A program made the translations under genes and the position numbers. The notes beneath the pieces were generated by a model. The model was not told the DNA's origin. It was given only the letters and a program-made list of their open reading frames with translations, and did no database searches. This document shows, piece after piece, positions 1 to 64,000 of a stretch of 64,000 nt of DNA; position 1 is the first letter of the stretch; each line of letters begins with the position of its first letter. The DNA comes from Actinoplanes lobatus (GTDB lineage Bacteria > Actinomycetota > Actinomycetes > Mycobacteriales > Micromonosporaceae): NCBI RefSeq assembly GCF_014205215.1, contig NZ_JACHNC010000001.1, forward strand, positions 2,051,001 to 2,115,000. The letters run 5' to 3'.

Positions 1-2
1 TC

Positions 3-968
3 ACCACGCCGAACGTCGGCAGCGACGCCACCGACTCCGACCTGCGGATGACCTCCGAGGGGCAGTACTCCCAGACCGGCGAGAGCCCGGTGTTCACGGT
101 GACCGCCGCGACCCCGACCGTCGTCGACCTGGGCGTGATCGCGGCCTACCGCCCGACCGGGGTCACCCCCGCATCCGCCCTCCAGGGCACGGCACCCGTG
201 GTGCGGCTGACCGGCGACGCGTTCAGCGAGAGCCTGACGGTCAAGCTCACCCGCGCCGGCTCCGACCCGATCACCGGCACCGTCTCGAACGTCGCCGCCG
301 ACCGTAGGTCGATGGACGTGACGTTCCCGCTGGGCCAGGCCGCGACCGGGGCGTGGACGCTCACCATCGACCGGCAGTACGGCCCGCACGCCGAACTCGC
401 GAACGCCTTCCGCATCACCCTGCCGCCATTGCGGGCCACCACGGCACCGTCGATCACCGGGACGGTCGCGGTGGGCTCGACGGTGAAGGCCACGACCGGC
501 GCCTGGAGCCCCGCCGCCACGTCCTACACCTATCAGTGGTCGGCGAACGGCGCCGCGATCAAGGGCGCGACCGGCGCGTCGCTGACGATTCCGGCGTCCG
601 TGGCCGGCAAGCGGCTGACCGTCAAGGTCACCGCGATCCGGGCCGGCAACGACAACGGGACCGCGGTCTCGGCGGCGACGGCGGCGGTCGCGAAGGGCAA
701 GGCCGCCAAGGCGACCAGGAAGCCCAAGATCTCCGGTACGGCGAAAGTCGGCCGGAAGCTGACCGCCGGTGTCGGCTCGTGGTCGCCGAAGGTGGACTCG
801 TACCGATACGAGTGGCGGGTGAACGGCAAGCTGATCAAGGGCGCTTCCGCCCGTACGCTGAGGTTGAAGTCCGCCTGGTGCAACAAGAAGATCACCGTGA
901 CGGTGATCGCGGTGAAGGCGGGCTACGCCGACGGCCGTGCCACCAGCACCGCGGTGAGGGTCCGATAG
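3..968 (+). CDS. Secreted/surface protein with Ig-like repeats, 3' part
   Basis: The frame is open from the left edge, so the 5' end is missing. The first visible residues (NVGSDATDSD, then a GQYSQTG..FTV pattern) resemble an SdrD_B-type beta-sandwich. They are followed by an IPT-like segment and two tandem copies of a repeat with the pattern G-x-VG-x-x-(V/L)-(K/T)-A...W-S-P...Y-x-(Y/W)-x-W...I-K-G-A, ending in a basic linker (KGKAAKATRKPK) between the copies. These repeats are common at the C-termini of secreted actinobacterial proteins and are thought to be structural or adhesive; no catalytic domain is visible in the part shown. A strong hairpin follows the stop codon. Function beyond extracellular structure cannot be assigned. 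Confidence 0.8.
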   Translation, partial: TTPNVGSDATDSDLRMTSEGQYSQTGESPVFTVTAATPTVVDLGVIAAYRPTGVTPASALQGTAPVVRLTGDAFSESLTVKLTRAGSDPITGTVSNVAADRRSMDVTFPLGQAATGAWTLTIDRQYGPHAELANAFRITLPPLRATTAPSITGTVAVGSTVKATTGAWSPAATSYTYQWSANGAAIKGATGASLTIPASVAGKRLTVKVTAIRAGNDNGTAVSAATAAVAKGKAAKATRKPKISGTAKVGRKLTAGVGSWSPKVDSYRYEWRVNGKLIKGASARTLRLKSAWCNKKITVTVIAVKAGYADGRATSTAVRVR

Positions 969-973
969 CAACT

Positions 974-1000
974 CGGCCGGTGATCAACGATCACCGGCCG
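974..1000. terminator. Bidirectional hairpin terminator
   Basis: A perfect 12-bp stem (974-985 with 989-1000) closes on a 3-nt loop. It lies between the convergent ends of the Ig-repeat gene and the PLDc_N-like gene, so it probably serves both. Confidence 0.75.
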
Positions 1001-1022
1001 GCCCGTCTTCAAAGGTGTTTCC

Positions 1023-1304
1023 TCAGCGCCGGCGCAACTGCTCGGTGAGCTGGCGGAGGAACGCGGGGTCGTCGTCCGGGCCGATCGGGCGGCGAGCGGT
1101 CGCGGCGCGGGCCGGTGCCGCCGCGGCCCGACCGCCGAGGAACCACACGACCGCGCCGCTGACCGGGATGAGCACGATGATCGCGGCCCACGCGGCACGC
1201 GGGAACGACCGGACCCGCGACCGGTCGGTGAGCAGGCAGTCGATCAGGGCCAGCACGCTGAGCGCGACGACGGCGAGCAGAAGGAACGTGAGCAGTCGGG
1301 TCAT
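1023..1304 (-). CDS. Small membrane protein, PLDc_N-like
   Basis: About 94 residues from the ATG at 1304 (MTRLLTFLLL...). A farther start at 1385 would add a Pro/Ala-rich stretch that does not look like a signal. Two hydrophobic segments (LLTFLLLAVVALSVLALIDC and AAIIVLIPVSGAVVWFLGG) are separated by a short basic loop, and the C-terminal tail is charged and cytosolic-looking (DDDPAFLRQL). The arrangement and the LIPVSGAVVWFLGGR motif match the PLDc_N / phospholipase-D-nuclease N-terminal family, small two-helix membrane proteins of unknown role. It is divergent from the large kinase gene at 1438. The start is uncertain because no clear ribosome-binding site is seen. Confidence 0.7.
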   Translation of the reverse strand: MTRLLTFLLLAVVALSVLALIDCLLTDRSRVRSFPRAAWAAIIVLIPVSGAVVWFLGGRAAAAPARAATARRPIGPDDDPAFLRQLTEQLRRR

Positions 1305-1437
1305 GCCCATTACGGTGGCGGCCGTAGGCGGCAGCGCCGGTCCCACCACGGTGCCGATCGGTTGCCGCGCATCCGAGGTGCCCATGGCCGTCCGATGATT
1401 ACCATCGGAACACGGGGGTCCACGAGATCGGCTGGCT

Positions 1438-4400
1438 ATGGAAGCGGAAAAAGATCACGTTGACGGTGTGATTATCCGTTACCAGGGTGAGGAACTGCTC
1501 TACCTGAGTGACCGGACGCAGGTCACCCGCCGTATTCCACCCGACGGGCCCGGCGTGATCTACAAACACGCCGCCGGTGCAGGGGCGGCCCACCGGATCG
1601 AGCACGAACGCGCCGTCCTGGAGAAGCTCGCCGGCCTGCCCGGTGTCCCCCGCCTGGCCGCACACCAGCCGCGCCGGACCCTGGTCATGCAGGACGACGG
1701 CGGCGGCCCGCCACCGGCCGGGCCGATGCCGCTGCCCGACCTGGTCCGCACCGCACACGCCCTCGCCACCACGCTCACCGCGGTCCACCGCGCCGGCGTC
1801 CTGCACCGCGACATCACCCCGGCCAACGTGGTGCTGCGGTCCCACGCGCCGCCGCTGCTGATCGACTTCGATCTCGCGATCACCGGCACATCGGAGGCGG
1901 GCGAGGGCCCGGTCGGCACCCTGGGTTTCCTGCCACCGGAGCAGACCGGCCGCAGCGGTCTGGGCATCGACCGCCGCGCCGACCTCTACGGCCTCGGCGC
2001 CACCCTCTACGCCCTGGCCACCGGCGTTGCCCCGGTCACCGGCCGCGATCCGCTGGAGTTGATGCACGCCACCCTGGTCGGGACGCCGGCCGTGCCGGGC
2101 CTGCCGCCGCGGCTGGGCGACATCATCATGCGGCTGCTGGAGAAGGACCCGGACCGGCGCTACCAGAGCGCCGAGGGCCTCGCCCACGATCTGACCCGCT
2201 GGACGGCCGACCCGGACGGCAACTGGGAGCTGGGCGAACGCGACTTCCCGCCGTTCCTGCCGGCGCCGCCCACCCTGGTCGGCCGGGACCAGCAGGTCGG
2301 CACGCTCGCCACGGCCCTGGACCGGGCGCTGGCCGGCGACGGCCGGGCCGTGCTGGTCAGCGGCCCGCCCGGGATCAGCAAGAGCGCCCTGATCCGGACG
2401 CTGCGCCCGCTGGTCGCCGCGCACGACGGCTGGTTCCTCGCCGGCAAGTACGAGCAGTTCGGCGCCGTTGTCGGCAACAGCGGTCTGAGCCAGCTGGTCG
2501 GCGGCCTGGCCCGGCTCCTGCTCGCCCTGCCGGAGGCGGAGCTGGAGGGCCATCGGGAGCGGCTGGTCGCCGCGTTGGGTGAGGCCGGCCAGGTGCTGTC
2601 CGACGCCGCGCCCGAGGTGGACGTCCTGCTCGGCGGGCGGGTGGCGGCCGAGCCGGCGGAACTGGTGACTCCGCCGGCCTGGGCCAGCGACAGCCTGATC
2701 ACGCTGCTGCGCACGGTCGCGGTCCATCGCCCGCTGGTCGTGGTCGTCGACGATCTGCAGTGGGCCGGGCGGGCGGCGCTACGGGTGCTGGACGGGCTGG
2801 TGGCCGTCGGTCCGATCCCCGGAGTGCTGGTCGTGTGCGCCTACCGGGACGAGGAGGTCGCCGCCGGCCATCCGCTCACCGGCCTTCTCACGCGCTGGGA
2901 GCGTGACGATCTCGTCGCGCCGCCGCTGCGGCTGGCCGGGCTGGACCGGGCCGGGCTGGCCGAGCTCACCGGGGCGGTGTTGCGGGTGGATCCCGCGGCC
3001 ACGGCGGCGCTCGCCGGTCTGATCGGCACGGCGAGCGCCGGAAACCCGTACGCCACCGTTGAACTGATCAACGGGCTCCGCACGGAGGGCCTGCTGAGGC
3101 CGGCGGGGTCCGGCTGGGACTGGGACCCGGATCCGGTACGCGACTTCGTCACCCGCCACCACCTGCCACAACTGCTCACCACCCGGCTGGGGCAGCAGTC
3201 ACCGGCGACCCGGCGCGTGCTGGTCGCGCTGACCTGTCTCGGCTCCGACGTATCCCCGGAGTTGCTCGCCACCGCCACCGCGACTCCGCCGGACACGCTG
3301 CCGGCCCATCTGGCTCCCGCCGTCACCGACGGCTTGATCAGCGTGGGCAGCACCGTCAGGTTCTGCCACGACCTGGTCCTGCGGGCGGCCCGCGATCTGC
3401 TCCCGGCCGCCGAGCTGGATCGGGAGCGGCTGGCGATGGCCCGTCGCCTGGCCGCCCACGACGGGTACGAGCAGCAGGCCGCCGAGCAGTACCTCGCGGT
3501 TCCCGGCCTGATCGGCGACGACGGTGAGCGCCGGACCGCGGCCGCCCTGCTGCACCGGGCCGGCCGCCGGGCCGCGCGTACCACCAACTACCCGGCCGCC
3601 GACGAGCTGCTGGCCGCGGCCGACCGGGTGCTGGCCGACGTCGACGCCGCCGCCGCCGACCGGGACGCGATCGCGGTGGACCGGCATGCCGCCCTCTACT
3701 GCCTGGGCCGGCGCGCCGACGCCGACCGGATCTACCACGATCTCGCCGCCCGTTCCTCGAACCCGCTCACCCTGGCCGCGGCCACCGCCGTACAGATCAA
3801 CAGCCTGACCGTGCGTGGCGAATGCCGCGCGGCGATCGCTCTCGGGCTCGACGCCCTGCGGCGGCTCGGCATCACCCCGCCGGCCGACCTGGTCGCCGAC
3901 AACCAGCGCACGCTGCTCGAACTCCGGGACTGGGTCGCCGCCCATGGGCCGGCCTACCCGGCCCGGGAGTCCGCCGATCCGTGGATCATCGCGGTGGCCC
4001 GGATCCTGCGGCGGATGACCGGGCCCGCCTACCTGATCGACCGGGACTGGCACGCCTGGCTGGTGCTGCAGATACACACGCTGTGGCAGCGCAACGGGGT
4101 GTGCGAGCCACTGGCCGCCACTCTGGGCCTGGTGATCCGGGTGACGGCCTGGATGCTCGACGACTACCGCACCGGATACCTGCTGACCGGGTACGCGTTG
4201 CGGGCTGCCCGCGAGCACGGTTACCGCACGGCGGCCGCGGGGGCCGCCTACATGCATCTGCTACTGGCCGCGCCCTGGTTCGAGCCGCTGGAGGAGGTCG
4301 TCGAGGGCTGCTGGCAGGTCCGTGACGATCTCCTCGCGATCGGCGACGTACAGCTCGCCGGGCTGCACTGGGCGCTGTCGCTGATCCTGCAACTGGAGAC

Positions 4401-6327
4401 CGAGGACTCCCTGGAGACCTGCGCCGAGGACACCGAGGCGGCGCTGGCCTTCGCGGAGCGGACCGGCAACCGGCACACCCGGCTGTTCGCACGTGGGCAC
4501 CGGCAGCTGATCCGGACGCTGCGCGGGCAGGGCTCCTTCGCCGCCGACGACTTCGACGAGGCGGCCCACCTCGACGACATCGACGAGAACCTCCCGGCTC
4601 TGGCCGGCTATCACCTGAATCGGGCGCTGGCGGCGCTGCTCGGCGACGACGCCGTGGCCCTGGAGAAGCACTCGGCCGAGGCGATGAGGCACTGCGACGC
4701 GTTTCGCGGGTTCTACGGCAGCGCCCTCGCCCGGGTGATCCGCTGCCTCAGCGATCCCTCGCCCGCGACGACGGACGCCCGGAACTGGCTGGCCCGCCGG
4801 GCCGCCGACGCGCCCCGCAACTTCCGGCCGCTGCTGCTGCTCGTGGACGCCGAGATCGCCCGGGCCGCGGGGGACGCCGCCGCGGCCCTCCGGCTGTTCG
4901 ACACGGGTCTGCACGAGGTGACCGGCCGCCCGTGGCATCACGCCCTGCTCGCCGAACGGGCCGCCCGCCTGCACCTGGAACAGGGTCTGACACACACCGG
5001 ACGCCGTCTGCTGGCCGAGGCGCGCGACGCGTACCGGGCGTGGGGCGCGGCGGCGCCGGTCGCACGGCTGGAGACCGCACACCCGTTCCTGCGGAACACC
5101 GCGAGCGGCGGTTCGGACAGCGTGGCCGCCGACCATCTGGACCTGATGGCGATCCTGCGCGCATCGCGGGCGCTCAGCTCGCAGACCACCCTCGCCGGAC
5201 TGACCGAGCAGGTCACCGATGTGCTGTGCGCCATGACCGGGGCCACCGACGTGTGCCTGTCGCTGCGGAGCCGCATCGTCTCCGCCGGCTGCCACACGGA
5301 TCTGCCGTCGGCCGCCGTCCGCTACGTCCAGCGCACCCGCCAGCCGCTGCTGGTCGCCGACGCGACCCACGACGACCGGTTCTCCCACGACCCCTACCTG
5401 GCCGGCCTGGAGGCATGCAGCCTGCTCGTCATCCCGGTGCCCTGCCACAGCGCCGAGGACGCCGTCCTGGTCCTGGTCAACCGCAGGCAACGCGGCGTCT
5501 TCTCCACCAGCCGCCTGCAGACCGTCGAACTGATCGCCGGGCAACTGGCCGTCTCCCTCGACAACGCCCTGCTCTACGACTCCCTGGAGAACGAGGTCCG
5601 GGCCCGTACCGCGGAACTCGCCGACCGCAACCGCGACCTGGAAGCCGCCGGCCAGCTCAAATCCGACCTGATCGGCATGCTCGGCCACGAGATCAACAAC
5701 CCGCTCGGCACGATCTTCGGCTACCTGGACCTCATCCTGACCGACGACCCCCTACCGCCGTCAGCCGAGGAACTGGTCGTCAAGGTCCAGCGCACCACCC
5801 GGCGGCTGGCCGGCATCGTCGACGAAGTACTGGCCCTGGTCAGCATCGACGCCGGCCGGCTCATCGCGACCCCACGCCCGGTCCGGGTCGCCGACCACAT
5901 CGAGGCCGCACTCGCCACCACCGCCGCGGTCACCGTCTCCTGCCCACCCGACCTGACCGCCGCCGTACAACCCGGCCACCTCGACCAGATCCTCACCAAC
6001 CTGATCAGCAACGCCGCCAAGTACGGCGGCGGCGTCGAGACGATCGACGCACGCGCCTCCGACGGCGGTTCCGTCACCATCGACGTCACCGACCGCGGCC
6101 CCGGCGTGCCACCGGAATTCCGCGACCACCTCTTCAACCGTTTCGCCCGCGCCGAATCCACCGCCGGCAAGGCCCCCGGCACCGGCCTGGGCCTCTACAT
6201 CGTCCGCGAACTCGCCCGCGCCAACGGCGGAGACGTACGCTACCGCCCCGCGCCCGAAGGAGGATCGATCTTCGTGGTCTCACTTCCCCAGGCGGCTCAC
6301 CGAACCGGCGTCACGGCACGAGGCTGA
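1438..6327 (+). CDS. Ser/Thr kinase - AAA ATPase - GAF - histidine kinase hybrid sensor
   Basis: 1629 residues. Order of domains: a protein-kinase-like N-terminus (about 10-270) with HRDITPANVV as catalytic loop near 122 and DFDLA in place of DFG; an AAA/PknK-type ATPase with Walker A GPPGISKS near 310 and Walker B VVVVDDLQW; a long helical TPR-like region (about 600-1220); a GAF domain (about 1240-1390); a coiled linker; HisKA with phosphoacceptor His1417 in GHEINNPLG; and HATPase_c with NLISNAAKYGG, DRGPGVP and GTGLGLYIV. Such hybrids are known in cyanobacteria and actinobacteria as stand-alone sensors without their own receiver domain. The kinase lacks an obvious Gly-rich loop, and the Walker A reads ISKS rather than the usual GKS/GKT, so either activity could be weakened. 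No partner regulator is adjacent. The whole architecture is clear from motifs; the ligand and target are unknown. Confidence 0.9.
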   Translation: MEAEKDHVDGVIIRYQGEELLYLSDRTQVTRRIPPDGPGVIYKHAAGAGAAHRIEHERAVLEKLAGLPGVPRLAAHQPRRTLVMQDDGGGPPPAGPMPLPDLVRTAHALATTLTAVHRAGVLHRDITPANVVLRSHAPPLLIDFDLAITGTSEAGEGPVGTLGFLPPEQTGRSGLGIDRRADLYGLGATLYALATGVAPVTGRDPLELMHATLVGTPAVPGLPPRLGDIIMRLLEKDPDRRYQSAEGLAHDLTRWTADPDGNWELGERDFPPFLPAPPTLVGRDQQVGTLATALDRALAGDGRAVLVSGPPGISKSALIRTLRPLVAAHDGWFLAGKYEQFGAVVGNSGLSQLVGGLARLLLALPEAELEGHRERLVAALGEAGQVLSDAAPEVDVLLGGRVAAEPAELVTPPAWASDSLITLLRTVAVHRPLVVVVDDLQWAGRAALRVLDGLVAVGPIPGVLVVCAYRDEEVAAGHPLTGLLTRWERDDLVAPPLRLAGLDRAGLAELTGAVLRVDPAATAALAGLIGTASAGNPYATVELINGLRTEGLLRPAGSGWDWDPDPVRDFVTRHHLPQLLTTRLGQQSPATRRVLVALTCLGSDVSPELLATATATPPDTLPAHLAPAVTDGLISVGSTVRFCHDLVLRAARDLLPAAELDRERLAMARRLAAHDGYEQQAAEQYLAVPGLIGDDGERRTAAALLHRAGRRAARTTNYPAADELLAAADRVLADVDAAAADRDAIAVDRHAALYCLGRRADADRIYHDLAARSSNPLTLAAATAVQINSLTVRGECRAAIALGLDALRRLGITPPADLVADNQRTLLELRDWVAAHGPAYPARESADPWIIAVARILRRMTGPAYLIDRDWHAWLVLQIHTLWQRNGVCEPLAATLGLVIRVTAWMLDDYRTGYLLTGYALRAAREHGYRTAAAGAAYMHLLLAAPWFEPLEEVVEGCWQVRDDLLAIGDVQLAGLHWALSLILQLETEDSLETCAEDTEAALAFAERTGNRHTRLFARGHRQLIRTLRGQGSFAADDFDEAAHLDDIDENLPALAGYHLNRALAALLGDDAVALEKHSAEAMRHCDAFRGFYGSALARVIRCLSDPSPATTDARNWLARRAADAPRNFRPLLLLVDAEIARAAGDAAAALRLFDTGLHEVTGRPWHHALLAERAARLHLEQGLTHTGRRLLAEARDAYRAWGAAAPVARLETAHPFLRNTASGGSDSVAADHLDLMAILRASRALSSQTTLAGLTEQVTDVLCAMTGATDVCLSLRSRIVSAGCHTDLPSAAVRYVQRTRQPLLVADATHDDRFSHDPYLAGLEACSLLVIPVPCHSAEDAVLVLVNRRQRGVFSTSRLQTVELIAGQLAVSLDNALLYDSLENEVRARTAELADRNRDLEAAGQLKSDLIGMLGHEINNPLGTIFGYLDLILTDDPLPPSAEELVVKVQRTTRRLAGIVDEVLALVSIDAGRLIATPRPVRVADHIEAALATTAAVTVSCPPDLTAAVQPGHLDQILTNLISNAAKYGGGVETIDARASDGGSVTIDVTDRGPGVPPEFRDHLFNRFARAESTAGKAPGTGLGLYIVRELARANGGDVRYRPAPEGGSIFVVSLPQAAHRTGVTARG

Positions 6328-6332
6328 GGCGT

Positions 6333-6358
6333 CCGGCCCCCGGAGTTGTTGGGGCCGG
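6333..6358 (+). terminator. Hairpin after the hybrid kinase
   Basis: An 8-bp GC stem (6333-6340 with 6351-6358) with a 10-nt loop lies just after the stop codon. There is no T tract, so its strength is uncertain. Confidence 0.45.
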
Positions 6359-6487
6359 CCGGCCGGCAGTGCGCGAGTAGGGTGGAGCCACATCGGCGGC
6401 TCCTGCCGCTCTTGCCCTTGGTGCGCATGCCGGGAAGGGGACGGTTGTGCCGGCCTTGCCGCATGAATCGGACCGGTCTTCTCCTGA

Positions 6488-7219
6488 GTGCCCGTCGCCA
6501 TGACCCCGTCTCAGGACGAGGATGACGGCCGTGCGCTGGTCCGGCGGTTCATCGACCGGCAGCCGGCGGACCTGGATCTGCTGCGGCGGATCTGCCGGGC
6601 CGTCGTCGAGGCATTGCCGGCCAGCGGGTCGGGGATCAGCGTGATGACCGCCGACGGGACTCTCGGGGTGTGCGCGGCGTCGGATCCGGCGAGCGAGCGC
6701 GTCGAGGAGTTGCAGTTCGTCCTCGGTGAGGGGCCGTGCGTCGATGCGTTCGGAGCTCGCCGGCCGGTGCTCATGGCGGACCTGTCCGATGTCCCGGCCC
6801 GCCGGTGGCCGCTCTACGTTCCCGCCGTCCGGGACGAGGGTGTGCGCGCCGTTTTCGCGTTTCCTCTCCAGGTCGGTGCGGCACGTCTGGGTGTCCTGGA
6901 TGTCTACCGCGACCGGGTGGGACCGTTGAGCGGTACGGAACTCCAGATGTCCTTCACCTTCGCGGCAGTGGTCGTGGAGGCGTTGCTGAACGTGCAACAG
7001 GACGGGGTCTTGCGGGACGACGGCGGCGCAGGCCTGGAGGTGGGGCATCGCGCCGAACTGTTCCAGGCGCAAGGGATGGTCATGATGCAGCTGGGTGTGT
7101 CCATCGGTGAGGCTCTGGTGCGGATGCGGGCGTACGCCTATGCCGAGAACCGCCGGCTGGAGGATGTCGCCCGCGATGTCGTGGAACGTCGGCTGCGATG
7201 GGACGAGGACAAGCAATGA
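6488..7219 (+). CDS. GAF and ANTAR domain regulator
   Basis: 243 residues. The N-terminal two thirds is a GAF domain, with the LGEGPCVDAF and RRWPLYVPAVRDEGVRAVFAFPLQ motifs typical of actinobacterial GAF-ANTAR proteins. The C-terminal about 55 residues (AQGMVMMQLGVSIGEALVRM...ARDVVERRL) form an ANTAR RNA-binding helix bundle. Family members bind paired stem-loops in nascent mRNA and prevent termination after sensing a signal through GAF. Start GTG/ATG choice is not certain: MPVAMTP offers a second ATG four codons in. It is followed 24 nt later by a paralogue, so the two probably form one transcription unit. Confidence 0.88.
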   Translation: MPVAMTPSQDEDDGRALVRRFIDRQPADLDLLRRICRAVVEALPASGSGISVMTADGTLGVCAASDPASERVEELQFVLGEGPCVDAFGARRPVLMADLSDVPARRWPLYVPAVRDEGVRAVFAFPLQVGAARLGVLDVYRDRVGPLSGTELQMSFTFAAVVVEALLNVQQDGVLRDDGGAGLEVGHRAELFQAQGMVMMQLGVSIGEALVRMRAYAYAENRRLEDVARDVVERRLRWDEDKQ

Positions 7220-7243
7220 GCGCCGGCTATCGGGAGGCAGAAC

Positions 7244-7975
7244 ATGAGCACCGTCTCGGCTGAGCGACTGGCCACCATCTTCGTGGAGGCCGCCGACACC
7301 CTGGTCGACGAGTTCGACCTGCTCGACTTCATGCACATGCTCGTCGACCGGGCCAGGGTCCTGGTCGACGCCGCCGCGGCCGGCCTGATGCTGGCCGACG
7401 AGCGGGGACGGCTGGAGTTCATGGCCGGCTCCGACGAGAACGTACGCCTGGTCGAGCTCTTTCAGTTGCAGAACGATCAGGGGCCGTGCCTGGAGGCGTT
7501 CCGGACCGGCCGGTCGGTGATCAACGTCGATCTCGCCTCCGCGGTGGATCGCTGGCCCCGATTCGCGCCCCGGGCGGCGGAGGCCGGTTTCCGGTCCGTG
7601 CACGCGTTTCCTCTCCGCTTGCGCACGCAGGTGATCGGCGCCTTGAACATCTTCGGCAGTTCGGCCGGCGGGGATTTCGATCCCACCGATGTCCCGGTCA
7701 TGCAGGCCCTGGCCGACGTGGCGACGATCGGCCTGATGCAGGAGCGTGCGATCCGCCGTAGTGAGGCGCTGACCGAGCAGTTGCAGGGGGCGTTGAACAG
7801 CCGGATCATCATCGAGCAGGCCAAGGGCGCCCTCGCCCAGATTCTCGGTGTCAGCGTCGACGAGGCGTTCCGCCGGATCCGGGCCTATGCCCGCAACCAC
7901 AATCGGCGGCTCACCGAGGTGTGCGAACTGATCGTCACCGACCTGGCCCGGTTGCCCGGCCTGACGCAGCCCTGA
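7244..7975 (+). CDS. GAF and ANTAR domain regulator (paralogue)
   Basis: 243 residues with the same architecture as the preceding gene. The GAF domain has LQNDQGPCLEAFRTG and RFAPRAAEAGFRSVHAFPLR; the C-terminal ANTAR domain has IIEQAKGALAQILGVSVDEA followed by the RIRAYARNHNRRL helix. ATG at 7244 is preceded by GGGAGG with proper spacing. The two proteins share layout and length but differ in GAF surface residues, which suggests a duplication with divergent signal input. An RNA-binding antitermination role is known for the family; the target transcripts are unknown. Confidence 0.88.
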   Translation: MSTVSAERLATIFVEAADTLVDEFDLLDFMHMLVDRARVLVDAAAAGLMLADERGRLEFMAGSDENVRLVELFQLQNDQGPCLEAFRTGRSVINVDLASAVDRWPRFAPRAAEAGFRSVHAFPLRLRTQVIGALNIFGSSAGGDFDPTDVPVMQALADVATIGLMQERAIRRSEALTEQLQGALNSRIIIEQAKGALAQILGVSVDEAFRRIRAYARNHNRRLTEVCELIVTDLARLPGLTQP

Positions 7976-8008
7976 TCTCGTCCTCGAAACGGGGCCGCTT
8001 CCCGGCTG

Positions 8009-8452
8009 TCAGGCCGCGGCCATGGCCTGAACGTCGTTGAGTTCGCCGGTCATCCCGTACAGCCGCTGGACCGGCACATAGCACCGCAGGATCGGGAACT
8101 CGTCCAGTTCCTCGCGAGTGAGGTGATCCAGGATGACCCGGTGCAGGGCGGCGAATCCCCGGTCGAATCCGGGGTCGTCGGCACCGAGATCGTCGAGCGT
8201 GTCCAGCGACAGCAGGAGGGCGGTCTCCTCCGTCATGCGCATCGTGCCGATCCTGTCGGCGGCGCCGCTCACGTTCCGAACCGCTGGATGAACGACCTTC
8301 CGTTCGCCGAGTTCGTGCAGGTGCACGGCATGGGAGAGCGCGGCGAACCGGCAACCTCTTTCCCGGTCACCGCTGCGCTCGACCGCGGCGCACAGCCGGC
8401 GGATTTCGTCGTGCTCCCCCAGCAGGGCGTCAATTACATCGAAGAATGTCAT
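8009..8452 (-). CDS. Hemerythrin-like domain protein
   Basis: 147 residues, four-helix hemerythrin/HHE fold. Candidate metal ligands are visible in order: GEHDEI near the N-terminus, HAVHLHELGE, LHRVILDHLTREELDEFP. The ATG at 8452 overlaps the stop codon of the upstream desaturase (TGA at 8449-8451), so the two are translationally coupled. HHE proteins bind a diiron centre and are linked to O2, NO or redox sensing or storage; pairing with an O2-dependent desaturase suggests iron/oxygen chemistry at the membrane, which is an inference. Confidence 0.85.
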   Translation of the reverse strand: MTFFDVIDALLGEHDEIRRLCAAVERSGDRERGCRFAALSHAVHLHELGERKVVHPAVRNVSGAADRIGTMRMTEETALLLSLDTLDDLGADDPGFDRGFAALHRVILDHLTREELDEFPILRCYVPVQRLYGMTGELNDVQAMAAA

Positions 8453-9489
8453 CGCGGGCTCCGCTCTGATCGCGCCGCGCGCAGTGGCCCACCCACGGCG
8501 TGCAGGTACCGCAGCGCCTGGCGGTACGACTGGAACAGGCCGGTCTCCTCATAGGGGATCCCGATCTGGGCGCAGTACGCCTTGACGAGCGGCTGGGCCC
8601 GGCGCAGGTTGGGTGTCGGCATGGCCGGGAACAGGTGGTGCTCGATCTGGTAGTTCAGGCCGCCCAGCGCCGCGTCGGTCAGCCGGCCACCGTTGACGTT
8701 GCGCGAGGTCAACACCTGCCTGCGCAGGAAGTCCTCGTCACCGGTCGGGTGCGGCATCCCCTTGTGGTTCGGCGCGAACGTCATGCCCAGGTACACCCCG
8801 AACACCGCGTGATGCACGGCGAAGAACGCGAGGGCCTGCAGCGGGGACAGCACCAGCAGCAGGGCGGTGACATAGACGATCCCGTGTACGGCCAGCAGGC
8901 CGGCCTCCAGACCGCGGCGCCGCATGCCGGGGCGCCGCAGCGCCTTGATGCTGGAGATCCGCAGATCGAGGCTGAGCAGCGTGAGCAGCGGGAAGAACAG
9001 ACCGGCCTGGTGACGGGCGATGAACCCCTTGAGCCCACGGCGGCCCCAGGCCGACTCGGTCGCCCAGATCAGGACCTCCGGCTGCACGTCGGGATCGAGC
9101 TCGTCGTGGTTCGGATTGTTGTGGTGACGGGTGTGCTTCTCGGTCCACCAGCCGTAACTCATTCCGACGACCAGGTTGCCGGCGATCCGGCCGACGACGT
9201 CGCTGGGCCTGCGGGTACGGAACACCTGCCTGTGTGCCACGTCGTGAGCCAGCAGTCCCGCCTGGGCGAACACGACACCGAGCAGCGCCGCGACCAGCAG
9301 CGTCCACCACGACGAGCCGACCAGGAGGAAGGCGGCACCGGCGCCACCGAGCATGACGGTCACGACGATCATCCGTACGGCGTAGTAGGCGGGACGCCGT
9401 ACGAGCAGCCCGGCATCGGTGATCTGGCGGTTCAATGCGGCGAAGTCGCTGCCGGCCGATCTGGGGCGCTGGGTGACGGATGCGATCAT
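8449..9489 (-). CDS. Membrane fatty-acid desaturase
   Basis: 346 residues from the ATG at 9489, chosen because AAGGAG lies 8 nt upstream; a longer frame to 9603 lacks a site. The three His boxes of the acyl-lipid/acyl-CoA desaturase family are present: HDVAH near 82, HTRHHNNPNH near 120 and NYQIEHHLFP near 290. Hydrophobic segments flank box 1 and lie between boxes 2 and 3. The enzyme would use a diiron site and O2 to insert a double bond into membrane acyl chains; the QIEHH form of box 3 is common in front-end/sphingolipid-type desaturases. No cytochrome b5 domain is fused. It is the first gene of a two-gene operon with the hemerythrin protein. Confidence 0.92.
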   Translation of the reverse strand: MIASVTQRPRSAGSDFAALNRQITDAGLLVRRPAYYAVRMIVVTVMLGGAGAAFLLVGSSWWTLLVAALLGVVFAQAGLLAHDVAHRQVFRTRRPSDVVGRIAGNLVVGMSYGWWTEKHTRHHNNPNHDELDPDVQPEVLIWATESAWGRRGLKGFIARHQAGLFFPLLTLLSLDLRISSIKALRRPGMRRRGLEAGLLAVHGIVYVTALLLVLSPLQALAFFAVHHAVFGVYLGMTFAPNHKGMPHPTGDEDFLRRQVLTSRNVNGGRLTDAALGGLNYQIEHHLFPAMPTPNLRRAQPLVKAYCAQIGIPYEETGLFQSYRQALRYLHAVGGPLRAARSERSPR

Positions 9490-9765
9490 GTGCGACGACT
9501 CCTTAGTGGCACCGCCCGCCATGCGAACACGTGAGGGCGTGGACCGTTGAAGAGGCCGCGGAGTCTGGACGGCCGCTCGCCACCGATGGAACGGTGACGG
9601 CAATCTTCCACTACCCCGGCGGTGGGCCCGATAAACCGGCCGCCAAAGGATTTCCGGCGACGAGAACGCCCTCGCGATAACCGGCGCGATATCCGTTTGG
9701 GGCGCGTATGAACCGGTTACGCTGACTGAGGTCGAGGCCGGAGGCTCTGCCTCGGAGGTGAACGG

Positions 9766-10134
9766 GTGGCTTCGGTGGGCAGGATCCTGGTGGTCGATGA
9801 CGAACCCGATCTACGGTTCATACTTCATCGCATCCTCGCCCGGGCGGGTCACGAGATCGCTGAGGCCGGAGACGGCGCCGCTGCCCTCACCTCGGTGCAC
9901 GAGTCGCCGCCGGATCTGGTGGTGACCGACATGATGATGCCGGTAATGGGCGGTGTCGAATTCATCCGCCGGCTGCGCGCCGACCCGGCGACCGCGACGA
10001 TCCCGGTCCTGGCCGTCAGCGGCGACTGGCAGCTGGCCGTCGACGCCGACGCCGTACTGGCCAAGCCGTACGAACGCACCGAACTGCTCACCGTGGCCGA
10101 GAATCTGCTCCGGAAAGGACGTGACCGGCGGTGA
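9766..10134 (+). CDS. Single-domain response regulator (CheY-like)
   Basis: 122 residues, GTG start preceded by GGAGGTGAAC. All receiver landmarks are present: acidic pair VVDDEPDLR near 10-15, phosphoacceptor Asp in VVTDMMMPVMGG near 54, Ser in VLAVSGDW and the conserved Lys in AVLAKPYERTE. There is no output domain. Its stop codon overlaps the GTG of the KaiC-like gene (GTGA at 10131-10134), so the two proteins are made together. A receiver coupled to a KaiC-family ATPase suggests phosphotransfer input to that ATPase. The cognate kinase is not adjacent, though the hybrid kinase 3.4 kb upstream has no receiver of its own. Confidence 0.92.
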   Translation: MASVGRILVVDDEPDLRFILHRILARAGHEIAEAGDGAAALTSVHESPPDLVVTDMMMPVMGGVEFIRRLRADPATATIPVLAVSGDWQLAVDADAVLAKPYERTELLTVAENLLRKGRDRR

Positions 10135-11579
10135 CACGGCTGTCGACCGGACTTGCGGACCTCGACCTGATCATGGGCGGCGGCCTGGAGCAGGGGTCGG
10201 CGACGGTGATCGCCGGGCCGCCCGGGTCGGGCAAGACGATCCTGGCGCAACAGATCTGCTTCGCCAACGCCACCACCGAGCACAAGGCCGTCTATTACAC
10301 GACCCTGTCCGAGCCGCACTCCAAACTCGTCGAGCACCTGCGCGTCTTCCCGTTCTTCCGCCCGAAGGCGCTGGGCTCCCGGGTCGAGTACGTGCACCTA
10401 GGGGACATGCTGCGCAGCACCGCCGCCGACGACCTCGAACCGCTGATCGACGAGGTGGTCCGCAGAGCCCTCGACGACGAGCCGGCACTGGTCGTGATCG
10501 ACAGCACCAAGGTGCTCCGGGACTTCGTCAGCGACCACGCCCTCCGGACCGCGCTGTACGACCTCACCAGCCGGGTCGCCCACAGCAGGACCGTGCTCCT
10601 GCTGCTGGGGGAATACACCCCCGAGGAGATGTGCACCGGGCCCGAGTTCACCCTCTGCGACGCGATCGTGCACCTGTCTTACCAGGCGCGGGAACCGATC
10701 GACCGGCGTGCCCTGCGGGTGGTCAAGATGCGCGCCACCAACCACCTCGGCGGCGCCCACACCGTACAGATCACCCCTGCCGGTTTCCGGGTCTATCCCC
10801 GGATCGAGGCGTTGCTGCCCGGCGACGTGCCGTCCAAGGACGTCCGGATCCCGTCCGGGATCGACGGGCTGGACGCGTTGATGGGCAGCGGAATACCGCA
10901 GGCCGACGCGACTCTCGTGCTCGGGCCCTCCGGCGTGGGCAAGACCATCGGCTGTCTCAACTTCCTCGCCGAAGGCCTGGCCCGCGGCGAACGGTGCGCC
11001 TACATCACCTTCCAGGACACCGTCGACCAACTGGTCGACATGGCCGGCACGTTCGGCCGGGACTTCGAGACGCCCCGCATCGACGGCAGATTGGTGATCT
11101 CCCACGTGCCGGTGGGGGATCTCGACCTGGACGTCCTGGCGTCGGTGGTCCGGCACCGCCTCACCGACGGCGCCACGACCCGAATCGTGATCGACAGCCT
11201 GTCCGAGATGGCCGTCGCGGCACGCGAAGCCGTACGCTTCCCCGCCTATCTGCGCAGCCTGCTCGGCATCGTCCGCACCGCCGGCGCGTCCCTCTGGGTG
11301 ACCAGTGAGACCCGCACGTTCGGGCCCATGGAAGAGCCGTTCGCCGGGCTGATGTTCCTGTTCCAGAACGTGATCCAGATCCGCTACATCGAGCACCGTG
11401 CCGCGATCGGCCGGGTCCTCAACGTCCTGAAGATGCGCAACAGTCACCACGACAACAGGTTGCACGCCTGCGACATCACCGAGCGCGGCGTCGCCGTCGG
11501 TGACGCCGTCGACCACGTCACCGGAATACTCGGCTGGAGCCCGCTCCGCCACAGTCCCGGCAGCGATCCGGCTCGATAG
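10131..11579 (+). CDS. KaiC-like double RecA-domain ATPase
   Basis: 482 residues in two tandem RecA/KaiC-type halves. Half one has GLADLDLIMGGG, Walker A GPPGSGKT near 29 and Walker B ALVVIDST; half two has GIDGLDALMGSG, Walker A GPSGVGKT near 265 and RIVIDSLSEMA. Two halves in this order are the KaiC layout, but KaiA and KaiB are absent nearby, so a cyanobacterial-type clock is not implied. In non-cyanobacterial genomes KaiC-like proteins act as signalling ATPases, often with receiver or GAF partners. The start overlaps the upstream receiver gene, which strongly suggests a functional pair. Confidence 0.9.
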   Translation: MTRLSTGLADLDLIMGGGLEQGSATVIAGPPGSGKTILAQQICFANATTEHKAVYYTTLSEPHSKLVEHLRVFPFFRPKALGSRVEYVHLGDMLRSTAADDLEPLIDEVVRRALDDEPALVVIDSTKVLRDFVSDHALRTALYDLTSRVAHSRTVLLLLGEYTPEEMCTGPEFTLCDAIVHLSYQAREPIDRRALRVVKMRATNHLGGAHTVQITPAGFRVYPRIEALLPGDVPSKDVRIPSGIDGLDALMGSGIPQADATLVLGPSGVGKTIGCLNFLAEGLARGERCAYITFQDTVDQLVDMAGTFGRDFETPRIDGRLVISHVPVGDLDLDVLASVVRHRLTDGATTRIVIDSLSEMAVAAREAVRFPAYLRSLLGIVRTAGASLWVTSETRTFGPMEEPFAGLMFLFQNVIQIRYIEHRAAIGRVLNVLKMRNSHHDNRLHACDITERGVAVGDAVDHVTGILGWSPLRHSPGSDPAR

Positions 11580-11637
11580 GCCGCGCGCCGACCGACGGTG
11601 AGCTCCCAGCCAGCGCGCGTACAGTGAGAAGTGACCG

Positions 11638-12234
11638 ATGGCCTCGCTGTCGGGCGCCGGCCCCGGTCGGCGTGCGTGGCCCCGGCAACAGCCGGATGCC
11701 GCGCCATTCACCGGCCTCGGTGGACCTCGTCTCGCCCGCGTCGTCGGGCCGGACCCGCGCCTGCGTTGGTCCCGGACGACGGGAACACCCATGAGAACCT
11801 CGGTTCGACCGCCTGGATCACCGGCCCCTGCGGAAGCACCCCACGCTCGGCTCACCCCGCGGCCCCCGGTTCCGCTGATCGACGGAATGTGGTGGCCGAG
11901 TTCGCCCGACCTCGCCACCGAGCTACGGCTTCTGCTACCGGCCCTCGACCACGTCCGTGGCCCGGTGACACGGCTGCTGCTGGCCGTCGGCGACTGGACG
12001 ACCACACCGCACCGGATCGTCATGGGCGACCGTACGGTCACCGTCGGCTACACGACCTGCCGACCCACGACGGTGATCACGGTGATCTGCGCCGACGGCG
12101 GCTCCTTCACCGCGTGCATGGCACCGCAGGGTCCGGCACCCCGATCTCCGAGCCCTCCGGAAACCGGATGGGACGAGGCGGTCTGGGAGACCGAGGACGG
12201 CCCCGGCCCGCACGGCTACGCGATCGCGGGGTGA
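11638..12234 (+). CDS. DUF5994-like protein
   Basis: The conserved part (about residues 75-165) contains PLIDGMWWPSSPDLATELRL and WTTTPHRIVMGD with later VTVGYTT, resembling the DUF5994 family of small actinobacterial proteins with unknown function. The start is unsettled: ATG 11638 follows GAGAAG, while ATG 11791 begins the region that looks conserved. No membrane segment or signal is present. It follows the KaiC-like gene by 58 nt and could be cotranscribed with it. Confidence 0.6.
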   Translation: MASLSGAGPGRRAWPRQQPDAAPFTGLGGPRLARVVGPDPRLRWSRTTGTPMRTSVRPPGSPAPAEAPHARLTPRPPVPLIDGMWWPSSPDLATELRLLLPALDHVRGPVTRLLLAVGDWTTTPHRIVMGDRTVTVGYTTCRPTTVITVICADGGSFTACMAPQGPAPRSPSPPETGWDEAVWETEDGPGPHGYAIAG

Positions 12235-12379
12235 GCGCTGGGCCACCCAGAACCTCCGAAAGGTGACGTTCGGATCGGTTCCGGTCAACCGGCGGACCGC
12301 TGTCCCCTACCCGCAGGGATACGCGAGCCCACGCTGGGTACCCGGCATGGATCTCGTCAACGAAACGTGGAGGTTCGCC

Positions 12380-12946
12380 ATGACGGCGACGCAGCAGGAC
12401 CAGGACGTGATCGACCTGCTCCTCACCCAGCACAACGAGATCAGGGCCTTGTTCGCCGAGGTGAAGAGCACGACCGGTGAGCCCCGTAAGAGTGCCTTCC
12501 ATCAACTCGTACGCCTGCTCGCCGTGCACGAGAGCGCGGAGGAACTGGTGGTGCACCCGGCTTCCCGGCACGACATCAGCAAGGCCACGATCGACGGCTT
12601 CCTCCGGGAGGAGGGCGACATGAAGCGGGAGCTGAACAACCTGTACGCGATCGGCACCGACGGTCCCGGCTTCGACGAGATGTTCGCCGCGTTCGAGCAG
12701 GCCGTGATCGCCCACAATACGCACGAGGAGCAGCGGGAGTTCCCGATGCTGCGGCGCAAGGCGGACCCGGCGAAGCTGCGCCGCATGGCGGGTGCCGTGC
12801 GCGCCGCCGAGGCCGTCTCGCCCACCCGCCCACACGCCGGCGTAGGCGAGAGCGGCACGACGATGATGCTGGCCGGGCCGCCGATGGCGCTCTTCGACCG
12901 GATGCGCGACGCCGTCCGGGACTGGCACCGGGCGAACGAGGCGTGA
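12380..12946 (+). CDS. Hemerythrin-like domain protein
   Basis: 189 residues from ATG 12380, which has GGAGG 6-7 nt upstream; an in-frame start at 12263 has none. HHE-type ligands appear as LLTQHNEIRALF, VHESAEELVVHP, and AHNTHEEQREFP in the expected spacing. The C-terminal 40 residues are Ala/Pro-rich. It is not closely similar to the hemerythrin at 8009 and is longer. A role in iron/O2/NO binding follows from the family; the specific role is unknown. Confidence 0.87.
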   Translation: MTATQQDQDVIDLLLTQHNEIRALFAEVKSTTGEPRKSAFHQLVRLLAVHESAEELVVHPASRHDISKATIDGFLREEGDMKRELNNLYAIGTDGPGFDEMFAAFEQAVIAHNTHEEQREFPMLRRKADPAKLRRMAGAVRAAEAVSPTRPHAGVGESGTTMMLAGPPMALFDRMRDAVRDWHRANEA

Positions 12947-13119
12947 GAACACCGTCTGATTGTTGACTTGTGCAGTTGCAAAACTCTTCAAGTCGATCTG
13001 AGCACAAACCAAATATCGCCGGACGGTGCCAGTCGGTGCCGGACAGCATGTGCGTTCTGTTTCCGCTTGTCGCGCCCATCCTCGACGCATCACCACACAC
13101 GAACTCCGAGGAGTCGGAC

Positions 13120-13491
13120 ATGGCGGAAATGGACGTGGCGCTCAAGGACACGATGCAGATCGACGGAGCTCTGGGAGCAGCCCTCGTCGATCACACCAGC
13201 GGCATGGCGCTGGGCACCGTCGGCGGCGGTAGGGATCTCGACCTGACGGTCGCCGCTGCCGGCAACACCGACGTGGTGCGCGCGAAGCTACGCGCGATGG
13301 AGATGCTCAACCTCACGGAGACGGTCGAGGACATCCTCATCACGCTGGACACGCAGTATCACCTGATCCGGCCCCTGACCAGCCGATCCGGCAAGGGCCT
13401 GTTCCTCTACCTGGTCCTGCACAAGGACCGTGCGAACCTGGCCATGGCCCGCCACCAACTGCGCCGGATCGAACGCGCCCTCGACCTCTGA
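13120..13491 (+). CDS. Roadblock/LC7-type protein
   Basis: 123 residues from ATG 13120, chosen for the GAGGAG at 13108-13113. The alpha/beta pattern ALVDHTSGMALGTVGGG ... LNLTETVEDILITLDTQYHLIRPL ... GLFLYLVLHKDRANLAMAR matches Roadblock/LC7 (MglB-like) proteins, which act as dimeric regulators of small GTPases or as scaffolds. In actinomycetes they often occur in conservons with a GTPase and sensor kinase, but no GTPase is adjacent here. A strong terminator follows at 13582. Confidence 0.82.
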   Translation: MAEMDVALKDTMQIDGALGAALVDHTSGMALGTVGGGRDLDLTVAAAGNTDVVRAKLRAMEMLNLTETVEDILITLDTQYHLIRPLTSRSGKGLFLYLVLHKDRANLAMARHQLRRIERALDL

Positions 13492-13581
13492 TCAGAAGAA
13501 GATCATCAAGGCTTCCACGCCATGCTGATCGACCGACGCGAGTCATGCCCGCCGTCGACCGCACCTGCACCAAGTGACACC

Positions 13582-13613
13582 GGGGCCCGGTGGGCGAGAG
13601 CCCACCGGGCCCC
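13582..13613 (+). terminator. Strong hairpin terminator
   Basis: A perfect 14-bp GC-rich stem (13582-13595 with 13600-13613) closes on GAGA and is followed by a T-rich stretch. It separates the Roadblock gene from the oxidase gene. Confidence 0.8.
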
Positions 13614-13699
13614 CTCCTGTTGCCTCGCACATCGATGATCGTACGATCGACCGGCATCGTATCGACGTCCGATGCAGGGAACTCGCGACGGGAGCGGGA

Positions 13700-15955
13700 A
13701 TGGTTCGTGGAGTGTCGGGTCTCGGTCGACGGCTGATGGCGGGAGCCACGGTGACGGCCGCGGTCGCCGGAGGAATGGCGCTGTCGGCGGGCACCGCGCA
13801 GTCGGTCGAGCAGGACCACACGGCTCACCAGGCGCTCGCCGCCATGGCCGGGGCAACCCAGGTGACCGTCGGATCCGGCCGGATCGCCCTGAACCAGCCC
13901 GCCGACCCCTACCTCGGCAAGATCCTCCCGGGGTCGAACGCCCACGTCACCGGCATGTACTCGTCGCAGGTCGCCTGGCCGCTGGTCGGCATCCACATGG
14001 CGCTGCTGCCCAACGGTCACGTGGTCGGCTACGGGACCCCGCCGGGCGAGGCGAGGCAGGGCGGCTTCTCCTACGACGACTGGAACCCGGCCACCGGGGT
14101 CGGCGCCGACGCGCACCGGCAGACAGCGTCCATGCATTCGTACGACGCCTTCTGCAACTCGCTGGAGCGGCTGCCCGACGGCCGGCTGCTGATGGTGGGC
14201 GGCAACTCCACGACCGCGACCATGATCTACAACCCGGCCACCGGCGGGCAGACGATGGGCGCCCAGCTCAACCGCCAGCGGTGGTACGCCACGGTGCTGC
14301 GCCTGCCCGACGACCGGATGCTGACCCTCGGCGGCGGCAACTCCTACAACGTCGACGCCTTCCAGAAACCGAACGACAACACGACCGTCGCCACCACCCC
14401 CGAGATCAGCAACGGGACCGGGGCGTGGACCAGGCTGACCGGCGCGGACAACACGGTGGCGTTCGGCGCGCGGGACAACCGCTGGTGGTACCCGCGAGCG
14501 TACGTCGCGCCGGACGGCAAGGTCTTCGGCGTCTCGTACAACCAGATGTGGAAACTCGACCCGTCCGGTACGGGCAAGGTCACCTCGCTGGGCACGCTGC
14601 CCGTGGCGATCGGCGTCTCCGGCTCCTCGGTGATGTACGCGCCCGGCAAGCTGCTGTTCGCCGGCGGCGGCCAGTACAACAACGGCAGCAACCAGGTCGC
14701 CACCAACCGGGCCACCGTCGTCGACATCAACGGCGCGACCCCGAGGACCGCCGAGACCAGCGCGATGCGGCTCGCCCGTAACTGGCTCAACCTGACGGTC
14801 CTGCCCAACGGCGAGGTGCTCTCCAACGGTGGCACCCGGGTCGGCACACAGTCAGGCGCGGCGAACTCCACCTACGACTCGGAGATCTGGAACCCGGTCA
14901 CCGGTAGGTGGCGGGACGCCGCCAAGGCGCAGCGGATCCGCAGCTACCACTCCACCGCGGTGCTGATGCCGAGCGGTTCGGTGCTGACCGCGGGTGGCGG
15001 GGTGCCCGGCCCGGAGGACAACTTCAACGCCGAGATCTACTACCCGCCGTACCTGTTCACCAAGGGCACCGACGGACGGGTGCGCTGGGCGAACCGGCCG
15101 CAGATCACCGGCATCAGCGGCTCGCTGGCCTACGGCGGCAAGGTGTCGCTCGGCCTCTCCGACAGCCGCAAGCTGTCGTCGCTGTCGCTGATCCGGGCCA
15201 CCAGCGTCACCCACTCCTACAACACCGACCAGCGTCGCGTGCCCCTGTCGTTCCGTCAGCTCGGCAACACCGTGACCGCGACGATGCCGGCCAACGCGAA
15301 CCTGCTGCCGCCCGGCGCGTACCTGCTGTCCGGTGTGGACAGCAACGGTGTGCCGACTCCGGCGCAGTTGGTCACGGTCAAGAGGTCCGGCGCGGGCACG
15401 GTCACCGTCTACGAGAAGGACCGCACTGCCGCCGACTCCGCCGGCCCGAGCGTGAAGGTGCGCTTCCCGGTCACCGATGGTTACATCAAGGCGGGCCAGA
15501 GTCTCCGTGTCGACGCCAGTGACGCCAACCGGATCACCAGCACCGAGCTGCTGATCAACGGCAAGCGCCAGCCCTCGCTGCGCTGGGACCCGACGGCCGG
15601 GAACGGTACGGCGACGATGACCGTCCGTGTCTACGACTCCCTGAACAACGTCACGGTCGTCTCCAGGAAAGTGGTCGTCGACAACACCGGACCGACGCTG
15701 CGGATCACCAGCGCGCCGTCGAACAACAGCAAGCTGCGCGCCGAGGTGACCATCACGGCCACCGCCGCGGACAAGTCCGGCATCAACCGGGTCGAGCTGC
15801 TGATCGACGGCAAGGTGGTCGCCATCGACAAGAAGGCCGCTTACCGGCTGGTCCTGGACCCGAAGAAGTACGGCAAGACGTTCATCATGCGTCTCCGGGC
15901 GTACGACCGCGCCGGAAACGTGATCTACAGCGCGAAGCGCACCTACCGCCGCTGA
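13700..15955 (+). CDS. Secreted copper-radical oxidase (galactose/glyoxal-oxidase-like) with Ig-like C-terminus
   Basis: 751 residues from ATG 13700, preceded by GGGAGCGGGA. A signal peptide (basic start, then LMAGATVTAAVAGGMALSAG) predicts export. Kelch-type propeller repeats fill residues about 60-430. By motif alignment with galactose oxidase the active site is intact: Cys152 (FCNSLERLPDG) for the Tyr-Cys cofactor, Tyr196 (RWYAT), Tyr416-His417 (RSYHS) and His505 (THSYNTDQRR). A DUF1929/E-set domain follows, then two bacterial Ig-like domains (about 580-750) that may hold the enzyme at the cell wall. Family enzymes oxidise primary alcohols or aldehydes with O2, releasing H2O2; the actinobacterial GlxA acts on glycan deposition at hyphal tips. 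The substrate here is unknown. It stands alone, with no CslA synthase next to it. Confidence 0.9.
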   Translation: MVRGVSGLGRRLMAGATVTAAVAGGMALSAGTAQSVEQDHTAHQALAAMAGATQVTVGSGRIALNQPADPYLGKILPGSNAHVTGMYSSQVAWPLVGIHMALLPNGHVVGYGTPPGEARQGGFSYDDWNPATGVGADAHRQTASMHSYDAFCNSLERLPDGRLLMVGGNSTTATMIYNPATGGQTMGAQLNRQRWYATVLRLPDDRMLTLGGGNSYNVDAFQKPNDNTTVATTPEISNGTGAWTRLTGADNTVAFGARDNRWWYPRAYVAPDGKVFGVSYNQMWKLDPSGTGKVTSLGTLPVAIGVSGSSVMYAPGKLLFAGGGQYNNGSNQVATNRATVVDINGATPRTAETSAMRLARNWLNLTVLPNGEVLSNGGTRVGTQSGAANSTYDSEIWNPVTGRWRDAAKAQRIRSYHSTAVLMPSGSVLTAGGGVPGPEDNFNAEIYYPPYLFTKGTDGRVRWANRPQITGISGSLAYGGKVSLGLSDSRKLSSLSLIRATSVTHSYNTDQRRVPLSFRQLGNTVTATMPANANLLPPGAYLLSGVDSNGVPTPAQLVTVKRSGAGTVTVYEKDRTAADSAGPSVKVRFPVTDGYIKAGQSLRVDASDANRITSTELLINGKRQPSLRWDPTAGNGTATMTVRVYDSLNNVTVVSRKVVVDNTGPTLRITSAPSNNSKLRAEVTITATAADKSGINRVELLIDGKVVAIDKKAAYRLVLDPKKYGKTFIMRLRAYDRAGNVIYSAKRTYRR

Positions 15956-15970
15956 CCGATAGATCTTCGG

Positions 15971-16006
15971 ACGGCCCGGACCCGCCAACATGCGGGACCG
16001 GGCCGT
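15971..16006. terminator. Bidirectional hairpin terminator
   Basis: A stem of 15 positions with one A-A mismatch (15971-15985 with 15992-16006) is followed by TTT. It lies between the convergent oxidase and unknown secreted-protein genes. Confidence 0.75.
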
Positions 16007-16019
16007 TTCATCGTTCAGA

Positions 16020-16517
16020 TCAGCGGTACGCCCGGGGCTGGTCCACGGACGTCTTCCATGGCGCCTGTTCGTCGCCCTGTCCGCCCGCGAGCAGGGTTGA
16101 CTGGATGACGTCGAGGAGGACCTGCGGGGTGCCGACGGTGTTCTCGACCGTCGTCACCGTCTTGACCGTGTTGTCGCTGTAGCGCACCACGACCGTGTAG
16201 GTGAACCGGTCACAGCAGGGGTCGGCCGGCAGGTACGCCGACCGAAGGACGCGGAACCGGCGGCTCGCCGTCGTGGTCAGCACCTCGGCCGCGTAGCGAT
16301 TCGTGGTGGCGCGGTCGACGGTGAAGTATTCGACCCGGCCCGTCAGGCCGCCCGAGCGTCTCATCAGAACCGACTCCGTCCGCGGCTCGTCGGAGGCGGC
16401 GACCGCCGGTGACGGCACGGTGGTGTCGGCTACGGTCAACAGCGCCACCAGGACGAGGACGGCTGGAATGCGGCGCCGGAGCAGGCGAGCGATCAAATAG
16501 TTCATCTGGTTCTCCAT
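16020..16517 (-). CDS. Secreted protein of unknown function
   Basis: 165 residues, or 161 from the inner ATG (MNYLIARLLRR). A signal peptide is clear (RRRIPAVLVLVALLTVADTTV with a cleavable AVA-A end). The mature part is beta-rich with repeated aromatic/basic strands (RVEYFTVDRA, FRVLRSAYLPADPCCDRFTYTVVVRYSDNTVKTV) and an adjacent Cys pair. I do not recognise a family. It is next to the protease-inhibitor gene in the same orientation, so both may be part of an exported set. Confidence 0.6.
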   Translation of the reverse strand: MENQMNYLIARLLRRRIPAVLVLVALLTVADTTVPSPAVAASDEPRTESVLMRRSGGLTGRVEYFTVDRATTNRYAAEVLTTTASRRFRVLRSAYLPADPCCDRFTYTVVVRYSDNTVKTVTTVENTVGTPQVLLDVIQSTLLAGGQGDEQAPWKTSVDQPRAYR

Positions 16518-16567
16518 CTTTTCATGTCATCGTCACAAGAATACGAATAATGACTCGACGGAGTCGT

Positions 16568-16978
16568 TCAGATGTCGAATACGCTGCCGGTGGCGCGCAA
16601 CAGAAGGCAATTGTTACTGAAGACCTCGCGGTACGACGTCATTCTTCCGGCCCAGAGCCCGACAGCGGTGGCAACCACCGGACGATATTCCCGCGTGCAG
16701 ATTCCGTCGGCGTCCGGCAGAGCGTGAAAATCGCCGTCGACGGCGCGCAGTTCCTGGCACGCCGCCGCGGCCGACCGGTGGCTTCCGCCATCGACGTCGC
16801 AGTACAGCAGTGCGGTCCGGCTGAGCTGTTCGGGCTCGTCAACGAACTGGACGCTGACCAGGAGGGCGGTGCTCGGCCGGTTGTCGTGCGCTGTCGCCGG
16901 CGCCGGCACCGCGACAGCCGCAGCGGTCACCGCACACAATGACGCGATCGTGACGCCGAATCGACGCAACAATTTCAT
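16568..16978 (-). CDS. Subtilisin-inhibitor-like (SSI family) secreted protease inhibitor
   Basis: 136 residues from ATG 16978, which has GAGGAGG 5 nt upstream. Signal peptide to about residue 30 (ASLCAVTAAAVAVPAPATA). The mature domain has the four SSI cysteines at 60, 74, 94 and 124, with the same 30-residue gap between the last two as Streptomyces SSI. The family landmarks ACQELRAVDGDFHAL, YRPVVATAVGLWAG and SYREVFSNNC are present. By alignment the reactive-site P1 residue is Arg96 (C-T-R-E-Y), where SSI has Met, so trypsin-like proteases are the expected target rather than subtilisin. The 5' non-coding side is AT-richer. Confidence 0.88.
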   Translation of the reverse strand: MKLLRRFGVTIASLCAVTAAAVAVPAPATAHDNRPSTALLVSVQFVDEPEQLSRTALLYCDVDGGSHRSAAAACQELRAVDGDFHALPDADGICTREYRPVVATAVGLWAGRMTSYREVFSNNCLLLRATGSVFDI

Positions 16979-17142
16979 TTTTCCTCCTCGTGGAAGGGGT
17001 CGACGCGATCTCAATGCGTTCTCGTGGAACCGCACTCTCGGATCGCTTGCAGTGGTCACCGCAAAGCTAATTGCGGCACCCGGGCGAGTCAACCACCGAG
17101 GAATTGATCCAAGACTATTTTCCTCCTCCCCGGAGGGGTGCT

Positions 17143-17174
17143 GCGGCGCACCGGACTACCAAATGGTGCGCCGC
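17143..17174 (-). terminator. Hairpin terminator of the TetR/ABC operon
   Basis: A perfect 10-bp stem (17143-17152 with 17165-17174) with a 12-nt loop lies just past the stop of the TetR gene on the minus strand. A second small palindrome follows at about 17128-17137. Confidence 0.6.
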
Positions 17175-17192
17175 CACCACCGAAATCTACGC

Positions 17193-17783
17193 CTACGCCA
17201 CCCGGCGCACGATCGCCAGCAGCGATTCCTCGACATCTTCGATCGCCCGGTCGGGCTGGAACATCAGCCAGTCGACGGCCACCACGAGCCCCACCCCGAA
17301 GAGGGCCGCCGACGCCACCCGCACGTCCAGCTCGGCCGGGAGATCACCGGAGTCGACGCCCTCCTGCACGGTCCGCGCGATCACCCCGATCGCCTGCTCG
17401 CGCAGGAGGATCAGGGTCTGCTGCCACTCCCGGTTGGTACGCCACATCTCGGAGAGCAGCAGCTGAGCGAACGCCTGATACCGCCGGATGTACTCCAGCT
17501 GGGCCCGGATCAGCGCACGCAGCGCCTCCCTCGGCGGCAACCCCTCCACCGCCAGCCGGAACTGCTCGGTGAGCAGGCCCACCCCGTGCCGCAGCAGCTC
17601 CTCGAAGAGATCCGTCTTCGACTTGAAGTTGTAGTAGACGGTCCCCTTCGCCACCTTCGCCCGTAGCGCGATGTCGTCCACGGTGGTAGCCGAAAAGCCC
17701 TGCTCGGCGATGAGTTCGACAGCGGCCTCGTACAGCCGCTGCCGGGTGTCCTCGCGTCGCCGGGTCCGCCCGTCCGTCTCCAC
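17193..17783 (-). CDS. TetR-family regulator of the adjacent ABC/YhgE operon
   Basis: 196 residues. The N-terminal HTH is typical: RQRLYEAAVELIAEQGFSAT, then VDDIALRAKVAKGTVYYNFKS. The C-terminal ligand domain has AQLLLSEMWRTNREW and is similar to the TetR_C subgroup linked to transport genes. It is the last gene of a three-gene minus-strand operon, starting 10 nt after the YhgE-type gene ends. A perfect 10-bp inverted repeat at 20731-20752 in front of the first gene is the likely operator, giving autoregulation and control of the transporter. The ligand is unknown. Confidence 0.9.
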   Translation of the reverse strand: METDGRTRRREDTRQRLYEAAVELIAEQGFSATTVDDIALRAKVAKGTVYYNFKSKTDLFEELLRHGVGLLTEQFRLAVEGLPPREALRALIRAQLEYIRRYQAFAQLLLSEMWRTNREWQQTLILLREQAIGVIARTVQEGVDSGDLPAELDVRVASAALFGVGLVVAVDWLMFQPDRAIEDVEESLLAIVRRVA

Positions 17784-17793
17784 GAGTAGAACC

Positions 17794-19938
17794 CTAGAGG
17801 ACCAGTTCCTGGTGCAGGTCCGCAGTGCGCATCCGGCGTTTGCGGGCGGCCAGCAGCACGGTCAGCAGCAGCGCGGCGACACCGAAGGCGGCCAGGACCA
17901 GCGCGTCGTGTGTCACGATCGTGGCAGTGCCTCCGTCGATGGCATGCCGGATCGCCTCGACCACGTACGTCATCGGCAGCAGCGGATGGACGGCCTGGAA
18001 GAAGCCCGGTGACGTCTGTACCGGATAGGTCCCCCCGGACGAGGTGAGCTGCAACATCAGCAGCGCCAGCGCCATGACCCGGCCGGCCGGTCCCAGTGCC
18101 GCGCCGATCAGCTGCATGATCCCGGCGAAGACCGCGGCCGTGCCGAACATCAGTGCCAGGGTCGCTCCGGCGTGCACCGGCGTGAGCCCGAGCACGAGGT
18201 GCACCACGGCGTAGAGCAGGCCGGCCTGGACGGCGCCCATCACCACGCCGGGGAGCAGTCCCGCGAGGGCCACCCGCAGCGGTGGTGCGCCGGACATCAG
18301 GTAGCGCCGGTTCAGCGGCCGCAACAGCATGTAGTTGATCATTGCTCCGACCCAGAGTGCCAGGGCCAGGAAGTACGGCGCGAATCCGACCCCGTAGGTG
18401 CCGGCCGGATGCCGCACGTCACGGTCCAGCGAGACCGGGTCGGCGAGCACGTCGGCCCGGTGGGCGGTGTCGTCGTAGCCGGGAATCTCGGCGGCGCCGT
18501 CGGCCAGCCCGTCAGCCAGCCGACCCGCCCCGCTGCGCAGATCACCGAGACCGGTGGCCAGTTCGTGACCGCCCTTGGACAGTTTCGTCAGGCCACCGTC
18601 CAACTGCCGGGCCCCGCTCGCCAGCCGGAAGATGCCGCCGCGCAGCTCGGTCGCACCCTTCGCGGCCTCGGCGTTGCCGGCGCTGACCTTCCCCGCACCG
18701 GCCGCCAGTTCGTCCATGCCGTCGGCGAGCCGGTTCACCTGGGCCCGGGCCTTCGTGATGTCGGCCGCCAGATGCGGAGCGTTCTTCGCCAGGTCGCGCG
18801 CCATGTCGGCCACCTCCCGGAGGCGGCGCCGCAACTCGCCCGAACCCACCGCGTCGATCTTGCGTTGCACCTGCTCGGCGTCGCTCACCAACCGGTCGGC
18901 GAGGGCTTGCGCGTCGGCCAGCCCGGGTGTCTCACTCGGCAAACCGTCGAGGTAATCACGCAGCTCGCGGGCTCGGGTGACGGCCCGGTCCGAGGCTTCC
19001 TCGATGTCCCCGACGTGGTTCGCGAGCTTGTCGGCGCCCTGGGCCACCAGCTTCGCCCCGGCTTCGATCTCCTTCGCGTTCTCCTTCAGGAACGGGCCGT
19101 ACCTGTCGGCCGCCGAGTCGACCTTGTCGGCCAGATCCCGGGTGCCGCGCGCCGCCTCGGCGGTGCCGGACGCCACCTGTGCCGAGCCGGTCTTCAACTG
19201 TTGCAGACCGTCGGCCAGACCGTCCACGCCGGAGCCGGCCTCGCGCAGCCCGGAAGCCAGCCGCCCCGCGCCGTCGTCCGCCGAGTCCAGGCGGTTCGCC
19301 AGCTCTCCCGCACCGGATGTGGCCTTCCGGGCGCCGTCACGCAGATCGGCGGCGCCGTTCGCGGCCTTGCCGGTCTCCTCCTTCAGATCGGTGAATCCGA
19401 TCAGCATCCGGTCGAAGTACCCGGCCGACGCGCTCGCCGACGCGGCCGCCCGGACCTCGTCGAAAGCGGTGCGGGCGAAGACCCCGGAGAGGTAGTTGGT
19501 GGCGTCGTCGCTGACCGCTCTCAGCTGGGCGTTCCGCGGTTCTCTGTCCGACTCCGGTGCGGCCGCCAGAGAGGCGGAGAAGTCCGCGGGTATGCGGAGT
19601 CCGATCTGGTATCTGCCGTCTCGCAGGCCCTCCTCGGCGTCCTGCGCGTTCACCACGTGCCAGTCGAAGATCTGCCGTTCCACCAGCTCGTCGGCGAGAT
19701 CCTTCCCGGCGTGCACGGTTTCCCCCTCGGAGGTGCGCGCCGGCTGATCCTCCACCACCAGCGCCGCCGGAATGTGGTTCAGCCGACCGTAGGGGTCCCA
19801 GAACGCGAACAGGTACAACGCCCCGTACAGCAACGGAACCACCGCGAGAACCGCCAGCGCCGCGGCCGTCAGCCGTCCGCGCAGAAATCTCCGCAGCTCC
19901 ATCGCGGCCAGCGACAGCGTCGGAAAACCCCGCATCAC
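17794..19938 (-). CDS. YhgE/Pip-type ABC-2 membrane protein
   Basis: 714 residues. One N-terminal membrane helix (LTAAALAVLAVVPLLYGALYLFAF) is followed by a long extracytoplasmic region and, near the C-terminus, five to six further helices (from FAPYFLALALWVGAMINYML on). The central region carries many heptad-like repeats of the type GA-x-x-LA-x-GL-x-x-G, the signature of YhgE/Pip proteins. Homologues include phage-infection proteins and exporters of the ABC-2 class. Its start overlaps the ATPase gene by 4 nt (19935-19938), so it is probably the membrane half of a transporter with that ATPase. Confidence 0.88.
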   Translation of the reverse strand: MMRGFPTLSLAAMELRRFLRGRLTAAALAVLAVVPLLYGALYLFAFWDPYGRLNHIPAALVVEDQPARTSEGETVHAGKDLADELVERQIFDWHVVNAQDAEEGLRDGRYQIGLRIPADFSASLAAAPESDREPRNAQLRAVSDDATNYLSGVFARTAFDEVRAAASASASAGYFDRMLIGFTDLKEETGKAANGAADLRDGARKATSGAGELANRLDSADDGAGRLASGLREAGSGVDGLADGLQQLKTGSAQVASGTAEAARGTRDLADKVDSAADRYGPFLKENAKEIEAGAKLVAQGADKLANHVGDIEEASDRAVTRARELRDYLDGLPSETPGLADAQALADRLVSDAEQVQRKIDAVGSGELRRRLREVADMARDLAKNAPHLAADITKARAQVNRLADGMDELAAGAGKVSAGNAEAAKGATELRGGIFRLASGARQLDGGLTKLSKGGHELATGLGDLRSGAGRLADGLADGAAEIPGYDDTAHRADVLADPVSLDRDVRHPAGTYGVGFAPYFLALALWVGAMINYMLLRPLNRRYLMSGAPPLRVALAGLLPGVVMGAVQAGLLYAVVHLVLGLTPVHAGATLALMFGTAAVFAGIMQLIGAALGPAGRVMALALLMLQLTSSGGTYPVQTSPGFFQAVHPLLPMTYVVEAIRHAIDGGTATIVTHDALVLAAFGVAALLLTVLLAARKRRMRTADLHQELVL

Positions 19939-20717
19939 ACCTCTTCCTCGACATCCTCGGACGCGGTCCCGGCGGACGGTCGCCGCACATCCTCCGGGCG
20001 CTCCGGTGGTTCCTCTTCCAAATCCCTCCGGGGTACGGGTGACCCGGCCCCCGCGGCCCCCACGGACTCCGCCTCCACCAGCCGCACCTCGGCGAAGGCC
20101 CCGGCGGTCGAGGTGACCAGCGGGCGGCCCGGGGTGCCGGTGCGGGGATCGTCGAGGAGCACCACATGGTTCACGAGGGCCGCGTCGATCTCCCGGGCCG
20201 TGACCAGCACCGCGGCCCCGCCGGCGGCGATCTCGGCGAGCAGCCTCCAGAGAGCGTCCTGCTCCGCGCGGTCGAGCCCGGCGTCGACGCCGTCGAGTGC
20301 GATCATCGCCGGGTCGGTCAGCATGGCCAGGGCCAGCCCGAGAAGGTGCCGCTGGTAGGGCGACAGATCCCGCCCCCGCAGGCCCGGATCGAGGCCGTAC
20401 AGCGGGACCGTGGCGGCCGCGCGTCGAGGGCGGCCGAGCAGTGCCAGTCGCTCTTTGACATGGTCCCGGACCGTGAAGACGGGTTCGGGCTCCTCCACGC
20501 CGGGCACGTGAGCGAGCGCCGCCGTACCCCCGATCTCGATTCTTCCGGTGGTGAGCCGGAGCCGTCGCGCCAGTGCGAGCAGGGTGCTGGTTCGGCCGCT
20601 GCCCGGTGGACCGATCACCGCGACGGTCTCGCCGGCGTCGACCCGCAGGTCGAGATCGCGGACGAGCCAGCGGCGATGGTGCCGCACCCCCGCCCTGCTC
20701 GCGGTGAGCACCGACAT
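19935..20717 (-). CDS. ABC transporter ATP-binding protein
   Basis: 260 residues. Walker A reads GPPGSGRTST, with Arg in place of the usual Lys, which is unusual and should weaken nucleotide binding in the normal view. The ABC signature is degenerate (LSPYQRHLLGLALAML, with LSPYQ for LSGGQ) and Walker B is MIALDGVDAGLD. The C-terminal 35 residues are acidic/Pro-rich and extend beyond the usual end. It is the first gene of the operon, with operator and start region at 20718-20752. It probably powers the YhgE-type partner; whether it is fully active is uncertain given the Lys change. Confidence 0.85.
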   Translation of the reverse strand: MSVLTASRAGVRHHRRWLVRDLDLRVDAGETVAVIGPPGSGRTSTLLALARRLRLTTGRIEIGGTAALAHVPGVEEPEPVFTVRDHVKERLALLGRPRRAAATVPLYGLDPGLRGRDLSPYQRHLLGLALAMLTDPAMIALDGVDAGLDRAEQDALWRLLAEIAAGGAAVLVTAREIDAALVNHVVLLDDPRTGTPGRPLVTSTAGAFAEVRLVEAESVGAAGAGSPVPRRDLEEEPPERPEDVRRPSAGTASEDVEEEV

Positions 20718-20730
20718 GGCGACTCCTTTT

Positions 20731-20752
20731 TTAGACTGACCAGTCAGTCTAA
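20731..20752. promoter_or_regulatory. TetR operator of the ABC operon
   Basis: Perfect 10-bp inverted repeat (20731-20740 with 20743-20752) separated by CA, with the central TGAC-CA-GTCA. It lies 14 nt upstream of the ATPase start, so the TetR protein at 17193 bound here would block the operon. Confidence 0.75.
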
Positions 20753-20928
20753 AAACATACTTACCGCAGGCCCTCCGGGAGCACCGACGTGGTCGATGTC
20801 ACGGATGGGACGGACAGGCTCGAATCGCAGCGCTCGAAACGCGCGCCGATTCATCGCGCCGCAACGGTATCGTTCTATGCTGTCGTGTCCGTGCGGCATC
20901 GAGACCGCCGGATCCCTGGGGAGGGTCC

Positions 20929-21432
20929 ATGGCACGTCCCAACCGGCTCACGACCATCGGGCTGGCGCTGCTCACCACCTCGGTCGCCGTCGGCCTGACC
21001 GCCGCGCCGGCCCAGGCCGCCACCACGGGCGTCGTCTCCGTGTACAAGACCACGAAGGTGCGATACAAGGCCGCGACCGGCAAGCAGAACAAGATCGTGA
21101 TCACCCGCGCGGGGAACACCATCACCGTCGACGACGTGGTCACCCTCAAGCCCGGCGCCGGCTGCAAGAAGGTCGAAGGCGACACCACACGGGTACGTTG
21201 CACCACCGCAGCGGCGCCCACCCGGATCACGGTGTACAGCTACGACCGCAACGACTCGATCGTGAACGACACCGACGTACCGATGTCGGCGGACAGCGGC
21301 ACCGGCAGCGACCGTCTCTACGGCGGCTCCCGCGGCGACCACCTGTACAGCGCCGACGGCGCGGACCGGCTGGAACGGTCGCCAACATCCGATCACCCAC
21401 GGATCGCCCGCGATCGCCATCACCCTGCGTAA
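20929..21432 (+). CDS. Secreted RTX-like protein, probably truncated
   Basis: 167 residues with a signal peptide (LTTIGLALLTTSVAVGLTAAPAQA). The body (residues 30-120) is beta-rich with a Cys pair in GAGCKKVEGDTTRVRC. It ends with one to two degenerate calcium-binding nonapeptide-like repeats (GTGSDRLYGGSRGDHLYSADGADRLE). The reading then changes to a basic His/Pro tail (RSPTSDHPRIARDRHHPA) unlike the repeats, suggesting that more repeats were lost by deletion. RTX repeats bind Ca2+ and fold after export. Calling it a truncated gene is inference from the abrupt end. Confidence 0.6.
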   Translation: MARPNRLTTIGLALLTTSVAVGLTAAPAQAATTGVVSVYKTTKVRYKAATGKQNKIVITRAGNTITVDDVVTLKPGAGCKKVEGDTTRVRCTTAAAPTRITVYSYDRNDSIVNDTDVPMSADSGTGSDRLYGGSRGDHLYSADGADRLERSPTSDHPRIARDRHHPA

Positions 21433-21578
21433 AGTCATCGCCAATGACGCCCGTCAGAGCGAAGTACACAGGCCGGACGGCCGGGACGCCCCGCGAGCGA
21501 TTCGGCCGGATCCGACACAGGATCACCGTCGAATCACTACGGCCGTCATTACCCAGCACGGGTCGAAGCATCTGACCC

Positions 21579-22136
21579 TTAGAGGCGGTCGAGAAACTCG
21601 GCCACCGCCCGGCGTACCCGGGGGTCCGCGACCCCGGCGGGTAGCTCCAGCAGCGCCGCCTCGGCCACTAGGGCGATGAAAAGACGAGCACAGGTACGCG
21701 GCTCGCGCCAGCCCATTGCCACGAAATGTGGTTCGGTCAGCCCCGCGACCAACTCGTTGCGCGCCCCGATCTCCGCCTGGATCAGCGGTTCGATCCGTGC
21801 CTCCAGCAGCAGCGCCTTGACCGCGCGCTCGGTCAGGCAGCCGTCGAGGTAGGCGAGCGCGCCCGACAACAGTGCGGCGCGACCTGGAGGCTGGTCCCCG
21901 ACAGCGTCCCGCATGCCGCCGAGGCTGCGCTCGTGAAACAGTTGGTGCAGGGCCAGCAGGTATTCGGCCCGCCCGGCAAAGTGCACATAGAACGTACCTT
22001 TGGCGACGCCGGCTTCGGCGGTGATGGCGTTGATACTCCATCCCTGCAGGCCCTTTCCGGCCAAGCGCAGCCCGGCCGCCAGCAGCGCCGCCCGTTTGCC
22101 CCCGGGATCGCGTACCCGGGCCATCAGAGTCCCCAC
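21579..22136 (-). CDS. TetR-family regulator of the hydrolase operon
   Basis: 185 residues. HTH: KRAALLAAGLRLAGKGLQGW and INAITAEAGVAKGTFYVHFAG, followed by a helical ligand domain. Its start overlaps the end of the alpha/beta-hydrolase gene by 13 nt (22124-22136), so it is the downstream gene of a two-gene minus-strand operon. The near-perfect palindrome at 22978-22995 in front of the hydrolase is the likely operator. It shares the hydrolase's promoter, giving autoregulation. The inducer is probably a substrate or product of the hydrolase, which is inference. Confidence 0.88.
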   Translation of the reverse strand: MGTLMARVRDPGGKRAALLAAGLRLAGKGLQGWSINAITAEAGVAKGTFYVHFAGRAEYLLALHQLFHERSLGGMRDAVGDQPPGRAALLSGALAYLDGCLTERAVKALLLEARIEPLIQAEIGARNELVAGLTEPHFVAMGWREPRTCARLFIALVAEAALLELPAGVADPRVRRAVAEFLDRL

Positions 22137-22966
22137 CCGCCGCCGGGCGCCTGCTCCGTTGACTTGGCTCGGCGCGGGGGACGATCCGCCGGGACGACCG
22201 CGCCGTGTTCGGCGCGGTCGAGGAACGGCTGCACCTCGGCGAGAAACGTCGCCGGATCCTCGGCGAACGGCACATGCCCGGTGTCGAACGTGACAGTACG
22301 GGCCTGCGGCAGACTACGGGCGACCTCGGCTCGGGCCCGGGCGCCGAAGATCGGGTCGTACCGTCCCCACGCGACCAGCGTGGGCGCGGTGATCTGGTTG
22401 GCCACCGCCCGGAGGTCGAAGTCGGGATCGCGGAAGTTGCGCCAGATCGCCGCGTCGACCACCGCGCGCACGTCGCCACGGCGATAGGTCGCCCGCTCGA
22501 TGATCTGTCGGGTCAGCGGTGTACGCCGGTGCAGGTAAGCGGACGCGAAGTGGCGGTTGATCAGCCGGGTCACACCGGGCCGTCCCCGGAGCCCGATGAA
22601 CAGCCGGTCGGCCACACCGAAGACGGGGAATCCGCCGGGGCTGACGAGCACGAGCGACCGGACCCGGTGCGGTGCGTCGATGGCCAGGCGGGCCGCCGCG
22701 TAGCCGCCGATCGAGTTGCCGATGAGGTGCGCCGCGGGCAGGTTCAGCCGCTCCACGAGGGCGGCCAGCTCGGCCGCGAACCCGCTCGCGCTGGCGCTGC
22801 TCGGCGGCTCCGGCGCGGGTGTGCGCCCGGAACCAGGCCAGTCCACCGCGATCACCCGGTGGCGGCCGCTCAATGCCGGGATGACGTCGGCGTAGTCGCG
22901 ACTGTCGTGCCCGTTGGCGGACAGCAGCACGACCGGGGTGCCGGAGCCTTGATCACTGAAGTGCAT
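22124..22966 (-). CDS. Alpha/beta hydrolase
   Basis: 280 residues. The nucleophile elbow is GNSIGGYAA, preceded by the oxyanion-type segment near the N-terminus (VVLLSANGHDSRDYADVIPAL); HVPFAEDP near the C-terminus provides the catalytic His and a DPIFG region the acid. A lid/cap domain of about 60 residues is present between. The family covers esterases, haloalkane-type and meta-cleavage hydrolases, so the substrate is open. ATG 22966 follows a short leader holding a palindrome for the co-transcribed TetR. The N-terminus is short (MHFSDQGSG), which fits a cytoplasmic enzyme. Confidence 0.85.
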   Translation of the reverse strand: MHFSDQGSGTPVVLLSANGHDSRDYADVIPALSGRHRVIAVDWPGSGRTPAPEPPSSASASGFAAELAALVERLNLPAAHLIGNSIGGYAAARLAIDAPHRVRSLVLVSPGGFPVFGVADRLFIGLRGRPGVTRLINRHFASAYLHRRTPLTRQIIERATYRRGDVRAVVDAAIWRNFRDPDFDLRAVANQITAPTLVAWGRYDPIFGARARAEVARSLPQARTVTFDTGHVPFAEDPATFLAEVQPFLDRAEHGAVVPADRPPRRAKSTEQAPGGGWGL

Positions 22967-22977
22967 CTATGCAATAG

Positions 22978-22995
22978 TGACTGACCGGTCGGTCA
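22978..22995. promoter_or_regulatory. Operator palindrome of the hydrolase/TetR operon
   Basis: 18-bp palindrome TGAC-T-GACCGGTC-G-GTCA with one mismatched pair, 12 nt upstream of the hydrolase start. Its TGAC/GTCA half-sites resemble those of the operator at 20731 but the centre differs, which fits a separate TetR protein. Confidence 0.7.
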
Positions 22996-23176
22996 TTAGC
23001 AAGGACACGGGCCGTCCCGCAGCGGTGTTGAGGTCCTCGGCGTCGCACAGACATTGACCGATCATCGCGTGCAGCCTGGTGATACCCGCGACACCCTCGA
23101 GTGCTCGTCTGCCGGCGGCTACCCACCCACCGGGAGTTTGCCGGATGGCCCACTCCCAGAACCCATTAGGATCAAT

Positions 23177-24469
23177 GTGCGCAATTCGCTCGCCACACAT
23201 AGGCGCCTGCTCGCCTTAGGCCTCGGTAGCGTCATGGCCGCTACGGTGACCTCCGCGGCCCACGCCGCCGAGCCGTCGCCGGACACTTCACCGAGTGCCG
23301 TTTCGATAACGTCCGATGGGCATACCGGAAACAAGGGTTCAGGCCACGCGTCGGCCAGCGACGACGGCCGATATGTCGCGTTCAACTCCCCGTCGACTGA
23401 TCTCGTGCCCGGTGACGTGAACGACAATACGGATATCTTCCTGCGCGACCGCCAGACCGGCACGACCACCCTGGTGTCGGTCGCGGCGGATGGCACCCAG
23501 GGAAATGCCGGCTCCTACGGTCCCACCATCAGCGGTGACGGCCGGTATGTCGCCTACTACACCGAATCGTCGAACCTCGTCCCCGGCGACGACAACGGCA
23601 GCGCCTCCGACGTCCTCGTGTACGACAGGCAGACCGGCACCACCACGCTGGTTTCGGCGGGCCCGGACCACACCAGCGGCAACAGCTCCTCCGACCAGCC
23701 GGTGATCAGCGCGGACGGCCGCCACATCGCGTTCTTCTCCACCGCGTCCGACCTCGGTCCCCAGGTCGGCAACCGCCCGAGCATCCAGGTTTACCTGTAC
23801 GACCTGGAGGATCAGCACATTTCCCTGGTCTCACAGGACGCTGCCGGAAACGTGGCCAACAGGCCGACCACGGACCTGGACATCAGCTCGGACGGCCGGT
23901 ACGTCACCTACACCTCCTGGGCAACGAACCTGGCGGGCGGCCGCCCCGACGATTTCGGCCGGGACCTCTACCTGTACGACCGGGATTCCGCCAGCAGCAA
24001 CCGTCTGGTCACCTCTGCCTACAGCTCGTCAATCAGCGCTGAAGGCCGCTACATCGCATTCGAGTCCGTCGGCACCGGCATCCTCCCGGCGCCCCTCAAT
24101 AACCTTGGTGTCTTCCTGCTCGACCGGACGACCGGGACCAGGACGCTCGTCTCGGCTGCCCACGACGGCACCGAGCCGAACAAGCCTGCATTGGGTGCGG
24201 TGATCAGCGCCGACGGCCGGTATGTCAGCTACTACACGTCGGCCAAAAACATGGTCGCCGACGGTAGCGGATGGCTGACCGGCGTCTACCTGTACGACGG
24301 GCAGAACCGAACCACCACGCGAATCTCGGGCGGCACCGACACCAGCCAGGCCCTCTGGCCTACCTTCAGCCGGGACGGAAGCCACCTCGCCTTTGCCTCC
24401 AGCGACCCGAATCTCGTTCCCAACGACGCCAACAACACACTGGATATTTTCATCAGCCGTCTCGGCTGA
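23177..24469 (+). CDS. Secreted beta-propeller (PD40/TolB-like) protein
   Basis: 430 residues from GTG 23177, which follows AGGA; the frame is open to 23054 but that extension has no signal or site. A signal peptide (RRLLALGLGSVMAATVTSAAHA) precedes six to seven repeats of the type S-x-DGRYVAF-x-S-x-x-x-LVPGD...D-x-F-L-R-D-R-Q-T-G-T-T-T-L-V-S, a PD40/TolB-like beta-propeller. Such secreted propellers have no known enzymatic role and often mediate binding. The internal repeats are highly regular, so recombination between them is possible. Confidence 0.85.
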   Translation: MRNSLATHRRLLALGLGSVMAATVTSAAHAAEPSPDTSPSAVSITSDGHTGNKGSGHASASDDGRYVAFNSPSTDLVPGDVNDNTDIFLRDRQTGTTTLVSVAADGTQGNAGSYGPTISGDGRYVAYYTESSNLVPGDDNGSASDVLVYDRQTGTTTLVSAGPDHTSGNSSSDQPVISADGRHIAFFSTASDLGPQVGNRPSIQVYLYDLEDQHISLVSQDAAGNVANRPTTDLDISSDGRYVTYTSWATNLAGGRPDDFGRDLYLYDRDSASSNRLVTSAYSSSISAEGRYIAFESVGTGILPAPLNNLGVFLLDRTTGTRTLVSAAHDGTEPNKPALGAVISADGRYVSYYTSAKNMVADGSGWLTGVYLYDGQNRTTTRISGGTDTSQALWPTFSRDGSHLAFASSDPNLVPNDANNTLDIFISRLG

Positions 24470-24855
24470 ACGTCGAACGCCGGACCGGCAACGGAGTCGC
24501 TGTGGGTGAGCAGGTCGTCGACGACGGAGCTCACCGTCAAGGCTGCGTTCGGTGGCGACTGGGACGGAATCGGAGTGAAAGCCTCGGCCGAGGCCCAGCA
24601 GAAGAACAACAGCACGCACAAGAAGACCTACATCCCGAGCGCGACTGGCGCGAAGATCTGCGGGCAGAACGGCAACCCGACTGCGACCGAAAAGGTACTC
24701 GAGGTCTCGTAGCCTGGTCGGACGTCCACGGCGCCGTTGGTTGCAGGAGATCATCCTTGCAGCCAACGGCGCTGTTGCGGGCGCAGGGAAGTTGACTTCA
24801 CGGGAATCGCGGCGACCCTACCGCATCGGCTCAGAGATACACGCGGGAACGAAAG
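24470..24855 (+). other. Intergenic stretch with a small frame and a terminator
   Basis: This stretch holds a 68-residue open frame from 24506 to 24712 (MSRSSTTELTVKAAFGGDWD...) with a beta-rich look and no ribosome-binding site; it reads like the 3' remnant of a longer gene. A long hairpin (24731-24771, about 17 pairs including G-T) follows it and is a likely terminator. No other gene is seen. Confidence 0.35.
24731..24771 (+). terminator. Long hairpin terminator
   Basis: Arms containing GCGCCGTTGG and CCAACGGCGC are followed inward by TGCAGGA and TCCTTGCA. Stem of roughly 17 pairs with few mismatches. Confidence 0.65.
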
Positions 24856-25482
24856 TTGGCATTGAAAATCAAACGCGCGCTGGCGGTGGCCCTCCTTGCG
24901 GCCGTCGCCGTTGCGGTTGCCATTGTGGTGGGGAACCGTCAGAAGCCTCATCCCGTCAAGGTCGCATACGCCACGCCCGGTAACGAATTGGACACGGCAA
25001 AAATGCTGCCGTACGGGTGGTCGGGATCAAAATCGGTAGGAACGCGATTCACCGACGGGCTCAACTATCTGCAGATCTCGCCGGATATCGAGGGCCCTAT
25101 CGAGATCGTCTCCGTTACGCCACTACTGGACAACGAAGCAACCATACGTGTCGTCGGAGTGCTGGCCCGGGTCGTGCCGGACATGCTCCCCGCGGGTCAC
25201 CAGTCAGGCTGGTTCCAGCAGGACCAGGGGTTCCCGCCGGCGAGCCCTGACAACTCCGGCGGCCGGGACCCCCGTGGCCTGGTGGTTCAGAACCCCGGAC
25301 ATCGTGACGATCTGACCGTTGAATTCCAGATCGGGTTCGAGGTCGTCGGCGATGGAAAGTCCAGCAAAAACGGTGTCGAAGTCGTCTACCGGCACGAGGG
25401 GGAGACGAAGCGTTTCGTCATTCCAAGCTACTTGTCGATTTGCGCGCCCATCTCGGTGAAGTGCTCACCGGAGGACAAATAG
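24856..25482 (+). CDS. Membrane-anchored protein of unknown function
   Basis: 208 residues. A TTG start (24856 or 24862) is supported by the open frame and a weak GGGAACGAAAG upstream. An N-terminal anchor (LAVALLAAVAVAVAIVVG) follows a basic KIKR start and has no lipobox Cys, so it is probably a signal anchor. The outer part is beta-rich with PISPDIEG-like and VVGVLARVVPDMLPAG strands; two Cys lie near the C-terminus (ICAPISVKC). I do not recognise a family. Codon use is less GC-biased than the upstream genes. Confidence 0.6.
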   Translation: MALKIKRALAVALLAAVAVAVAIVVGNRQKPHPVKVAYATPGNELDTAKMLPYGWSGSKSVGTRFTDGLNYLQISPDIEGPIEIVSVTPLLDNEATIRVVGVLARVVPDMLPAGHQSGWFQQDQGFPPASPDNSGGRDPRGLVVQNPGHRDDLTVEFQIGFEVVGDGKSSKNGVEVVYRHEGETKRFVIPSYLSICAPISVKCSPEDK

Positions 25483-25502
25483 TCCGGCACCGGTATTACA
25501 GC

Positions 25503-25513
25503 GGCTCTGTTGC
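25503..25513 (+). repeat. Left terminal inverted repeat of an IS6-family element
   Basis: GGCTCTGTTGC matches the known 5' terminal repeat of IS6-family elements. No matching right repeat is found before the tRNA terminator at 26351, so the element is incomplete. Confidence 0.55.
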
Positions 25514-25571
25514 GTTGAGCGATCGGGTGTCCGTGGTGGGGCCTCGCCAAGCATTCAGGCACAGTTGATCG

Positions 25572-26423
25572 GTGAGGCCGTCAGCCCGGTCGCGTTCGTG
25601 GTCTGCGCCGTCGTCGGCGTTCTCCGGATTCCGGTTTCCGCCGGAGGTGATCGTGGTGGCGGTGCGCTGGTACCTGCGCTACAACCTGTCCTACCGCGAC
25701 GTCGAGGAACTGCTCGCCGAGCGCGGTGTCGAGGTCGATCACGTCACGATGTATCGATGGGTGCAGCGGTTCACGCCGTTGCTGGCTGACGCGGCCCGGT
25801 TCACCCGCCGCGCTCCGGGCGACCGCTGGTTCGTGGATGAAACATATGTCAAGGCCAACGGTGTCTGGCGGTACGTGTACCGGGCTGTCGACCAGCATGG
25901 CCAGGTCATCGACGTGCTGGTGTCAGCCCGCCGGGACGCTGCCGCGGCTCGCCGGTTCTTCACTCGCGCCCTGAAGGCGTTGAAGGTGGTGCCGGTCGAG
26001 GTGGTGACCGACGCCGCCGCCGTCTACCCGGCCGTGCTCGCCGACCTGGTCCCAGCAGCGTGGCATCACGTCGAGCAGTATGCGAACAACCCGGTCGAAG
26101 CCGATCACAGCCAGCTCAAACACCGGCTCCGGCCGATGCGCGGCTTACGGACCGACCGGACCGCCCAGACCGTGATCGCCGGACATGCCTTCGTGCAGAA
26201 CCTGCGCCGCGGACACTACGAGATCGCCACCGAAACCTCACCCCGGCTACACCAATCCACTATGGATCGACAGCGGTCCGACACGCGATCGCCATGCGAT
26301 CACCACGGTCCCACCAGGTGGGATTCTGGGCGGCGAAAACGGGAAGAAGAAACGCCGTGGCCTGCGTTTCCGCAGGTCACGGCGTTGTTCGCCTGGTGCG
26401 CCCGAAGGGACTCGAACCCCTAA
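25572..26423 (+). pseudogene. IS6-family transposase with altered 3' end
   Basis: Residues 20-215 match the IS6/IS26 DDE transposase: RFPPEVIVVAVRWYLRYNLS, YRDVEELLAERG, then D in WFVDETYVK, D in VVTDAAAVYP and E in NNPVEADHSQLK, followed by QNLRRGHYEI. After about residue 225 the protein becomes unrelated (RLHQSTMDRQRSDTRS...), running through the tRNA-Arg terminator and into the tRNA fragment. The right terminal repeat is absent, so the 3' end of the element has been lost by deletion near 26240-26260. The DDE catalytic residues remain, but the protein lacks its normal C-terminus and the element cannot move by itself. Confidence 0.82.
26351..26386 (-). terminator. Terminator of the former tRNA-Arg gene
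   Basis: Perfect 16-bp-class stem of AACGCCGTG-GCCTGCG with its complement, loop TTTC, and a T-rich tract (TTTCTTCTTCC) on the minus strand. It lies 8 nt past the tRNA 3' end, confirming that sequence left of 26394 is original host DNA. Confidence 0.85.
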
Positions 26424-26435
26424 CCTTCTGATCCG
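26394..26435 (-). other. attL: 3' fragment of tRNA-Arg(ACG)
   Basis: Read on the minus strand, this is the 3' 42 nt of a tRNA-Arg: anticodon-loop end and anticodon stem (CGGATCAGA), variable loop, T-arm with GGTTCGAGTCCC, acceptor 3' strand CGGGCGC, discriminator A and encoded CCA (26394-26396). The 5' half is absent: just above 26435 a group II intron begins. A 3' tRNA fragment followed by its own terminator is the usual product of prophage integration at a tRNA gene. With tRNA on the minus strand, the full gene should be found at the right end of the prophage (attR), outside the window. The three missing loop bases (CTA) reappear at 28603-28605. Confidence 0.85.
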
Positions 26436-27032
26436 GTGCGCCGTGAGGCGCTGTTGTTCGAGTGGAGGTGAAAGGCCGCCACCGTCTTCCTGTCGCAGCA
26501 GGTGGGCGTAGCTGAGGGCAGCCTGGTCCGGGTGGTGCCGGATCGGGTGGAAGCGGCCCTGACAAAGCCGGGGCGTGCCAGCACTGCCAGATGGTGCGGG
26601 TCCGGCGAGCGAGACGAAGAGGAGTACGCGAGGAACCGGCGATATTACGTCCCTTAATGGGTTACCGGCTCAAAACCTGGTGGATCAGGGCCGGATGACG
26701 GTGGTTCTCCGAGCGCGTCATGCGGGCTGGGGAGCTTCCGGGCTGGATTGGATTGCTGGTCCGGGAGGCGGTGGGGAAGGTCTGCGGCGTACCCATCGCG
26801 AGGGCCGTCAGGGGCAAAGTCGGGCTCCTCCTTCGACGAACGAGCAGCAGTGAACATGGGAACCACCCGGCCGCGATTCCCGAGCCGTCCGCGTCCAGCG
26901 GGCCGGTCCGGGATAGGCGCACCGACCGTCGAACGGGTCGGGTGGGGCGGAGCCGCCGTAGTACTCCGAGCTGGGGAAAGCCCGGCGCATGGGGAAGGGC
27001 GGCAGCGGTTACGCGAAGGGATGGATGCTGTA

Positions 27033-28490
27033 ATGCCGCAAGACGCGCCGCCGAACGGCGACGCCCGACCGGACGTGAGTCCGGTTGATCGGGTAGCGGA
27101 GATACAGGCCAAACTTCATCGTTGGGCGGCGGCCGATACCGGCCGCCGGTTTGATGACCTGTTCAACCTCGTGCACGACCCGGCGACGCTGATCATGGCG
27201 TTCCACCGGGTCGCTGGTAACCGGGGAGCCCGCACTCCCGGCGTCGACGGCCTGACCGTCGACCACGTCGAGCAGTACGTGGGCGTCCCCGGGTTCCTGA
27301 CCGACCTGCGTGCCCAGTTGAAGGCGGGCACCTTCCGGCCGCTGCCGGTTCGGGAACGCAAGATCCCGAAGCCTGGCGGGTCGGGCAAGGTCCGCAAGCT
27401 CGGTATTCCGACCGTGGCGGACCGGGTCGTGCAGGCGGCGTTGAAGCTGGTGCTGGAACCGATCTTCGAGGCCGGTTTCGAGCCGGTCTCCTACGGGTTC
27501 CGGCCCAAGCGGCGAGCCCAGGACGCGATCGCCGACATCCACCAATTCGGCACCAACGGGTACCGGTGGGTGCTCGACGCGGACATCGAAGCGTGCTTCG
27601 ACTCCATCGACCACACCGCGTTGATGGACCGCGTCCGAGCCAGGGTGAAAGACAAACGCGTGCTGACGCTGGTGAAGGCGTTCCTCAAAGCCGGGATCCT
27701 CACCGAACTCGGTGACCGGCGGAACACCCACACCGGCACGCCGCAGGGCGGCATCCTGTCTCCGCTGCTGGCCAACATCGCTTTGTCCGTGCTCGACGAG
27801 CATTTGACGGCGCCGTGGAAGCCGGGCGGGACAATGTCGACCAGCGGACGCCGTAACTACCGGCGCAGCCGGGGGTTACCGACGTGGCGGCTGGTCCGTT
27901 ACGCCGACGACTTCGTGGTCCTGGTCCACGGAACCCAGGACCACACGGCCGCGTTGCGCGAGGACGTCGCCGCAGTGCTCGCTCCGATGGGTCTGCGCCT
28001 GTCGCCGGCCAAGACGCGGATCGTGCACCTGAGCGACGGGTTCGACTTCCTCGGCTTTCACATCCAGTGGCAGCGCAAGCGAGGCTCGAACCGCTGGCAT
28101 GTGTATACGTTCATCGCCGCCCGGCCGATCCGGTCGCTGAAGGCGAAGATCCGAGCACTGACCCGCAGGACATCACAACAGGACCTGAGATCCGTGCTGA
28201 CCAGGCTCAACCAGGTCACGCACGGCTGGGCCAACTACTTCCGGCACGCCGTCGCCAAGCACACCTTCCACACCCTGGACCGGTTCGCCTGGCAACGGCT
28301 GATCACGATGCTCATGCACCGACACCGCTGGAACTGGAAGGCCGTCCGCAAGCAGTTCACCACGCCGACCGGCAGGTGGCTGCCCATCACCGCGGACGGG
28401 ACCGCGCACCAGCCGATCGCGGCCACCCCGGTGACCCGCTACCGGCAACGCACGATCCCCAACCCTTGGCCCACACCCGACAACGCCTGA
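27033..28490 (+). CDS. ltrA: Group II intron reverse transcriptase/maturase
   Basis: About 485 residues from ATG 27033; ATG 27021 is an alternative but sits directly on the GAAGGG site. Reverse-transcriptase blocks are in order: RTPGVDGLTV, RPLPVRERKIPKPGGSGKVR, FGYGFRPKR-like SYGFRPKRRAQDAI, DADIEACFDSIDH, GTPQGGILSPLLANI and the catalytic YADD at 290-293. The thumb/maturase (GIIM) region follows (GWANYFRHAVAKHTFHTLDRF). No HNH endonuclease domain is visible after it, so mobility probably uses replication-fork DNA rather than double-strand cleavage. It folds with the intron RNA to promote splicing and retrohoming. Confidence 0.93.
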   Translation: MPQDAPPNGDARPDVSPVDRVAEIQAKLHRWAAADTGRRFDDLFNLVHDPATLIMAFHRVAGNRGARTPGVDGLTVDHVEQYVGVPGFLTDLRAQLKAGTFRPLPVRERKIPKPGGSGKVRKLGIPTVADRVVQAALKLVLEPIFEAGFEPVSYGFRPKRRAQDAIADIHQFGTNGYRWVLDADIEACFDSIDHTALMDRVRARVKDKRVLTLVKAFLKAGILTELGDRRNTHTGTPQGGILSPLLANIALSVLDEHLTAPWKPGGTMSTSGRRNYRRSRGLPTWRLVRYADDFVVLVHGTQDHTAALREDVAAVLAPMGLRLSPAKTRIVHLSDGFDFLGFHIQWQRKRGSNRWHVYTFIAARPIRSLKAKIRALTRRTSQQDLRSVLTRLNQVTHGWANYFRHAVAKHTFHTLDRFAWQRLITMLMHRHRWNWKAVRKQFTTPTGRWLPITADGTAHQPIAATPVTRYRQRTIPNPWPTPDNA

Positions 28491-28506
28491 CGACAGCAAC
28501 CGTGGA

Positions 28507-28540
28507 GAGCCCGTTGCGCGGAGACGCGCACGGCGGGTTC
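28507..28540 (+). ncRNA. Group II intron domain V
   Basis: 34-nt hairpin beginning GAGC and ending GGTTC with an internal GAGA-type loop, the catalytic core of group II introns. It lies 16 nt after the maturase stop codon. Confidence 0.88.
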
Positions 28541-28602
28541 GGCGAGCGGCCTGGAGAAACGGACCAGCGGCAACGCGGCACCGCGCTCCAGGCCGACTCA
28601 AC

Positions 28603-28783
28603 TAGGTGATCTTCGATATAGATACCCAAGGCCACCGAAGATCTCCGATGCCCCCTGACCTGCGGATGTGCCCCCACAGACCCCTCCGTGACCTTGGGTA
28701 TCCCTACCGGTTTCAGCTACCGTTTCCGCTACCACGCACAGGCCCAGCGGCGGCCAAATTCTCGGCCCTACCGCCCCCCATCC
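28603..28783. other. Phage side of attL with inverted and direct repeats
   Basis: No gene is supported here. Next to the core lie an 8-bp inverted repeat (GATCTTCG 28608-28615 with CGAAGATC 28636-28643), an 11-bp perfect inverted repeat (28621-28631 with 28692-28702) and short direct repeats of CTACC between about 28703 and 28733. Such short repeats are what integrase/excisionase arm sites look like; the assignment is inference. Confidence 0.45.
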
Positions 28784-29044
28784 TCACGCAGCCTTGCCCC
28801 GCTGTCCGTCCATGTAGCCACGGAGATAGACAACGGCCTCATTGCCGGCGAGGTGAAAGAGCGGTGGCACGCCGTCCGTGTCACACGTTGCAGCGTCACG
28901 CATGCCGGCTGCCTTGCTCGCAGCACCTCGCTCAGCGCGAGCCTTATGCGCCGACCACAGCAACGCCAGCCCGGCAGCCGCCCCAGCGGCGACAGCCGCG
29001 CTGAGGATTATGCGAGACACCAAGATTTCGCTACGCGCGCTCAC
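28784..29044 (-). CDS. Small membrane protein near attL
   Basis: 86 residues from GTG 29044, which has GGGAGG 6 nt upstream; the frame also extends to 29146 but with no site. One membrane helix (ILSAAVAAGAAAGLALLWSA) follows a short N-terminus. The C-terminal half is soluble with HLAGNEAVVYLRGYMDG. No family recognised. An SOS-box-like sequence lies about 95 nt upstream, so expression could follow DNA damage. It is separated from the accessory operon by a hairpin terminator at 29217-29263. Confidence 0.65.
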   Translation of the reverse strand: MSARSEILVSRIILSAAVAAGAAAGLALLWSAHKARAERGAASKAAGMRDAATCDTDGVPPLFHLAGNEAVVYLRGYMDGQRGKAA

Positions 29045-29137
29045 GAACTTCCTCCCCGTGCGACCGACGCACCACGTCACATGTTGATCATGATACGTGA
29101 CCGCGTGCTGATCTTGCTGCACTTTAAGCTCGATATT

Positions 29138-29151
29138 AGAACACATGTTCG
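29138..29151. promoter_or_regulatory. Possible LexA (SOS) box
   Basis: AGAACACATGTTCG fits the actinobacterial SOS box CGAACRNRYGTTYG with one mismatch at the first base. It lies upstream of the small membrane protein gene, in an AT-rich patch. Confidence 0.45.
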
Positions 29152-29216
29152 AGCAAGAAGCTCGCTAGGTCATCGGAGATTCACGGAGAGTCACAGTTCA
29201 ATGAACGTTCGAGAGA

Positions 29217-29263
29217 CCCGGCTCGGCAGGAACCACGGGGGGCCAAATCCCCGCCGAGCCGGG
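29217..29263 (-). terminator. Hairpin at the end of the accessory operon
   Basis: Perfect 11-bp stem CCCGGCTCGGC (29217-29227) with its complement (29253-29263), with an inner G/C stem. It is placed 75 nt after the last gene of the minus-strand operon. Confidence 0.6.
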
Positions 29264-29337
29264 TGGTCAGGCAACGTCGGCACCTAGTTCCTCAGCCGCT
29301 TAGCGGCAACAGGCGACTCCAAGACCGGACGTCTCAG

Positions 29338-29586
29338 TCATAGTCGCTCCGTGACAACTCGGGCCTTCCACTCGCCCCGGCGGTGTCGCTCCAGTTGCAG
29401 CAGGAACCCAACCGCCTGTGCCTCGTTCTGGTGTGTCCCGATCGTGCGCTCAGGTGGCGCGTCGGGTAGCCATGACTGCCACCATCCGTTCTGATGGCCG
29501 GGGATCCGGGCGACGTAACCGATGAACGACTCGCGCTCGCCCGGGACGGGTGTCCGGTGCATCATCGTTGCCCTTCGCGATGCCAT
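29338..29586 (-). CDS. Small soluble protein of unknown function
   Basis: 82 residues from ATG 29586, two nucleotides after the stop codon of the APH-like gene, so translational coupling is likely; the frame also reads further upstream. Contains MMHRTPVPGERESFIGYVARIP, then GWWQSWLPDAPPERTIGTHQ, and a helical end (AVGFLLQLERHRRGEWKARVV). No recognisable domain. It is the last gene of the seven-gene operon. Confidence 0.55.
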   Translation of the reverse strand: MASRRATMMHRTPVPGERESFIGYVARIPGHQNGWWQSWLPDAPPERTIGTHQNEAQAVGFLLQLERHRRGEWKARVVTERL

Positions 29587-29588
29587 CG

Positions 29589-30374
29589 TTAGGCGTTCTC
29601 TGACGTACGGCGGCAGGTCGACCACTGGCCGGTCCAGTCCGCTAGGTCGCGCATCCACCCTGCGGCGCTCTGTCGCGACTTGAGCGCCCACTTTTCGGCA
29701 TTCTTCGTCGCGAAGTCGTCAAGGACCGAGGGGTTTACCGTGCCCCATGCCGACTGCCGGGCCAGCCACTTCTCAGCCTGTTCCGCCGTGTGGCCACTAC
29801 CGATCAGCCACGGGACGAGCATGGCCAGTTCGACCCACGGCGCGGCCTTGGTCGCCATCGCCCAGTCGACGATCCGCAGGCCGCGCGGCGTGACGATAAG
29901 GTTGGCCGGGCCAAGATCGGTGTGAATGAGAGTGTCGCCGTCCATCGCCGGGTGCTCGAACCCGAGCCGCCCTTTCGGACCGAACAGCCCCACATCCGGC
30001 GCACGCGTGTTGCCCAGCGTCGCAAGCGCTTCGTCGAGAAGATCCAGGTCGGGACTTTCCGGAGACAGGTCAGCGTGTGGGCCACTGCAATGCTCGAACC
30101 CTACGACCAGCCAGCCGGCCTCCTCGAAGTGCCACTTGACCGCGGGCGAGTGAGACCCGCTGACGGCCTCACTCACCCGCAGCTCGAAGCGCAGTGACCG
30201 GACGCCGAAGTCGATGTGGGCAGCCTTGACGAACACCTGCCCGTTCGCCCCGGTGACGGTGACGGCTATTTCCGCGTGATCACCGGTCACGGCCGGGACG
30301 GCGTGGGATCCGCCGACCCGGTCGGCTACCTCCTTCGTTACAGCTTCGGGCAACGCGGTCCAGTCAATGCGCAT
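29589..30374 (-). CDS. APH-like phosphotransferase
   Basis: 261 residues. The catalytic core of the aminoglycoside phosphotransferase / choline-kinase fold is clear: LIHTDLGPANLIV (Brenner-type H-x-D-x4-N near 150) and RIVDWAMA (metal-binding D) with the linker in normal spacing. The N-terminal lobe carries FVKAAHIDF with a likely ATP-binding Lys. The family phosphorylates small-molecule hydroxyls, some being antibiotic-resistance enzymes. In this operon it more likely acts on an unknown metabolite or modified product. It is followed by a small protein overlapped by the operon spacing. Confidence 0.8.
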   Translation of the reverse strand: MRIDWTALPEAVTKEVADRVGGSHAVPAVTGDHAEIAVTVTGANGQVFVKAAHIDFGVRSLRFELRVSEAVSGSHSPAVKWHFEEAGWLVVGFEHCSGPHADLSPESPDLDLLDEALATLGNTRAPDVGLFGPKGRLGFEHPAMDGDTLIHTDLGPANLIVTPRGLRIVDWAMATKAAPWVELAMLVPWLIGSGHTAEQAEKWLARQSAWGTVNPSVLDDFATKNAEKWALKSRQSAAGWMRDLADWTGQWSTCRRTSENA

Positions 30375-30390
30375 CGATCAGTTAGCCCTT

Positions 30391-30867
30391 TCAGATGCCC
30401 GGATTCGGCGGGCAGCAGGACTTCGCCTCGCCGTCCCAGAACTCGGGGTCGATGTAGTAGCCGGTCGCCTGGAGAGCCCGGCGGGTGTACTCCATGGAGG
30501 AGCCGTCCGCCATGCCTTCGGTCAGGATCGGCACGTGGTGCACGAAGCCTCCCGCGATCTGCTCGCAGGCGGCGGCGTACGGCTCGGTGTGTTGCAGCGA
30601 CGCATGCCAGGCCGCGTCAACCGGCTCGGTCGGGACGACGCGGTAGGACCGGCCGCCGGGCAGCAGCCGGCCGAAGTCGGGGTCGTGCTGCGAGTCGGCG
30701 TGCGCCTTGAGCATGAGCAGCATCTGTCCGACGGCCCGCCGGGCGTAGGTCTTGGTGACCTCCTGCACGGCGGCGAAGTGTAGGGCGAGCTTGTCGAAGG
30801 TCACCGGGTCGACGAGGGCTTGCGGGTCCTTGTCGGCCTGGACCGGCAGTTCGGTCGTGAGGGTCAC
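30391..30867 (-). CDS. GRDP-like (glycine-rich-domain / DUF1399-type) protein
   Basis: 158 residues from GTG 30867, which has AAGGAGGAG directly upstream at good spacing; a longer frame to 31023 runs back into the upstream gene. The conserved segment PTEPVDAAWHASLQHTEPYA, followed by EQIAGGFVHHVPIL, matches the GRDP/DUF1399 pattern (D-x-x-WH-x-x-x-x-T-x-x-Y ... C/G-x-x-x-HH). The C-terminus ends with Cys-Cys-Pro-Pro-Asn-Pro. The biochemical role is not known. Position directly after the JmjC/cupin gene suggests a shared pathway. Confidence 0.65.
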   Translation of the reverse strand: MTLTTELPVQADKDPQALVDPVTFDKLALHFAAVQEVTKTYARRAVGQMLLMLKAHADSQHDPDFGRLLPGGRSYRVVPTEPVDAAWHASLQHTEPYAAACEQIAGGFVHHVPILTEGMADGSSMEYTRRALQATGYYIDPEFWDGEAKSCCPPNPGI

Positions 30868-30925
30868 GACTCCTCCTTGGGGGTGTATGGATCGCCGACG
30901 CCTAATGCGCCGGTGAAATCCCGGA

Positions 30926-31876
30926 TCAACGGGTCGATTGGTGCTGGTTGATCTGACTCGGCGCGTGGGAGATGTAGTCCACGTTCGGTTCGGTGCGTGC
31001 GGCCTGGAGCAGCTCGACGGCAAGGGCGCTGACGTCGGCGCCGGCCAGCCAGTCTGTGAGCAGGTCTCGCGCCTCGGCGATTTGTTCGGCGAAGGCGACG
31101 GGGTCGACGACGCTGCTGGGCGGGATCACACGCCGTAGCGGGGTCGAGGTGAGCGCGGCCTGGGCCAGCTTTCCGGCGATCCAGTAGCCGGTGCGCTCGC
31201 GGGCCACGAAGGTCACGTGGACGCTTTCCTCGGTCTGGTTACGCGCGTGCGGGTTGTGCATCCAGCCGCGCGGGAGCACCAAAATCTGACCAGGACCGAG
31301 CTCGAACTCGAAATCGGGTCGCATCGACTTCATGCGATCGAGGACGTCGCTGCCCGGCGAGGTGTTGGACGCGAAGTGCTCGCGGTGCGGTTCCTCGACC
31401 CCGGGCTCCCAGATCTGCCAGGTCTTGTACCCGGTGAGTTGGTAGACGGAACCCATGTTCTGGTCCCAGTGGTGATGCAGACCTTGCCCGCCCGCCGGGG
31501 TGACGAAGCCGGTGGCGTACGTGCCGTATCCGGTCTCGTTCTGGATCGCCGCGCAGATTGCGTGCACCTCGGGACACCAGCGGTGGAGGTTGCGCAGTTG
31601 GATGGTGTAGCCCCGGCCGCGCCACTTCGCGACCTTGCCGGGGTCGAGGTAGCCGTCCGTCGTGTAGGCCCGGGAATGCAGCGCTGTCCCGTCCTTGATC
31701 ACGATGAGCTGCTCAGCGGGTGCGGTACCGGTGTCGAGATAACTGTTGATGAGTTCCGCGTTGACGATGCTGGGAAGGCGGCTGCCGTCGGGCGGTGTGT
31801 GAAGCGCCGGCTTCGCCGGCCAGGCGGCCATCATGTCGCTGACCGTGGCCTCGTCGAACAGCATCGATAGGGACAT
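30926..31876 (-). CDS. JmjC/cupin-type Fe(II)/2-oxoglutarate oxygenase-like protein
   Basis: 316 residues, ATG 31876 with GGAGG 5 nt upstream. The cupin_4/JmjC metal motif HHHWDQN supplies H136-x-D138, and GWMHNPH supplies the distal His (H207 or H210); Lys151 in YKTWQIW could hold 2-oxoglutarate. The double-stranded beta-helix is preceded by an N-terminal helical region and followed by a helical C-terminal domain (SVVDPVAFAEQIAEARDLLTDWL). Family members hydroxylate ribosomal or other proteins. The target here is unknown; the neighbours (GRDP-like, APH-like) are not ribosomal. Confidence 0.75.
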   Translation of the reverse strand: MSLSMLFDEATVSDMMAAWPAKPALHTPPDGSRLPSIVNAELINSYLDTGTAPAEQLIVIKDGTALHSRAYTTDGYLDPGKVAKWRGRGYTIQLRNLHRWCPEVHAICAAIQNETGYGTYATGFVTPAGGQGLHHHWDQNMGSVYQLTGYKTWQIWEPGVEEPHREHFASNTSPGSDVLDRMKSMRPDFEFELGPGQILVLPRGWMHNPHARNQTEESVHVTFVARERTGYWIAGKLAQAALTSTPLRRVIPPSSVVDPVAFAEQIAEARDLLTDWLAGADVSALAVELLQAARTEPNVDYISHAPSQINQHQSTR

Positions 31877-31902
31877 TCCATCCTCCGGGGGTGTGGGAGT
31901 CG

Positions 31903-32160
31903 TTAGTTCCGGGGCGGGATGCTCTGCTTCCGATTGGCAGTCCTGGCATTCGCCGCTGTGACGCTGTCGAGCACGAGATCTTCGACCGCGACCTCCATGT
32001 CGTCAGGATCTAGCTCCAGGACAGCGCGGCCCTCGTGCAGGTTGATCCAGCCGATCTTGACCAATGTGCTGCCGACTCTGACCACGACCGGTACGTCGAA
32101 GGCGTCGAGCAGCAGGCCGAGCAGCCCGAGCCCGCTCTTCGACGGCGATTCCTTGGTCAT
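31903..32160 (-). CDS. Small protein of unknown function, possible oxygenase partner
   Basis: 85 residues, ATG 32160 overlapping the stop of the preceding gene (ATGA). It has a beta-barrel-like core (VPVVVRVGSTLVKIGWINLH, EGRAVLELDPDDMEV) and a basic, Asn/Arg/Pro C-terminal tail (NARTANRKQSIPPRN). It lies 26 nt before the JmjC/cupin gene. It could be the substrate or a partner of the oxygenase, but nothing in the sequence proves this. Confidence 0.55.
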   Translation of the reverse strand: MTKESPSKSGLGLLGLLLDAFDVPVVVRVGSTLVKIGWINLHEGRAVLELDPDDMEVAVEDLVLDSVTAANARTANRKQSIPPRN

Positions 32161-32411
32161 GCCGCAAGCCCCGGCGCGTCAATCCAACCGAGGAACCGCT
32201 CGTAGAGGTCGGGCGGCGTTCTGCGTCCCGCGGCCCAGTCGTCGACCGCCTCGATCATGTAGGACCCGAGCAAGACCACCAGTCCGCGAGGGAACCTCTG
32301 ATACTGCTCGGCGAGCTCAACCTTCGCGACTGCGCAGGGCCACGGCCAGCCGCAAACCTTGCAGTTCCAAGTAGGGCGCTCGCCCTGATGATCCGTACGC
32401 GGAACGAGCAT
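32157..32411 (-). CDS. Small Cys-motif protein (CKVCGWPWPC)
   Basis: 84 residues from ATG 32411 with GAGGAGG upstream; a longer frame exists. The N-terminus carries C-x2-C-G-W-P-W-P-C, followed by a helical body (VELAEQYQRFPRGLVVLLGSYMIEAVDDWAAGRR, TPPDLYERFLGWI). This resembles a group of small actinobacterial proteins found next to XRE regulators, whose function is unknown. The Cys cluster may bind Zn. It overlaps both neighbours (TGATG and ATGA). Confidence 0.7.
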   Translation of the reverse strand: MLVPRTDHQGERPTWNCKVCGWPWPCAVAKVELAEQYQRFPRGLVVLLGSYMIEAVDDWAAGRRTPPDLYERFLGWIDAPGLAA

Positions 32412-32668
32412 CACGCGCCTCCTCGCGCACGTCGCTCTTGCGCCGGAGTGAGCGAGCCAGCCCGGCCGACCTGGTACAGCGGTCTGGTGTTCCCATTCCA
32501 AGCCGGAGTAGCCAACGGAGGTTCGCTAGCCGATGTCTGAACTCGGTGCTCCTCGCGCTGCCGGGCCGCAGCCATCCATTCCTCGATGCACGGCCACGGC
32601 AGGCCACATACGCAGCGCTGCCGACGCAAGGGCCACCACCACCTGCGCTTCCTCTTGCGATGCTGCAT
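32411..32668 (-). CDS. Small Cys-motif protein (CVCGLPWPC)
   Basis: 85 residues, first gene of the minus-strand operon. A basic, Trp-rich start (RKRKRRWWWPLRRQR) is followed by C-V-C-G-L-P-W-P-C, the same motif type as the next gene, so the two are distant duplicates. The C-terminus is unstructured. Its stop overlaps the start of the next gene by one base. Function unknown; may be a Zn-binding partner in the operon. Confidence 0.6.
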   Translation of the reverse strand: MQHRKRKRRWWWPLRRQRCVCGLPWPCIEEWMAAARQREEHRVQTSASEPPLATPAWNGNTRPLYQVGRAGSLTPAQERRARGGA

Positions 32669-32947
32669 TGCGCCTCCTACGGTTGCCAGCCGGTAGGGTC
32701 GCGCCGGGGAGTTGAGCGCAGCGGCGAGAGTGTGACCGACGGCGTTGCGGACAGTTTCAACGTGGCGTGCGGTGGTGAGGCATCGCTTGATGCCTCACCT
32801 GTCACGCCTTGGCGACGGCAGTACGACGGGCGACGATCTTGTGACGCCCTGTTGTCAGTCTTGAGGGGACTCGGCTGGCGTTCCAGGTGTTGCCAGTTGG
32901 CAACTCTTGCCTTGACAACACCTGGCGTGTGATCCGGATGATGGGCT
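32669..32947. promoter_or_regulatory. Divergent promoter region with nested palindromes
   Basis: Between divergent start sites lie three perfect palindromes: 10 bp at 32774-32783 with 32790-32799 (GGTGAGGCAT...ATGCCTCACC); 10 bp at 32883-32892 with 32916-32925 (CCAGGTGTTG...CAACACCTGG); and GTTGCCA-GT-TGGCAAC at 32889-32904 nested inside. TTGACA at 32912-32917 is a good -35 for the plus-strand XRE gene, overlapping the second palindrome; the -10 is weak. Binding by the XRE protein here would control both directions. Confidence 0.6.
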
Positions 32948-34222
32948 GTGGCCGAAAGCGAATCGTTCAAGGACGCGTTGCGCCGAATGCGAGGGGCGCG
33001 TGGCCTCTCGCTTCGAGAGTTGTCTCGCATCGCACCGCTTGACCCGGGCCACTTGAGCAAGATCGAGAATGGGCATCGCACTCCGACTGCCGACGTCGCC
33101 AAGGCCCTCGATCGAGCCCTCCAGGCCAGGGGCGAACTGGTAACACTTGCTCACCTCGAAAGGTCAGCACGTGCACGGCAAGCGGTACCGTTTGATCCCA
33201 TGAGACGCCGAAGTCTTCTCGCGTTGGGGGTAACGGCAACCGCCATCGCTAGCGCTGGGCCTGCAAACAAACCTCACGGGCCAAAGATCGGTATCGCGGA
33301 CGCCAGGGAGCTCCAAGACACCGCCGCATGGCTATATGGCCTTGACTATCAGCATGGCGGAGCGACCCTTTGGCGCGCAGCTAAGGCCGCAGCACAAGAC
33401 GGCCATGACATGCTGGAAAATGGCATATATGGCGAGGTTGTTGAACGGCAGATCATTAAGGGAACAAGCCGGCTTCAAATGTGTGCGGGATGGCTAGCGT
33501 TCGACGCTGGGAGGCACGATTTAGCTCGATCATGCTACACGGAGGCACTTGCCCTAGCTCGCCAAGTCGGCGACGCAGAGGTTGAGATTCACGCTCTTTC
33601 AAATCTAGCCTTTCAGGCCAACGTACTTGGCCGCCCACGCGAGGCAATGCGTTTCGTTGAGGGCGCGATACGCGCCGAGTCGGCGCCACATGACCAAGCT
33701 CGCCTTCCGGCAATTCCCCACCTCCGGCGCTCGGTTGCTTTGTCCCTTAGCAATGACAGAACCGGGCACGAAAAGGCAATGGGGGCAGCAAGAAAGATCC
33801 TTGATAGGGACCACGACAAGCCTGCCGAGGAGTGGTGTTCCTTTCTCAGCCCGGCGGAGCTTGACGGCGTCGAAGGGACCTGTCTAGTTGAGCTGGGACA
33901 ACCGAAGCGAGCCGGAATTCTACTAGAATGTGCCATTCGAGCGCTGGATCAGAACTATGCCCGCAATAGGGCCTTGTATCGCGCGAGATTGGCACGCGCG
34001 CGTCTTGACTCCAAACTTGTTGACGGGGCAGTAGAGGCGGCGGACGCCGCCCTAGACGATCTCGATAACCAGGTTGCAAGCTGGCGGGTTGAAAGCGAGC
34101 TAGCTGCCGTTGCGACGCGGTTGGCAAGGTTTCCGCACGATGGCCCAGCCAAAGATTTCTTGGATCGATACCACTCCAGGAGTCAAGAGTTCGATCCAGT
34201 TCGACGAGAAAGGCGGCCATGA
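32948..34222 (+). CDS. XRE-family regulator with TPR-like C-terminus
   Basis: 424 residues, GTG start near the proposed promoter. The N-terminal HTH_3 is clear (FKDALRRMRGARGLSLRELSRIAPLDPGHLSKIENGHRTPTADVAKAL as separate helices). A short linker with an RRRSLLALGVTATAIASAG segment, hydrophobic and preceded by arginines, follows; then about 300 residues of helical TPR-like repeats. Such proteins are common in actinomycetes, often next to a gene they control. GC is lower than in the late phage genes, which indicates separate origin. It overlaps the GNAT gene by 4 nt. Confidence 0.85.
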   Translation: MAESESFKDALRRMRGARGLSLRELSRIAPLDPGHLSKIENGHRTPTADVAKALDRALQARGELVTLAHLERSARARQAVPFDPMRRRSLLALGVTATAIASAGPANKPHGPKIGIADARELQDTAAWLYGLDYQHGGATLWRAAKAAAQDGHDMLENGIYGEVVERQIIKGTSRLQMCAGWLAFDAGRHDLARSCYTEALALARQVGDAEVEIHALSNLAFQANVLGRPREAMRFVEGAIRAESAPHDQARLPAIPHLRRSVALSLSNDRTGHEKAMGAARKILDRDHDKPAEEWCSFLSPAELDGVEGTCLVELGQPKRAGILLECAIRALDQNYARNRALYRARLARARLDSKLVDGAVEAADAALDDLDNQVASWRVESELAAVATRLARFPHDGPAKDFLDRYHSRSQEFDPVRRERRP

Positions 34223-34776
34223 GCTCATCCGCAGAAATAGCCATATCAACCCTGCAATCTCCGGATTTGGAGAAGCATCGGGACCCCTTAATCGACGTCT
34301 ACGAAGAGGTCTATCGCGAGAAACTTGAAGACCCGTTCTTTTCTACATCGAGGTACTGGGAGAGACTTCAAGGCTACGCATCCCGACAGGGTTTCGCCGT
34401 CTCAATTGGCGAGGTTGACAACGCCCCCATCGGCTATGCACTCGGTTACACGCTCCCCGCCGGAAGCGGATGGTGGCGAGGGCTCAAATCTGACGTCAGC
34501 GAAGACGACCTTCGTGAGGACGGACACCGAACGTTTGCGTTGACAGAAATAATGGTACGAGAGTCTTGGCGACGTCGCGGCTTCGCGCGTCGACTACACG
34601 ACGACCTGTTAACGAGCCGACAAGAGGAGCGGGCAACCCTTTTGGTCCTCCCGGACAACACCCCCGCAACAACGGCATATGCGTCCTGGGGATGGCATAA
34701 GCTAAGCGAGCTGAAGCCTTTTGACGACTCGCCAACCTACGACGCGATGATCATTTCACTGCCGATCGCGCGCTAA
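34219..34776 (+). CDS. GNAT acetyltransferase
   Basis: 185 residues, ATG overlapping the XRE stop (ATGA). The GNAT fold shows the acetyl-CoA-binding ...ALTEIMVRESWRRRGFARRLHDDLL (Q/R-x-x-G-x-G/A site) and a C-terminal LVLPDNTPATTAYASWGWHKL motif. Substrates of the family are small amines, protein N-termini or antibiotics. It is made together with the XRE regulator. Codon use and GC resemble the regulator rather than the late phage genes. Confidence 0.85.
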   Translation: MSSSAEIAISTLQSPDLEKHRDPLIDVYEEVYREKLEDPFFSTSRYWERLQGYASRQGFAVSIGEVDNAPIGYALGYTLPAGSGWWRGLKSDVSEDDLREDGHRTFALTEIMVRESWRRRGFARRLHDDLLTSRQEERATLLVLPDNTPATTAYASWGWHKLSELKPFDDSPTYDAMIISLPIAR

Positions 34777-34806
34777 GCATCGACGACCGCGGCGGGATAA
34801 ATGCAA

Positions 34807-34842
34807 AAAGGCGGCCGGCCCTGTAGAGGGCCGGCCGCCTTT
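34807..34842. terminator. Bidirectional terminator
   Basis: Perfect 16-bp stem (34807-34822 with 34827-34842) with GTAG loop and flanking A/T runs. It separates the GNAT gene from the convergent phage gene at 34855. Confidence 0.85.
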
Positions 34843-34854
34843 GCGTAGTTGTGG

Positions 34855-35196
34855 TTACAGCTTATAAACGGGCTGCCCGGTGGGCACCCCGAGCGAGAGC
34901 AGGAATCGGCCGACCGCCCGAGCGAACCGGGCGGGGCCGCCGTCGCCGGTGACCTGTTCGAGTGCGCGGCCGGTCTCGTACACGAGGTAGCCGAGCGTGA
35001 GGCCGAGCGCGAGGGTGATTTCGGTGGCGGTGGGTCGATAGCTGGTCGCCGATTCGACGGCGTTGAGGACCGGCGCGCCGTGGATGAGGGCGAGCGCGGC
35101 GAGGTGGCCGACGGCCATGGGCCAGAGGGTACGCAGTCGGGCGGCGAGCCGGTCGGTGATCACGCCGGACGGCTGCGGGAAGGCGGGTAGGGACAC
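34855..35196 (-). CDS. Putative holin-like membrane protein, copy A
   Basis: 113 residues. Two to three hydrophobic segments (LWPMAVGHLAALALIHGAPVL, EITLALGLTLGYLVYETGRAL) and a basic C-terminus fit a small holin-like lysis protein, supported by its position near the endolysin. It is nearly identical to copy B at 36428: of 113 residues about ten differ, mainly in the C-terminal tail. This copy is intact. Confidence 0.65.
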   Translation of the reverse strand: MSLPAFPQPSGVITDRLAARLRTLWPMAVGHLAALALIHGAPVLNAVESATSYRPTATEITLALGLTLGYLVYETGRALEQVTGDGGPARFARAVGRFLLSLGVPTGQPVYKL

Positions 35197-35665
35197 GGGC
35201 GGTTCTCCTCGTTGTGTGGGGCTGGCCGGTCAGTCCGGTGGGCGGTGAGTTGCTGGCCGGCTTGGGTGAGTTGGTTGGTGCGTTCGTCGAGCTGGGCGCG
35301 GACGCGAGCGAGTTCGGTGAGCGCGGTGTCTCGTTCGGCGATGACTCGGGCGAGTTCGGCGGTGCGGTTGCGTAGTGCTTCGTCGAGCGCCGCGACCTTG
35401 GTTTCGAGTGCGCTCACTTGGCCGTCAGCCGGGACACTTCGGCTTCCAGCCGTTCGACGATGCGTGAGTAGATCCGTTCGGTGATTTCGTCGGCTTGGGC
35501 CTCGTTGAGCTCCGCCCCGGCCTTACGTTGGCGGCGCCCGACCAGCACGCCGGCGAGCGCGAGCGCGGCCGGCCGACGGTGCTGATCAGGTCGCCGCTCC
35601 GACCTGTACGGGTTGACGGTGAGGGCGATGTTTCGCGGCGGCGAGTGCGCCGTCGTCGACGCCAC
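35160..35665 (-). pseudogene. Decayed copy of the coiled-coil lysis-module protein
   Basis: Compared with the intact gene at 36801, this copy has lost its start codon (CTC-CG in place of CTCAT), has one base deleted near 35571 (GGCCGGCC for GGCCGGTCC) and one near 35416, splitting the frame at AAGTGAGC, and no longer ends at the same stop. The remaining pieces still read as ERIYSRIVERLEAEVSRLTA and ETKVAALDEALRNRTAELA. A GTGA restart at the second shift could give a fragment, but three separate lesions argue for a non-functional gene. Confidence 0.75.
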
Positions 35666-35789
35666 CGATCCATCCGCTGTCAGTCCACGCCTGCCGTGTG
35701 TTCATGCCGTTCGACGTCCCACCTAATGGGGCGCCCGAAGCTGCAGAAATGCAGTACGACTTGACGCGCTAATGAAGGGCCTGGCTATG

Positions 35790-36320
35790 TCTTACGCTCC
35801 ACCGCAAGACCCCACCCACCAATACCCTGCACCCCCGCCGCAACCTTACGGATACGTTCCTGCGAAAGCCCCATCAGCGGTTCTCGTCTTCGTTATCACA
35901 TTCTTTTTCGGCATCTTTGGCCTGATTCCGGCAATCCTGAGGCACAACCGTGCCCGGCAAATTGGTGCGCCGGTAACCAGCTACTGGCTTGCGTTCGGCA
36001 TTACATTCGGCTGCCAAATATTGTTGGTGATGATGATGAGCGTGGCCGGCGCGTCCTCGCAGGGTGGGGGAGGTGGATCTTCCGCATCCGTCGCCCCCGA
36101 AAAGATCACTCTGAGCGAGTTCGAAAGCATTTCCCCTGGGATGACCGAAGACGAGGTTGAGCAGATCGTCGGGTCGCCGGGCGCGCTGCGGAGCAATTCA
36201 GAGGGCTTCCTTGGAAGTGATTACGTGACCCGCACTTACGATGGTGGATTCATGGCAAGCGCTACCGTTGAATTCAAGAACGGAGAGGTAGTACGGACCC
36301 ATCAACTGGGATTGCAGTAG
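35790..36320 (+). CDS. Membrane protein with BLIP/SmpA-like outer domain
   Basis: 176 residues from ATG 35790 with GAAGGG upstream; an ATG at 35772 lies too near its own site. A Pro/Tyr-rich N-terminus (YAPPQDPTHQYPAPPPQPYGY) precedes two membrane helices (AVLVFVITFFFGIFGLIPAIL and WLAFGITFGCQILLVMMMSV), a Gly/Ser linker, and a domain with ISPGMTEDEVEQIVGSPG and ATVEFKNGEVV, a SmpA/BLIP-like (DUF3862-type) fold. It lies between the two copies of the lysis cassette, on the opposite strand and at lower GC: a likely lysogenic-conversion gene. Function unknown. Confidence 0.7.
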   Translation, partial: SYAPPQDPTHQYPAPPPQPYGYVPAKAPSAVLVFVITFFFGIFGLIPAILRHNRARQIGAPVTSYWLAFGITFGCQILLVMMMSVAGASSQGGGGGSSASVAPEKITLSEFESISPGMTEDEVEQIVGSPGALRSNSEGFLGSDYVTRTYDGGFMASATVEFKNGEVVRTHQLGLQ

Positions 36321-36383
36321 AAGCATCTTGCCTAAAGTTCCGACGTTGCTTGCTGGGTCTCATTTCGCCTCGCAAGCACAGAG

Positions 36384-36415
36384 AAGCGGCCGACACCTTC
36401 CGGGGTCGGCCGCTT
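36384..36415. terminator. Hairpin terminator
   Basis: 11-bp stem AAGCGGCCGAC with its complement, extended by CC/GG across one mismatch and followed by T-rich sequence. It lies between the convergent membrane-protein gene and copy B of the holin-like gene. Confidence 0.65.
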
Positions 36416-36427
36416 TCGGGATTGGGT

Positions 36428-36769
36428 TCAGCGCTGGTATGCGGGCCGTCCGGTAGGTACGCCGAGCGAGAGCAGAAATCGGCCGGCTACCCGAGCGAAC
36501 CGGGCGGGGCCGCCGTCGCCGGTGACCTGTTCGAGCGCGCGGCCGGTCTCGTACACGAGGTAGCCGAGCGTCAGGCCGAGCGCGAGGGTGATCTCGGTGG
36601 CGGTGGGTCGGTAGCCGGTCGCCGATTCGACGGCGTTGAGGACCGGCGCGCCGTGGATGAGGGCGAGCGCGGCGAGGTGGCCGACGACCATGGGCCAGAG
36701 GGTACGCAGTCGGGCGGCGAGCCGGTCGGTGATCACGCCGGACGGCTGCGGGAAGGCGGGTAGGGACAC
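36428..36769 (-). CDS. Putative holin-like membrane protein, copy B
   Basis: 113 residues, near-identical to copy A (34855). Membrane segments LWPMVVGHLAALALIHGAPVL and EITLALGLTLGYLVYETGRAL. It follows the coiled-coil gene and the amidase on the same strand in the usual lysis-module order, so this is likely the original copy. In phages with amidase endolysins a small membrane protein at this place releases the endolysin; the holin role is inferred from position and size. Confidence 0.7.
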   Translation of the reverse strand: MSLPAFPQPSGVITDRLAARLRTLWPMVVGHLAALALIHGAPVLNAVESATGYRPTATEITLALGLTLGYLVYETGRALEQVTGDGGPARFARVAGRFLLSLGVPTGRPAYQR

Positions 36770-36800
36770 GGGTGGTTCTCCTTGTCAGGGGGTTGGCCGG

Positions 36801-37187
36801 TCATGTCCGGCTCGCGGCGAGTTGCTGGCGGGCTTGGGTGAGTTGGTCGGTGCGCTCGTCGAGCTGGGCGCGTACGCGGGCGAGCTCGGCGACTGCGGCG
36901 TCGCGTTCGCCGCGGACTGCCAGCAGTTCGGCGGTGCGGTTGCGTAGCGCCTCATCGAGCGCGGCGACCTTGGTTTCGAGGCTGCCGACCTGGGCAGTCA
37001 GCCGGGCGACTTCCGCCTCAAGCCGCTCGACGATGCGGCCGTAGATGCGTTCGGTGATCTCGTCGGCCTGCGCTTCGCTGAGTTCCGCGCCGGCGCGGCG
37101 TTGTCGACGCCCGACCAGCACGCCGGCCAGTGCGCCGGCGAGCGCGAGCGCGGCCGGTCCGACGGTGCTGATCAGGTCGCCGCTCAT
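36801..37187 (-). CDS. Membrane-anchored coiled-coil lysis-module protein
   Basis: 128 residues. An N-terminal membrane helix (VGPAALALAGALAGVLVG) followed by RRQRR and then an uninterrupted coiled coil to the end (ITERIYGRIVERLEAEVARL, ETKVAALDEALRNRTAELLA, ARVRAQLDERTDQLTQA). It overlaps the amidase stop by 4 nt (ATGA at 37184-37187). Such N-anchored coiled coils resemble spanin-like or holin-partner proteins, but actinobacteria have no outer membrane, so a role in wall or holin control is more likely. This is the intact copy of a duplicated gene. Confidence 0.7.
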   Translation of the reverse strand: MSGDLISTVGPAALALAGALAGVLVGRRQRRAGAELSEAQADEITERIYGRIVERLEAEVARLTAQVGSLETKVAALDEALRNRTAELLAVRGERDAAVAELARVRAQLDERTDQLTQARQQLAASRT

Positions 37188-38017
37188 TTGACGTCGAGCA
37201 GCACGGACCAGGTGACGGGGCCGATGACCCGGTCGACGGTGATTCGTGCCTTGCGCTGGGCGGTGGCGACGGCGGCCGCGGTGTTGTCGCCGTAGTCGCC
37301 GTCTTCGGTGAGCTTGTAGCCCATGACGTTAAGCAGGGCCTGAGCGCGTTTGACGTCGGCACCGGCGGATCCATGGCGGAGGGTGGGCAGAGCGTTCACG
37401 ATCTTCTCCGTGGTGGTGGGTGCCGGCTTTGTCGGCGTGGTGGGGGTGGTCGGGTGGCCGAGCTTGGCAAGTGCGTCGTTGACGGCCTTGAACAGGCGGT
37501 CCCACGGGAAGTGAGGGCCGGGGTCGGTGTGCGTGGTGTGGCCCCATGCCCGGCGTGCGTCGTCGTGGGCGTAGAACGCTTTGACCGTGGGGTTGCGGCG
37601 CATCTCGGCGACGCTGGCCCGCCTCACCTGGAAGCTGGAAAGGTCCGGGTCGTTGCGGATGATCCACGCCAGCGCCGCGCCGAGCCGATCCCATGCGACG
37701 TTGGCGAGCCACCAGGAGCGCGGCTTGCCGTTGGCGCCGACGATCTCGACCGCGTAGGCGTTCTCGTTGCCTTCACGTGATCCGACGTGGCCCGCCTTAG
37801 CGGTGAGTTCGAGTGACTGGGTGACGCTGTCGGCATCGGCGTACAGGTGGGCGCTGACGCCGTCGGTGCGTCGGTGGGCGTAGTTCGCTTCGGCGGTGTC
37901 GGAGGCGTTGTTGCTGGTGTTGTGGATGCAGATGGCGTACTTGCGGCCGTCGGAGTCGTGGTAGTCGTTGCGGCCTTCGATGAACGGCACGCCGGGGATG
38001 CGTTTCGGGTTGGCCAT
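37184..38017 (-). CDS. Endolysin: N-acetylmuramoyl-L-alanine amidase with peptidoglycan-binding domain
   Basis: 277 residues. N-terminal Amidase_2 (PGRP) domain with zinc ligands His32 (AICIHNTSNN) and the pair in GHTTHTDPGPHFPWDRL near 159-169; the HTDPGPHFPW motif is diagnostic. A Thr/Pro linker (PTTPTTPTKPAPTTTEK) leads to a PG_binding_1 domain (LRHGSAGADVKRAQALLNV...DGDYGDNTAAAV). It cuts the amide bond between muramic acid and the stem peptide. It starts the lysis cassette and lies downstream of the tail genes, as in many actinophages. Confidence 0.95.
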   Translation of the reverse strand: MANPKRIPGVPFIEGRNDYHDSDGRKYAICIHNTSNNASDTAEANYAHRRTDGVSAHLYADADSVTQSLELTAKAGHVGSREGNENAYAVEIVGANGKPRSWWLANVAWDRLGAALAWIIRNDPDLSSFQVRRASVAEMRRNPTVKAFYAHDDARRAWGHTTHTDPGPHFPWDRLFKAVNDALAKLGHPTTPTTPTKPAPTTTEKIVNALPTLRHGSAGADVKRAQALLNVMGYKLTEDGDYGDNTAAAVATAQRKARITVDRVIGPVTWSVLLDVK

Positions 38018-38084
38018 GGGTGCGGTACTTCCATCCTCAAGGAATTCCTACCGAAAGATAGGAATAGATGGGCGTAAGGAACCT

Positions 38085-38108
38085 CCCCACCCGGGCGTCC
38101 GGGTGGGG
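38085..38108 (-). terminator. GC hairpin after the last tail gene
   Basis: 10-bp perfect stem CCCCACCCGG/CCGGGTGGGG with a GCGT loop, just after the stop of the tail-associated gene. A second small stem (ATTCCTA...TAGGAAT) lies at about 38044-38065. Weak T tract, so possibly a regulatory or partial terminator. Confidence 0.45.
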
Positions 38109-38125
38109 TGGCGGTGGAGCGAGGG

Positions 38126-38605
38126 TTAGGCGAGCCGGTATGCCTTGATCAGTGAGCCGGCGCTGACGTACGTGACGTTGGCGGTGTCCGCGGCGGCCTG
38201 TCCCCAGACGAGCGCAATGTTGCCGGCGGTCGCGCCGATCGTGATCTGGGCGGTCTCGATGATCTGCTGTAGCAGGGTGTTGTTGTTGCGGGGCAGGCCG
38301 TACGTGATGGCGGTGCCCAAGGCATGCACACCGAATCGGGACGTTGATATGTCGGCGTCGGTCTGCGCTGCGGTGGTGCTGCCCGGGCCGAGACACCGAC
38401 GGAGACCGGTGGCACCGGTCGGGGCTCCCCAACTAGTGCGGACTTTGGCGGTGTTGGTGCCGGCCACCAAGAGGTGCATCTCGATCCACCACTTGCTGTT
38501 GGCCGGTACCGGGAGCACGAGATCGGGGTCGGCGCTCATGGTGGTGGTGCCGCGGCCGGCCGCGTCGGTCTTCTCGATGAACACCGGGAGCATGGCTTGC
38601 AACAT
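38126..38605 (-). CDS. Tail-associated protein
   Basis: 159 residues from ATG 38605; an upstream in-frame CTG at 38659 with a GAGAGG site could add 18 residues, as in TYAYPPTPAGEEVTEAM. A beta-rich body with NSKWWIEMHLLVAGTNTAKVR, FGVHALGTAITYGL and ITIGATAGNIALVWGQAAA is typical for virion surface or receptor-binding proteins that follow the large tail protein. No precise family recognised. Confidence 0.7.
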   Translation of the reverse strand: MLQAMLPVFIEKTDAAGRGTTTMSADPDLVLPVPANSKWWIEMHLLVAGTNTAKVRTSWGAPTGATGLRRCLGPGSTTAAQTDADISTSRFGVHALGTAITYGLPRNNNTLLQQIIETAQITIGATAGNIALVWGQAAADTANVTYVSAGSLIKAYRLA

Positions 38606-38672
38606 GGCCTCGGTGACTTCCTCGCCGGCCGGGGTCGGCGGGTACGCGTAGGTGGTCAGTGCGGCCTCTCTT

Positions 38673-41600
38673 TCACAGCGCCACGCGGGCCGCGCGCCAC
38701 AGCCGGACCGGGCTGCCGGCCGGCAACGGTCTCGTCACGTCGTTGAGGCCACGCGCGCCGGTCATGCGGTACGGCGAGGTGGTCGCGATGGCGGCCGGAT
38801 CGAACAGCATGGGGTGACTGACGTAGATCTTGTTGCTCGCCGGTGGGGTGCCGCCGAGCCGGACTTGCAGCCGGGCTCGGGTGGTGGTGGCCGGGGTCGC
38901 GCTGAACGTCTTTTGCACGTAGGTCCAGGTGGCGGCGGGCAGGGTGAACGGGTCGCCGTCGTAGCCGTGGCCGGTGACGTAGGTTGCGCCGGCGAAGTAT
39001 TCGACGATGAGCCGCAGGTCGGTCACGTCTTCGGTGGCGTAGACCCACATACCAGCGGCGTACGTCGTGCCCACGGTGGTCGCGTCGGCCACCGTCGGCC
39101 CGTACGCCCGGGCGTAGGCCACCCCGCCGGCCGGTGTGATCATCAGCGATGCCGGGCCGCGTTTGGCGACGACCGTGGACCGTGCCGCCGCGCCGCCGCC
39201 GGGCTCGACGGTCCAGTCTTCGGCGTCGGTGGTGAACTGGTGGGCGATGCGGACGTTGCCGGGGCCGAGCGCCCGTACCCGCTCGCCGGCGATCACCAGG
39301 TCGAACGGGTACGACGCCGGCCGGGTGGTCCACTGCCCGGGGGTGGCGAGCCGCAGGTCGGTGCCGGCCGCGTCGAGCGCGGTGGCGAGCGTGGTGGTGG
39401 TCGAGTCGACGCGGCCAGCGCCGATGGTGCCGACCTGCCACGGTCCGGCCGGCGAACAGGTCAGGGTTGCCGTGAACGCGAATGGCCCGATGTCGAAGGT
39501 GTACCCGTCGACGATCAGGTCGACTGCCGGGCCGATCACCTCCATGGGTGGGTTGTCCAGCGTGATCCGCGTGCCGGGCCGTAGGCACAGCACCGGAAAG
39601 ATCAGCTCTGGCCGGGCCGCGAGGTTGATGACGATGCGGGGCCAGCGGAGTTCATCGGTGGTCAGTAGCCGCAACCGCCAGTTGGCGTGTGCCGTGAGCC
39701 GGTTGTCCGTGGGCAGGCTGACCGTGAATGCCTCGTCGTAGCGGCCTTCCGCGGCAATATGGTCCAGGTCGACGGCACGGGCGCTTGATCCGCCGACGCG
39801 GTTGACCGTGATGTCGTTGCGGACCTGTTGGTCGTCGTCGGTGGGTTCGGGTTCCTCGCCGACGTCGCCGTCGCCGTCGAACATGCGGAAGTCGAGTTCC
39901 ATGCCGGGGGCTGCGTTGTATCGCGCGCCGCGGGTGACGTACGCGAGGCCGGCGCCGAGTTCGTAGAGCCGTCCGAGATCCGTGCGTTCGGCCTCTTGCA
40001 GCAGCTCGACGAACGTGGCCTCTTTCTGCTGGCCGAGCGCTTCACTATCCCCGGGAACGATCGTGACCGGCATGCCCTCTTCGCTGCACAGCCGCCGGAT
40101 CCGGGCGCCGGCAAGTTCGCCAAGGTAGCCCCACGCCGAGCGGAGGAAGTCGTACGCGACGAACTCGACGTCGCGGGTGACGGAGTAGAACAGGTGGCCG
40201 ATGTTGCCGTTGAGCCATCCGGTCGCCCCGGTCACTCGGATCGTCGACACGGTGCCCGGGGTGCCGGTGTACGGGTCGGAGCCCTCGACCAGACCGGCGC
40301 CGTAGAACGTGGTCACGTTCGGGCTGACCAGCGGATACGCGTAGATGTCGACGTTGACGGTGGTGCCGGTCGGCCGGGTGAGCTTGATCTGTAGGGCGTT
40401 CCAGCGTCGGGGGTCGACGCCGGTGGCGTTGAATGTGATGCCGCCCTTGTAGATGATCGCGCCGTCGTCGTCGAGCCCGCGGATCGAGATGCCGCCGCCG
40501 GTCTCCATGACCACGGTCCAGACTTTCGCCGTGCCACCAGCCACGAGCAGGCGCAGCAACTCGAACTCTGACGGTGGCAGTGCGGCGAGGCGGAAGAAGC
40601 ACACGAACGTCCAGCCGTCTGGCGCGTTGTGCGGCGGGATCTTGGTGGTGATCAGTGAGCCGGTCGCCATGGTGGCGACGGTGGTGGCGCCGGGCAGGGT
40701 GTCGTCTTGGCCCATGGTGACGCCGTAGAGGGTGGCCGGTTCGGCGCCGGAGACTTCCGACGCCGCGAGGGTGGTGGCGTCGTCGCCGTCCTGCAACGGG
40801 ATGTACTGGGTGGGCGCATTGGCCAGCATTTGCCGCACCAGCGGGGACCTGAGCGGCGCCTTGCCCTGGGCGATGCGGCGTAGTACGCCGGCCGCGGTGA
40901 TCGGCACGGTGGCGTTGCGGCCGGAGCGGTCCCAGCGCGGCGGCCACGCGGGGACCGTGCCGACGAACAGGTTGGACTCGACGGCGAGGTTGCGCACGTA
41001 GAACACCCGGTCGGGGTTGGTGTTGCCCGGGTTGATGGACGCGCGGAAGCCGACCTCACCGGGGATCAGCGTGGCGGTGCCGTCGGCGTGGTGGTAGAGC
41101 ACGTGCCACGTGGCCGGTTCGGGGTCGCCGACCTTCCACACCTTGCCGTAGATCCGATCGCCCTCGATCAGGGCACGGATGCGGTAGTAGGCGGCCGGGT
41201 CGTGTGGGATGCCGGCGAACGTGGTGGGGAGCAGGTTGACGCCGTTGTTGCGGGCGAAGTAGATGACGAGCGAGACGGTGCCGGCTGTGGTGAAGTCCGC
41301 AGCGACCAGGTACCACGTCGTGCCGCCTTTGGGGTGCGGGCCGAATCGCAGCAGCGGGCCAGCGTACGCGTTCGCGCCGACGGCGAGCGCCGGATACCGC
41401 ACGTCAACGGTGACGTCGGCATCGAGCAGCTTGGCGCCGCCCATGCTTACCCGCCGGTTGTAGACGGCGCCGGTGGGGACTTCGATGCGGCCACCCGCGG
41501 CCGGGGTGACCGACAGACCGGTCACCCCGTTGTGGATGTCGCCACCGACCGCGGTGTATCCAACCCATGCCGGCCCGTCGCTGGCGGTGCCCCACCCTGC

Positions 41601-41915
41601 CGCGACGGTCCGGTTGAACGTGTCGGCCAGCGGCGCGAGCGCTATCCGGATCGGGGTGTTGCGGCGCAGCTTGGGGTAATGCCGGCCGAGCGGGTTGCGG
41701 GTGGTGTAGTGCCCGCCGGTGTTGTCGATCGTGACACTGGCTTTGCCGGGATCGGCCGCAGCCGCCTCGTCGTCGGCGCCCATCTCGACCGTGATCCCGG
41801 AGGACACCCGCACGTCGCCGGTGATCGGTTGCCACACCCAGCCGGCCGGCACGGCGGGGTCGCCGCCAGGCGCGAGGTAGACGCGCACGGGGAGTTGCTG
41901 CGCGGGGAAGTCCAC
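38673..41915 (-). CDS. Large minor tail (tip/baseplate) protein
   Basis: 1080 residues, directly after the tape measure. The N-terminus (LPVRVYLAPGGDPAVPAGWVWQPI; later GASVTIDNTGGHYTTRNPLG-like repeat of phage tail hub proteins) matches actinophage minor tail proteins. Central beta-rich lectin/concanavalin-like segments include GATTVATMATGSLITTKIPPHN and NGNIGHLFYSVT. The C-terminal 200 residues form a carbohydrate-binding-like domain (DAEDWTVEPGGGAAARS, FAGATYVTGHGYDGDPFTLP). It probably builds the tail tip and contacts host glycans. Confidence 0.88.
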   Translation of the reverse strand: MDFPAQQLPVRVYLAPGGDPAVPAGWVWQPITGDVRVSSGITVEMGADDEAAAADPGKASVTIDNTGGHYTTRNPLGRHYPKLRRNTPIRIALAPLADTFNRTVAAGWGTASDGPAWVGYTAVGGDIHNGVTGLSVTPAAGGRIEVPTGAVYNRRVSMGGAKLLDADVTVDVRYPALAVGANAYAGPLLRFGPHPKGGTTWYLVAADFTTAGTVSLVIYFARNNGVNLLPTTFAGIPHDPAAYYRIRALIEGDRIYGKVWKVGDPEPATWHVLYHHADGTATLIPGEVGFRASINPGNTNPDRVFYVRNLAVESNLFVGTVPAWPPRWDRSGRNATVPITAAGVLRRIAQGKAPLRSPLVRQMLANAPTQYIPLQDGDDATTLAASEVSGAEPATLYGVTMGQDDTLPGATTVATMATGSLITTKIPPHNAPDGWTFVCFFRLAALPPSEFELLRLLVAGGTAKVWTVVMETGGGISIRGLDDDGAIIYKGGITFNATGVDPRRWNALQIKLTRPTGTTVNVDIYAYPLVSPNVTTFYGAGLVEGSDPYTGTPGTVSTIRVTGATGWLNGNIGHLFYSVTRDVEFVAYDFLRSAWGYLGELAGARIRRLCSEEGMPVTIVPGDSEALGQQKEATFVELLQEAERTDLGRLYELGAGLAYVTRGARYNAAPGMELDFRMFDGDGDVGEEPEPTDDDQQVRNDITVNRVGGSSARAVDLDHIAAEGRYDEAFTVSLPTDNRLTAHANWRLRLLTTDELRWPRIVINLAARPELIFPVLCLRPGTRITLDNPPMEVIGPAVDLIVDGYTFDIGPFAFTATLTCSPAGPWQVGTIGAGRVDSTTTTLATALDAAGTDLRLATPGQWTTRPASYPFDLVIAGERVRALGPGNVRIAHQFTTDAEDWTVEPGGGAAARSTVVAKRGPASLMITPAGGVAYARAYGPTVADATTVGTTYAAGMWVYATEDVTDLRLIVEYFAGATYVTGHGYDGDPFTLPAATWTYVQKTFSATPATTTRARLQVRLGGTPPASNKIYVSHPMLFDPAAIATTSPYRMTGARGLNDVTRPLPAGSPVRLWRAARVAL

Positions 41916-41916
41916 G

Positions 41917-44574
41917 TCACCCCCTCGCGTTGGCGATTAACTGGTCGACGCGGACCCACGAGCGGATGAGCCGGCGGAACTCGCGTTCGCCGCCGCGGAT
42001 GTCGACGATCACGCGCACGGTCTGTCCGCCTCCGCCGCCGTGGCCGGATCCGCGGAGCGGTTCGACCGTGGCGCCGGCGGGCAGCCACACGGTTTCGGGG
42101 CCGCGTTCACCGACGTGGGCCAGCCCGGCGCCGACCGCGCGGCCGCCGGTGGCCAGGTACGGGATGTTGGGGGTGTTGAGGGTGACGGATGGGATGTTCA
42201 TGCCGAGCACGGAGCCGCCGCCGAGCGTGAGCGAGAAGTTGTTCCAGAGCCCGATCACGTAGTTGAGCGCGTTGCGGAAACCGGAGCGCAGCGCGCCCCA
42301 CATGCCCGACAAGCTGCTCGACACCCGGCCCGGCAGGTTACGCACGAACCCGACGAAGGAATCCCAGCGGCCGCGCGCCCACGTGATCCCGCGCCCGATC
42401 GGGTCGGCGATCATGTGGTAGAACCGCGGGAAGTTGACGCGTACCCAGCTCCAGCCGGCCCGCGCGGCGGACCACACGGCGTTGAACGCGCCGGTGACGA
42501 TCCGCCGGAACGTGGTCGATCGGGTCCACAGCAGATAGAGGCCGGCCGCTACCGCAACGATCGCGATGACGATCAGCCCGAGGGGGTTGGCGGACATCGC
42601 GATGTTGAGCAGCCACTGACCGGCCGTCGCCGCGCGGGTGGCGATCGTGGTGGCCACCAGCGCGGCGCGCTGGGCGACCAGCGCGGCCGTCCCGCGAATG
42701 CGGGCCACCACGCCGATGTTGCCGGCCGCCGTGTTGGCACCGGTCGCCGCGGTGTTCGCCCCGGTCGATGCGGTGGCCGACGTCATCGCCGCTGTGTTGG
42801 CCCGGAGCGCACTGGACAGCCGCCAATGCACCGCAACCTCAGCGATCCTGAGCGGGATGCCGACCGCCGCGGCCGTGTTCGCGGCGACCTGACTTGCCTT
42901 GTAGACCAGGAAGCCGCCGGCGACGTACGGCAGCAGCTCGGCGAGCGCGCCGGTGTGGCCGGCCAGAAACCCCAACGCGACCCGGGTGACGTTCAGGGTG
43001 TCGGCGAGGGATCCGCCGGCGCCGTCGGCCGTGGTCGCGGAGGTGGCGAAGTTGCTGACGCCGGACGCGAGGATCGGGAACAGGCTGACGACGCTCGACA
43101 GGATCACGCGGAGCCCGGCGAAGAACGCGGAGATCTTCGCCTGTCCCTGGGTGGAGTTGAGGAACGCCCGGAGCCTGCCGGTCATCGCCGTGAGGGTGGC
43201 CAGCAGCGTCCGGCCGGAGTCGGCTCCGCCGCCGCGCAGCAGCGCGGCAACGATGCCGATCGTGTTCCCGGCGATCGTGCCGAGCTGTCGGATAGCGGTG
43301 GTGCCGTTGCGGAACCATCCGGCCATGCGCTCGGAGTCGCGGGCCGCGGTGCTCCAGCGGTTGAACCGGTTCGCCAGCTGTAGCACCCATCCGGCGATCT
43401 CGGGCAGGTAGGCCGAGCCGACTACGCCCCAGGTGCGGAACGCGGAGATGATTGGCGCGACCGCCCGGGCCAGGATGCCGGCCGCCCGGTTGGTATTGCC
43501 GAGCGTCGCATTGACGTCGGCAACGAACCGGCGGGAGCCGACTAGCTTCGCGGACTCCCGGCCGGCCAGATTGAAGCTGCCGGCAAGCTCGACTAGGCGG
43601 GTGCGGGCGACCGGCAGATAGGCCCCGGACAGCATGCGCAGATCCGCGGCGGCACCCTGCCAAAACCGGTTCTGCACGGAGCGGGTTACGCCGTCCCACG
43701 CCGGTTTGAGCTGCAAGAGCGTCAGCACGACCGCGCGCGCCGCGGGGGCGAGCTTGGCCAGGGCCGCGGCTTGGGCGTTGACGCCGCCGCCTCCGCCGCC
43801 GGCGCCCTGGCGTGCCCGGTTGAGCGCTTCCTGAGCTGCTTTGACCTGTTCGAGGGCGGCGCGTTCGCGGTCCTTGGCCTGCTTGACCTCGTCGCTTCCC
43901 TCGACTCCGTCGCGGGTGGCCTTGGCCTGCTCGTTCTTGAGTTCCTGGGTTCGCTTCTTGGCCTGATCGAGCGCGAACTCTTGTTGCCGGACGGCGAGTT
44001 CGGCATCGCGGTACGCGTCGGCCGCGTCCGGGCCGGTCATCATCGACGCCTCTTCGAGCCGCTTACGGGCATCGGCGAGCGCGTTGGTGGCCGATTCCTC
44101 GTCGAGTTGGGCGCCCTCGACCTGGTCGCGGTAGGACGCGATGCGGTCGGCCGCTTCCTTGCGCGCGGTGTTGAGTGCTTCCTGGGCGGTCTTGGCGTCG
44201 CGCTGGGCCTGGGCGAGGCGGCGCTCGGCGCCGGCGACGTCGCCGAGTACTCGGCCGGCGCCGCCGCCGGCCGCGCCGGTGCTCTTGAGCGCGGCAGCCA
44301 TGCCGGAAAAGCCCATGCCGAGCGTGAGCACGCTGGCGACGCCGGCCGCGCCGATCGACGGCAGCAGACCGAGCAGGCTGATCGCTGGCGCCACCGCGGA
44401 CGCCAGTCCGACGGCGTGCGCGGCCGCAGATGCGAACGCGGCGCCTAGCGCCAGTTGGGCGGCCGCGGCGAGTAGCGACGCCGCGCGCACGCGGCGGCTG
44501 ACGTTCTCGACGACGCCGGACGCCCGGTCCTTGCCGATGATGTTGAACAGCAGGGAGGTATCCGCCACGATCAC
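41917..44574 (-). CDS. Tail tape measure protein
   Basis: 885 residues, GTG start. Ala-rich N-terminal hydrophobic stretch (AAAAQLALGAAFASAAAHAVGLASAVAP), a long coiled coil (RLAQAQRDAKTAQEALNTAR, ARKEAADRIASY, KAKDRERAALEQVKAAQEAL), several membrane-like segments (WLLNIAMSANPLGLIVIAIVAVAAGLYLL) and a C-terminal region with Gly/Asn-rich NIPYLATGGRAVGAGLAHVGERGPE, a motif common at the ends of tape measures. Its length sets tail length; by the usual rule of about 0.15 nm per residue the tail would be about 130 nm, an estimate only. It follows gpG/gpGT. Confidence 0.95.
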   Translation of the reverse strand: MIVADTSLLFNIIGKDRASGVVENVSRRVRAASLLAAAAQLALGAAFASAAAHAVGLASAVAPAISLLGLLPSIGAAGVASVLTLGMGFSGMAAALKSTGAAGGGAGRVLGDVAGAERRLAQAQRDAKTAQEALNTARKEAADRIASYRDQVEGAQLDEESATNALADARKRLEEASMMTGPDAADAYRDAELAVRQQEFALDQAKKRTQELKNEQAKATRDGVEGSDEVKQAKDRERAALEQVKAAQEALNRARQGAGGGGGGVNAQAAALAKLAPAARAVVLTLLQLKPAWDGVTRSVQNRFWQGAAADLRMLSGAYLPVARTRLVELAGSFNLAGRESAKLVGSRRFVADVNATLGNTNRAAGILARAVAPIISAFRTWGVVGSAYLPEIAGWVLQLANRFNRWSTAARDSERMAGWFRNGTTAIRQLGTIAGNTIGIVAALLRGGGADSGRTLLATLTAMTGRLRAFLNSTQGQAKISAFFAGLRVILSSVVSLFPILASGVSNFATSATTADGAGGSLADTLNVTRVALGFLAGHTGALAELLPYVAGGFLVYKASQVAANTAAAVGIPLRIAEVAVHWRLSSALRANTAAMTSATASTGANTAATGANTAAGNIGVVARIRGTAALVAQRAALVATTIATRAATAGQWLLNIAMSANPLGLIVIAIVAVAAGLYLLWTRSTTFRRIVTGAFNAVWSAARAGWSWVRVNFPRFYHMIADPIGRGITWARGRWDSFVGFVRNLPGRVSSSLSGMWGALRSGFRNALNYVIGLWNNFSLTLGGGSVLGMNIPSVTLNTPNIPYLATGGRAVGAGLAHVGERGPETVWLPAGATVEPLRGSGHGGGGGQTVRVIVDIRGGEREFRRLIRSWVRVDQLIANARG

Positions 44575-44584
44575 CCCCGCGTGT

Positions 44585-45237
44585 TCAGTTGTCGGCCGCC
44601 GCTTGCTGGTCGGCTTTGGCGCGTAGGTCGTCGATGTAGGCGACGGCCTGCAACACCTGCTCGTAGGTCAGCTCGGAAAGCCGGTACGGCGGGATATGCA
44701 GGGTTTCGGCTATCGCGATCCAGTACCGGGCGACCAGGTCAGCGAAGGGGCTTTTCCCGGGCCGGCCGCGCCGGCGACCGGCTGCTCGTCGCCCCCGGTG
44801 ATCTCGTCGTCGTCGCGCACCGGGCCGACGTCAACGACGTCGTCGGGGTGCTCGGCGCGCCACTCGGCGACCTGCATGTCGATCGCGGCGAGCGCCAGGT
44901 CGACGTCGTCAGGGTCGACGGCACCGGCCTGCGCGAGCTTGAGCACCTGGGCGCGCTGCTCGGCGAGCTCGCCGAGATCCATGGACAGGATGAGCTCCCC
45001 GTCGGCGACCTCGACCTCGTCGAACTTCAAGTACGGGTGCCGGCGCCGCAGGAACGTCCACAGCAGCGCCCGGCGGGCGAGCATGTTGCCCTTGAGTAGC
45101 CGTTCCCGGTAGTCGGTGCCGTAGTCCATGCCGGTACGCCGCTCGATGGCCTCGATCTCCGGCGACCGCAGCGTCTGCAACCGGAACTCGAAGACCTCCG
45201 GCGTCTCCTGCCCGGCGGGGTGGTAAGTGAGCAGCAA
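44585..45237 (-). CDS. Tail assembly chaperone gpGT (frameshift product)
   Basis: The gpG reading continues through a -1 shift at GGGAAAA (minus strand; plus 44752-44758) into a frame reading SPFADLVARYWIAIAETLHI, then PPYRLSELTYEQVLQAVAYI, to a stop at 44585. The shifted part has no own start or ribosome site, yet its codon use is as expected for a gene. The gpG/gpGT pair is conserved in siphoviruses just upstream of the tape measure, where it helps assemble the tape measure and tail tube. Start shared with gpG. Confidence 0.85.
44710..45237 (-). CDS. Tail assembly chaperone gpG
   Basis: About 175 residues from TTG 45237, chosen because AGAGG lies 8 nt upstream and the conserved part begins there (LLTYHPAGQETPEVFEFR); the frame also runs further upstream inside the gp10-like gene. 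It has the helical, acidic C-terminus typical of gpG (ELAEQRAQVLKLAQAGAVDP, MQVAEWRAEHPDDVVDV). Its own stop at 44710 is 42 nt after the GGGAAAA slippery site, so most ribosomes make gpG and some make gpGT. Confidence 0.8.
   Translation of the reverse strand: MLLTYHPAGQETPEVFEFRLQTLRSPEIEAIERRTGMDYGTDYRERLLKGNMLARRALLWTFLRRRHPYLKFDEVEVADGELILSMDLGELAEQRAQVLKLAQAGAVDPDDVDLALAAIDMQVAEWRAEHPDDVVDVGPVRDDDEITGGDEQPVAGAAGPGKAPSLTWSPGTGSR
44752..44758 (-). promoter_or_regulatory. Programmed -1 frameshift slippery site
   Basis: G-GGA-AAA in the gpG frame is a canonical X-XXY-YYZ heptamer. Slipping one base back joins gpG to the open frame that ends at 44585. Confidence 0.85.
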
Positions 45238-45250
45238 CGCGGGACCTCTT

Positions 45251-45736
45251 TCAGTGGATGCGGGAAGCGATGCGGTCGGCCATGTCATCCATGGCCTCGT
45301 GACAGGCTGCGGCGTAGCGCGGCCGGCCGGCCTGGAGGGTGTTCTCGAAGTACGGCTGTCCGCGCTGGGTGACCTCCCCGCGGCCGTACACCGGGCGGCG
45401 AAAGGTGCGCTGATTGAAGCGTTTCGCCGCGTTGTGGAAGCCGCGCGGCATGGTGTTCTTGCCGATGGCGATCCGTACACCGGTGGTCTTGCCGGCGAGC
45501 AGCACGTCGACGCGTACGGCCTGGGCGATGGCGCGGCGGATGCTGCCGCCACGGCGGGGGCCGCCGCGCGAGGGGATGGCCATCACCCGGGCACGGACCG
45601 CGGCCGCGCCGGGGTCGGCCGCCTGTTTGAGGTTGCGGGCCAACTGCCGGCGAAACCGCGCGGATCCTTCGGTTTCTAGCGCCCGGGCGAGCCGGGCGAG
45701 CGCGTCGGGCAGGTCGGTCGTGTAGCCGGCCGGCAT
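45251..45736 (-). CDS. HK97 gp10-like neck/tail completion protein
   Basis: 161 residues. The RARVMAIPSRGGPRRGGSIRRAIAQAV segment, VRIAIGKNTMPRGFHNAAKR and the C-terminal YFENTLQAGRPRYAAACHEAMDDMADRI fit the HK97 gp10 / minor-tail-Z family, which sits at the head-tail joint. Here it lies after the tail-tube-like genes rather than before them, which is a minor rearrangement relative to the HK97 order. Confidence 0.7.
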   Translation of the reverse strand: MPAGYTTDLPDALARLARALETEGSARFRRQLARNLKQAADPGAAAVRARVMAIPSRGGPRRGGSIRRAIAQAVRVDVLLAGKTTGVRIAIGKNTMPRGFHNAAKRFNQRTFRRPVYGRGEVTQRGQPYFENTLQAGRPRYAAACHEAMDDMADRIASRIH

Positions 45737-45739
45737 CGG

Positions 45740-45997
45740 CTACCCGCCGGGGGCCGCGGGTGGGGTCCAGCCGAGCGACGTGAGAACCGCGGCCGTGGCC
45801 GCGTCGACAACAACCTCGGCGTCGCCGAGCTCCAGGTTGGCGCGCCGGGTGACCACGAACCGCAGCTCCAGCCGCGGGGGCCGGCCCGGCGCAGCGCGCA
45901 GGTCGACGCCGGACAGGATGCCGGCCGGCACCGGGACGCCATCGAGCGACACGGCGGCATCGGATCCGGTGCCGACGATCGCGACCTCAGCGCGCAT
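45740..45997 (-). CDS. Small structural-module protein of unknown function
   Basis: 85 residues from ATG 45997, overlapping the stop of the upstream tail-tube-like gene (TGATG). Strand-rich: AEVAIVGTGSDAAVSLDGVP, PGRPPRLELRFVVTRRANLE, LGDAEVVVDAATAAVLTSLGW. No family recognised; the location suggests a tail accessory protein. Confidence 0.6.
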   Translation of the reverse strand: MRAEVAIVGTGSDAAVSLDGVPVPAGILSGVDLRAAPGRPPRLELRFVVTRRANLELGDAEVVVDAATAAVLTSLGWTPPAAPGG

Positions 45998-46419
45998 CAG
46001 GACGTCGCCCGAGCGATCGCGCCGGACGTGGCCCACGAGATATCGAACTTGTTGACGCCACCGACGTCCGCGGCGATCGCGGAGTAGCCCTTCGGAAAGA
46101 CGAAGCCTGTCCATCGCGGGTTGGATGGCCCGACGGCGCCGGCGTCGGGCTGCACGGCGAACGGGATCGGGACGCGCCCGATAACCCAATTCCACATCTT
46201 TTCGTCCAGGTCACCGCCGGTGTAGTCGTTGAAAAATCCGGCGTTGACCTTGCCGTCGAGTAAACCGCCCGTGCGCCGCTTCCACACTCCGCCGAATACG
46301 GTGACGTCGAGTTCGTCGGACTCGATCGGCATTTCGAGCTTGGATGCCTTGGACGCGAGCCCGGTAGTTCCGCCGAGCTCGATCAAGCAGTTGGTCAGGA
46401 CCAGGATGCCGGTAGGCAC
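45997..46419 (-). CDS. Tail-tube-like protein 2
   Basis: 140 residues, GTG start with AAGGAGG at good spacing. The segment from TNCLIELGGTTGLASKASKL to FGGVWKRRTGGLLDGKVNAGFF aligns with the start of the larger tail protein next to it (46432-47187), with the shared pattern S-K-x-E-(L/M)-x-(I/P)-E...E-D-x-T-V-F...G-x-L-D-x-K...F. The two are therefore paralogues of the same tail-tube fold. This shorter form lacks the C-terminal domain and may be the major tube subunit. Confidence 0.7.
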   Translation of the reverse strand: MPTGILVLTNCLIELGGTTGLASKASKLEMPIESDELDVTVFGGVWKRRTGGLLDGKVNAGFFNDYTGGDLDEKMWNWVIGRVPIPFAVQPDAGAVGPSNPRWTGFVFPKGYSAIAADVGGVNKFDISWATSGAIARATS

Positions 46420-46431
46420 GCGGGGGCCTCC

Positions 46432-47187
46432 TTACGCGGGCGCGACGCCAAGCGCGCCGCAAAAAAGGAATGAGGGGGAAGTGCCGGCGACCGTCCAGCG
46501 CACGCGAAAATGCGTGTCGGTGAACGGGCCGGCGACGCGCGCCACCTGGGCGCCGATGCCCGTGGCCGGCGCGAACGCGAGGCGCTGCACGGGCGCGGTG
46601 AAACCGGCGACGCTGTCGGACTCGACGACAACCGACAGGGTTGGCGTCGCGGTGCCGGCCACGCTGACCACTTGCAGCGCGGCATACAGGTATTGGCCGG
46701 CCGGGACGGCGCCGGTGAACGGCACGTCGACGCCGGCGCCGTTGGCGCTGCGCGCGGTGGTGTGTGGATGGGCGACGGTGCCGCGGATCAGCGGCCACGA
46801 TCCGGAGATCGCGCCGTCGAACGGGGCTGGTTTGCCGTAGTCGCCGAACACCTGATATTTCGCGGTGAGCGCTTGGGTGAACCAGCAGATATCGCCGGGG
46901 GCACCCTTGCCGCGCACGAACGACCAGGCGTTGACGGTGCCGAGCTGCGACCACAGCGCGTTGTCGACCTTGCTGGGGTCGCCCGCGGTCCAAAATCCCG
47001 AGAACGCGGCCTTGGAGTCGAGCACCGTGCCGCGCCGGGCGCGCCACCCGGCATCGGCAGGGTTGTCCGGCTCGAACACGGTGGCGTCGAACTCTTCGGC
47101 CTCAATGGACAGCTCGACCTTGTTGGACCGGCCGGAGAAGTTGACGCCGTTGCCGAATATCCTGGCGTCGATGAGCACGTCGGGCAT
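46432..47187 (-). CDS. Tail-tube-like protein 1 with C-terminal domain
   Basis: 251 residues from ATG 47187, overlapping the stop of the upstream gene (TGATG). The first 90 residues (DARIFGNGVNFSGRSNKVEL, SIEAEEFDATVFEPDN, WRARRGTVLDSKAAFSGFW) match the paralogue at 45997. The remaining part is a separate beta-sandwich (TAKYQVFGDYGKPAPFDGAI, VPFTGAVPAGQYLYAALQVV). Possibly a decorated tail tube subunit or a terminator-like second form. Confidence 0.7.
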   Translation of the reverse strand: MPDVLIDARIFGNGVNFSGRSNKVELSIEAEEFDATVFEPDNPADAGWRARRGTVLDSKAAFSGFWTAGDPSKVDNALWSQLGTVNAWSFVRGKGAPGDICWFTQALTAKYQVFGDYGKPAPFDGAISGSWPLIRGTVAHPHTTARSANGAGVDVPFTGAVPAGQYLYAALQVVSVAGTATPTLSVVVESDSVAGFTAPVQRLAFAPATGIGAQVARVAGPFTDTHFRVRWTVAGTSPSFLFCGALGVAPA

Positions 47188-47639
47188 CAGCCGCTCCGCC
47201 CCCAAACGCGCACCTCGAACCGGGCGCCGTAGTAGGTGACGCCGGCGACGTCGTACATGCCGTAACCGGTACGGCGCTCGACGACCAGCGCGTCAACGAC
47301 ACCGCCGAGCGTCCGGTCGGCTTCCAACGCGGCCTTGATCGAACTCGGGCCGTGCGAACGCAGCAACAGCCGCAACAGTTCGTGTGCGGCTTCCGCGGCA
47401 CCGGAGCGGGCGACGTAGACACGGCAGGTGATCAGACCGGTCTCGATCGCACTGCCGGTGTCGTCGCTGAAACTCTGGTCGCCGTCGATGGCGATCTCGC
47501 CGACCTCAAAGCTCGGCGGGTCGACATGTTCCGGCGCCCATCCGTGCGCTAGCAGGTGCCGCGGTGTGCCGTCCGGGCCGGGGTAGGTGCAGCCGGCCGC
47601 GGCCGCGGCCAGACCGGCAGCGATAGCGGAGTAGTCCAC
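47187..47639 (-). CDS. Tail completion/terminator-like protein
   Basis: 150 residues, GTG start. Position between the connector and tail tube genes, its length and the pattern (IDGDQSFSDDTGSAIETGLI, CRVYVARSGAAEAAHELLRLLL, TLGGVVDALVVERRTGYGMY, ARFEVRVWG) fit phage tail terminator (gpU-like) proteins. These cap the tail tube and join it to the head. Confidence 0.65.
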   Translation of the reverse strand: MDYSAIAAGLAAAAAGCTYPGPDGTPRHLLAHGWAPEHVDPPSFEVGEIAIDGDQSFSDDTGSAIETGLITCRVYVARSGAAEAAHELLRLLLRSHGPSSIKAALEADRTLGGVVDALVVERRTGYGMYDVAGVTYYGARFEVRVWGRSG

Positions 47640-47651
47640 GCGCGCCCCCTT

Positions 47652-48248
47652 TCAGCCGGCCGATTCGAGGCGGAACGGCTCAAGCAGGGCGCGCACGTCG
47701 GGATCGCTCGCGGCGACCCGAACCGGTCCCCACTCGCCCACACCCGCGGTCCCGTCCGGGCTGTCTTTGCGTAGGTAGAGCCGGGTCGCGAGGAGCTTGG
47801 TTGCCTCGCGGATGTCAGCCGGCACGGCCGGCCATCCCCACTCGGCGGTAATCCGCACGCGGTCAAAACCCCATGCCGCGGGGCCGGCCAGCAGTAACCG
47901 GGCCGGCCGGTCGAAGATCAGCGCGTCGCCCGGTTCGACGTCGTACGCGGTGACCGGTTTCCACTCGCCGCCGCGGCCGGTACGGATCTCCACCAGGGTC
48001 GGCGGGGCCGCCAGGTCCGGCACGAGCAGTTCGTCGCCGTCGTCGCACTCGACCACCCGGCCACGCACCCGCAACGACAACGCGGTCAGCGCGCTCCGGT
48101 AGAAGATCCGGTTACCACAATAGGTCTCCACCGCACGGGAAGCGGATTCGAGCGCGTTGACGAGCAACGCTTCACGGCCGGTGTCCGGGCCGGCGGACAT
48201 ACCGAGCTTGAGCAGTTGAAGCGGGTAATACAGCACCGGGTCAGCCAT
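47652..48248 (-). CDS. Head-tail connector (gp6-like)
   Basis: 198 residues from ATG 48248. The N-terminal helical part (LLVNALESASRAVETYCGNR) and the middle beta part (LVEIRTGRGGEWKPVTAYDV, WGFDRVRITAEWGWPAVPAD) with C-terminal IREATKLLATRLYLRKDS match the phage gp6-type head-tail connector family, where a helical N-terminus and the (W/Y)GWPAVP motif are common. It forms the ring below the portal. Confidence 0.8.
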   Translation of the reverse strand: MADPVLYYPLQLLKLGMSAGPDTGREALLVNALESASRAVETYCGNRIFYRSALTALSLRVRGRVVECDDGDELLVPDLAAPPTLVEIRTGRGGEWKPVTAYDVEPGDALIFDRPARLLLAGPAAWGFDRVRITAEWGWPAVPADIREATKLLATRLYLRKDSPDGTAGVGEWGPVRVAASDPDVRALLEPFRLESAG

Positions 48249-48531
48249 CGGCCTGCCCCGCCGTCCGGGCGCGGCGGCGCTGCCGCATCGGTTCCGCCGG
48301 TACTTCGCCGGCCGGTGCTTCGTCGGCCGGCGGGTCGTCGGCCGGCGGGTCGTCGCCGACGGGTTCGACCGGTACGGCGGCCGGCCGTGTGGTGAACAGA
48401 TCCGGCCAGCCGGACACGATCGGGTCGTCGGCCGGGTACTCGGCGCCACGCTCGACGCGCGATTCCCGGCCATCGGGCAAACCGACGAACGCGGTCACGT
48501 GGGCACGGACAGTGGGCACGGAATCGGGCAT
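48241..48531 (-). CDS. Small head-module protein
   Basis: 96 residues from ATG 48531 with GGAAGGA upstream. N-terminal VRAHVTAFVGLPDGRESRVE and a Pro/Asp/Glu linker (DDPPADDPPADEAPAGEV) followed by a basic C-terminus. It overlaps the connector by 8 nt. It is similar in place to small head-decoration proteins, but its identity is not clear. Confidence 0.55.
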   Translation of the reverse strand: MPDSVPTVRAHVTAFVGLPDGRESRVERGAEYPADDPIVSGWPDLFTTRPAAVPVEPVGDDPPADDPPADEAPAGEVPAEPMRQRRRARTAGQADG

Positions 48532-48945
48532 GCGTGGTCCTTCCGATCGGGCGCAGGAGGGGTGACCCCCGTCGGTGGGTCGCACATCGCTATGGCCGCA
48601 TTGCGGCCTATGACCTGGCACCGTGGCGCAGGAGTCGGGAACGTGCGATGGGCGGCTAGGCCCCGCCGTGTCTTCGGCAATGAAGGCATCGACCAGCGCG
48701 ACGAGCTAACCCACGAGCGTGACGGCGTCATGTGCCGGCACGCGTGGATGGGAGCAGAAATGGGCGTCTGGTCATGGGCCGACATCTGCGGCCCTCGGGG
48801 TTGACCGGTCCTGTCTTGTAGCGCTAGATCTGGGCGGTTCTGGACTCAGCTCGATGTCCGGGTGACATGGACGGGTGGCGCTTTGGACCGAATTTTGGGC
48901 TGCGTCACCGTTGGGAGACCAGGAGCAGTCATCTAAGGTCGGTCC
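48532..48945. other. Intergenic region before the R-M genes
   Basis: About 414 nt between the divergent head-module gene and the methyltransferase. No gene is supported; short frames on both strands lack ribosome sites. The right end holds a good promoter. Confidence 0.5.
48911..48939 (+). promoter_or_regulatory. Promoter of the methyltransferase, probably leaderless
   Basis: TTGGGA at 48911-48916 and TAAGGT at 48934-48939 are 17 nt apart. The GTG start lies 7 nt past the -10, the usual place for transcription to start, so the mRNA is likely leaderless. Confidence 0.6.
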
Positions 48946-50589
48946 GTGACTCTTGCAGCTCCCCACATCCGAAACTACGGCGAAGTCTTCACACGCCGGT
49001 GGGTGGTCGAAGCTCTACTTGATCTTACCGGGTTCACTACAGATCATGATCTCGGTTCTATGCGTCTGGTAGAGCCGTCGTGTGGCTCCGGCGCGTTCCT
49101 CGGCCCCGCCATTGAGCGCCTCATCGTGAGCGCCAAGGTAAATGGACGCGATCTCACGGACCTTGGTGGGGCCATCCGTGCTTATGATCTCCAACTTGAG
49201 CACGTGGACGCCAGCCGAGCGCTTTGCCGAAGTTTGCTGCTGACAGCCGGTACCTCCCCGTCTGCGGCGGAGGCGTTGGCTCGGGAGTGGGTAACGCATG
49301 ACGACTTCCTGCTTGCCGACATCAGCGGAAATGATGCTGACGTTGTCATCGGAAATCCGCCGTATATTCGCTACGATGATCTCTCGGACGATCTTGCCGC
49401 TCTGTATCGCAGCAGATGGCCCACAATGCGTGGTCGAGGCGACATCTATGTGGGGTTCATCGAGCGGTCACTACGGCTACTAAAGCCTGGAGGCACGGTC
49501 GGCTTCATCTGTGCCGATCGCTGGATGCGCAACCAGTACGGTGCCGGCTTGCGAGAGTTCGTGGCGAGCCACTACGCAGTCGAGAACGTCTGGACGATGC
49601 ATGACGTTGACGCGTTCGAGGCCCAGGTGTCGGCATACCCGGCAATCACGGTGCTTGGCAACCATGCGCAGTCATCCGTCTTCGTCGCTGACACGACTGC
49701 CGATTTCGGGGCCGCCACCGCATCTGCTCTTGTGAAAGCCGCCCGGGATGAGGCGGTTAAGGAGTTCTCCGATTTCGGAGTGAAAGCCCATCGGCTCCCG
49801 CACTGGTTCGATGGCGGCGAGCTGTGGCCCACCGGCTCCCCTGCCCGTCTGGCGCTTATTGAGCACCTCAACGACACTTTCGGCCCGCTTCATGATCCGA
49901 CCGCAGGAACCAAGGTCTCCATCGGTGTCGCGACAGGCGCGGACAAGGTGTTCATCACTCGGGATCCCTCGGTTGTTGAACCAGAGCGCGTTCTCCCTTT
50001 AGCGATGCGCCGTGATCTTATGTCTGGCACGTTCGATTGGCAGGGCAACTATCTAATTAATCCGTGGGCGGAGGATGGATCCCTTGTGCCCCTTGCCGAC
50101 TACCCTCGGATGGCAGCCCACTTTTCCAGTCACCCTAGCCTGCGTGAGAGATTTGTAGCGAAGAAGGATCGATTGTCCTGGTACCGCACAATCGACAAAG
50201 TGCAAGCAGGCCTCACCGGCAGACCCAAACTTCTTCTCCAGGACATGAAGACAACGATCCATCCAGTACTCGAACAGGGTGGCCACTACCCACACCACAA
50301 CTTGTACTACGTTGTCTCTGATGCCTGGGACTTGGAAGTCCTCGGCGGCATTCTCTTGTCTCGAATCTCTCAAGCTTTCATCGAGGCCTACTGCGTGAAA
50401 ATGCGCGGCGGCACTCTCCGCTTTCAAGCCCAGTACCTCAAGCGTATTAGAGTGCCTCACCCGGACAGCATCGACGTTGACACCGCAGATTCTCTACGTG
50501 CCGCGTTCCGGGACCGGGACGTCGACGCGGCGACCCATGCGGCAGCAGCCGCGTACGCCATCGATCTCAAGGAGTACGATCTTGCCTGA
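48946..50589 (+). CDS. PaeR7I/XhoI-like N6-adenine DNA methyltransferase
   Basis: 547 residues, GTG start. N-terminal motif I LVEPSCGSGAFL and catalytic GNPPY at 136-140 are those of gamma-class N6-adenine methyltransferases. The C-terminal half holds the target-recognition region (KKDRLSWYRTIDKVQAGLTG, HHNLYYVVSDAWDLEVLGGI). Order and content match the M.PaeR7I type, paired here with a PaeR7I-like nuclease. The likely target is CTCGAG, inferred from the partner. GC is lower than the phage late genes, and it lies on the opposite strand between capsid and connector genes. Confidence 0.88.
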   Translation: MTLAAPHIRNYGEVFTRRWVVEALLDLTGFTTDHDLGSMRLVEPSCGSGAFLGPAIERLIVSAKVNGRDLTDLGGAIRAYDLQLEHVDASRALCRSLLLTAGTSPSAAEALAREWVTHDDFLLADISGNDADVVIGNPPYIRYDDLSDDLAALYRSRWPTMRGRGDIYVGFIERSLRLLKPGGTVGFICADRWMRNQYGAGLREFVASHYAVENVWTMHDVDAFEAQVSAYPAITVLGNHAQSSVFVADTTADFGAATASALVKAARDEAVKEFSDFGVKAHRLPHWFDGGELWPTGSPARLALIEHLNDTFGPLHDPTAGTKVSIGVATGADKVFITRDPSVVEPERVLPLAMRRDLMSGTFDWQGNYLINPWAEDGSLVPLADYPRMAAHFSSHPSLRERFVAKKDRLSWYRTIDKVQAGLTGRPKLLLQDMKTTIHPVLEQGGHYPHHNLYYVVSDAWDLEVLGGILLSRISQAFIEAYCVKMRGGTLRFQAQYLKRIRVPHPDSIDVDTADSLRAAFRDRDVDAATHAAAAAYAIDLKEYDLA

Positions 50590-51292
50590 CCGCGCGCCCG
50601 AAGATCCGACAGAGGCCGCCGTATCCCTATTTTGGACCAAACGTGCAAACCAGATTGCCAACCTGGCAGATGGTGGAGTGGCAGGTGGTGCGGCCCGCGC
50701 CGGTGGGCACATGGACAGTATTCGCGTCCTTGTAGCGGACATCTTCGTCGAGCACGGAATGTCAGAGCGGTCTATCCACTTCGAGCCCTACCTACCGGGC
50801 TACTACCGGGCGCGCAAGCGGTGGGACATGGCTGTTTACTACAAGGATTCTCTTGTTGCGGCGCTCGAATTCAAGAGCCAGGTCGGAAGTGTCGGCAAGA
50901 ACATCAATAACCGGTTCGAGGAAGCCCTCGGTACCGGCACTGACACGTGGGCGGCACAGAAGAACTTTGCGGCTTATGGTGATGTGCCACCGTGGCTGGG
51001 TTACGTGTTCGTGCTCCGCGAGGACGCGGAGACCGAGCGCCCCAATCGTCCGATTGACGCACTCTTTCCCGCAGACCAAGCCTTCAGAGGGATGTCGTAT
51101 AACCAGCGGTATCAAGAGATGCTGAAACGCTTCATTGGAGACAATATCTACCAGGCTGGCTGGTTCATCACCACGAGCGTCGATGACGCGGGCCGGGTAT
51201 CGTACGCAGAACCGCTGGCCACTGCCTCGGGTAAAGCGTTCCGTGCGGCTGTTAAAGGCCGAGTCGAATACATCCGTAGCGTTTTGGACTGA
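50582..51292 (+). CDS. PaeR7I-like type II restriction endonuclease
   Basis: 236 residues from TTG 50582, which overlaps the methyltransferase stop and has AAGGAG 8 nt upstream. It contains the PaeR7I/XhoI nuclease core: WDMAVYYKDSLVAALEFKSQ with D82 and E96-x-K98 (PD-(D/E)xK pattern) followed by VGSVGKNINNRFEEALGTGT. XhoI-type enzymes cut CTCGAG. The gene reads with the methyltransferase, so both enzymes are made together; translation from TTG after the methyltransferase stop may keep the nuclease low. No controller (C) protein is seen. Confidence 0.9.
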   Translation: MPDRAPEDPTEAAVSLFWTKRANQIANLADGGVAGGAARAGGHMDSIRVLVADIFVEHGMSERSIHFEPYLPGYYRARKRWDMAVYYKDSLVAALEFKSQVGSVGKNINNRFEEALGTGTDTWAAQKNFAAYGDVPPWLGYVFVLREDAETERPNRPIDALFPADQAFRGMSYNQRYQEMLKRFIGDNIYQAGWFITTSVDDAGRVSYAEPLATASGKAFRAAVKGRVEYIRSVLD

Positions 51293-51396
51293 CGCTTGAC
51301 AGGCTGGCCCATGAAGCGTATTTAACCTGGTCCGCACCAGTAAGCTGTCCGGCGAACGGCCCGCCGTACGCGGACCGTTTGCCGTCGACGGCCCGG

Positions 51397-52857
51397 TTAG
51401 CCGAGCGCCGCCACCGCGGGCGCCGTCGCGAGCTGCAACAGGCGGAACGCGTCCGGGTCGACGACGTCGGCGCCGACGCGCCAGAACGCCGCCCATCCGG
51501 CCTTGCCGTTGGCGCGGCCGTTGGCGCCCTTGAGCATCGGGTCGTACTGCACGCTCATGCCGATGCGGTCGACGATGTAGAACATCTCGAAGTTGCCGGC
51601 GAGCAGCACGTTTGCGCCGGCGGCGATGGTGCCGGTCATGCTGGACGCCTCGTAGTTGTCGGCGCCGAGCAACTGGCTCGGCCGGCCGACGCCCATGTTG
51701 GCCCAGAACGCCGAACCGCCAGACGTGTCGAGCTGCTTGATCTTGTTGTAGATCCGCTTGTTGGCGAGCCACACGGCCTTGTCGGCGTCGCGGGGCCGTA
51801 GCGCGTCGCTGACGGCGTACACGTCGGCCTGAGCGAGCGCGCCGTTGGCCGCGGCCGGGACGAGGCATCCGGCGACGCTGGCCACCTTGGCGACCACACC
51901 GCGCGGCCGGGTCGCGCCGACGTTGCCGGTGGCGAACGCCTGCCCCTCGTGGATCTGCTTGGCGTCGGCCAGCAGCCGGCCGAGCTCGGAGGCGAAACCC
52001 GTGTCGGCGAGCATTTCGTAGGTGCCTTCAACCCACGCGTCGGCCCGCTTCGGGGTGATCGTCGGCTGACCGAAGGTCGGTGACCCGTCGGTCATCTCCT
52101 GCCCCTCGGCGGTCCACGCGGTGCTCACGCCGGCGGAGGTGACGCCGTTCCAATCGTCGGTGGCGATGGTCTTGACGGTGGAGATCCGGCGCAGCGGATC
52201 GACGATGCCCGCGTTGCTGAGCACGATGCTCGGATCGAGGGTGAAGGGCACGAGGTAGCCGCCGGACGCCGGGGCGAGCGTCATGGTGGCGCGCAGCACC
52301 TCGTCGGGGAAACCGGTCTCCATGTAGGCGCGGAACGCTTCGGCGTAGTCATCGCCGCCGGTGCACAGGATGTGCCGGGCGATCAGCGCAGCCTGCCGGC
52401 TACGGTCGCCCGGGTCGACGGTGACGAGGCGTTCGGCCTTCTCGCGGCCCTCGGTGGACAGGTGCCGCGGCGCCCGGTCGATGACGTATTGCGCGCGCTC
52501 GATGACGTCGCCGTCGTCGAACCGGCCGGACCGGACCAGGTCGAGCCCGGCGAAGATGGATTCGGTGGACCGGCGGATGTGCGGGGCGCCGCGCCGGCGG
52601 GTGTCCGGGCGCCGGGCGCCGTCGCCGTCCTCCCGGTTGCTGATTTCTGCGGCGCGGCTGATGATGCGCTCGCGGTCGACTGCGGCCTTCTCGCTCGCGG
52701 CGAGCTCGGCCTCGAGGCGGTCGAACTCTTCGGGGATGCCGGTGGTGGCACGGGTGACGTCGTCGTCGGTGGGCTCGGCGAGCTCGCCGAGCGCGGTCAG
52801 TTCCTCGCCGAGTGCCTTGATGTCAGTACGGATGAGCTCCGGCTTGCGGTGCTTCAC
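51397..52857 (-). CDS. Major capsid protein (HK97 fold)
   Basis: 486 residues from GTG 52857, with GGGAG 9 nt upstream. The N-terminal 110-170 residues are helical and charged (LAASEKAAVDRERIISRAAE), a scaffold (delta) domain removed by the protease. The capsid domain contains LAPASGGYLVPFTLDPSIVL, MLADTGFASELGRLLADAK and GNVGATRPRGVVAKVAS with the DNYEASSMTGTIAAG end. This is the phage_capsid HK97 family. It overlaps the protease gene by 35 nt. Confidence 0.92.
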   Translation of the reverse strand: MKHRKPELIRTDIKALGEELTALGELAEPTDDDVTRATTGIPEEFDRLEAELAASEKAAVDRERIISRAAEISNREDGDGARRPDTRRRGAPHIRRSTESIFAGLDLVRSGRFDDGDVIERAQYVIDRAPRHLSTEGREKAERLVTVDPGDRSRQAALIARHILCTGGDDYAEAFRAYMETGFPDEVLRATMTLAPASGGYLVPFTLDPSIVLSNAGIVDPLRRISTVKTIATDDWNGVTSAGVSTAWTAEGQEMTDGSPTFGQPTITPKRADAWVEGTYEMLADTGFASELGRLLADAKQIHEGQAFATGNVGATRPRGVVAKVASVAGCLVPAAANGALAQADVYAVSDALRPRDADKAVWLANKRIYNKIKQLDTSGGSAFWANMGVGRPSQLLGADNYEASSMTGTIAAGANVLLAGNFEMFYIVDRIGMSVQYDPMLKGANGRANGKAGWAAFWRVGADVVDPDAFRLLQLATAPAVAALG

Positions 52858-53623
52858 GTGCGGGTGCTCCCGTTCGGGCGGCCAGGGCGATACGTGCCCG
52901 GCGGATGGCGTACCGACCAGCGCGCCCATCGGGCGAGGCTTCGGCGCCGAGTCCCGGGGTGGGAGTGGCGGTGTCCACGGCCGGGGCCAGCTCGGGCGTG
53001 GCCGTGGAGAGCGCGCGGATCAGCTCCGCGCGGGCGTCGGGGTCCAGGGCGGCGAGCTCGTCGGCGAGCTCGGTAACCGAGCGGACGGCGATGATGCCGG
53101 CGCCCTCATAGACCGGGCGCGGCGTTGGCCCGTACTCGGAGAGCCCGAGTTCGTGGCGCACGACGGTGGGCAGTGGTTCGCCCGGCGTGGGCCGGGGGAT
53201 CCGGCCGTTGGGGTTCGACCGGAACACGCGGCCACGGAACGACTGTCCGCGGATCTCTTCGTTCTTGATCGATTCGAGTACCTGATCGGCGACCGGACCG
53301 CGGTTGTACCGGCTGACGGTGCGCAGCCCGCGGCCGTCGACGCGGACGTCGACGGCCCGGGCGATCGGCACGCTCAGCAGCGCGTCGGCCCGGCCGGTGG
53401 TCGGGTTGACGCCGTGGTTGTAGATCACGCTGATGCGATCGAGTCCATGGGAGAGCGTGCGGTTGAACGCCGTCCGGTCGATCTGCTCGAAGTAGTGGCC
53501 GTGTTGGTCGCGGACTTCGGTCGGGACGTCGAAAACGGCGGCGTACGCCTCCACCGTGCGCCCGTCGCCGCCGCGCTGGATCTCGATGCCTTCCAGGGCG
53601 AACGTGCGGTCATAGGTCTGCAT
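52823..53623 (-). CDS. HK97-family prohead protease
   Basis: About 266 residues; ATG 53623 chosen for the GAGGAGG site and overlap with the previous stop, GTG 53626 being one codon earlier. N-terminal EAYAAVFDVPTEVRDQHGHY, catalytic-site YNHGVNPTTGRADALL (His) and GQSFRGRV (Ser) with the later LSEYGPTPRPVYEGAGI segment identify a prohead serine protease. It processes capsid scaffold. The C-terminal 70 residues are low-complexity. Confidence 0.9.
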   Translation of the reverse strand: MQTYDRTFALEGIEIQRGGDGRTVEAYAAVFDVPTEVRDQHGHYFEQIDRTAFNRTLSHGLDRISVIYNHGVNPTTGRADALLSVPIARAVDVRVDGRGLRTVSRYNRGPVADQVLESIKNEEIRGQSFRGRVFRSNPNGRIPRPTPGEPLPTVVRHELGLSEYGPTPRPVYEGAGIIAVRSVTELADELAALDPDARAELIRALSTATPELAPAVDTATPTPGLGAEASPDGRAGRYAIRRARIALAARTGAPAREAPQAGAHPY

Positions 53624-55320
53624 CACACCTCCTCGAACCAGCGGTCGCGGGCGTCGGCGAGGTTCCGCTCGTGGTGGGTGATGCTGGCGAGGTTGTTGCC
53701 GATGAGGGCCTCGAAGCGCAGCGCCATCCGGATCAATGCCGCGCGTACGCCCGGGCGGAGTCCGCCGCGGGCGAGGCGCTGCCGGATCTGCTCAAGTTGG
53801 GCGCGGTTGTTGGCCAATGCGGTGCGCAACTGGGCCACCTCTTCGGCCTCCCGAATCACGCTCTGCCCGGCATAGGCACGTAGTCGGGCCTGGTGGTCGC
53901 TGCCGCGTTCGGCCTTCTTGAGCGCGGTCGCCGATGGGATGCCGAGTTCCTTGCGCATCGCCTTGCCCGCGTCCCTGGCAGTGACGTCGCCGTCGGGCAG
54001 GGCGCCGAGCCGGTCGCGGATCTCGGCGACCACCTGCTCGCCTTCCTCTTGATCGGCGCGCTGTTCGGCCTCCCGGGCGGCAGTTTCAGCGTTGGCCGCG
54101 CTGGTGGTGGCCATGCCGGCGGCGCGTACCCGCTCCCGGGCCTGGTCACGCTGCTCGTACAAGCGCAGCGTTTCCAGGCGCAGCGCTTCGCGTTGGGCGG
54201 GGGTTGCCTCGTCCAGGTCGCGGGAGCCGAATCGGTAGTCGATCCGGTCGCCAAGCCACCGGTCGAGGGCTTCGGCTACCTCCTGCTCGATCCGGGCGGT
54301 GCGGTGCGCCTCAGCGGCGGCCCGGACCGCCGGCGGCGTGTCGCGCGGGATCGGCTCGGTGAGCCGATCGAACACCGTCCGCACGCTGCTTTCATCCGGG
54401 ACCGCCGGTAGGGCGTTGACGAACCGGTCGTCGCCGACGTCGTCCTCGAGGACACGCCGTCGCCAGTGGGAGTCGTCGTTGCGGGCCTGCTCGACCGCCG
54501 CACCGAGCCCCGCCTCAGCCGTCTTCGCGTCGGCTTCGGCCGCTTCGTGTTTCTGCCGGTGCCGGATGCCGTCTTCCTGGGTGGCCGGCAGGGTGCGCGG
54601 GGCGGATGACAGCCAACTTCGCCGTTCGGCGTCCTGCCATGCGACCAGCGCCCCGAACACGGCCGGGTCGGACGCGGCGAGCTTCGGCATCCGGGTGTGG
54701 CGCGCGTTGTGGGGTGCGGTTGCCTTGCGTTCGGCGTTGTCGGCGACTGCGGCCGCGTGTTCGTCGAGATACCGCGCCAGGGCGCCCGGGGCGTCCGGGT
54801 CGAACCGGAACTCCGCCGCAGCCTGCCGGAGCTGCCTGTCGTCGTGGTGGTGCCCGGAGTACAGGTTGCGGCCTTTGATCACCTCGTCGGCGGGTATGCC
54901 GGCGAACTGGGCTAGGTCGTGCCCCGACGGTTCGGCGCGTACCTGGGTACGGCGCCGGCCGGCATGCTCGGCGGCATGTGTCGCGTGTTCGACCACCCGG
55001 CGAAACCCTGAACTCTTGTCGCCCGGGGTGTTGTACCGGTTGCCGTGGGTCTTCTGGTTGTGCCGGCCCGGCAGGTGTCGGCCGATCGTTGCGGCCTGCT
55101 CGCCGGGCTCGTCGACCGGGTGCTCGTCGGCGCCGTCGTAGTCGACGACGCCGGCCGCTGGCGGCCGCGCGTGCAAGTAGGCGCGCACCCATGCCCGGGC
55201 GCACGCCCGTTCACGGGGAGTGTTCTGTGCGGCGTATGGGCACGCGGTCGCCGTTTCGCCGGCGGCACCGGCCGCCCGGCCAGCTTCGGCCGCGGCCTCG
55301 ATGTCGGTCGTCAACGCCAC
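53623..55320 (-). CDS. Head-module protein with N-terminal RMF/CrpP-like motif and coiled coils
   Basis: 565 residues, GTG start with GGAG upstream. Residues 9-48 (EAGRAAGAAGETATACPYAA, then RERACARAWVRAY) match the G-x3-G-x2-G...CPY...R-x-AW-x-x-G/A-Y pattern of ribosome modulation factor (Rmf/CrpP-fold) proteins. A linker with RHLPGRHNQKTHGNRY, a motif shared by many actinophage head proteins, follows; then long coiled coils (residues 250-450) and a helical C-terminus. It occupies the place where MuF-like head proteins are found between portal and protease, but no MuF catalytic motif is visible. Function uncertain. Confidence 0.65.
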   Translation of the reverse strand: MALTTDIEAAAEAGRAAGAAGETATACPYAAQNTPRERACARAWVRAYLHARPPAAGVVDYDGADEHPVDEPGEQAATIGRHLPGRHNQKTHGNRYNTPGDKSSGFRRVVEHATHAAEHAGRRRTQVRAEPSGHDLAQFAGIPADEVIKGRNLYSGHHHDDRQLRQAAAEFRFDPDAPGALARYLDEHAAAVADNAERKATAPHNARHTRMPKLAASDPAVFGALVAWQDAERRSWLSSAPRTLPATQEDGIRHRQKHEAAEADAKTAEAGLGAAVEQARNDDSHWRRRVLEDDVGDDRFVNALPAVPDESSVRTVFDRLTEPIPRDTPPAVRAAAEAHRTARIEQEVAEALDRWLGDRIDYRFGSRDLDEATPAQREALRLETLRLYEQRDQARERVRAAGMATTSAANAETAAREAEQRADQEEGEQVVAEIRDRLGALPDGDVTARDAGKAMRKELGIPSATALKKAERGSDHQARLRAYAGQSVIREAEEVAQLRTALANNRAQLEQIRQRLARGGLRPGVRAALIRMALRFEALIGNNLASITHHERNLADARDRWFEEV

Positions 55321-55323
55321 CGG

Positions 55324-57441
55324 TCACACTCCGAAATCTCGGCCGTTGCCGGACAGCCGTGCCGATTCGGCCGCGCGCTTGCTGCCGATGCCGTAGGTGG
55401 TGAACGCGAATTCGGTGAAGGTCACGCGGCCGTTGTCGGCCCACCAGCGCATCAGTTCCTCGCTGGCCCACTTGCGGGCGCGCTGAGGTGGGCCGGAAAA
55501 CAGGCTGATCGGATCGATGCCGGCGACGAATCCGGCTTTGGTGACCATGATTCCGCGGGTTTCTGCTTCGGCCTTGAGGTAGCGCAGATAGATCCACTCG
55601 TCATAGAGCCGGCGCACGGCTTGGCGTCGGGTCTCGCCGGCGAAACGCTCGGCGTCGAGCAGGCTCATGCGCTCTTTGTGGCGCAGCTTCTCGGCGTCCA
55701 GGCCGTACTCACGTGCGTACGCGTCGAGGTAGTCGTCGCCGGCGTCGACGGCGGCGCTGATCCGGTCGTTGCGGGCGTTCTCTTCGGCCTCACGGCGCTC
55801 GTATTCGTCGACGATGGGTTGCCAGGCTCGATCGTCGGGGTTTTCCTCGCGGCCAAAGTCGTCGACCAGTTGGTCGAGCCGGCGGGTGCTCGGCTTGGTC
55901 AGCGGGAACAGGTTTTCGCCGACGTCGGAGCTCATGACCTTGCGGAACCGGCCGCGGTGATCGCGCGGGTGCAAGTTCGGTTCCCAGCCGCGCAGCAGTT
56001 CGATGAATTCGAGCTCGAAATCGAGTTCGTCGACCGGCCACGCCCGGCGCATGTCGCCGGCCGGGTCGTCGTCGGCGTCCTGCTCGTCGGTGTCGGCCGG
56101 GCCGGGCGCATCGGCGGGGGCCGCCGGCCGTTCGGCATCATCGGGTGCCGGGGCGGATCCGGCCGGGGCCGGTTCCTGTTCGCCGGGTGGGCGCAGTTGT
56201 ACGGAGTACAGCCCGGAGTGATCCAGCAGGGACAGGTCACCGCTGGCGACGTACGCCACCGCGGACTCTGCGGTGAAACCAGCGGTCAGCAGCGTCGACA
56301 GGGTTGCGGCGTTGGTCTGCGCGGTCTGCGCGGCCTCCTGCTCCGACTCCTGCAACGCAGCGATGTCGGAGACGTCGAACCACAGTTCGGCGCCGTCCGG
56401 CACGTCAACGAGCACCGCCAGGGCGGCGAACGCGCTACGCCACAACGGGCGCATGGTTTGATCCGCGAACCGCCGGAGCGCCTGCCGGTACATCGACCAG
56501 GCGGCCGAGTCCAAGCCCTCTTTGAGCCCGGCCACAATTGCGGGGACCTGACCGGCCACGGCGACCCTGTTCTCGCCGGCCGATTGCAGTTCATCGAACT
56601 GCACGTCTCTGAGCTGCGCGCCGACCACTTGCAGGTCGGCTCCCTCGTCGAGAATCAGCGTCCGGCCGGCCTTGCCAGGACCGGCGTGCCGGGCCGCGAT
56701 ACGGTCACCGATCCGCTCGGCCTGCTCGCGGGTGAGCTTGCCGGTGTACTTGATGACCATGTTCGGGGTCGCAGCGTTCTTGAAGAACGTCTCGCGGTGC
56801 GCGGTCATTGCCTTGTCAGCGTTGATCTCCCCGACCACGGGGGTGAGCCACGACATGCCCCGCCAGAATGCGAGCGGGTCGGGGATCGGCGCCCAGTGCG
56901 CGACCTCGTCAACGGCGTAGAAGTCGATGTCCCTATCGGGATCGCCGACCGGGTCGTAAACGAAGCCAAGCACCCGCCGGATTTGGTGGCCGTCGTCGGT
57001 CTCGTCGACCTCGGACACGATGGTCACCCAGTCCGGGCGCAGCCGTTCGAGCTGGTCGCCGGCATCGCGTATGTAGGCGTTGCCGGCGAGGGTGGCGTCT
57101 TGCTCCATCCGGCCCAACAGATCAGCGAGAGTGCCGTTGGGCCACGGCTTTTCGAGGCGTTCCAGCGCCGGCGTGCGCGAGAGTTTGCGGTCGGCGCGGG
57201 ACCGGAACGCGACGCGAGCCTCAGTGAACAGCGACATCCTCGCCAGAGCCACGCCGAACACCACGGCGTTGCCCGCGTACGCCTTCTCCGCGAGATCGAC
57301 GTAACTGGACACGATCCGCTCGGCGTTCGGTTCGCCGTAGGTCTGGAACATGCCGGCCCATGCCTGCCGGCCAGCGCGCCGATCGGCGCCGGCGGTGCGG
57401 CGCGCGGCGTACGCCTTGCGGAGCCGATCGAGCAACGCCAC
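55324..57441 (-). CDS. Portal protein with long C-terminal extension
   Basis: 705 residues, GTG start with GGGAGG 7 nt upstream. The first about 420 residues match HK97-type portals: GRQAWAGMFQTYGEPNAERI, RADRKLSRTPALERL, AHWAPIPDPLAFWRGMSWLTP, FFKNAATPNMVIKYTGKLTREQ. After about residue 430 comes a Pro/Asp/Ala-rich linker (EQEPAPAGSAPAPDDAERPA) and a helical domain starting with LLRGWEPNLHPRDHRGRFRKV, a motif of actinophage head proteins similar to that in the next gene. Typical portals end before this extension. The portal is the DNA gate of the capsid. Confidence 0.9.
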   Translation of the reverse strand: MALLDRLRKAYAARRTAGADRRAGRQAWAGMFQTYGEPNAERIVSSYVDLAEKAYAGNAVVFGVALARMSLFTEARVAFRSRADRKLSRTPALERLEKPWPNGTLADLLGRMEQDATLAGNAYIRDAGDQLERLRPDWVTIVSEVDETDDGHQIRRVLGFVYDPVGDPDRDIDFYAVDEVAHWAPIPDPLAFWRGMSWLTPVVGEINADKAMTAHRETFFKNAATPNMVIKYTGKLTREQAERIGDRIAARHAGPGKAGRTLILDEGADLQVVGAQLRDVQFDELQSAGENRVAVAGQVPAIVAGLKEGLDSAAWSMYRQALRRFADQTMRPLWRSAFAALAVLVDVPDGAELWFDVSDIAALQESEQEAAQTAQTNAATLSTLLTAGFTAESAVAYVASGDLSLLDHSGLYSVQLRPPGEQEPAPAGSAPAPDDAERPAAPADAPGPADTDEQDADDDPAGDMRRAWPVDELDFELEFIELLRGWEPNLHPRDHRGRFRKVMSSDVGENLFPLTKPSTRRLDQLVDDFGREENPDDRAWQPIVDEYERREAEENARNDRISAAVDAGDDYLDAYAREYGLDAEKLRHKERMSLLDAERFAGETRRQAVRRLYDEWIYLRYLKAEAETRGIMVTKAGFVAGIDPISLFSGPPQRARKWASEELMRWWADNGRVTFTEFAFTTYGIGSKRAAESARLSGNGRDFGV

Positions 57442-57460
57442 CGATTCGCCTCCCGTCGGA

Positions 57461-59143
57461 TCACACGAGGTAGACCTCGGGGTCGTAGTCCGTGGCGAGC
57501 TGGTCGATCACCGCGTAGTAGGCGCCGCGGGCGTTGGTGCCGGCCACAAGCGGACTGATGTCGGAGGTGGCGAGCTTGCGGCCCCACGCGACCGCATCAC
57601 CCAGCGGCCGGAACTTCGCGCCGTTGACCGCGTCGTTGAGCGGCGGGTCGTTGCGGTGCCGCAGCCGCAGCGCCCGGGCGTCGTCGACGAGTTGCCCGCA
57701 CCACTGCCCGACTTCGCGGGCCGTGGGCACGTAGATGTCGCCGCGGGTGTGCGGCACCTCGGCCCGATGAGCGAAACCATCGGCGAGGCGCTGCCGTTCC
57801 CGCTCGGCGGCGGTGATGATGCCGACCTCTTTGAGCCGGTCGAGCAACGCGCCGGCGGCGCCGGCCGCATCGAGCCCGATGGCGACCGGGTCGAGCTGGG
57901 CCTTGAGCTCGACCAAACGGGCAACAACCCAATCGACGCCGGCCGCATACGAGATCACTTGCAGGTGGCCGAGTCCGTCGTCGCGCACGCCATAGAGCAG
58001 GATCGCGGCGCGGTCGCGCATCGGCGTCACGTCCAGGCCGAGCGCTACGGCGCTGCCCGGCTTGCGGCGGCTGGTCGGGTCGCACATGGCCACCCAGATC
58101 CGCGGCTCGATCGGCGGCGGGTCCTTCTTCGCGATCTTCGCGGGCCAGATGCCGAGTCGTTCGCGGGCGAATCCGACGTCGGTCATGGCTCGGCGTTCGC
58201 GCTGCGTGAACCGGGTCGAGATCCGGTATCCGTACGCCGGATTCGCGGCCCGCCAGTTCGTTTCGTCGTCGAGATCGACCTCGGGGCGGGTGCAGTCGAC
58301 CGGGCACCCGTCGGCGTGCGCGAGATGGTCGAGATCGCCAGCGAGCCCGAAATCGACGTAAAGCAGTTCAGCGCCCGGCGCCGGCAGCGGCGCGTCCGGG
58401 GTGTCCGGGTCGGGCTCAGGCTCGCCTCGTTCGCGCAGCCCGAACATCACCGTGCCGCTTTCGTAGCTCAGCGGTGGCGAGCTCGCGTAAAGGATCTGCG
58501 GGTTCTCGCGGGCCGACATCGTCGGCATCAGCGCTTCGATCATCTCCGGCGTGAGGGCGAACGCCTCATCCAAGATGATCAGGTCACCGGAGAAACCGCG
58601 GCCGGAGCCTTTCGACCGGGCGATGAAGCGGAGTCGCTGGCCGGTGTCGAGCCGTTCGAGCCCTTCCTCACCGTTGGTGTTGTTGACCTTGACGCGGATG
58701 ACGGTCGGGTTGCCCTGGTCGTCGGGCGGGCCGTCGACCTCGTAGAGCGTTTCGGAGATCTTGCGGCCGAGCTTGCCCAGACAGGCCACGATGCGCCGGA
58801 ACGCTTCCATGGCGGTCTTGTATTCGTGGGCGCTGTGCAGGATCAGCTTCTCGCTGAGCAGGAACAGCCCGGCCAGCTCGCGCGCCTCGATGATGGCACC
58901 CTTGCCGTTCTGCCTTGAGATCCAGACCGCGACCTCGAAAGCTGCCCAGCGGCCGGCGGCATCGGTGCCGAGCATGTCGCGCACGATGTCGGCCTGCCAG
59001 GGATCCAGGGGGATCCCGGCGGCCGCAGCCAGATCGATCGCGTCCTGACCATGCCGGCTCGCGACGTACGGCGGAACCAGCAGGACGCGCGGCTTAGCCG
59101 GCGGCGGTGCGGCCGCGGGCGCGGCCAAGGATGCTCGCGACAC
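57461..59143 (-). CDS. terL: Terminase large subunit
   Basis: 560 residues from GTG 59143, which has GGAGG 9 nt upstream; the frame extends to 59194 without a better site. The ATPase domain shows WISRQNGKGAII (Walker A RQNGKG at about 77-82) and Walker B DLIILDEAF about 185. The nuclease half carries ALGLDVTPMRDRAAILLYGV (first Asp), then AIGLDAAGAAGALLDRL. It packages DNA into the prohead. It overlaps the end of the small terminase by about 50 nt. Confidence 0.93.
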   Translation of the reverse strand: MSRASLAAPAAAPPPAKPRVLLVPPYVASRHGQDAIDLAAAAGIPLDPWQADIVRDMLGTDAAGRWAAFEVAVWISRQNGKGAIIEARELAGLFLLSEKLILHSAHEYKTAMEAFRRIVACLGKLGRKISETLYEVDGPPDDQGNPTVIRVKVNNTNGEEGLERLDTGQRLRFIARSKGSGRGFSGDLIILDEAFALTPEMIEALMPTMSARENPQILYASSPPLSYESGTVMFGLRERGEPEPDPDTPDAPLPAPGAELLYVDFGLAGDLDHLAHADGCPVDCTRPEVDLDDETNWRAANPAYGYRISTRFTQRERRAMTDVGFARERLGIWPAKIAKKDPPPIEPRIWVAMCDPTSRRKPGSAVALGLDVTPMRDRAAILLYGVRDDGLGHLQVISYAAGVDWVVARLVELKAQLDPVAIGLDAAGAAGALLDRLKEVGIITAAERERQRLADGFAHRAEVPHTRGDIYVPTAREVGQWCGQLVDDARALRLRHRNDPPLNDAVNGAKFRPLGDAVAWGRKLATSDISPLVAGTNARGAYYAVIDQLATDYDPEVYLV

Positions 59144-59522
59144 CGGTAGGCACCTCCGCCGGGCCGGGCGCCGGCGGCGCGGGTCTGCCGACACCCGCCG
59201 CGGATCCGGCGGTGCGTAGCCGCAACTCGGCGGCGATGCTGGTCAGCCGGCCGGCCTGCTGGCGGGCCTCGCCGAGCGCCTGGTCGACCACGATGGCCAC
59301 CTCGCCGCGGCCCTCGATCTCCTCCGCGAGGCGCACCCATTCGGTCCCGGTACCGGCGAGGAACTGGTCGAGCCGTTCGAGCCGGTCAACGATGCGACAC
59401 GCTTCGGTCAACAGCGCCAGCTCGATCGGGCCGAGCCGGCCCGGGCCGGCCGTGACTTCCAGCCACAGCGACAGGCCACGGAACTCAAGCCGGTCCGGCG
59501 GCCGGGGAACAGGTGCCGTCAC
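59094..59522 (-). CDS. Terminase small subunit
   Basis: 142 residues, GTG start. A helical middle (LGPIELALLTEACRIVDRLE, RLAEEIEGRGEVAIVVDQAL) and the GEARQQAGRLTSIAAELRLR segment resemble P27-type small terminases, and the position just upstream of the large subunit supports it. It binds the phage packaging site. The C-terminus is Pro/Ala-rich. Confidence 0.75.
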   Translation of the reverse strand: MTAPVPRPPDRLEFRGLSLWLEVTAGPGRLGPIELALLTEACRIVDRLERLDQFLAGTGTEWVRLAEEIEGRGEVAIVVDQALGEARQQAGRLTSIAAELRLRTAGSAAGVGRPAPPAPGPAEVPTGVASILGRARGRTAAG

Positions 59523-59577
59523 GAAGCATCACCACCCATCGACATAGACCGGGGAAAGCACGGGATGGCGTCGGGAT

Positions 59578-60414
59578 TCACGTGAAACATGCGCCGTTGT
59601 CGCAGACCGCATCGTCCAGTTCGGACACGTCGAAGATCGGCAGCATGGCTTGGGCCGCGGGGATCGCGTCGGCCAACGGCCGCGCGTACCGGGTCAGATA
59701 CACGTGATCACGGCCGAGCATGTCGCGCCGCTCGTTGAGCAGCGTTTCCAGGTCGCACGCCCGGGCGAACAGTTCGGGGCGATCGCGTCGCATCTCCGCC
59801 CACGTTGACGGCCGATGAAACGGGCAGAACCAACACGCACTTTTGGCAGGTATAGGCAGGCCGGCCGCGGTGATGATCCGCTCGCAGTCCTGCCGGCGCA
59901 GCAGCAGCCCGGTTTCCTCGCCCACGCCGATCAGCGGATAGACCGGCGTCTCGTACGGTGCGGCCCGGCGCTTGTTGACGCGCTCGATCTCGTCCAGGGA
60001 GATCCCGATCCCGACCACCGCGCGGCGGTCCGGGCGGGCGCCGTGCGCTTTGAGCCACCGACCCACAAGCTTGATCTTGAAATCGGCGGTGCACGACCTG
60101 GTGCCCGGCTTGCCGTTGGCCATCCGTACCGGGATCGGCAGGCTGCGCGAGCCTTCCCGGGTGAGCCGGCCGTACAGGGTTTCAACGGTGCCGTCGCGCC
60201 GGTCGCGTCGGACCTCGACCAGGTCGATCCCGTGCGCGGCGGCGAACGGCTTGGCGTAGCGGGCGACGTAGTCGAGCGTGAGCGGATCTTCGGAATCGTC
60301 GCCGACGTTCGCGAAGATGAACGCTGGGAAGTCGATGCGGCCGCGGGCGGAGAGCACCAGGGCGGCCGTCGACTGGACACCCCCGCCGTACGAGAACGCG
60401 CGCAACGGTGGCAC
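59578..60414 (-). CDS. PAPS-reductase-like (PP-loop) phage protein
   Basis: 278 residues from GTG 60414. The N-terminus has a PP-loop variant (FSYGGGVQSTAAL), followed by FANVGDDSEDPLTLDYV, a pattern of adenine-nucleotide alpha-hydrolases. RSCTADFKIKLVGRWL and SACWFCPFH contribute Cys residues that could bind an Fe-S cluster or zinc. Proteins of this type are widespread in actinophages under the PAPS-reductase label; related PP-loop proteins take part in DNA phosphorothioation and base thiolation. The exact role is unknown. Confidence 0.8.
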   Translation of the reverse strand: MPPLRAFSYGGGVQSTAALVLSARGRIDFPAFIFANVGDDSEDPLTLDYVARYAKPFAAAHGIDLVEVRRDRRDGTVETLYGRLTREGSRSLPIPVRMANGKPGTRSCTADFKIKLVGRWLKAHGARPDRRAVVGIGISLDEIERVNKRRAAPYETPVYPLIGVGEETGLLLRRQDCERIITAAGLPIPAKSACWFCPFHRPSTWAEMRRDRPELFARACDLETLLNERRDMLGRDHVYLTRYARPLADAIPAAQAMLPIFDVSELDDAVCDNGACFT

Positions 60415-60431
60415 GGTGCACCCCCGCAACG

Positions 60432-60902
60432 TCAGGGGTGCACCGTCACGGGTACACCGATCCGCCACCGCACGCGGGCTATCCCGTCGGTGTCTCGGGT
60501 TGGGCGGCGCCGGCCGGGAGCGTCCCAACCGGGTCGCGCAGGTAGTTCGGCGTCGATGCGCCAGCCGGCCGCGCGCAGGCTCGCGCCGCTCTCGCCAAGC
60601 TGGGTGTAGGTGACGCCGGCGAGGTAGCCGAGCGCGCGAGCTGCGCGCCAGCACGCGCCGTAGAGCATCGAGCAGGCGTGCTGGGTGCCGTCGGTGGCGA
60701 CGCGGATGACCTCGATCGTCTTGCCGTCATCGAGGATCCGCGACACCGGCCGGCCGGCCATCGCTACGCCGGCCAGGCGTTCGCCGGCGAGCACGCCGAC
60801 GGCGAACCGGTAGCCCTGGGGCCGGGTGTGGTGCCTGTGGTGCTGGTCGACGTACTCGCATGCCACCTTGAAGGTCACCGGAACCAGGCGCAACGCGGCC
60901 AC
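60432..60902 (-). CDS. XF1762-like phage protein (GNAT-like)
   Basis: 156 residues from GTG 60902, with GGGGAGG 8 nt upstream; other frames extend farther. Conserved blocks FKVACEYVDQHHRHHTRPQG, GVAMAGRPVSRILDDGKTIE, CSMLYGACWRAARALGYLAG and TYTQLGESGASLRAAGW match the XF1762 family, a GNAT-like fold found in phages, often near DNA-modification genes. Reaction unknown. Confidence 0.75.
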   Translation of the reverse strand: MAALRLVPVTFKVACEYVDQHHRHHTRPQGYRFAVGVLAGERLAGVAMAGRPVSRILDDGKTIEVIRVATDGTQHACSMLYGACWRAARALGYLAGVTYTQLGESGASLRAAGWRIDAELPARPGWDAPGRRRPTRDTDGIARVRWRIGVPVTVHP

Positions 60903-61035
60903 GGGGCGCACCTCCCCGGGGCAGTGTCGCGGTGCCGGCGGCGCGTTTTCCCAGGTCACGCGGGGGGATAAACGGGAGACCCTTGGGCATGGGGTCATCC
61001 GGCCGCATGGCCGAATTCCCGACCCCCACCCCTGG

Positions 61036-61347
61036 TCACAGCGTTGATACATCGACGTGCAGCTCGATCACGTGTGGTTTGAGGGCAGCGTGATCACGGG
61101 CCTGGGCATGCCGGACGCGGGCGCCCTTGCTGCCGTTGCAGCGCCGGTGCGCGAGCCGCGCGTTGGCTCGATCTAGGAGGTCTCCGCCGAGCTGCCTCTC
61201 GCGGACGTGGTCGACCGTGCGGCTCATCGGATGTCGCCGGTCAAGACTCTGATCGACCCACCCGCCGCACAGGTAGCAGTGCGATTCTTCGGCGTACACC
61301 CGCGCGCAGAGGCGTCGGTATGGGCGCCCCTTGAGGCCGGTAGGCAT
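61036..61347 (-). CDS. HNH-like endonuclease
   Basis: 103 residues from ATG 61347 with GGGAG upstream. Contains CYLCGGWVD (first Cys pair), a Zn/catalytic RTVDHVRERQLGG (DH) and a later HRRCNGSKG, the C-x2-C...H...HxxCN layout of HNH nucleases. Phages often carry HNH enzymes near terminase genes to help packaging cuts; here the other HNH protein lies at the window edge. Confidence 0.8.
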   Translation of the reverse strand: MPTGLKGRPYRRLCARVYAEESHCYLCGGWVDQSLDRRHPMSRTVDHVRERQLGGDLLDRANARLAHRRCNGSKGARVRHAQARDHAALKPHVIELHVDVSTL

Positions 61348-61400
61348 CGGTCTCCCGATGTGGAAGGCATCCCTGCCGTTGGCGTTGCCGCAGACGAAAG

Positions 61401-62165
61401 CTAGGCGGCGGGCTGCTCGTGCTCGGCGGCGGCGAGTTGGTCGGCGGTGATGGCGGCGAAGTAGGGGTCGATTTCGATGCCCACGAACCGGCGACCTTCG
61501 GCGAGCGCGGCGACGCCGGTGGAGCCGGAGCCGGCGAACGGGTCGAGCACGGTCCCGCCGGGCGGGGCGATCCGGACGAGGTCTCGTAGCAGCTCGATCG
61601 GCTTCTGCGTGATGTGGACCCGGGAGCGGGGAGTGTTGATCACGTAGTGCCCGTTCAGGGTGTACGGCAGTGCGTTCAGCGGGCGGGGTCCGTGGGTGCC
61701 CCAGACGAGGTACTCGTTGTTGTTGGCGAAGCGGCCTTGGACGCGGCGGCCGTTGGGTTTGCACCAGGCGACGACGCCGCGCCACACCAGGCCGGCGGCT
61801 TGCACGGCGTCGGTGACGGTGGGCAGTTGCCGCCAGTCGGTGAACACGGCGACGACGCCGCCAGGCTGGGTGATCCGCATGGCCTGGGTGAGCCACAGGG
61901 TTGACCAGTAGGCGTAGCCGCGCTGGTCGCGGGTGTCGCCGACGAACGCGGGCAGCGCGGTGCCGGTGATGCTGTCGCTTTGGACGTATTTGGTGTGCAC
62001 GCTGGCGGTGCGGTCGCCGCGGACCATGCCCCCGGAGGAGTAGGGCGGATCGGCGATAACGGCGTCGACGCTGCCGGTTTCCATCTCGCAGAGCACGCCG
62101 AGCGCGTCGCCGCAGTAGAGCCGGGCGTGTTCGCTGGAGTAGTGGGGCGTGACGTTCACACCCAT
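61401..62165 (-). CDS. DNA methyltransferase (DPPY-type, beta class)
   Basis: 254 residues from ATG 62165 with GGAGG 9 nt upstream. The catalytic DPPY lies at 39-42 (VDAVIADPPYSSGG) before the SAM motif (DPFAGSGSTGVAALAEGRRF) near the C-terminus, the order of beta-class N6A/N4C enzymes. No nuclease is adjacent, so it is an orphan methyltransferase, probably for phage DNA protection. Target unknown. Confidence 0.88.
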   Translation of the reverse strand: MGVNVTPHYSSEHARLYCGDALGVLCEMETGSVDAVIADPPYSSGGMVRGDRTASVHTKYVQSDSITGTALPAFVGDTRDQRGYAYWSTLWLTQAMRITQPGGVVAVFTDWRQLPTVTDAVQAAGLVWRGVVAWCKPNGRRVQGRFANNNEYLVWGTHGPRPLNALPYTLNGHYVINTPRSRVHITQKPIELLRDLVRIAPPGGTVLDPFAGSGSTGVAALAEGRRFVGIEIDPYFAAITADQLAAAEHEQPAA

Positions 62166-62323
62166 GAGGCCGCACCTCCGATCTGAGTAAGGGCGCGGGC
62201 CGCACGTCGTCCACGAGGTCGCCACTGTCGGCGCTCTGTGATGTGTGTGGTGCCCGGTGCGACCGGGACGACGGCGACCACGCGCTCGGCGTGCCGCAGC
62301 CCGGAAGAGCCGTAGACACGGAA

Positions 62324-62380
62324 GAACCCCGCGGCCGGGATCAACGATGGCGGTCGTTGAAAGGGGCTCTCGCGGGGTTC
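62324..62380. ncRNA. Nested hairpin element upstream of the methyltransferase
   Basis: Outer stem GAACCCCGCG (62324-62333) pairs with CGCGGGGTTC (62371-62380); inner stem TCAACGA (62341-62347) pairs with TCGTTGA (62354-62360). Both are perfect. It lies in a gap with no supported gene between 62166 and 62437. Could be a regulatory leader or terminator. Confidence 0.45.
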
Positions 62381-62437
62381 TGCACGGGGAGGTGAATAGA
62401 TTTCACCAACTTGACGTTTACGATCTCCCCAAGGCCC

Positions 62438-62602
62438 CTACCTGGTCAAGATCCTCGCCGTGTGCTCTACGTCACTCGGGTTGTAGTACCGGCGTCCGTT
62501 GTAGACGAAGCGCCGCCACGCGTGCTTGTGGGCGAGCCGGTAGACGGCCGGCACGTCCCGGCGCAGCATCGCGGCGGCCTCGTCGGCAGCGAGCCACCTC
62601 AC
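62438..62602 (-). CDS. Small HTH/excisionase-like DNA-binding protein
   Basis: 54 residues from GTG 62602, which overlaps the stop of the upstream gene (GTGA). RWLAADEAAAMLRRDVPAVY followed by RLAHKHAWRRFVYNGRRYYN is a winged HTH of the MerR/excisionase type (recognition helix plus a wing with YxxxDV). It may control a phage operon or excision. An in-frame ATG at 62677 has no ribosome site. Confidence 0.65.
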   Translation of the reverse strand: MRWLAADEAAAMLRRDVPAVYRLAHKHAWRRFVYNGRRYYNPSDVEHTARILTR

Positions 62603-63273
62603 GCCGCACCCTGCACAGGCGTCGTCTCGGCGCGGCGCATCTCCCGGCGTAGGCGTGGCCACTCCGTCATCGGCCATTCGTGGCCGGTGTCGGTGTCGCA
62701 CAGCGCCGACGAGGGCAGCACGGCGGAGCGGTCGCGCACGATCGCGGCCACCGTGCCGGTGCACCCGGCGAACGGGCACGCGCCGACCTCGACGCGCCGC
62801 ACCGGGTTCGGGTAGGCGCCGCGGAACGCGATCCGGCGGACGTCGGCGATCTCGTCGGCGGCGTCGCCGGCGGCCGGGTACGCGGCGAGCCAGTCGACGT
62901 GTCGGCGCAGCCACCGGGACAGCACGGCCGGGTCGTCGGCGCGCCGGGGCGGGCGCACGCCGCGGACCTCGATCACCAGGGCTATCCATGCGACCAGGAC
63001 GGGCCGGATCTCGGCGCGGGCGTACGCGGCCGTGTTGTTGATCGGCATGGGGCGTTCTCGGCTGCCGGACACGACCGGCCCGCCGGCGCCGCTGCCGGGC
63101 ATGAGCGCGGTTTCGAGGTCGGTGCAGATGTCCGGTAGCCGGTCGAGGTCGGCGGCGAGCCGGTCGCGGCAGGGCCAGCACAGCAGCAGACCGGGCGCGG
63201 CCGGGCGGGGTTGCAGGGCGTTGGTATCGGGATCGCGCCAGCAGAGCGGAGACTCGCACAGCAGGATGGACAC
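62599..63273 (-). CDS. Phage protein with Cys/zinc motifs
   Basis: 224 residues from GTG 63273, with AGGAGG 7 nt upstream. Paired Cys motifs near the N-terminus (LLCESPLCW, then LLCWPCRDRL) and again near the C-terminus (VGACPFAGCTGTV, SALCDTDTGHEWP) could bind two zinc ions. The central part is helical (YARAEIRPVLVAWIALVIEV, LRRHVDWLAAY). Similar proteins are frequent in actinobacterial prophages; function unknown. Confidence 0.7.
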   Translation of the reverse strand: MSILLCESPLCWRDPDTNALQPRPAAPGLLLCWPCRDRLAADLDRLPDICTDLETALMPGSGAGGPVVSGSRERPMPINNTAAYARAEIRPVLVAWIALVIEVRGVRPPRRADDPAVLSRWLRRHVDWLAAYPAAGDAADEIADVRRIAFRGAYPNPVRRVEVGACPFAGCTGTVAAIVRDRSAVLPSSALCDTDTGHEWPMTEWPRLRREMRRAETTPVQGAA

Positions 63274-63329
63274 GCGGGAACCTCCTCGGTGAGCAGCGTG
63301 TCGAGCTGGGTGGATGGCCGGCGGATTGG

Positions 63330-64000
63330 TCATCGGGTACGTCCTCGGCGGGATCGCTTGGTTCGCCCGGGTGCGGTAGTAGGTGGTGAAGGCATGGGCG
63401 CCCGTCCCGCCCCGTCCCGTCCCGGCGATCCGGATTCCGGAGATCGGTGATTCGCCGGATTGGCCAATCCTTGTTGATCTTGATGTTGTTGCTGGTGGGG
63501 CGTGGTTCCGCCGGCCGCGGAGTCGCGCGAGTTGGTGCGTTCGATGGTGCTGGTTTGCGCCGTGCGGGCATCGCGTGGTTCCGCTGGGTGCGAAGTCGCG
63601 GCGGGCGTGGTCCGGCCGGGTGCCGGGTCGCTCGCGGTGGTGGTGGCGGTGTCCCGTTGGGTGCGGGGTCGCCGGGTGGTGCTGGTGTCGTTGTCCGGCT
63701 GGGTGCCGGGTCGGGTGCGACTACGGCGCACCTTGTGACCGTGATCGCGCAGGAACGCGGCCGTTTTGGTGCCGTAGTACGGCGTTGCGGGACTCGGCCG
63801 CGGCGGGCACCAGGTGTCCGCGTCGGCATGATTCGACCGGCGGGCGTTGCAGGAGTGGCAGCAGACCCTTAGATCGTCGGGGCCGCCGGCGGCTTGCCCC
63901 GGGTTGCGGTGGTCGTAGGTGGCGCCGCGGCCGCCTTTCTGGTCACCCCACACGACGATCACGCCGCAGTACCGGCACTCGTCGCCGTCACGCAGGCGCA
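63330..64000 (-). CDS. HNH endonuclease, 5' end beyond window
   Basis: Open to the right edge on the minus strand. Visible residues include a CRYCG zinc pair at the window edge, YDHRNPGQAAGG (DH catalytic core) and CCHSCNARRSNH (second Cys pair), the order of HNH nucleases. The C-terminal 130 residues are Thr/Pro/Arg-rich and likely disordered. As an HNH nuclease early in the packaging region, it may act with the terminase; this is inference from position. Confidence 0.8.
   Translation of the reverse strand, partial: RLRDGDECRYCGVIVVWGDQKGGRGATYDHRNPGQAAGGPDDLRVCCHSCNARRSNHADADTWCPPRPSPATPYYGTKTAAFLRDHGHKVRRSRTRPGTQPDNDTSTTRRPRTQRDTATTTASDPAPGRTTPAATSHPAEPRDARTAQTSTIERTNSRDSAAGGTTPHQQQHQDQQGLANPANHRSPESGSPGRDGAGRAPMPSPPTTAPGRTKRSRRGRTR

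What the first reader, a model, noticed from the sequence alone, without database searches (positions are those of the whole stretch)
26394..28605. A group II intron splits a prophage att core inside a tRNA-Arg anticodon loop
The minus strand at 26394-26435 is the 3' part of a tRNA-Arg. A group II intron begins exactly at 26436 (GTGCG) and ends at 28602 (AC). Joining the flanks gives CCG-TAG, the complement of the missing anticodon-loop bases. The intron therefore landed inside the 45-nt att core, antisense to the tRNA. It may have entered attL after integration, or ridden in on the phage attP. It would affect excision unless it is spliced or tolerated, and the 2.2-kb gap between core halves should hinder integrase.
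Basis: partly seen in the sequence, partly recalled or inferred. Interest (0 to 1): 0.85.

Follow-up and report, generated by a model that had tools for sequence, protein, structure and literature searches.

The report
Intron homing into phage integration scars
A self-copying RNA element (a group II intron) in soil actinobacteria lands at one exact base of leftover arginine-tRNA gene pieces of the kind that integrating viruses and islands create, and here it cuts one end of a resident virus's insertion site in two.

Summary
A 2167-nt group II intron (26436-28602, + strand) splits a 45-nt tRNA-Arg(ACG) 3' fragment between anticodon bases 34 and 35, antisense to the tRNA. The intact tRNA-Arg lies about 40 kb downstream, beyond a prophage whose integrase adjoins it, so the split fragment is the prophage's other att core.

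It is no isolated accident. Eight full-length copies (at least 89.5% identical) in seven of 354 family genomes sit at this same base, in eight different contexts; one is an identical second copy 5.2 Mb away in this genome. None is in an intact tRNA gene. The seven copies with a readable intron protein form one clade (100/99). The intron's EBS1 and EBS2 guides pair with the site, and these pairings covary across related introns. Best reading: a retrohoming specialist whose guides mimic tRNA-Arg. Insertion in the tRNA gene itself should be lethal (inferred), so only duplicated cores survive as hosts. Riding in on attP is disfavoured. That it blocks prophage excision is likely but unproven. Only the window copy has a whole element shown around it. 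New variant of a known kind; nine full-text searches on group II introns found no report of this specificity.

The parts
26255..26391 (.). Outer flank next to the core, homologous (78% over 139 nt) to the same place beside the second intron copy; probably an attP arm of an earlier integrated element
   Evidence: the identity as an att arm is inferred
26394..26435 (-). 3' part of tRNA-Arg(ACG), 42 nt of the att core; exon 1 of the intron (IBS2 = 26421-26426, IBS1 = 26430-26435)
26436..28602 (+). Group II intron, 2167 nt
   Evidence: RF00029; seven other copies with the same ends
26659..26664 (+). EBS2 (GGGTTA), pairs with exon TAACCT (five Watson-Crick pairs, one G-U); near-copy of tRNA-Arg AGGTTA
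   Evidence: covariation z 10.2 for exon -14..-9 and 9.6 for -15..-10 over 24 introns
26749..26754 (+). EBS1 (TGGATT), pairs with exon GATCCG (four Watson-Crick pairs, two G-U); near-copy of tRNA-Arg CGGATC
   Evidence: covariation z 6.8 at alignment position 26750, one base off by a local gap
27033..28490 (+). Intron-encoded reverse transcriptase/maturase, 485 aa, with YADD, no endonuclease domain found; start codon chosen by conservation of MPQD in other copies (longer in-frame starts exist)
   Evidence: PF00078, PF08388; TIGR04416, 373.7 bits
28505..28602 (+). Intron domains V and VI
28603..28605 (-). Last 3 nt (TAG on +) of the 45-nt att core, tRNA positions 32-34
28606..64000 (.). Prophage (continues outside the window to about 68694): endolysin 37184-38017, tape measure 41917-44574, major head 51397-52929, portal 55324-57441, terminase 57461-59194; integrase at L012:3047-4648 (about 67046-68647) next to the intact tRNA
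   Evidence: the exact left end is inferred from the core

Best explanation
A mobile group II intron lineage of Micromonosporaceae retrohomes into the antisense strand of tRNA-Arg(ACG) sequence. Its EBS1 and EBS2 guides nearly copy two stretches of the tRNA (3' side of the anticodon loop and stem; variable region), so it inserts between anticodon positions 34 and 35. The one functional tRNA gene carries the same target but should not tolerate the insertion, because an antisense intron cannot be spliced out of the tRNA. The intron is therefore seen only in duplicated 3' tRNA fragments of the kind that prophages and islands leave when they integrate at this tRNA. In the window it entered the left att core of a roughly 40-kb prophage after integration, inside the presumed integrase crossover region, and probably locks the prophage in place. 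Shown: exact site, recurrence, clade, guide pairing and covariation, intact partner tRNA, prophage with integrase. Inferred: retrohoming in life, lethality in the tRNA gene, order of events, att origin of the six cores in other genomes and of the second copy's core, block of excision.
For: Same base in 8 of 8 full copies from 7 genomes; 10 junctions in 9 of 354 genomes; no intact tRNA at any of the eight sites; intact tRNA-Arg(acg) elsewhere in 14 of 14 genomes checked. Two identical copies (2167 of 2167 nt) in cores differing by one base with flanks at most 78% alike. EBS1/IBS1 z 6.8 and EBS2/IBS2 z 10.2 against at most about 3.6 for other non-overlapping listed positions. Clade support 100/99. 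Prophage and integrase between split core and intact tRNA. Spare cores are common: 33 of 67 genus genomes hold two or more exact 17-nt targets. dN/dS 0.16-0.39 among copies with readable protein.
Against: Only the window copy has a whole element with integrase and partner tRNA shown. At the six other-genome loci no integrase was found among 10 flanking ORFs scanned, and tblastn found only an integrase-like stretch of 83 aa beside the G162 core. The second copy in this genome also has no integrase beside it. In G302 only about 18 nt next to the insertion match the tRNA cleanly. Outer flanks of G302 and G162 are not homologous to the others. EBS1 leaves exon base -1 unpaired in 4 of 8 copies. 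G169, G185 and G260 keep spare unsplit cores, so homing is not saturating. One of eight copies has a broken protein frame. Splicing, mobility and excision were not observed.
Confidence: 0.8

Rival explanations
1. The intron rode in on the phage: it was already in attP and was carried into the chromosome at integration.
For: The split core is one end of the prophage, and an intron in attP would end at such a core.
Against: The guides match tRNA letters, not phage letters. The eight copies sit beside unrelated exon-2 sides. A scan of the viral contigs for the split junction gave 5 hits, all unrelated sequence without the intron. An intron inside the presumed crossover region should block integration (inferred).
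Confidence: 0.08
2. The host fragments are ordinary tRNA pseudogene pieces or island relics rather than active att cores; the intron simply homes to tRNA-Arg sequence wherever a spare copy exists, and the link to integration is incidental.
For: No integrase beside most of the other occupied cores; two copies lie about 5 Mb from the intact tRNA; the G302 core is partly degenerate.
Against: In the window a prophage with integrase lies between core and tRNA. Six of 15 unsplit non-tRNA sites stop matching the tRNA exactly after TAG, as att cores with an anticodon-loop crossover should. Six of eight occupied cores share a 122-154-nt outer flank in two homology groups.
Confidence: 0.12
3. The second identical copy arose by gene conversion or recombination between cores, not by retrohoming.
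For: The two copies are identical over 2167 nt, and tRNA-core homology could start an exchange.
Against: Cores differ by one base and flanks diverge; conversion would still need a first homing event and does not explain copies in six other genomes.
Confidence: 0.15
4. The intron is a harmless passenger and the prophage still excises, or the prophage was already dead before the insertion.
For: No excision data; a transposase gene abuts the outer flank, so there is some local decay.
Against: Integrase, terminase, portal, head, tape-measure and endolysin frames are long and match their families. The anticodon loop is a known crossover subsite (PMC4383910, passage).
Confidence: 0.3

Closest known systems
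RmInt1/RmInt2-type endonuclease-less mobile group II introns (PMC5894124, passages seen)
   Same: RT and maturase without endonuclease, homing to mobile DNA (insertion sequences there)
   Different: Target here is a tRNA-derived att core, not an IS; IEP class was not determined, so membership in class D is not claimed
Group IIC-attC introns (PMC4424553, section 8 and passages)
   Same: Choice of a recombination site (integron attC) as target
   Different: Here the site is read by EBS1 and EBS2 base pairing to a fixed sequence; the crossover belongs to a phage-type integrase, not an integron
Genomic islands and prophages at tRNA genes, anticodon-centred site (PMC4383910, abstract and passages)
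   Same: Regenerated tRNA at one end, displaced 3' tRNA fragment at the other, tyrosine integrase
   Different: The displaced fragment is interrupted by an intron
Group II introns in phage genomes (PMC12350094, passages and second half of section 6)
   Same: Group II introns associated with temperate phages; the authors set aside one intron (NC_030940) lying just before a prophage integration site
   Different: Their reported introns lie within phage genomes; no att-core target was described in the parts read
Chloroplast trnK intron (PMC4424553, passage)
   Same: Group II intron in a tRNA gene
   Different: That one lies within an essential tRNA gene and must be spliced; this one is antisense and in spare fragments

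Membership tests
Mobile group II intron | GUGYG 5' end and AY 3' end | tested here: met
   GTGCG at 26436 and AC at 28602
Mobile group II intron | Catalytic domain V with VI | tested here: met
   RF00029 above gathering score
Mobile group II intron | Encoded RT plus maturase (X) protein | tested here: met
   PF00078, PF08388; TIGR04416 above cut-off
Mobile group II intron | EBS-IBS exon recognition | tested here: met
   Covariation over 24 introns
Mobile group II intron | Self-splicing and retrohoming activity | not testable with these tools
   Needs RNA and a homing assay
RmInt1-like class D introns | IEP falls in class D of the IEP phylogeny | not tested
   No reference set of classes was used
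RmInt1-like class D introns | No endonuclease domain | tested here: met
   Only RVT_1 and GIIM at E 1e-3
Group IIC(-attC) introns | Targets a stem-loop rather than a homing sequence read by EBS2 as well as EBS1 (absence of EBS2 in IIC is recalled) | tested here: not met
   EBS2-IBS2 is the strongest covarying pairing
Prophage/island integrated at a tRNA gene | Intact tRNA at one end, 3' fragment at the other | tested here: met
Prophage/island integrated at a tRNA gene | Tyrosine integrase next to one end | tested here: met
   PF00589, phrog_1
Prophage/island integrated at a tRNA gene | Crossover within the anticodon loop for this integrase | tested here: inconclusive
   Core stops at tRNA position 32, as 6 of 15 unsplit non-tRNA sites do; no recombination data

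The most novel reading that the evidence does not exclude
A group II intron lineage has become a specialist of phage and island recombination sites. Its guides copy a tRNA, so each integration at that tRNA makes a new safe target, while the tRNA gene itself is protected only by lethality. By splitting the strand-exchange region the intron permanently domesticates the element: a retroelement that locks prophages into bacterial chromosomes across a family.
Probability: 0.4. Interest if true: 0.78.

Novelty: new variant of a known kind. Interest (0 to 1): 0.62.

Why it matters
A 2015 review names three target specificities for bacterial group II introns: homing sites, terminator motifs and integron attC sites (PMC4424553, passage). 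This lineage's homing site is tRNA sequence carried by att cores of phages and islands. It ties together intron target choice, tRNA-gene integration and prophage domestication. It also makes one question testable: how an element whose target lies in an essential, single-copy gene persists by living only in copies of that gene made by other parasites.

Tried and rejected
Chance insertion: rejected, since 8 of 8 full copies share the base. IIC-type stem-loop targeting: rejected because EBS2 pairing is strongly supported. Carriage on phage attP: the five viral-contig hits to the split-junction pattern were unrelated sequence without the intron. Comparison with a sibling that has the same prophage at the tRNA: not possible. 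The first roughly 750 nt on the prophage side matched no other genus genome; the rest matched loci in 32 other genomes of 67, with at most four candidates scored per genome. The outer side 22000-25500 matched 8 other genomes of 67. Rfam at E 1 gave no further group II domain. Plasmid records: 167 hold a match to the intron; the 20 rows listed begin at query position 39 or later, so none of those 20 includes the core; 147 were not listed. dnaA positions were fetched to look for replication-strand bias; by hand, assuming circular chromosomes, I read three of four copies in near-complete genomes as on the leading-strand template and one on the lagging, so nothing is claimed. The nearest relatives with other targets (G074 two copies, G268, G015) were looked at for att arms: short repeats are visible around three of the four sites, but no att site or integrase was shown. 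My first base-by-base comparison of the two copies was two bases out of register; replace it. Papers: searches on group II introns showed no paper on tRNA att cores in their listings (some listings were capped); one search was on integrase crossovers. Most subscription papers are not held.

Limits of counts. The 354 genomes are those held for the family. One search took 14 genomes: the seven with full copies and seven with partial ones; G051 and G148, also with partial copies, were not included. It listed 31 places; ARAGORN saw 30 of them. Flanks of 20 of 34 related introns, chosen by long open frames, were scanned. Of 40 introns given to the tree script, 35 entered the tree; L026, L032, L046, L106 and L115 were dropped for short or motif-less frames, and G260 was not given because its frame is broken. 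One search used 24 rows, the eight tRNA-core copies collapsed to one.
Full report
WHAT IS THERE. On the + strand, 26394-26435 is the antisense of the last 42 nt of tRNA-Arg, CCA included. At 26436 a group II intron begins with GTGCG; it ends with AC at 28602. Rfam RF00029 (domains V-VI) matches 28505-28602 at 42.7 bits, above its gathering score, ending at that base. The next three bases, TAG, continue the tRNA, then homology stops. Counted along the intact gene, the split lies between position 34, the first anticodon base, and position 35. The intron encodes an RT/maturase, 485 aa from the start conserved in other copies (longer in-frame starts exist), with RVT_1 and GIIM domains and no endonuclease domain at E 1e-3. 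Its closest solved relative by sequence is the GsI-IIC RT; that does not assign a class.

THE PARTNER. The window is G000:C1:2051001-2115000. With up to one mismatch, the uninterrupted 17-nt target occurs once in this genome, inside the intact tRNA-Arg(acg) gene at 2119695-2119770, next to a tRNA-Ser. Between the split core and that tRNA lie about 40 kb with endolysin, tape measure, major head, portal and terminase genes, and a tyrosine integrase ending 47 bp before the tRNA. A regenerated tRNA at one end and a displaced 3' fragment at the other is the layout of an element integrated at a tRNA gene (PMC4383910, abstract and passages). The terminase has no phage match above 60% identity (1528 records, best listed 38%).

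RECURRENCE. Of 354 genomes held for the family, nine contain the core/intron junction, ten junctions in all. Eight are full-length copies at 89.5% identity or more: two in this genome, one each in G302, G185, G214, G169, G162 and G260. Two are 5' fragments, in G303 and G047. L022 (Actinoplanes siamensis) and G052 share intron flanks and G052 is in the window's genus, so the window is probably from an Actinoplanes (inference). In all eight full copies the insertion is at the same base, exon 2 begins TAG, and ARAGORN sees no tRNA-Arg at the site. Of ten fragments that reach the intron's 3' end, five are followed directly by TAG and two more if one or two mismatched end bases are counted; three are followed by TGG or TAA (by eye). 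An intact tRNA-Arg(acg) is present in 14 of 14 genomes checked. The 2-kb exon-2 sides are unrelated except for two short matches (140 nt G260-G302; 69 nt G162-G169). The 122-154 nt just outside the core on the exon-1 side are homologous in two groups (window with the second copy; G185, G214, G260, G169), which fits conserved attP arms; G302 and G162 show none.

WEAK POINTS OF THE ATT READING. Only the window copy is shown with a whole element. None of ten flanking ORFs at the six other-genome loci matched an integrase, nor did the two larger ORFs beside the second copy. tblastn with the prophage integrase found an 83-aa stretch beside the G162 core. Integrase-like sequence does lie beside several unsplit cores or intact tRNAs, for example L175, L193 and L203. 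The G302 core matches the tRNA cleanly over only about 18 nt.

MOBILITY. The two copies here are identical over 2167 nt, yet their cores differ by one base and their outer flanks are 78% alike. That is expected of a recent homing event and awkward for segmental duplication. Among copies with readable protein dN/dS (NG86, longest frames) is 0.16-0.39; pairs with the broken G260 frame give 0.39-0.63.

TARGETING. I aligned the first 600 nt of 31 introns and asked which intron positions pair with their own exon better than with other introns' exons, with the tRNA-core copies collapsed to one (24 rows). Two places stand out: 26750 for exon -6 to -1 (z 6.8) and 26658 for exon -14 to -9 (z 10.2). Other non-overlapping positions listed reach about 3.6. 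These are EBS1 and EBS2. In the window TGGATT (26749-26754) pairs with GATCCG and GGGTTA (26659-26664) with TAACCT, G-U pairs included; both are near-copies of tRNA-Arg sense sequence. Elsewhere EBS1 is TGGATC (G302, G185) or AGGATC (G214, G169, G162, G260), the latter leaving exon base -1 unpaired. The seven copies with readable protein form one clade (100/99) in a 35-row tree. Relatives use other targets: of 20 flanking pieces scanned, 13 matched transposase or integrase domains (three of these under the curated cut-off), one DUF4158 (transposase-linked, recalled), one DUF222, and five nothing. Two are tyrosine recombinase genes, L105 and L106. So the wider family lives largely in mobile DNA and the tRNA-core branch is one specialisation.

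WHY CORES AND NOT THE GENE. The gene holds the same target. An antisense intron cannot be spliced from the tRNA, so insertion in the sole gene should be lethal; this is inference. Spare targets are common: 33 of 67 genomes of the genus hold two or more exact copies of the 17-nt target, up to seven in one. Here both non-tRNA cores found are occupied. In G302, G214 and G162 no spare unsplit target remains at one mismatch, while G169, G185 and G260 keep some.

CONSEQUENCE. Of 15 unsplit non-tRNA sites, six stop matching the tRNA exactly after TAG. Of 31 viral-contig stretches, nine stop 3-8 nt past the insertion point, two of them exactly after TAG. This fits a crossover in the anticodon loop, one of the known subsites. 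The intron therefore probably splits the strand-exchange region of one att site and locks the prophage. This step is not shown. The same reasoning speaks against the intron having sat in attP before integration; a scan of viral contigs found no split core.

STANDING. It is a group II intron by the features that could be tested. It works like endonuclease-less introns that home to mobile DNA, such as RmInt1 (PMC5894124, passages), but its IEP class was not determined. It resembles IIC-attC introns only in choosing a recombination site (PMC4424553, section 8 and passages). One phage survey set aside an intron lying just before a prophage integration site (PMC12350094, passage), which may be a hint of the same thing elsewhere. 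Nine full-text searches on group II introns showed no report of this specificity; the library lacks most subscription papers.

Noticed in passing
window 48946-51292: An Eco57I-type methylase (PF07669) next to a XhoI-type restriction endonuclease (PF04555) inside the prophage, beside the major head gene.
   Followed up: no
window 59578-60654: A prophage gene matching a phage phosphoadenosine phosphosulfate reductase family (phrog_424).
   Followed up: no
G048 contig 45, 148133-408011: Seven same-strand exact copies of the 17-nt tRNA-Arg target within 260 kb, six of them within about 77 kb: apparently a long tandem array of integrated elements.
   Followed up: no
L105, L106, L109: Related introns lie antisense in tyrosine recombinase genes next to the HxLRH motif (motif read by eye, name recalled; PF00589 hits for L105, just under cut-off, and L106; the L109 piece had no Pfam hit).
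   Followed up: partly
L242, L243, L244: Nearest relatives of the tRNA-core clade (82-83% identical) sit among short direct repeats (CTGACA or CTAACA types) in stretches without a named gene; nature of the site unknown.
   Followed up: partly
window 29600-30600: This stretch near the prophage's left end has homologues at dispersed loci in 32 other genus genomes of 67; in G057 and G037 they lie within about 0.7 kb of a tRNA-Arg target.
   Followed up: no
window 25572-26423: An IS6-type transposase frame (PF13610) runs up into the tRNA core, suggesting a decayed insertion at the outer flank.
   Followed up: no
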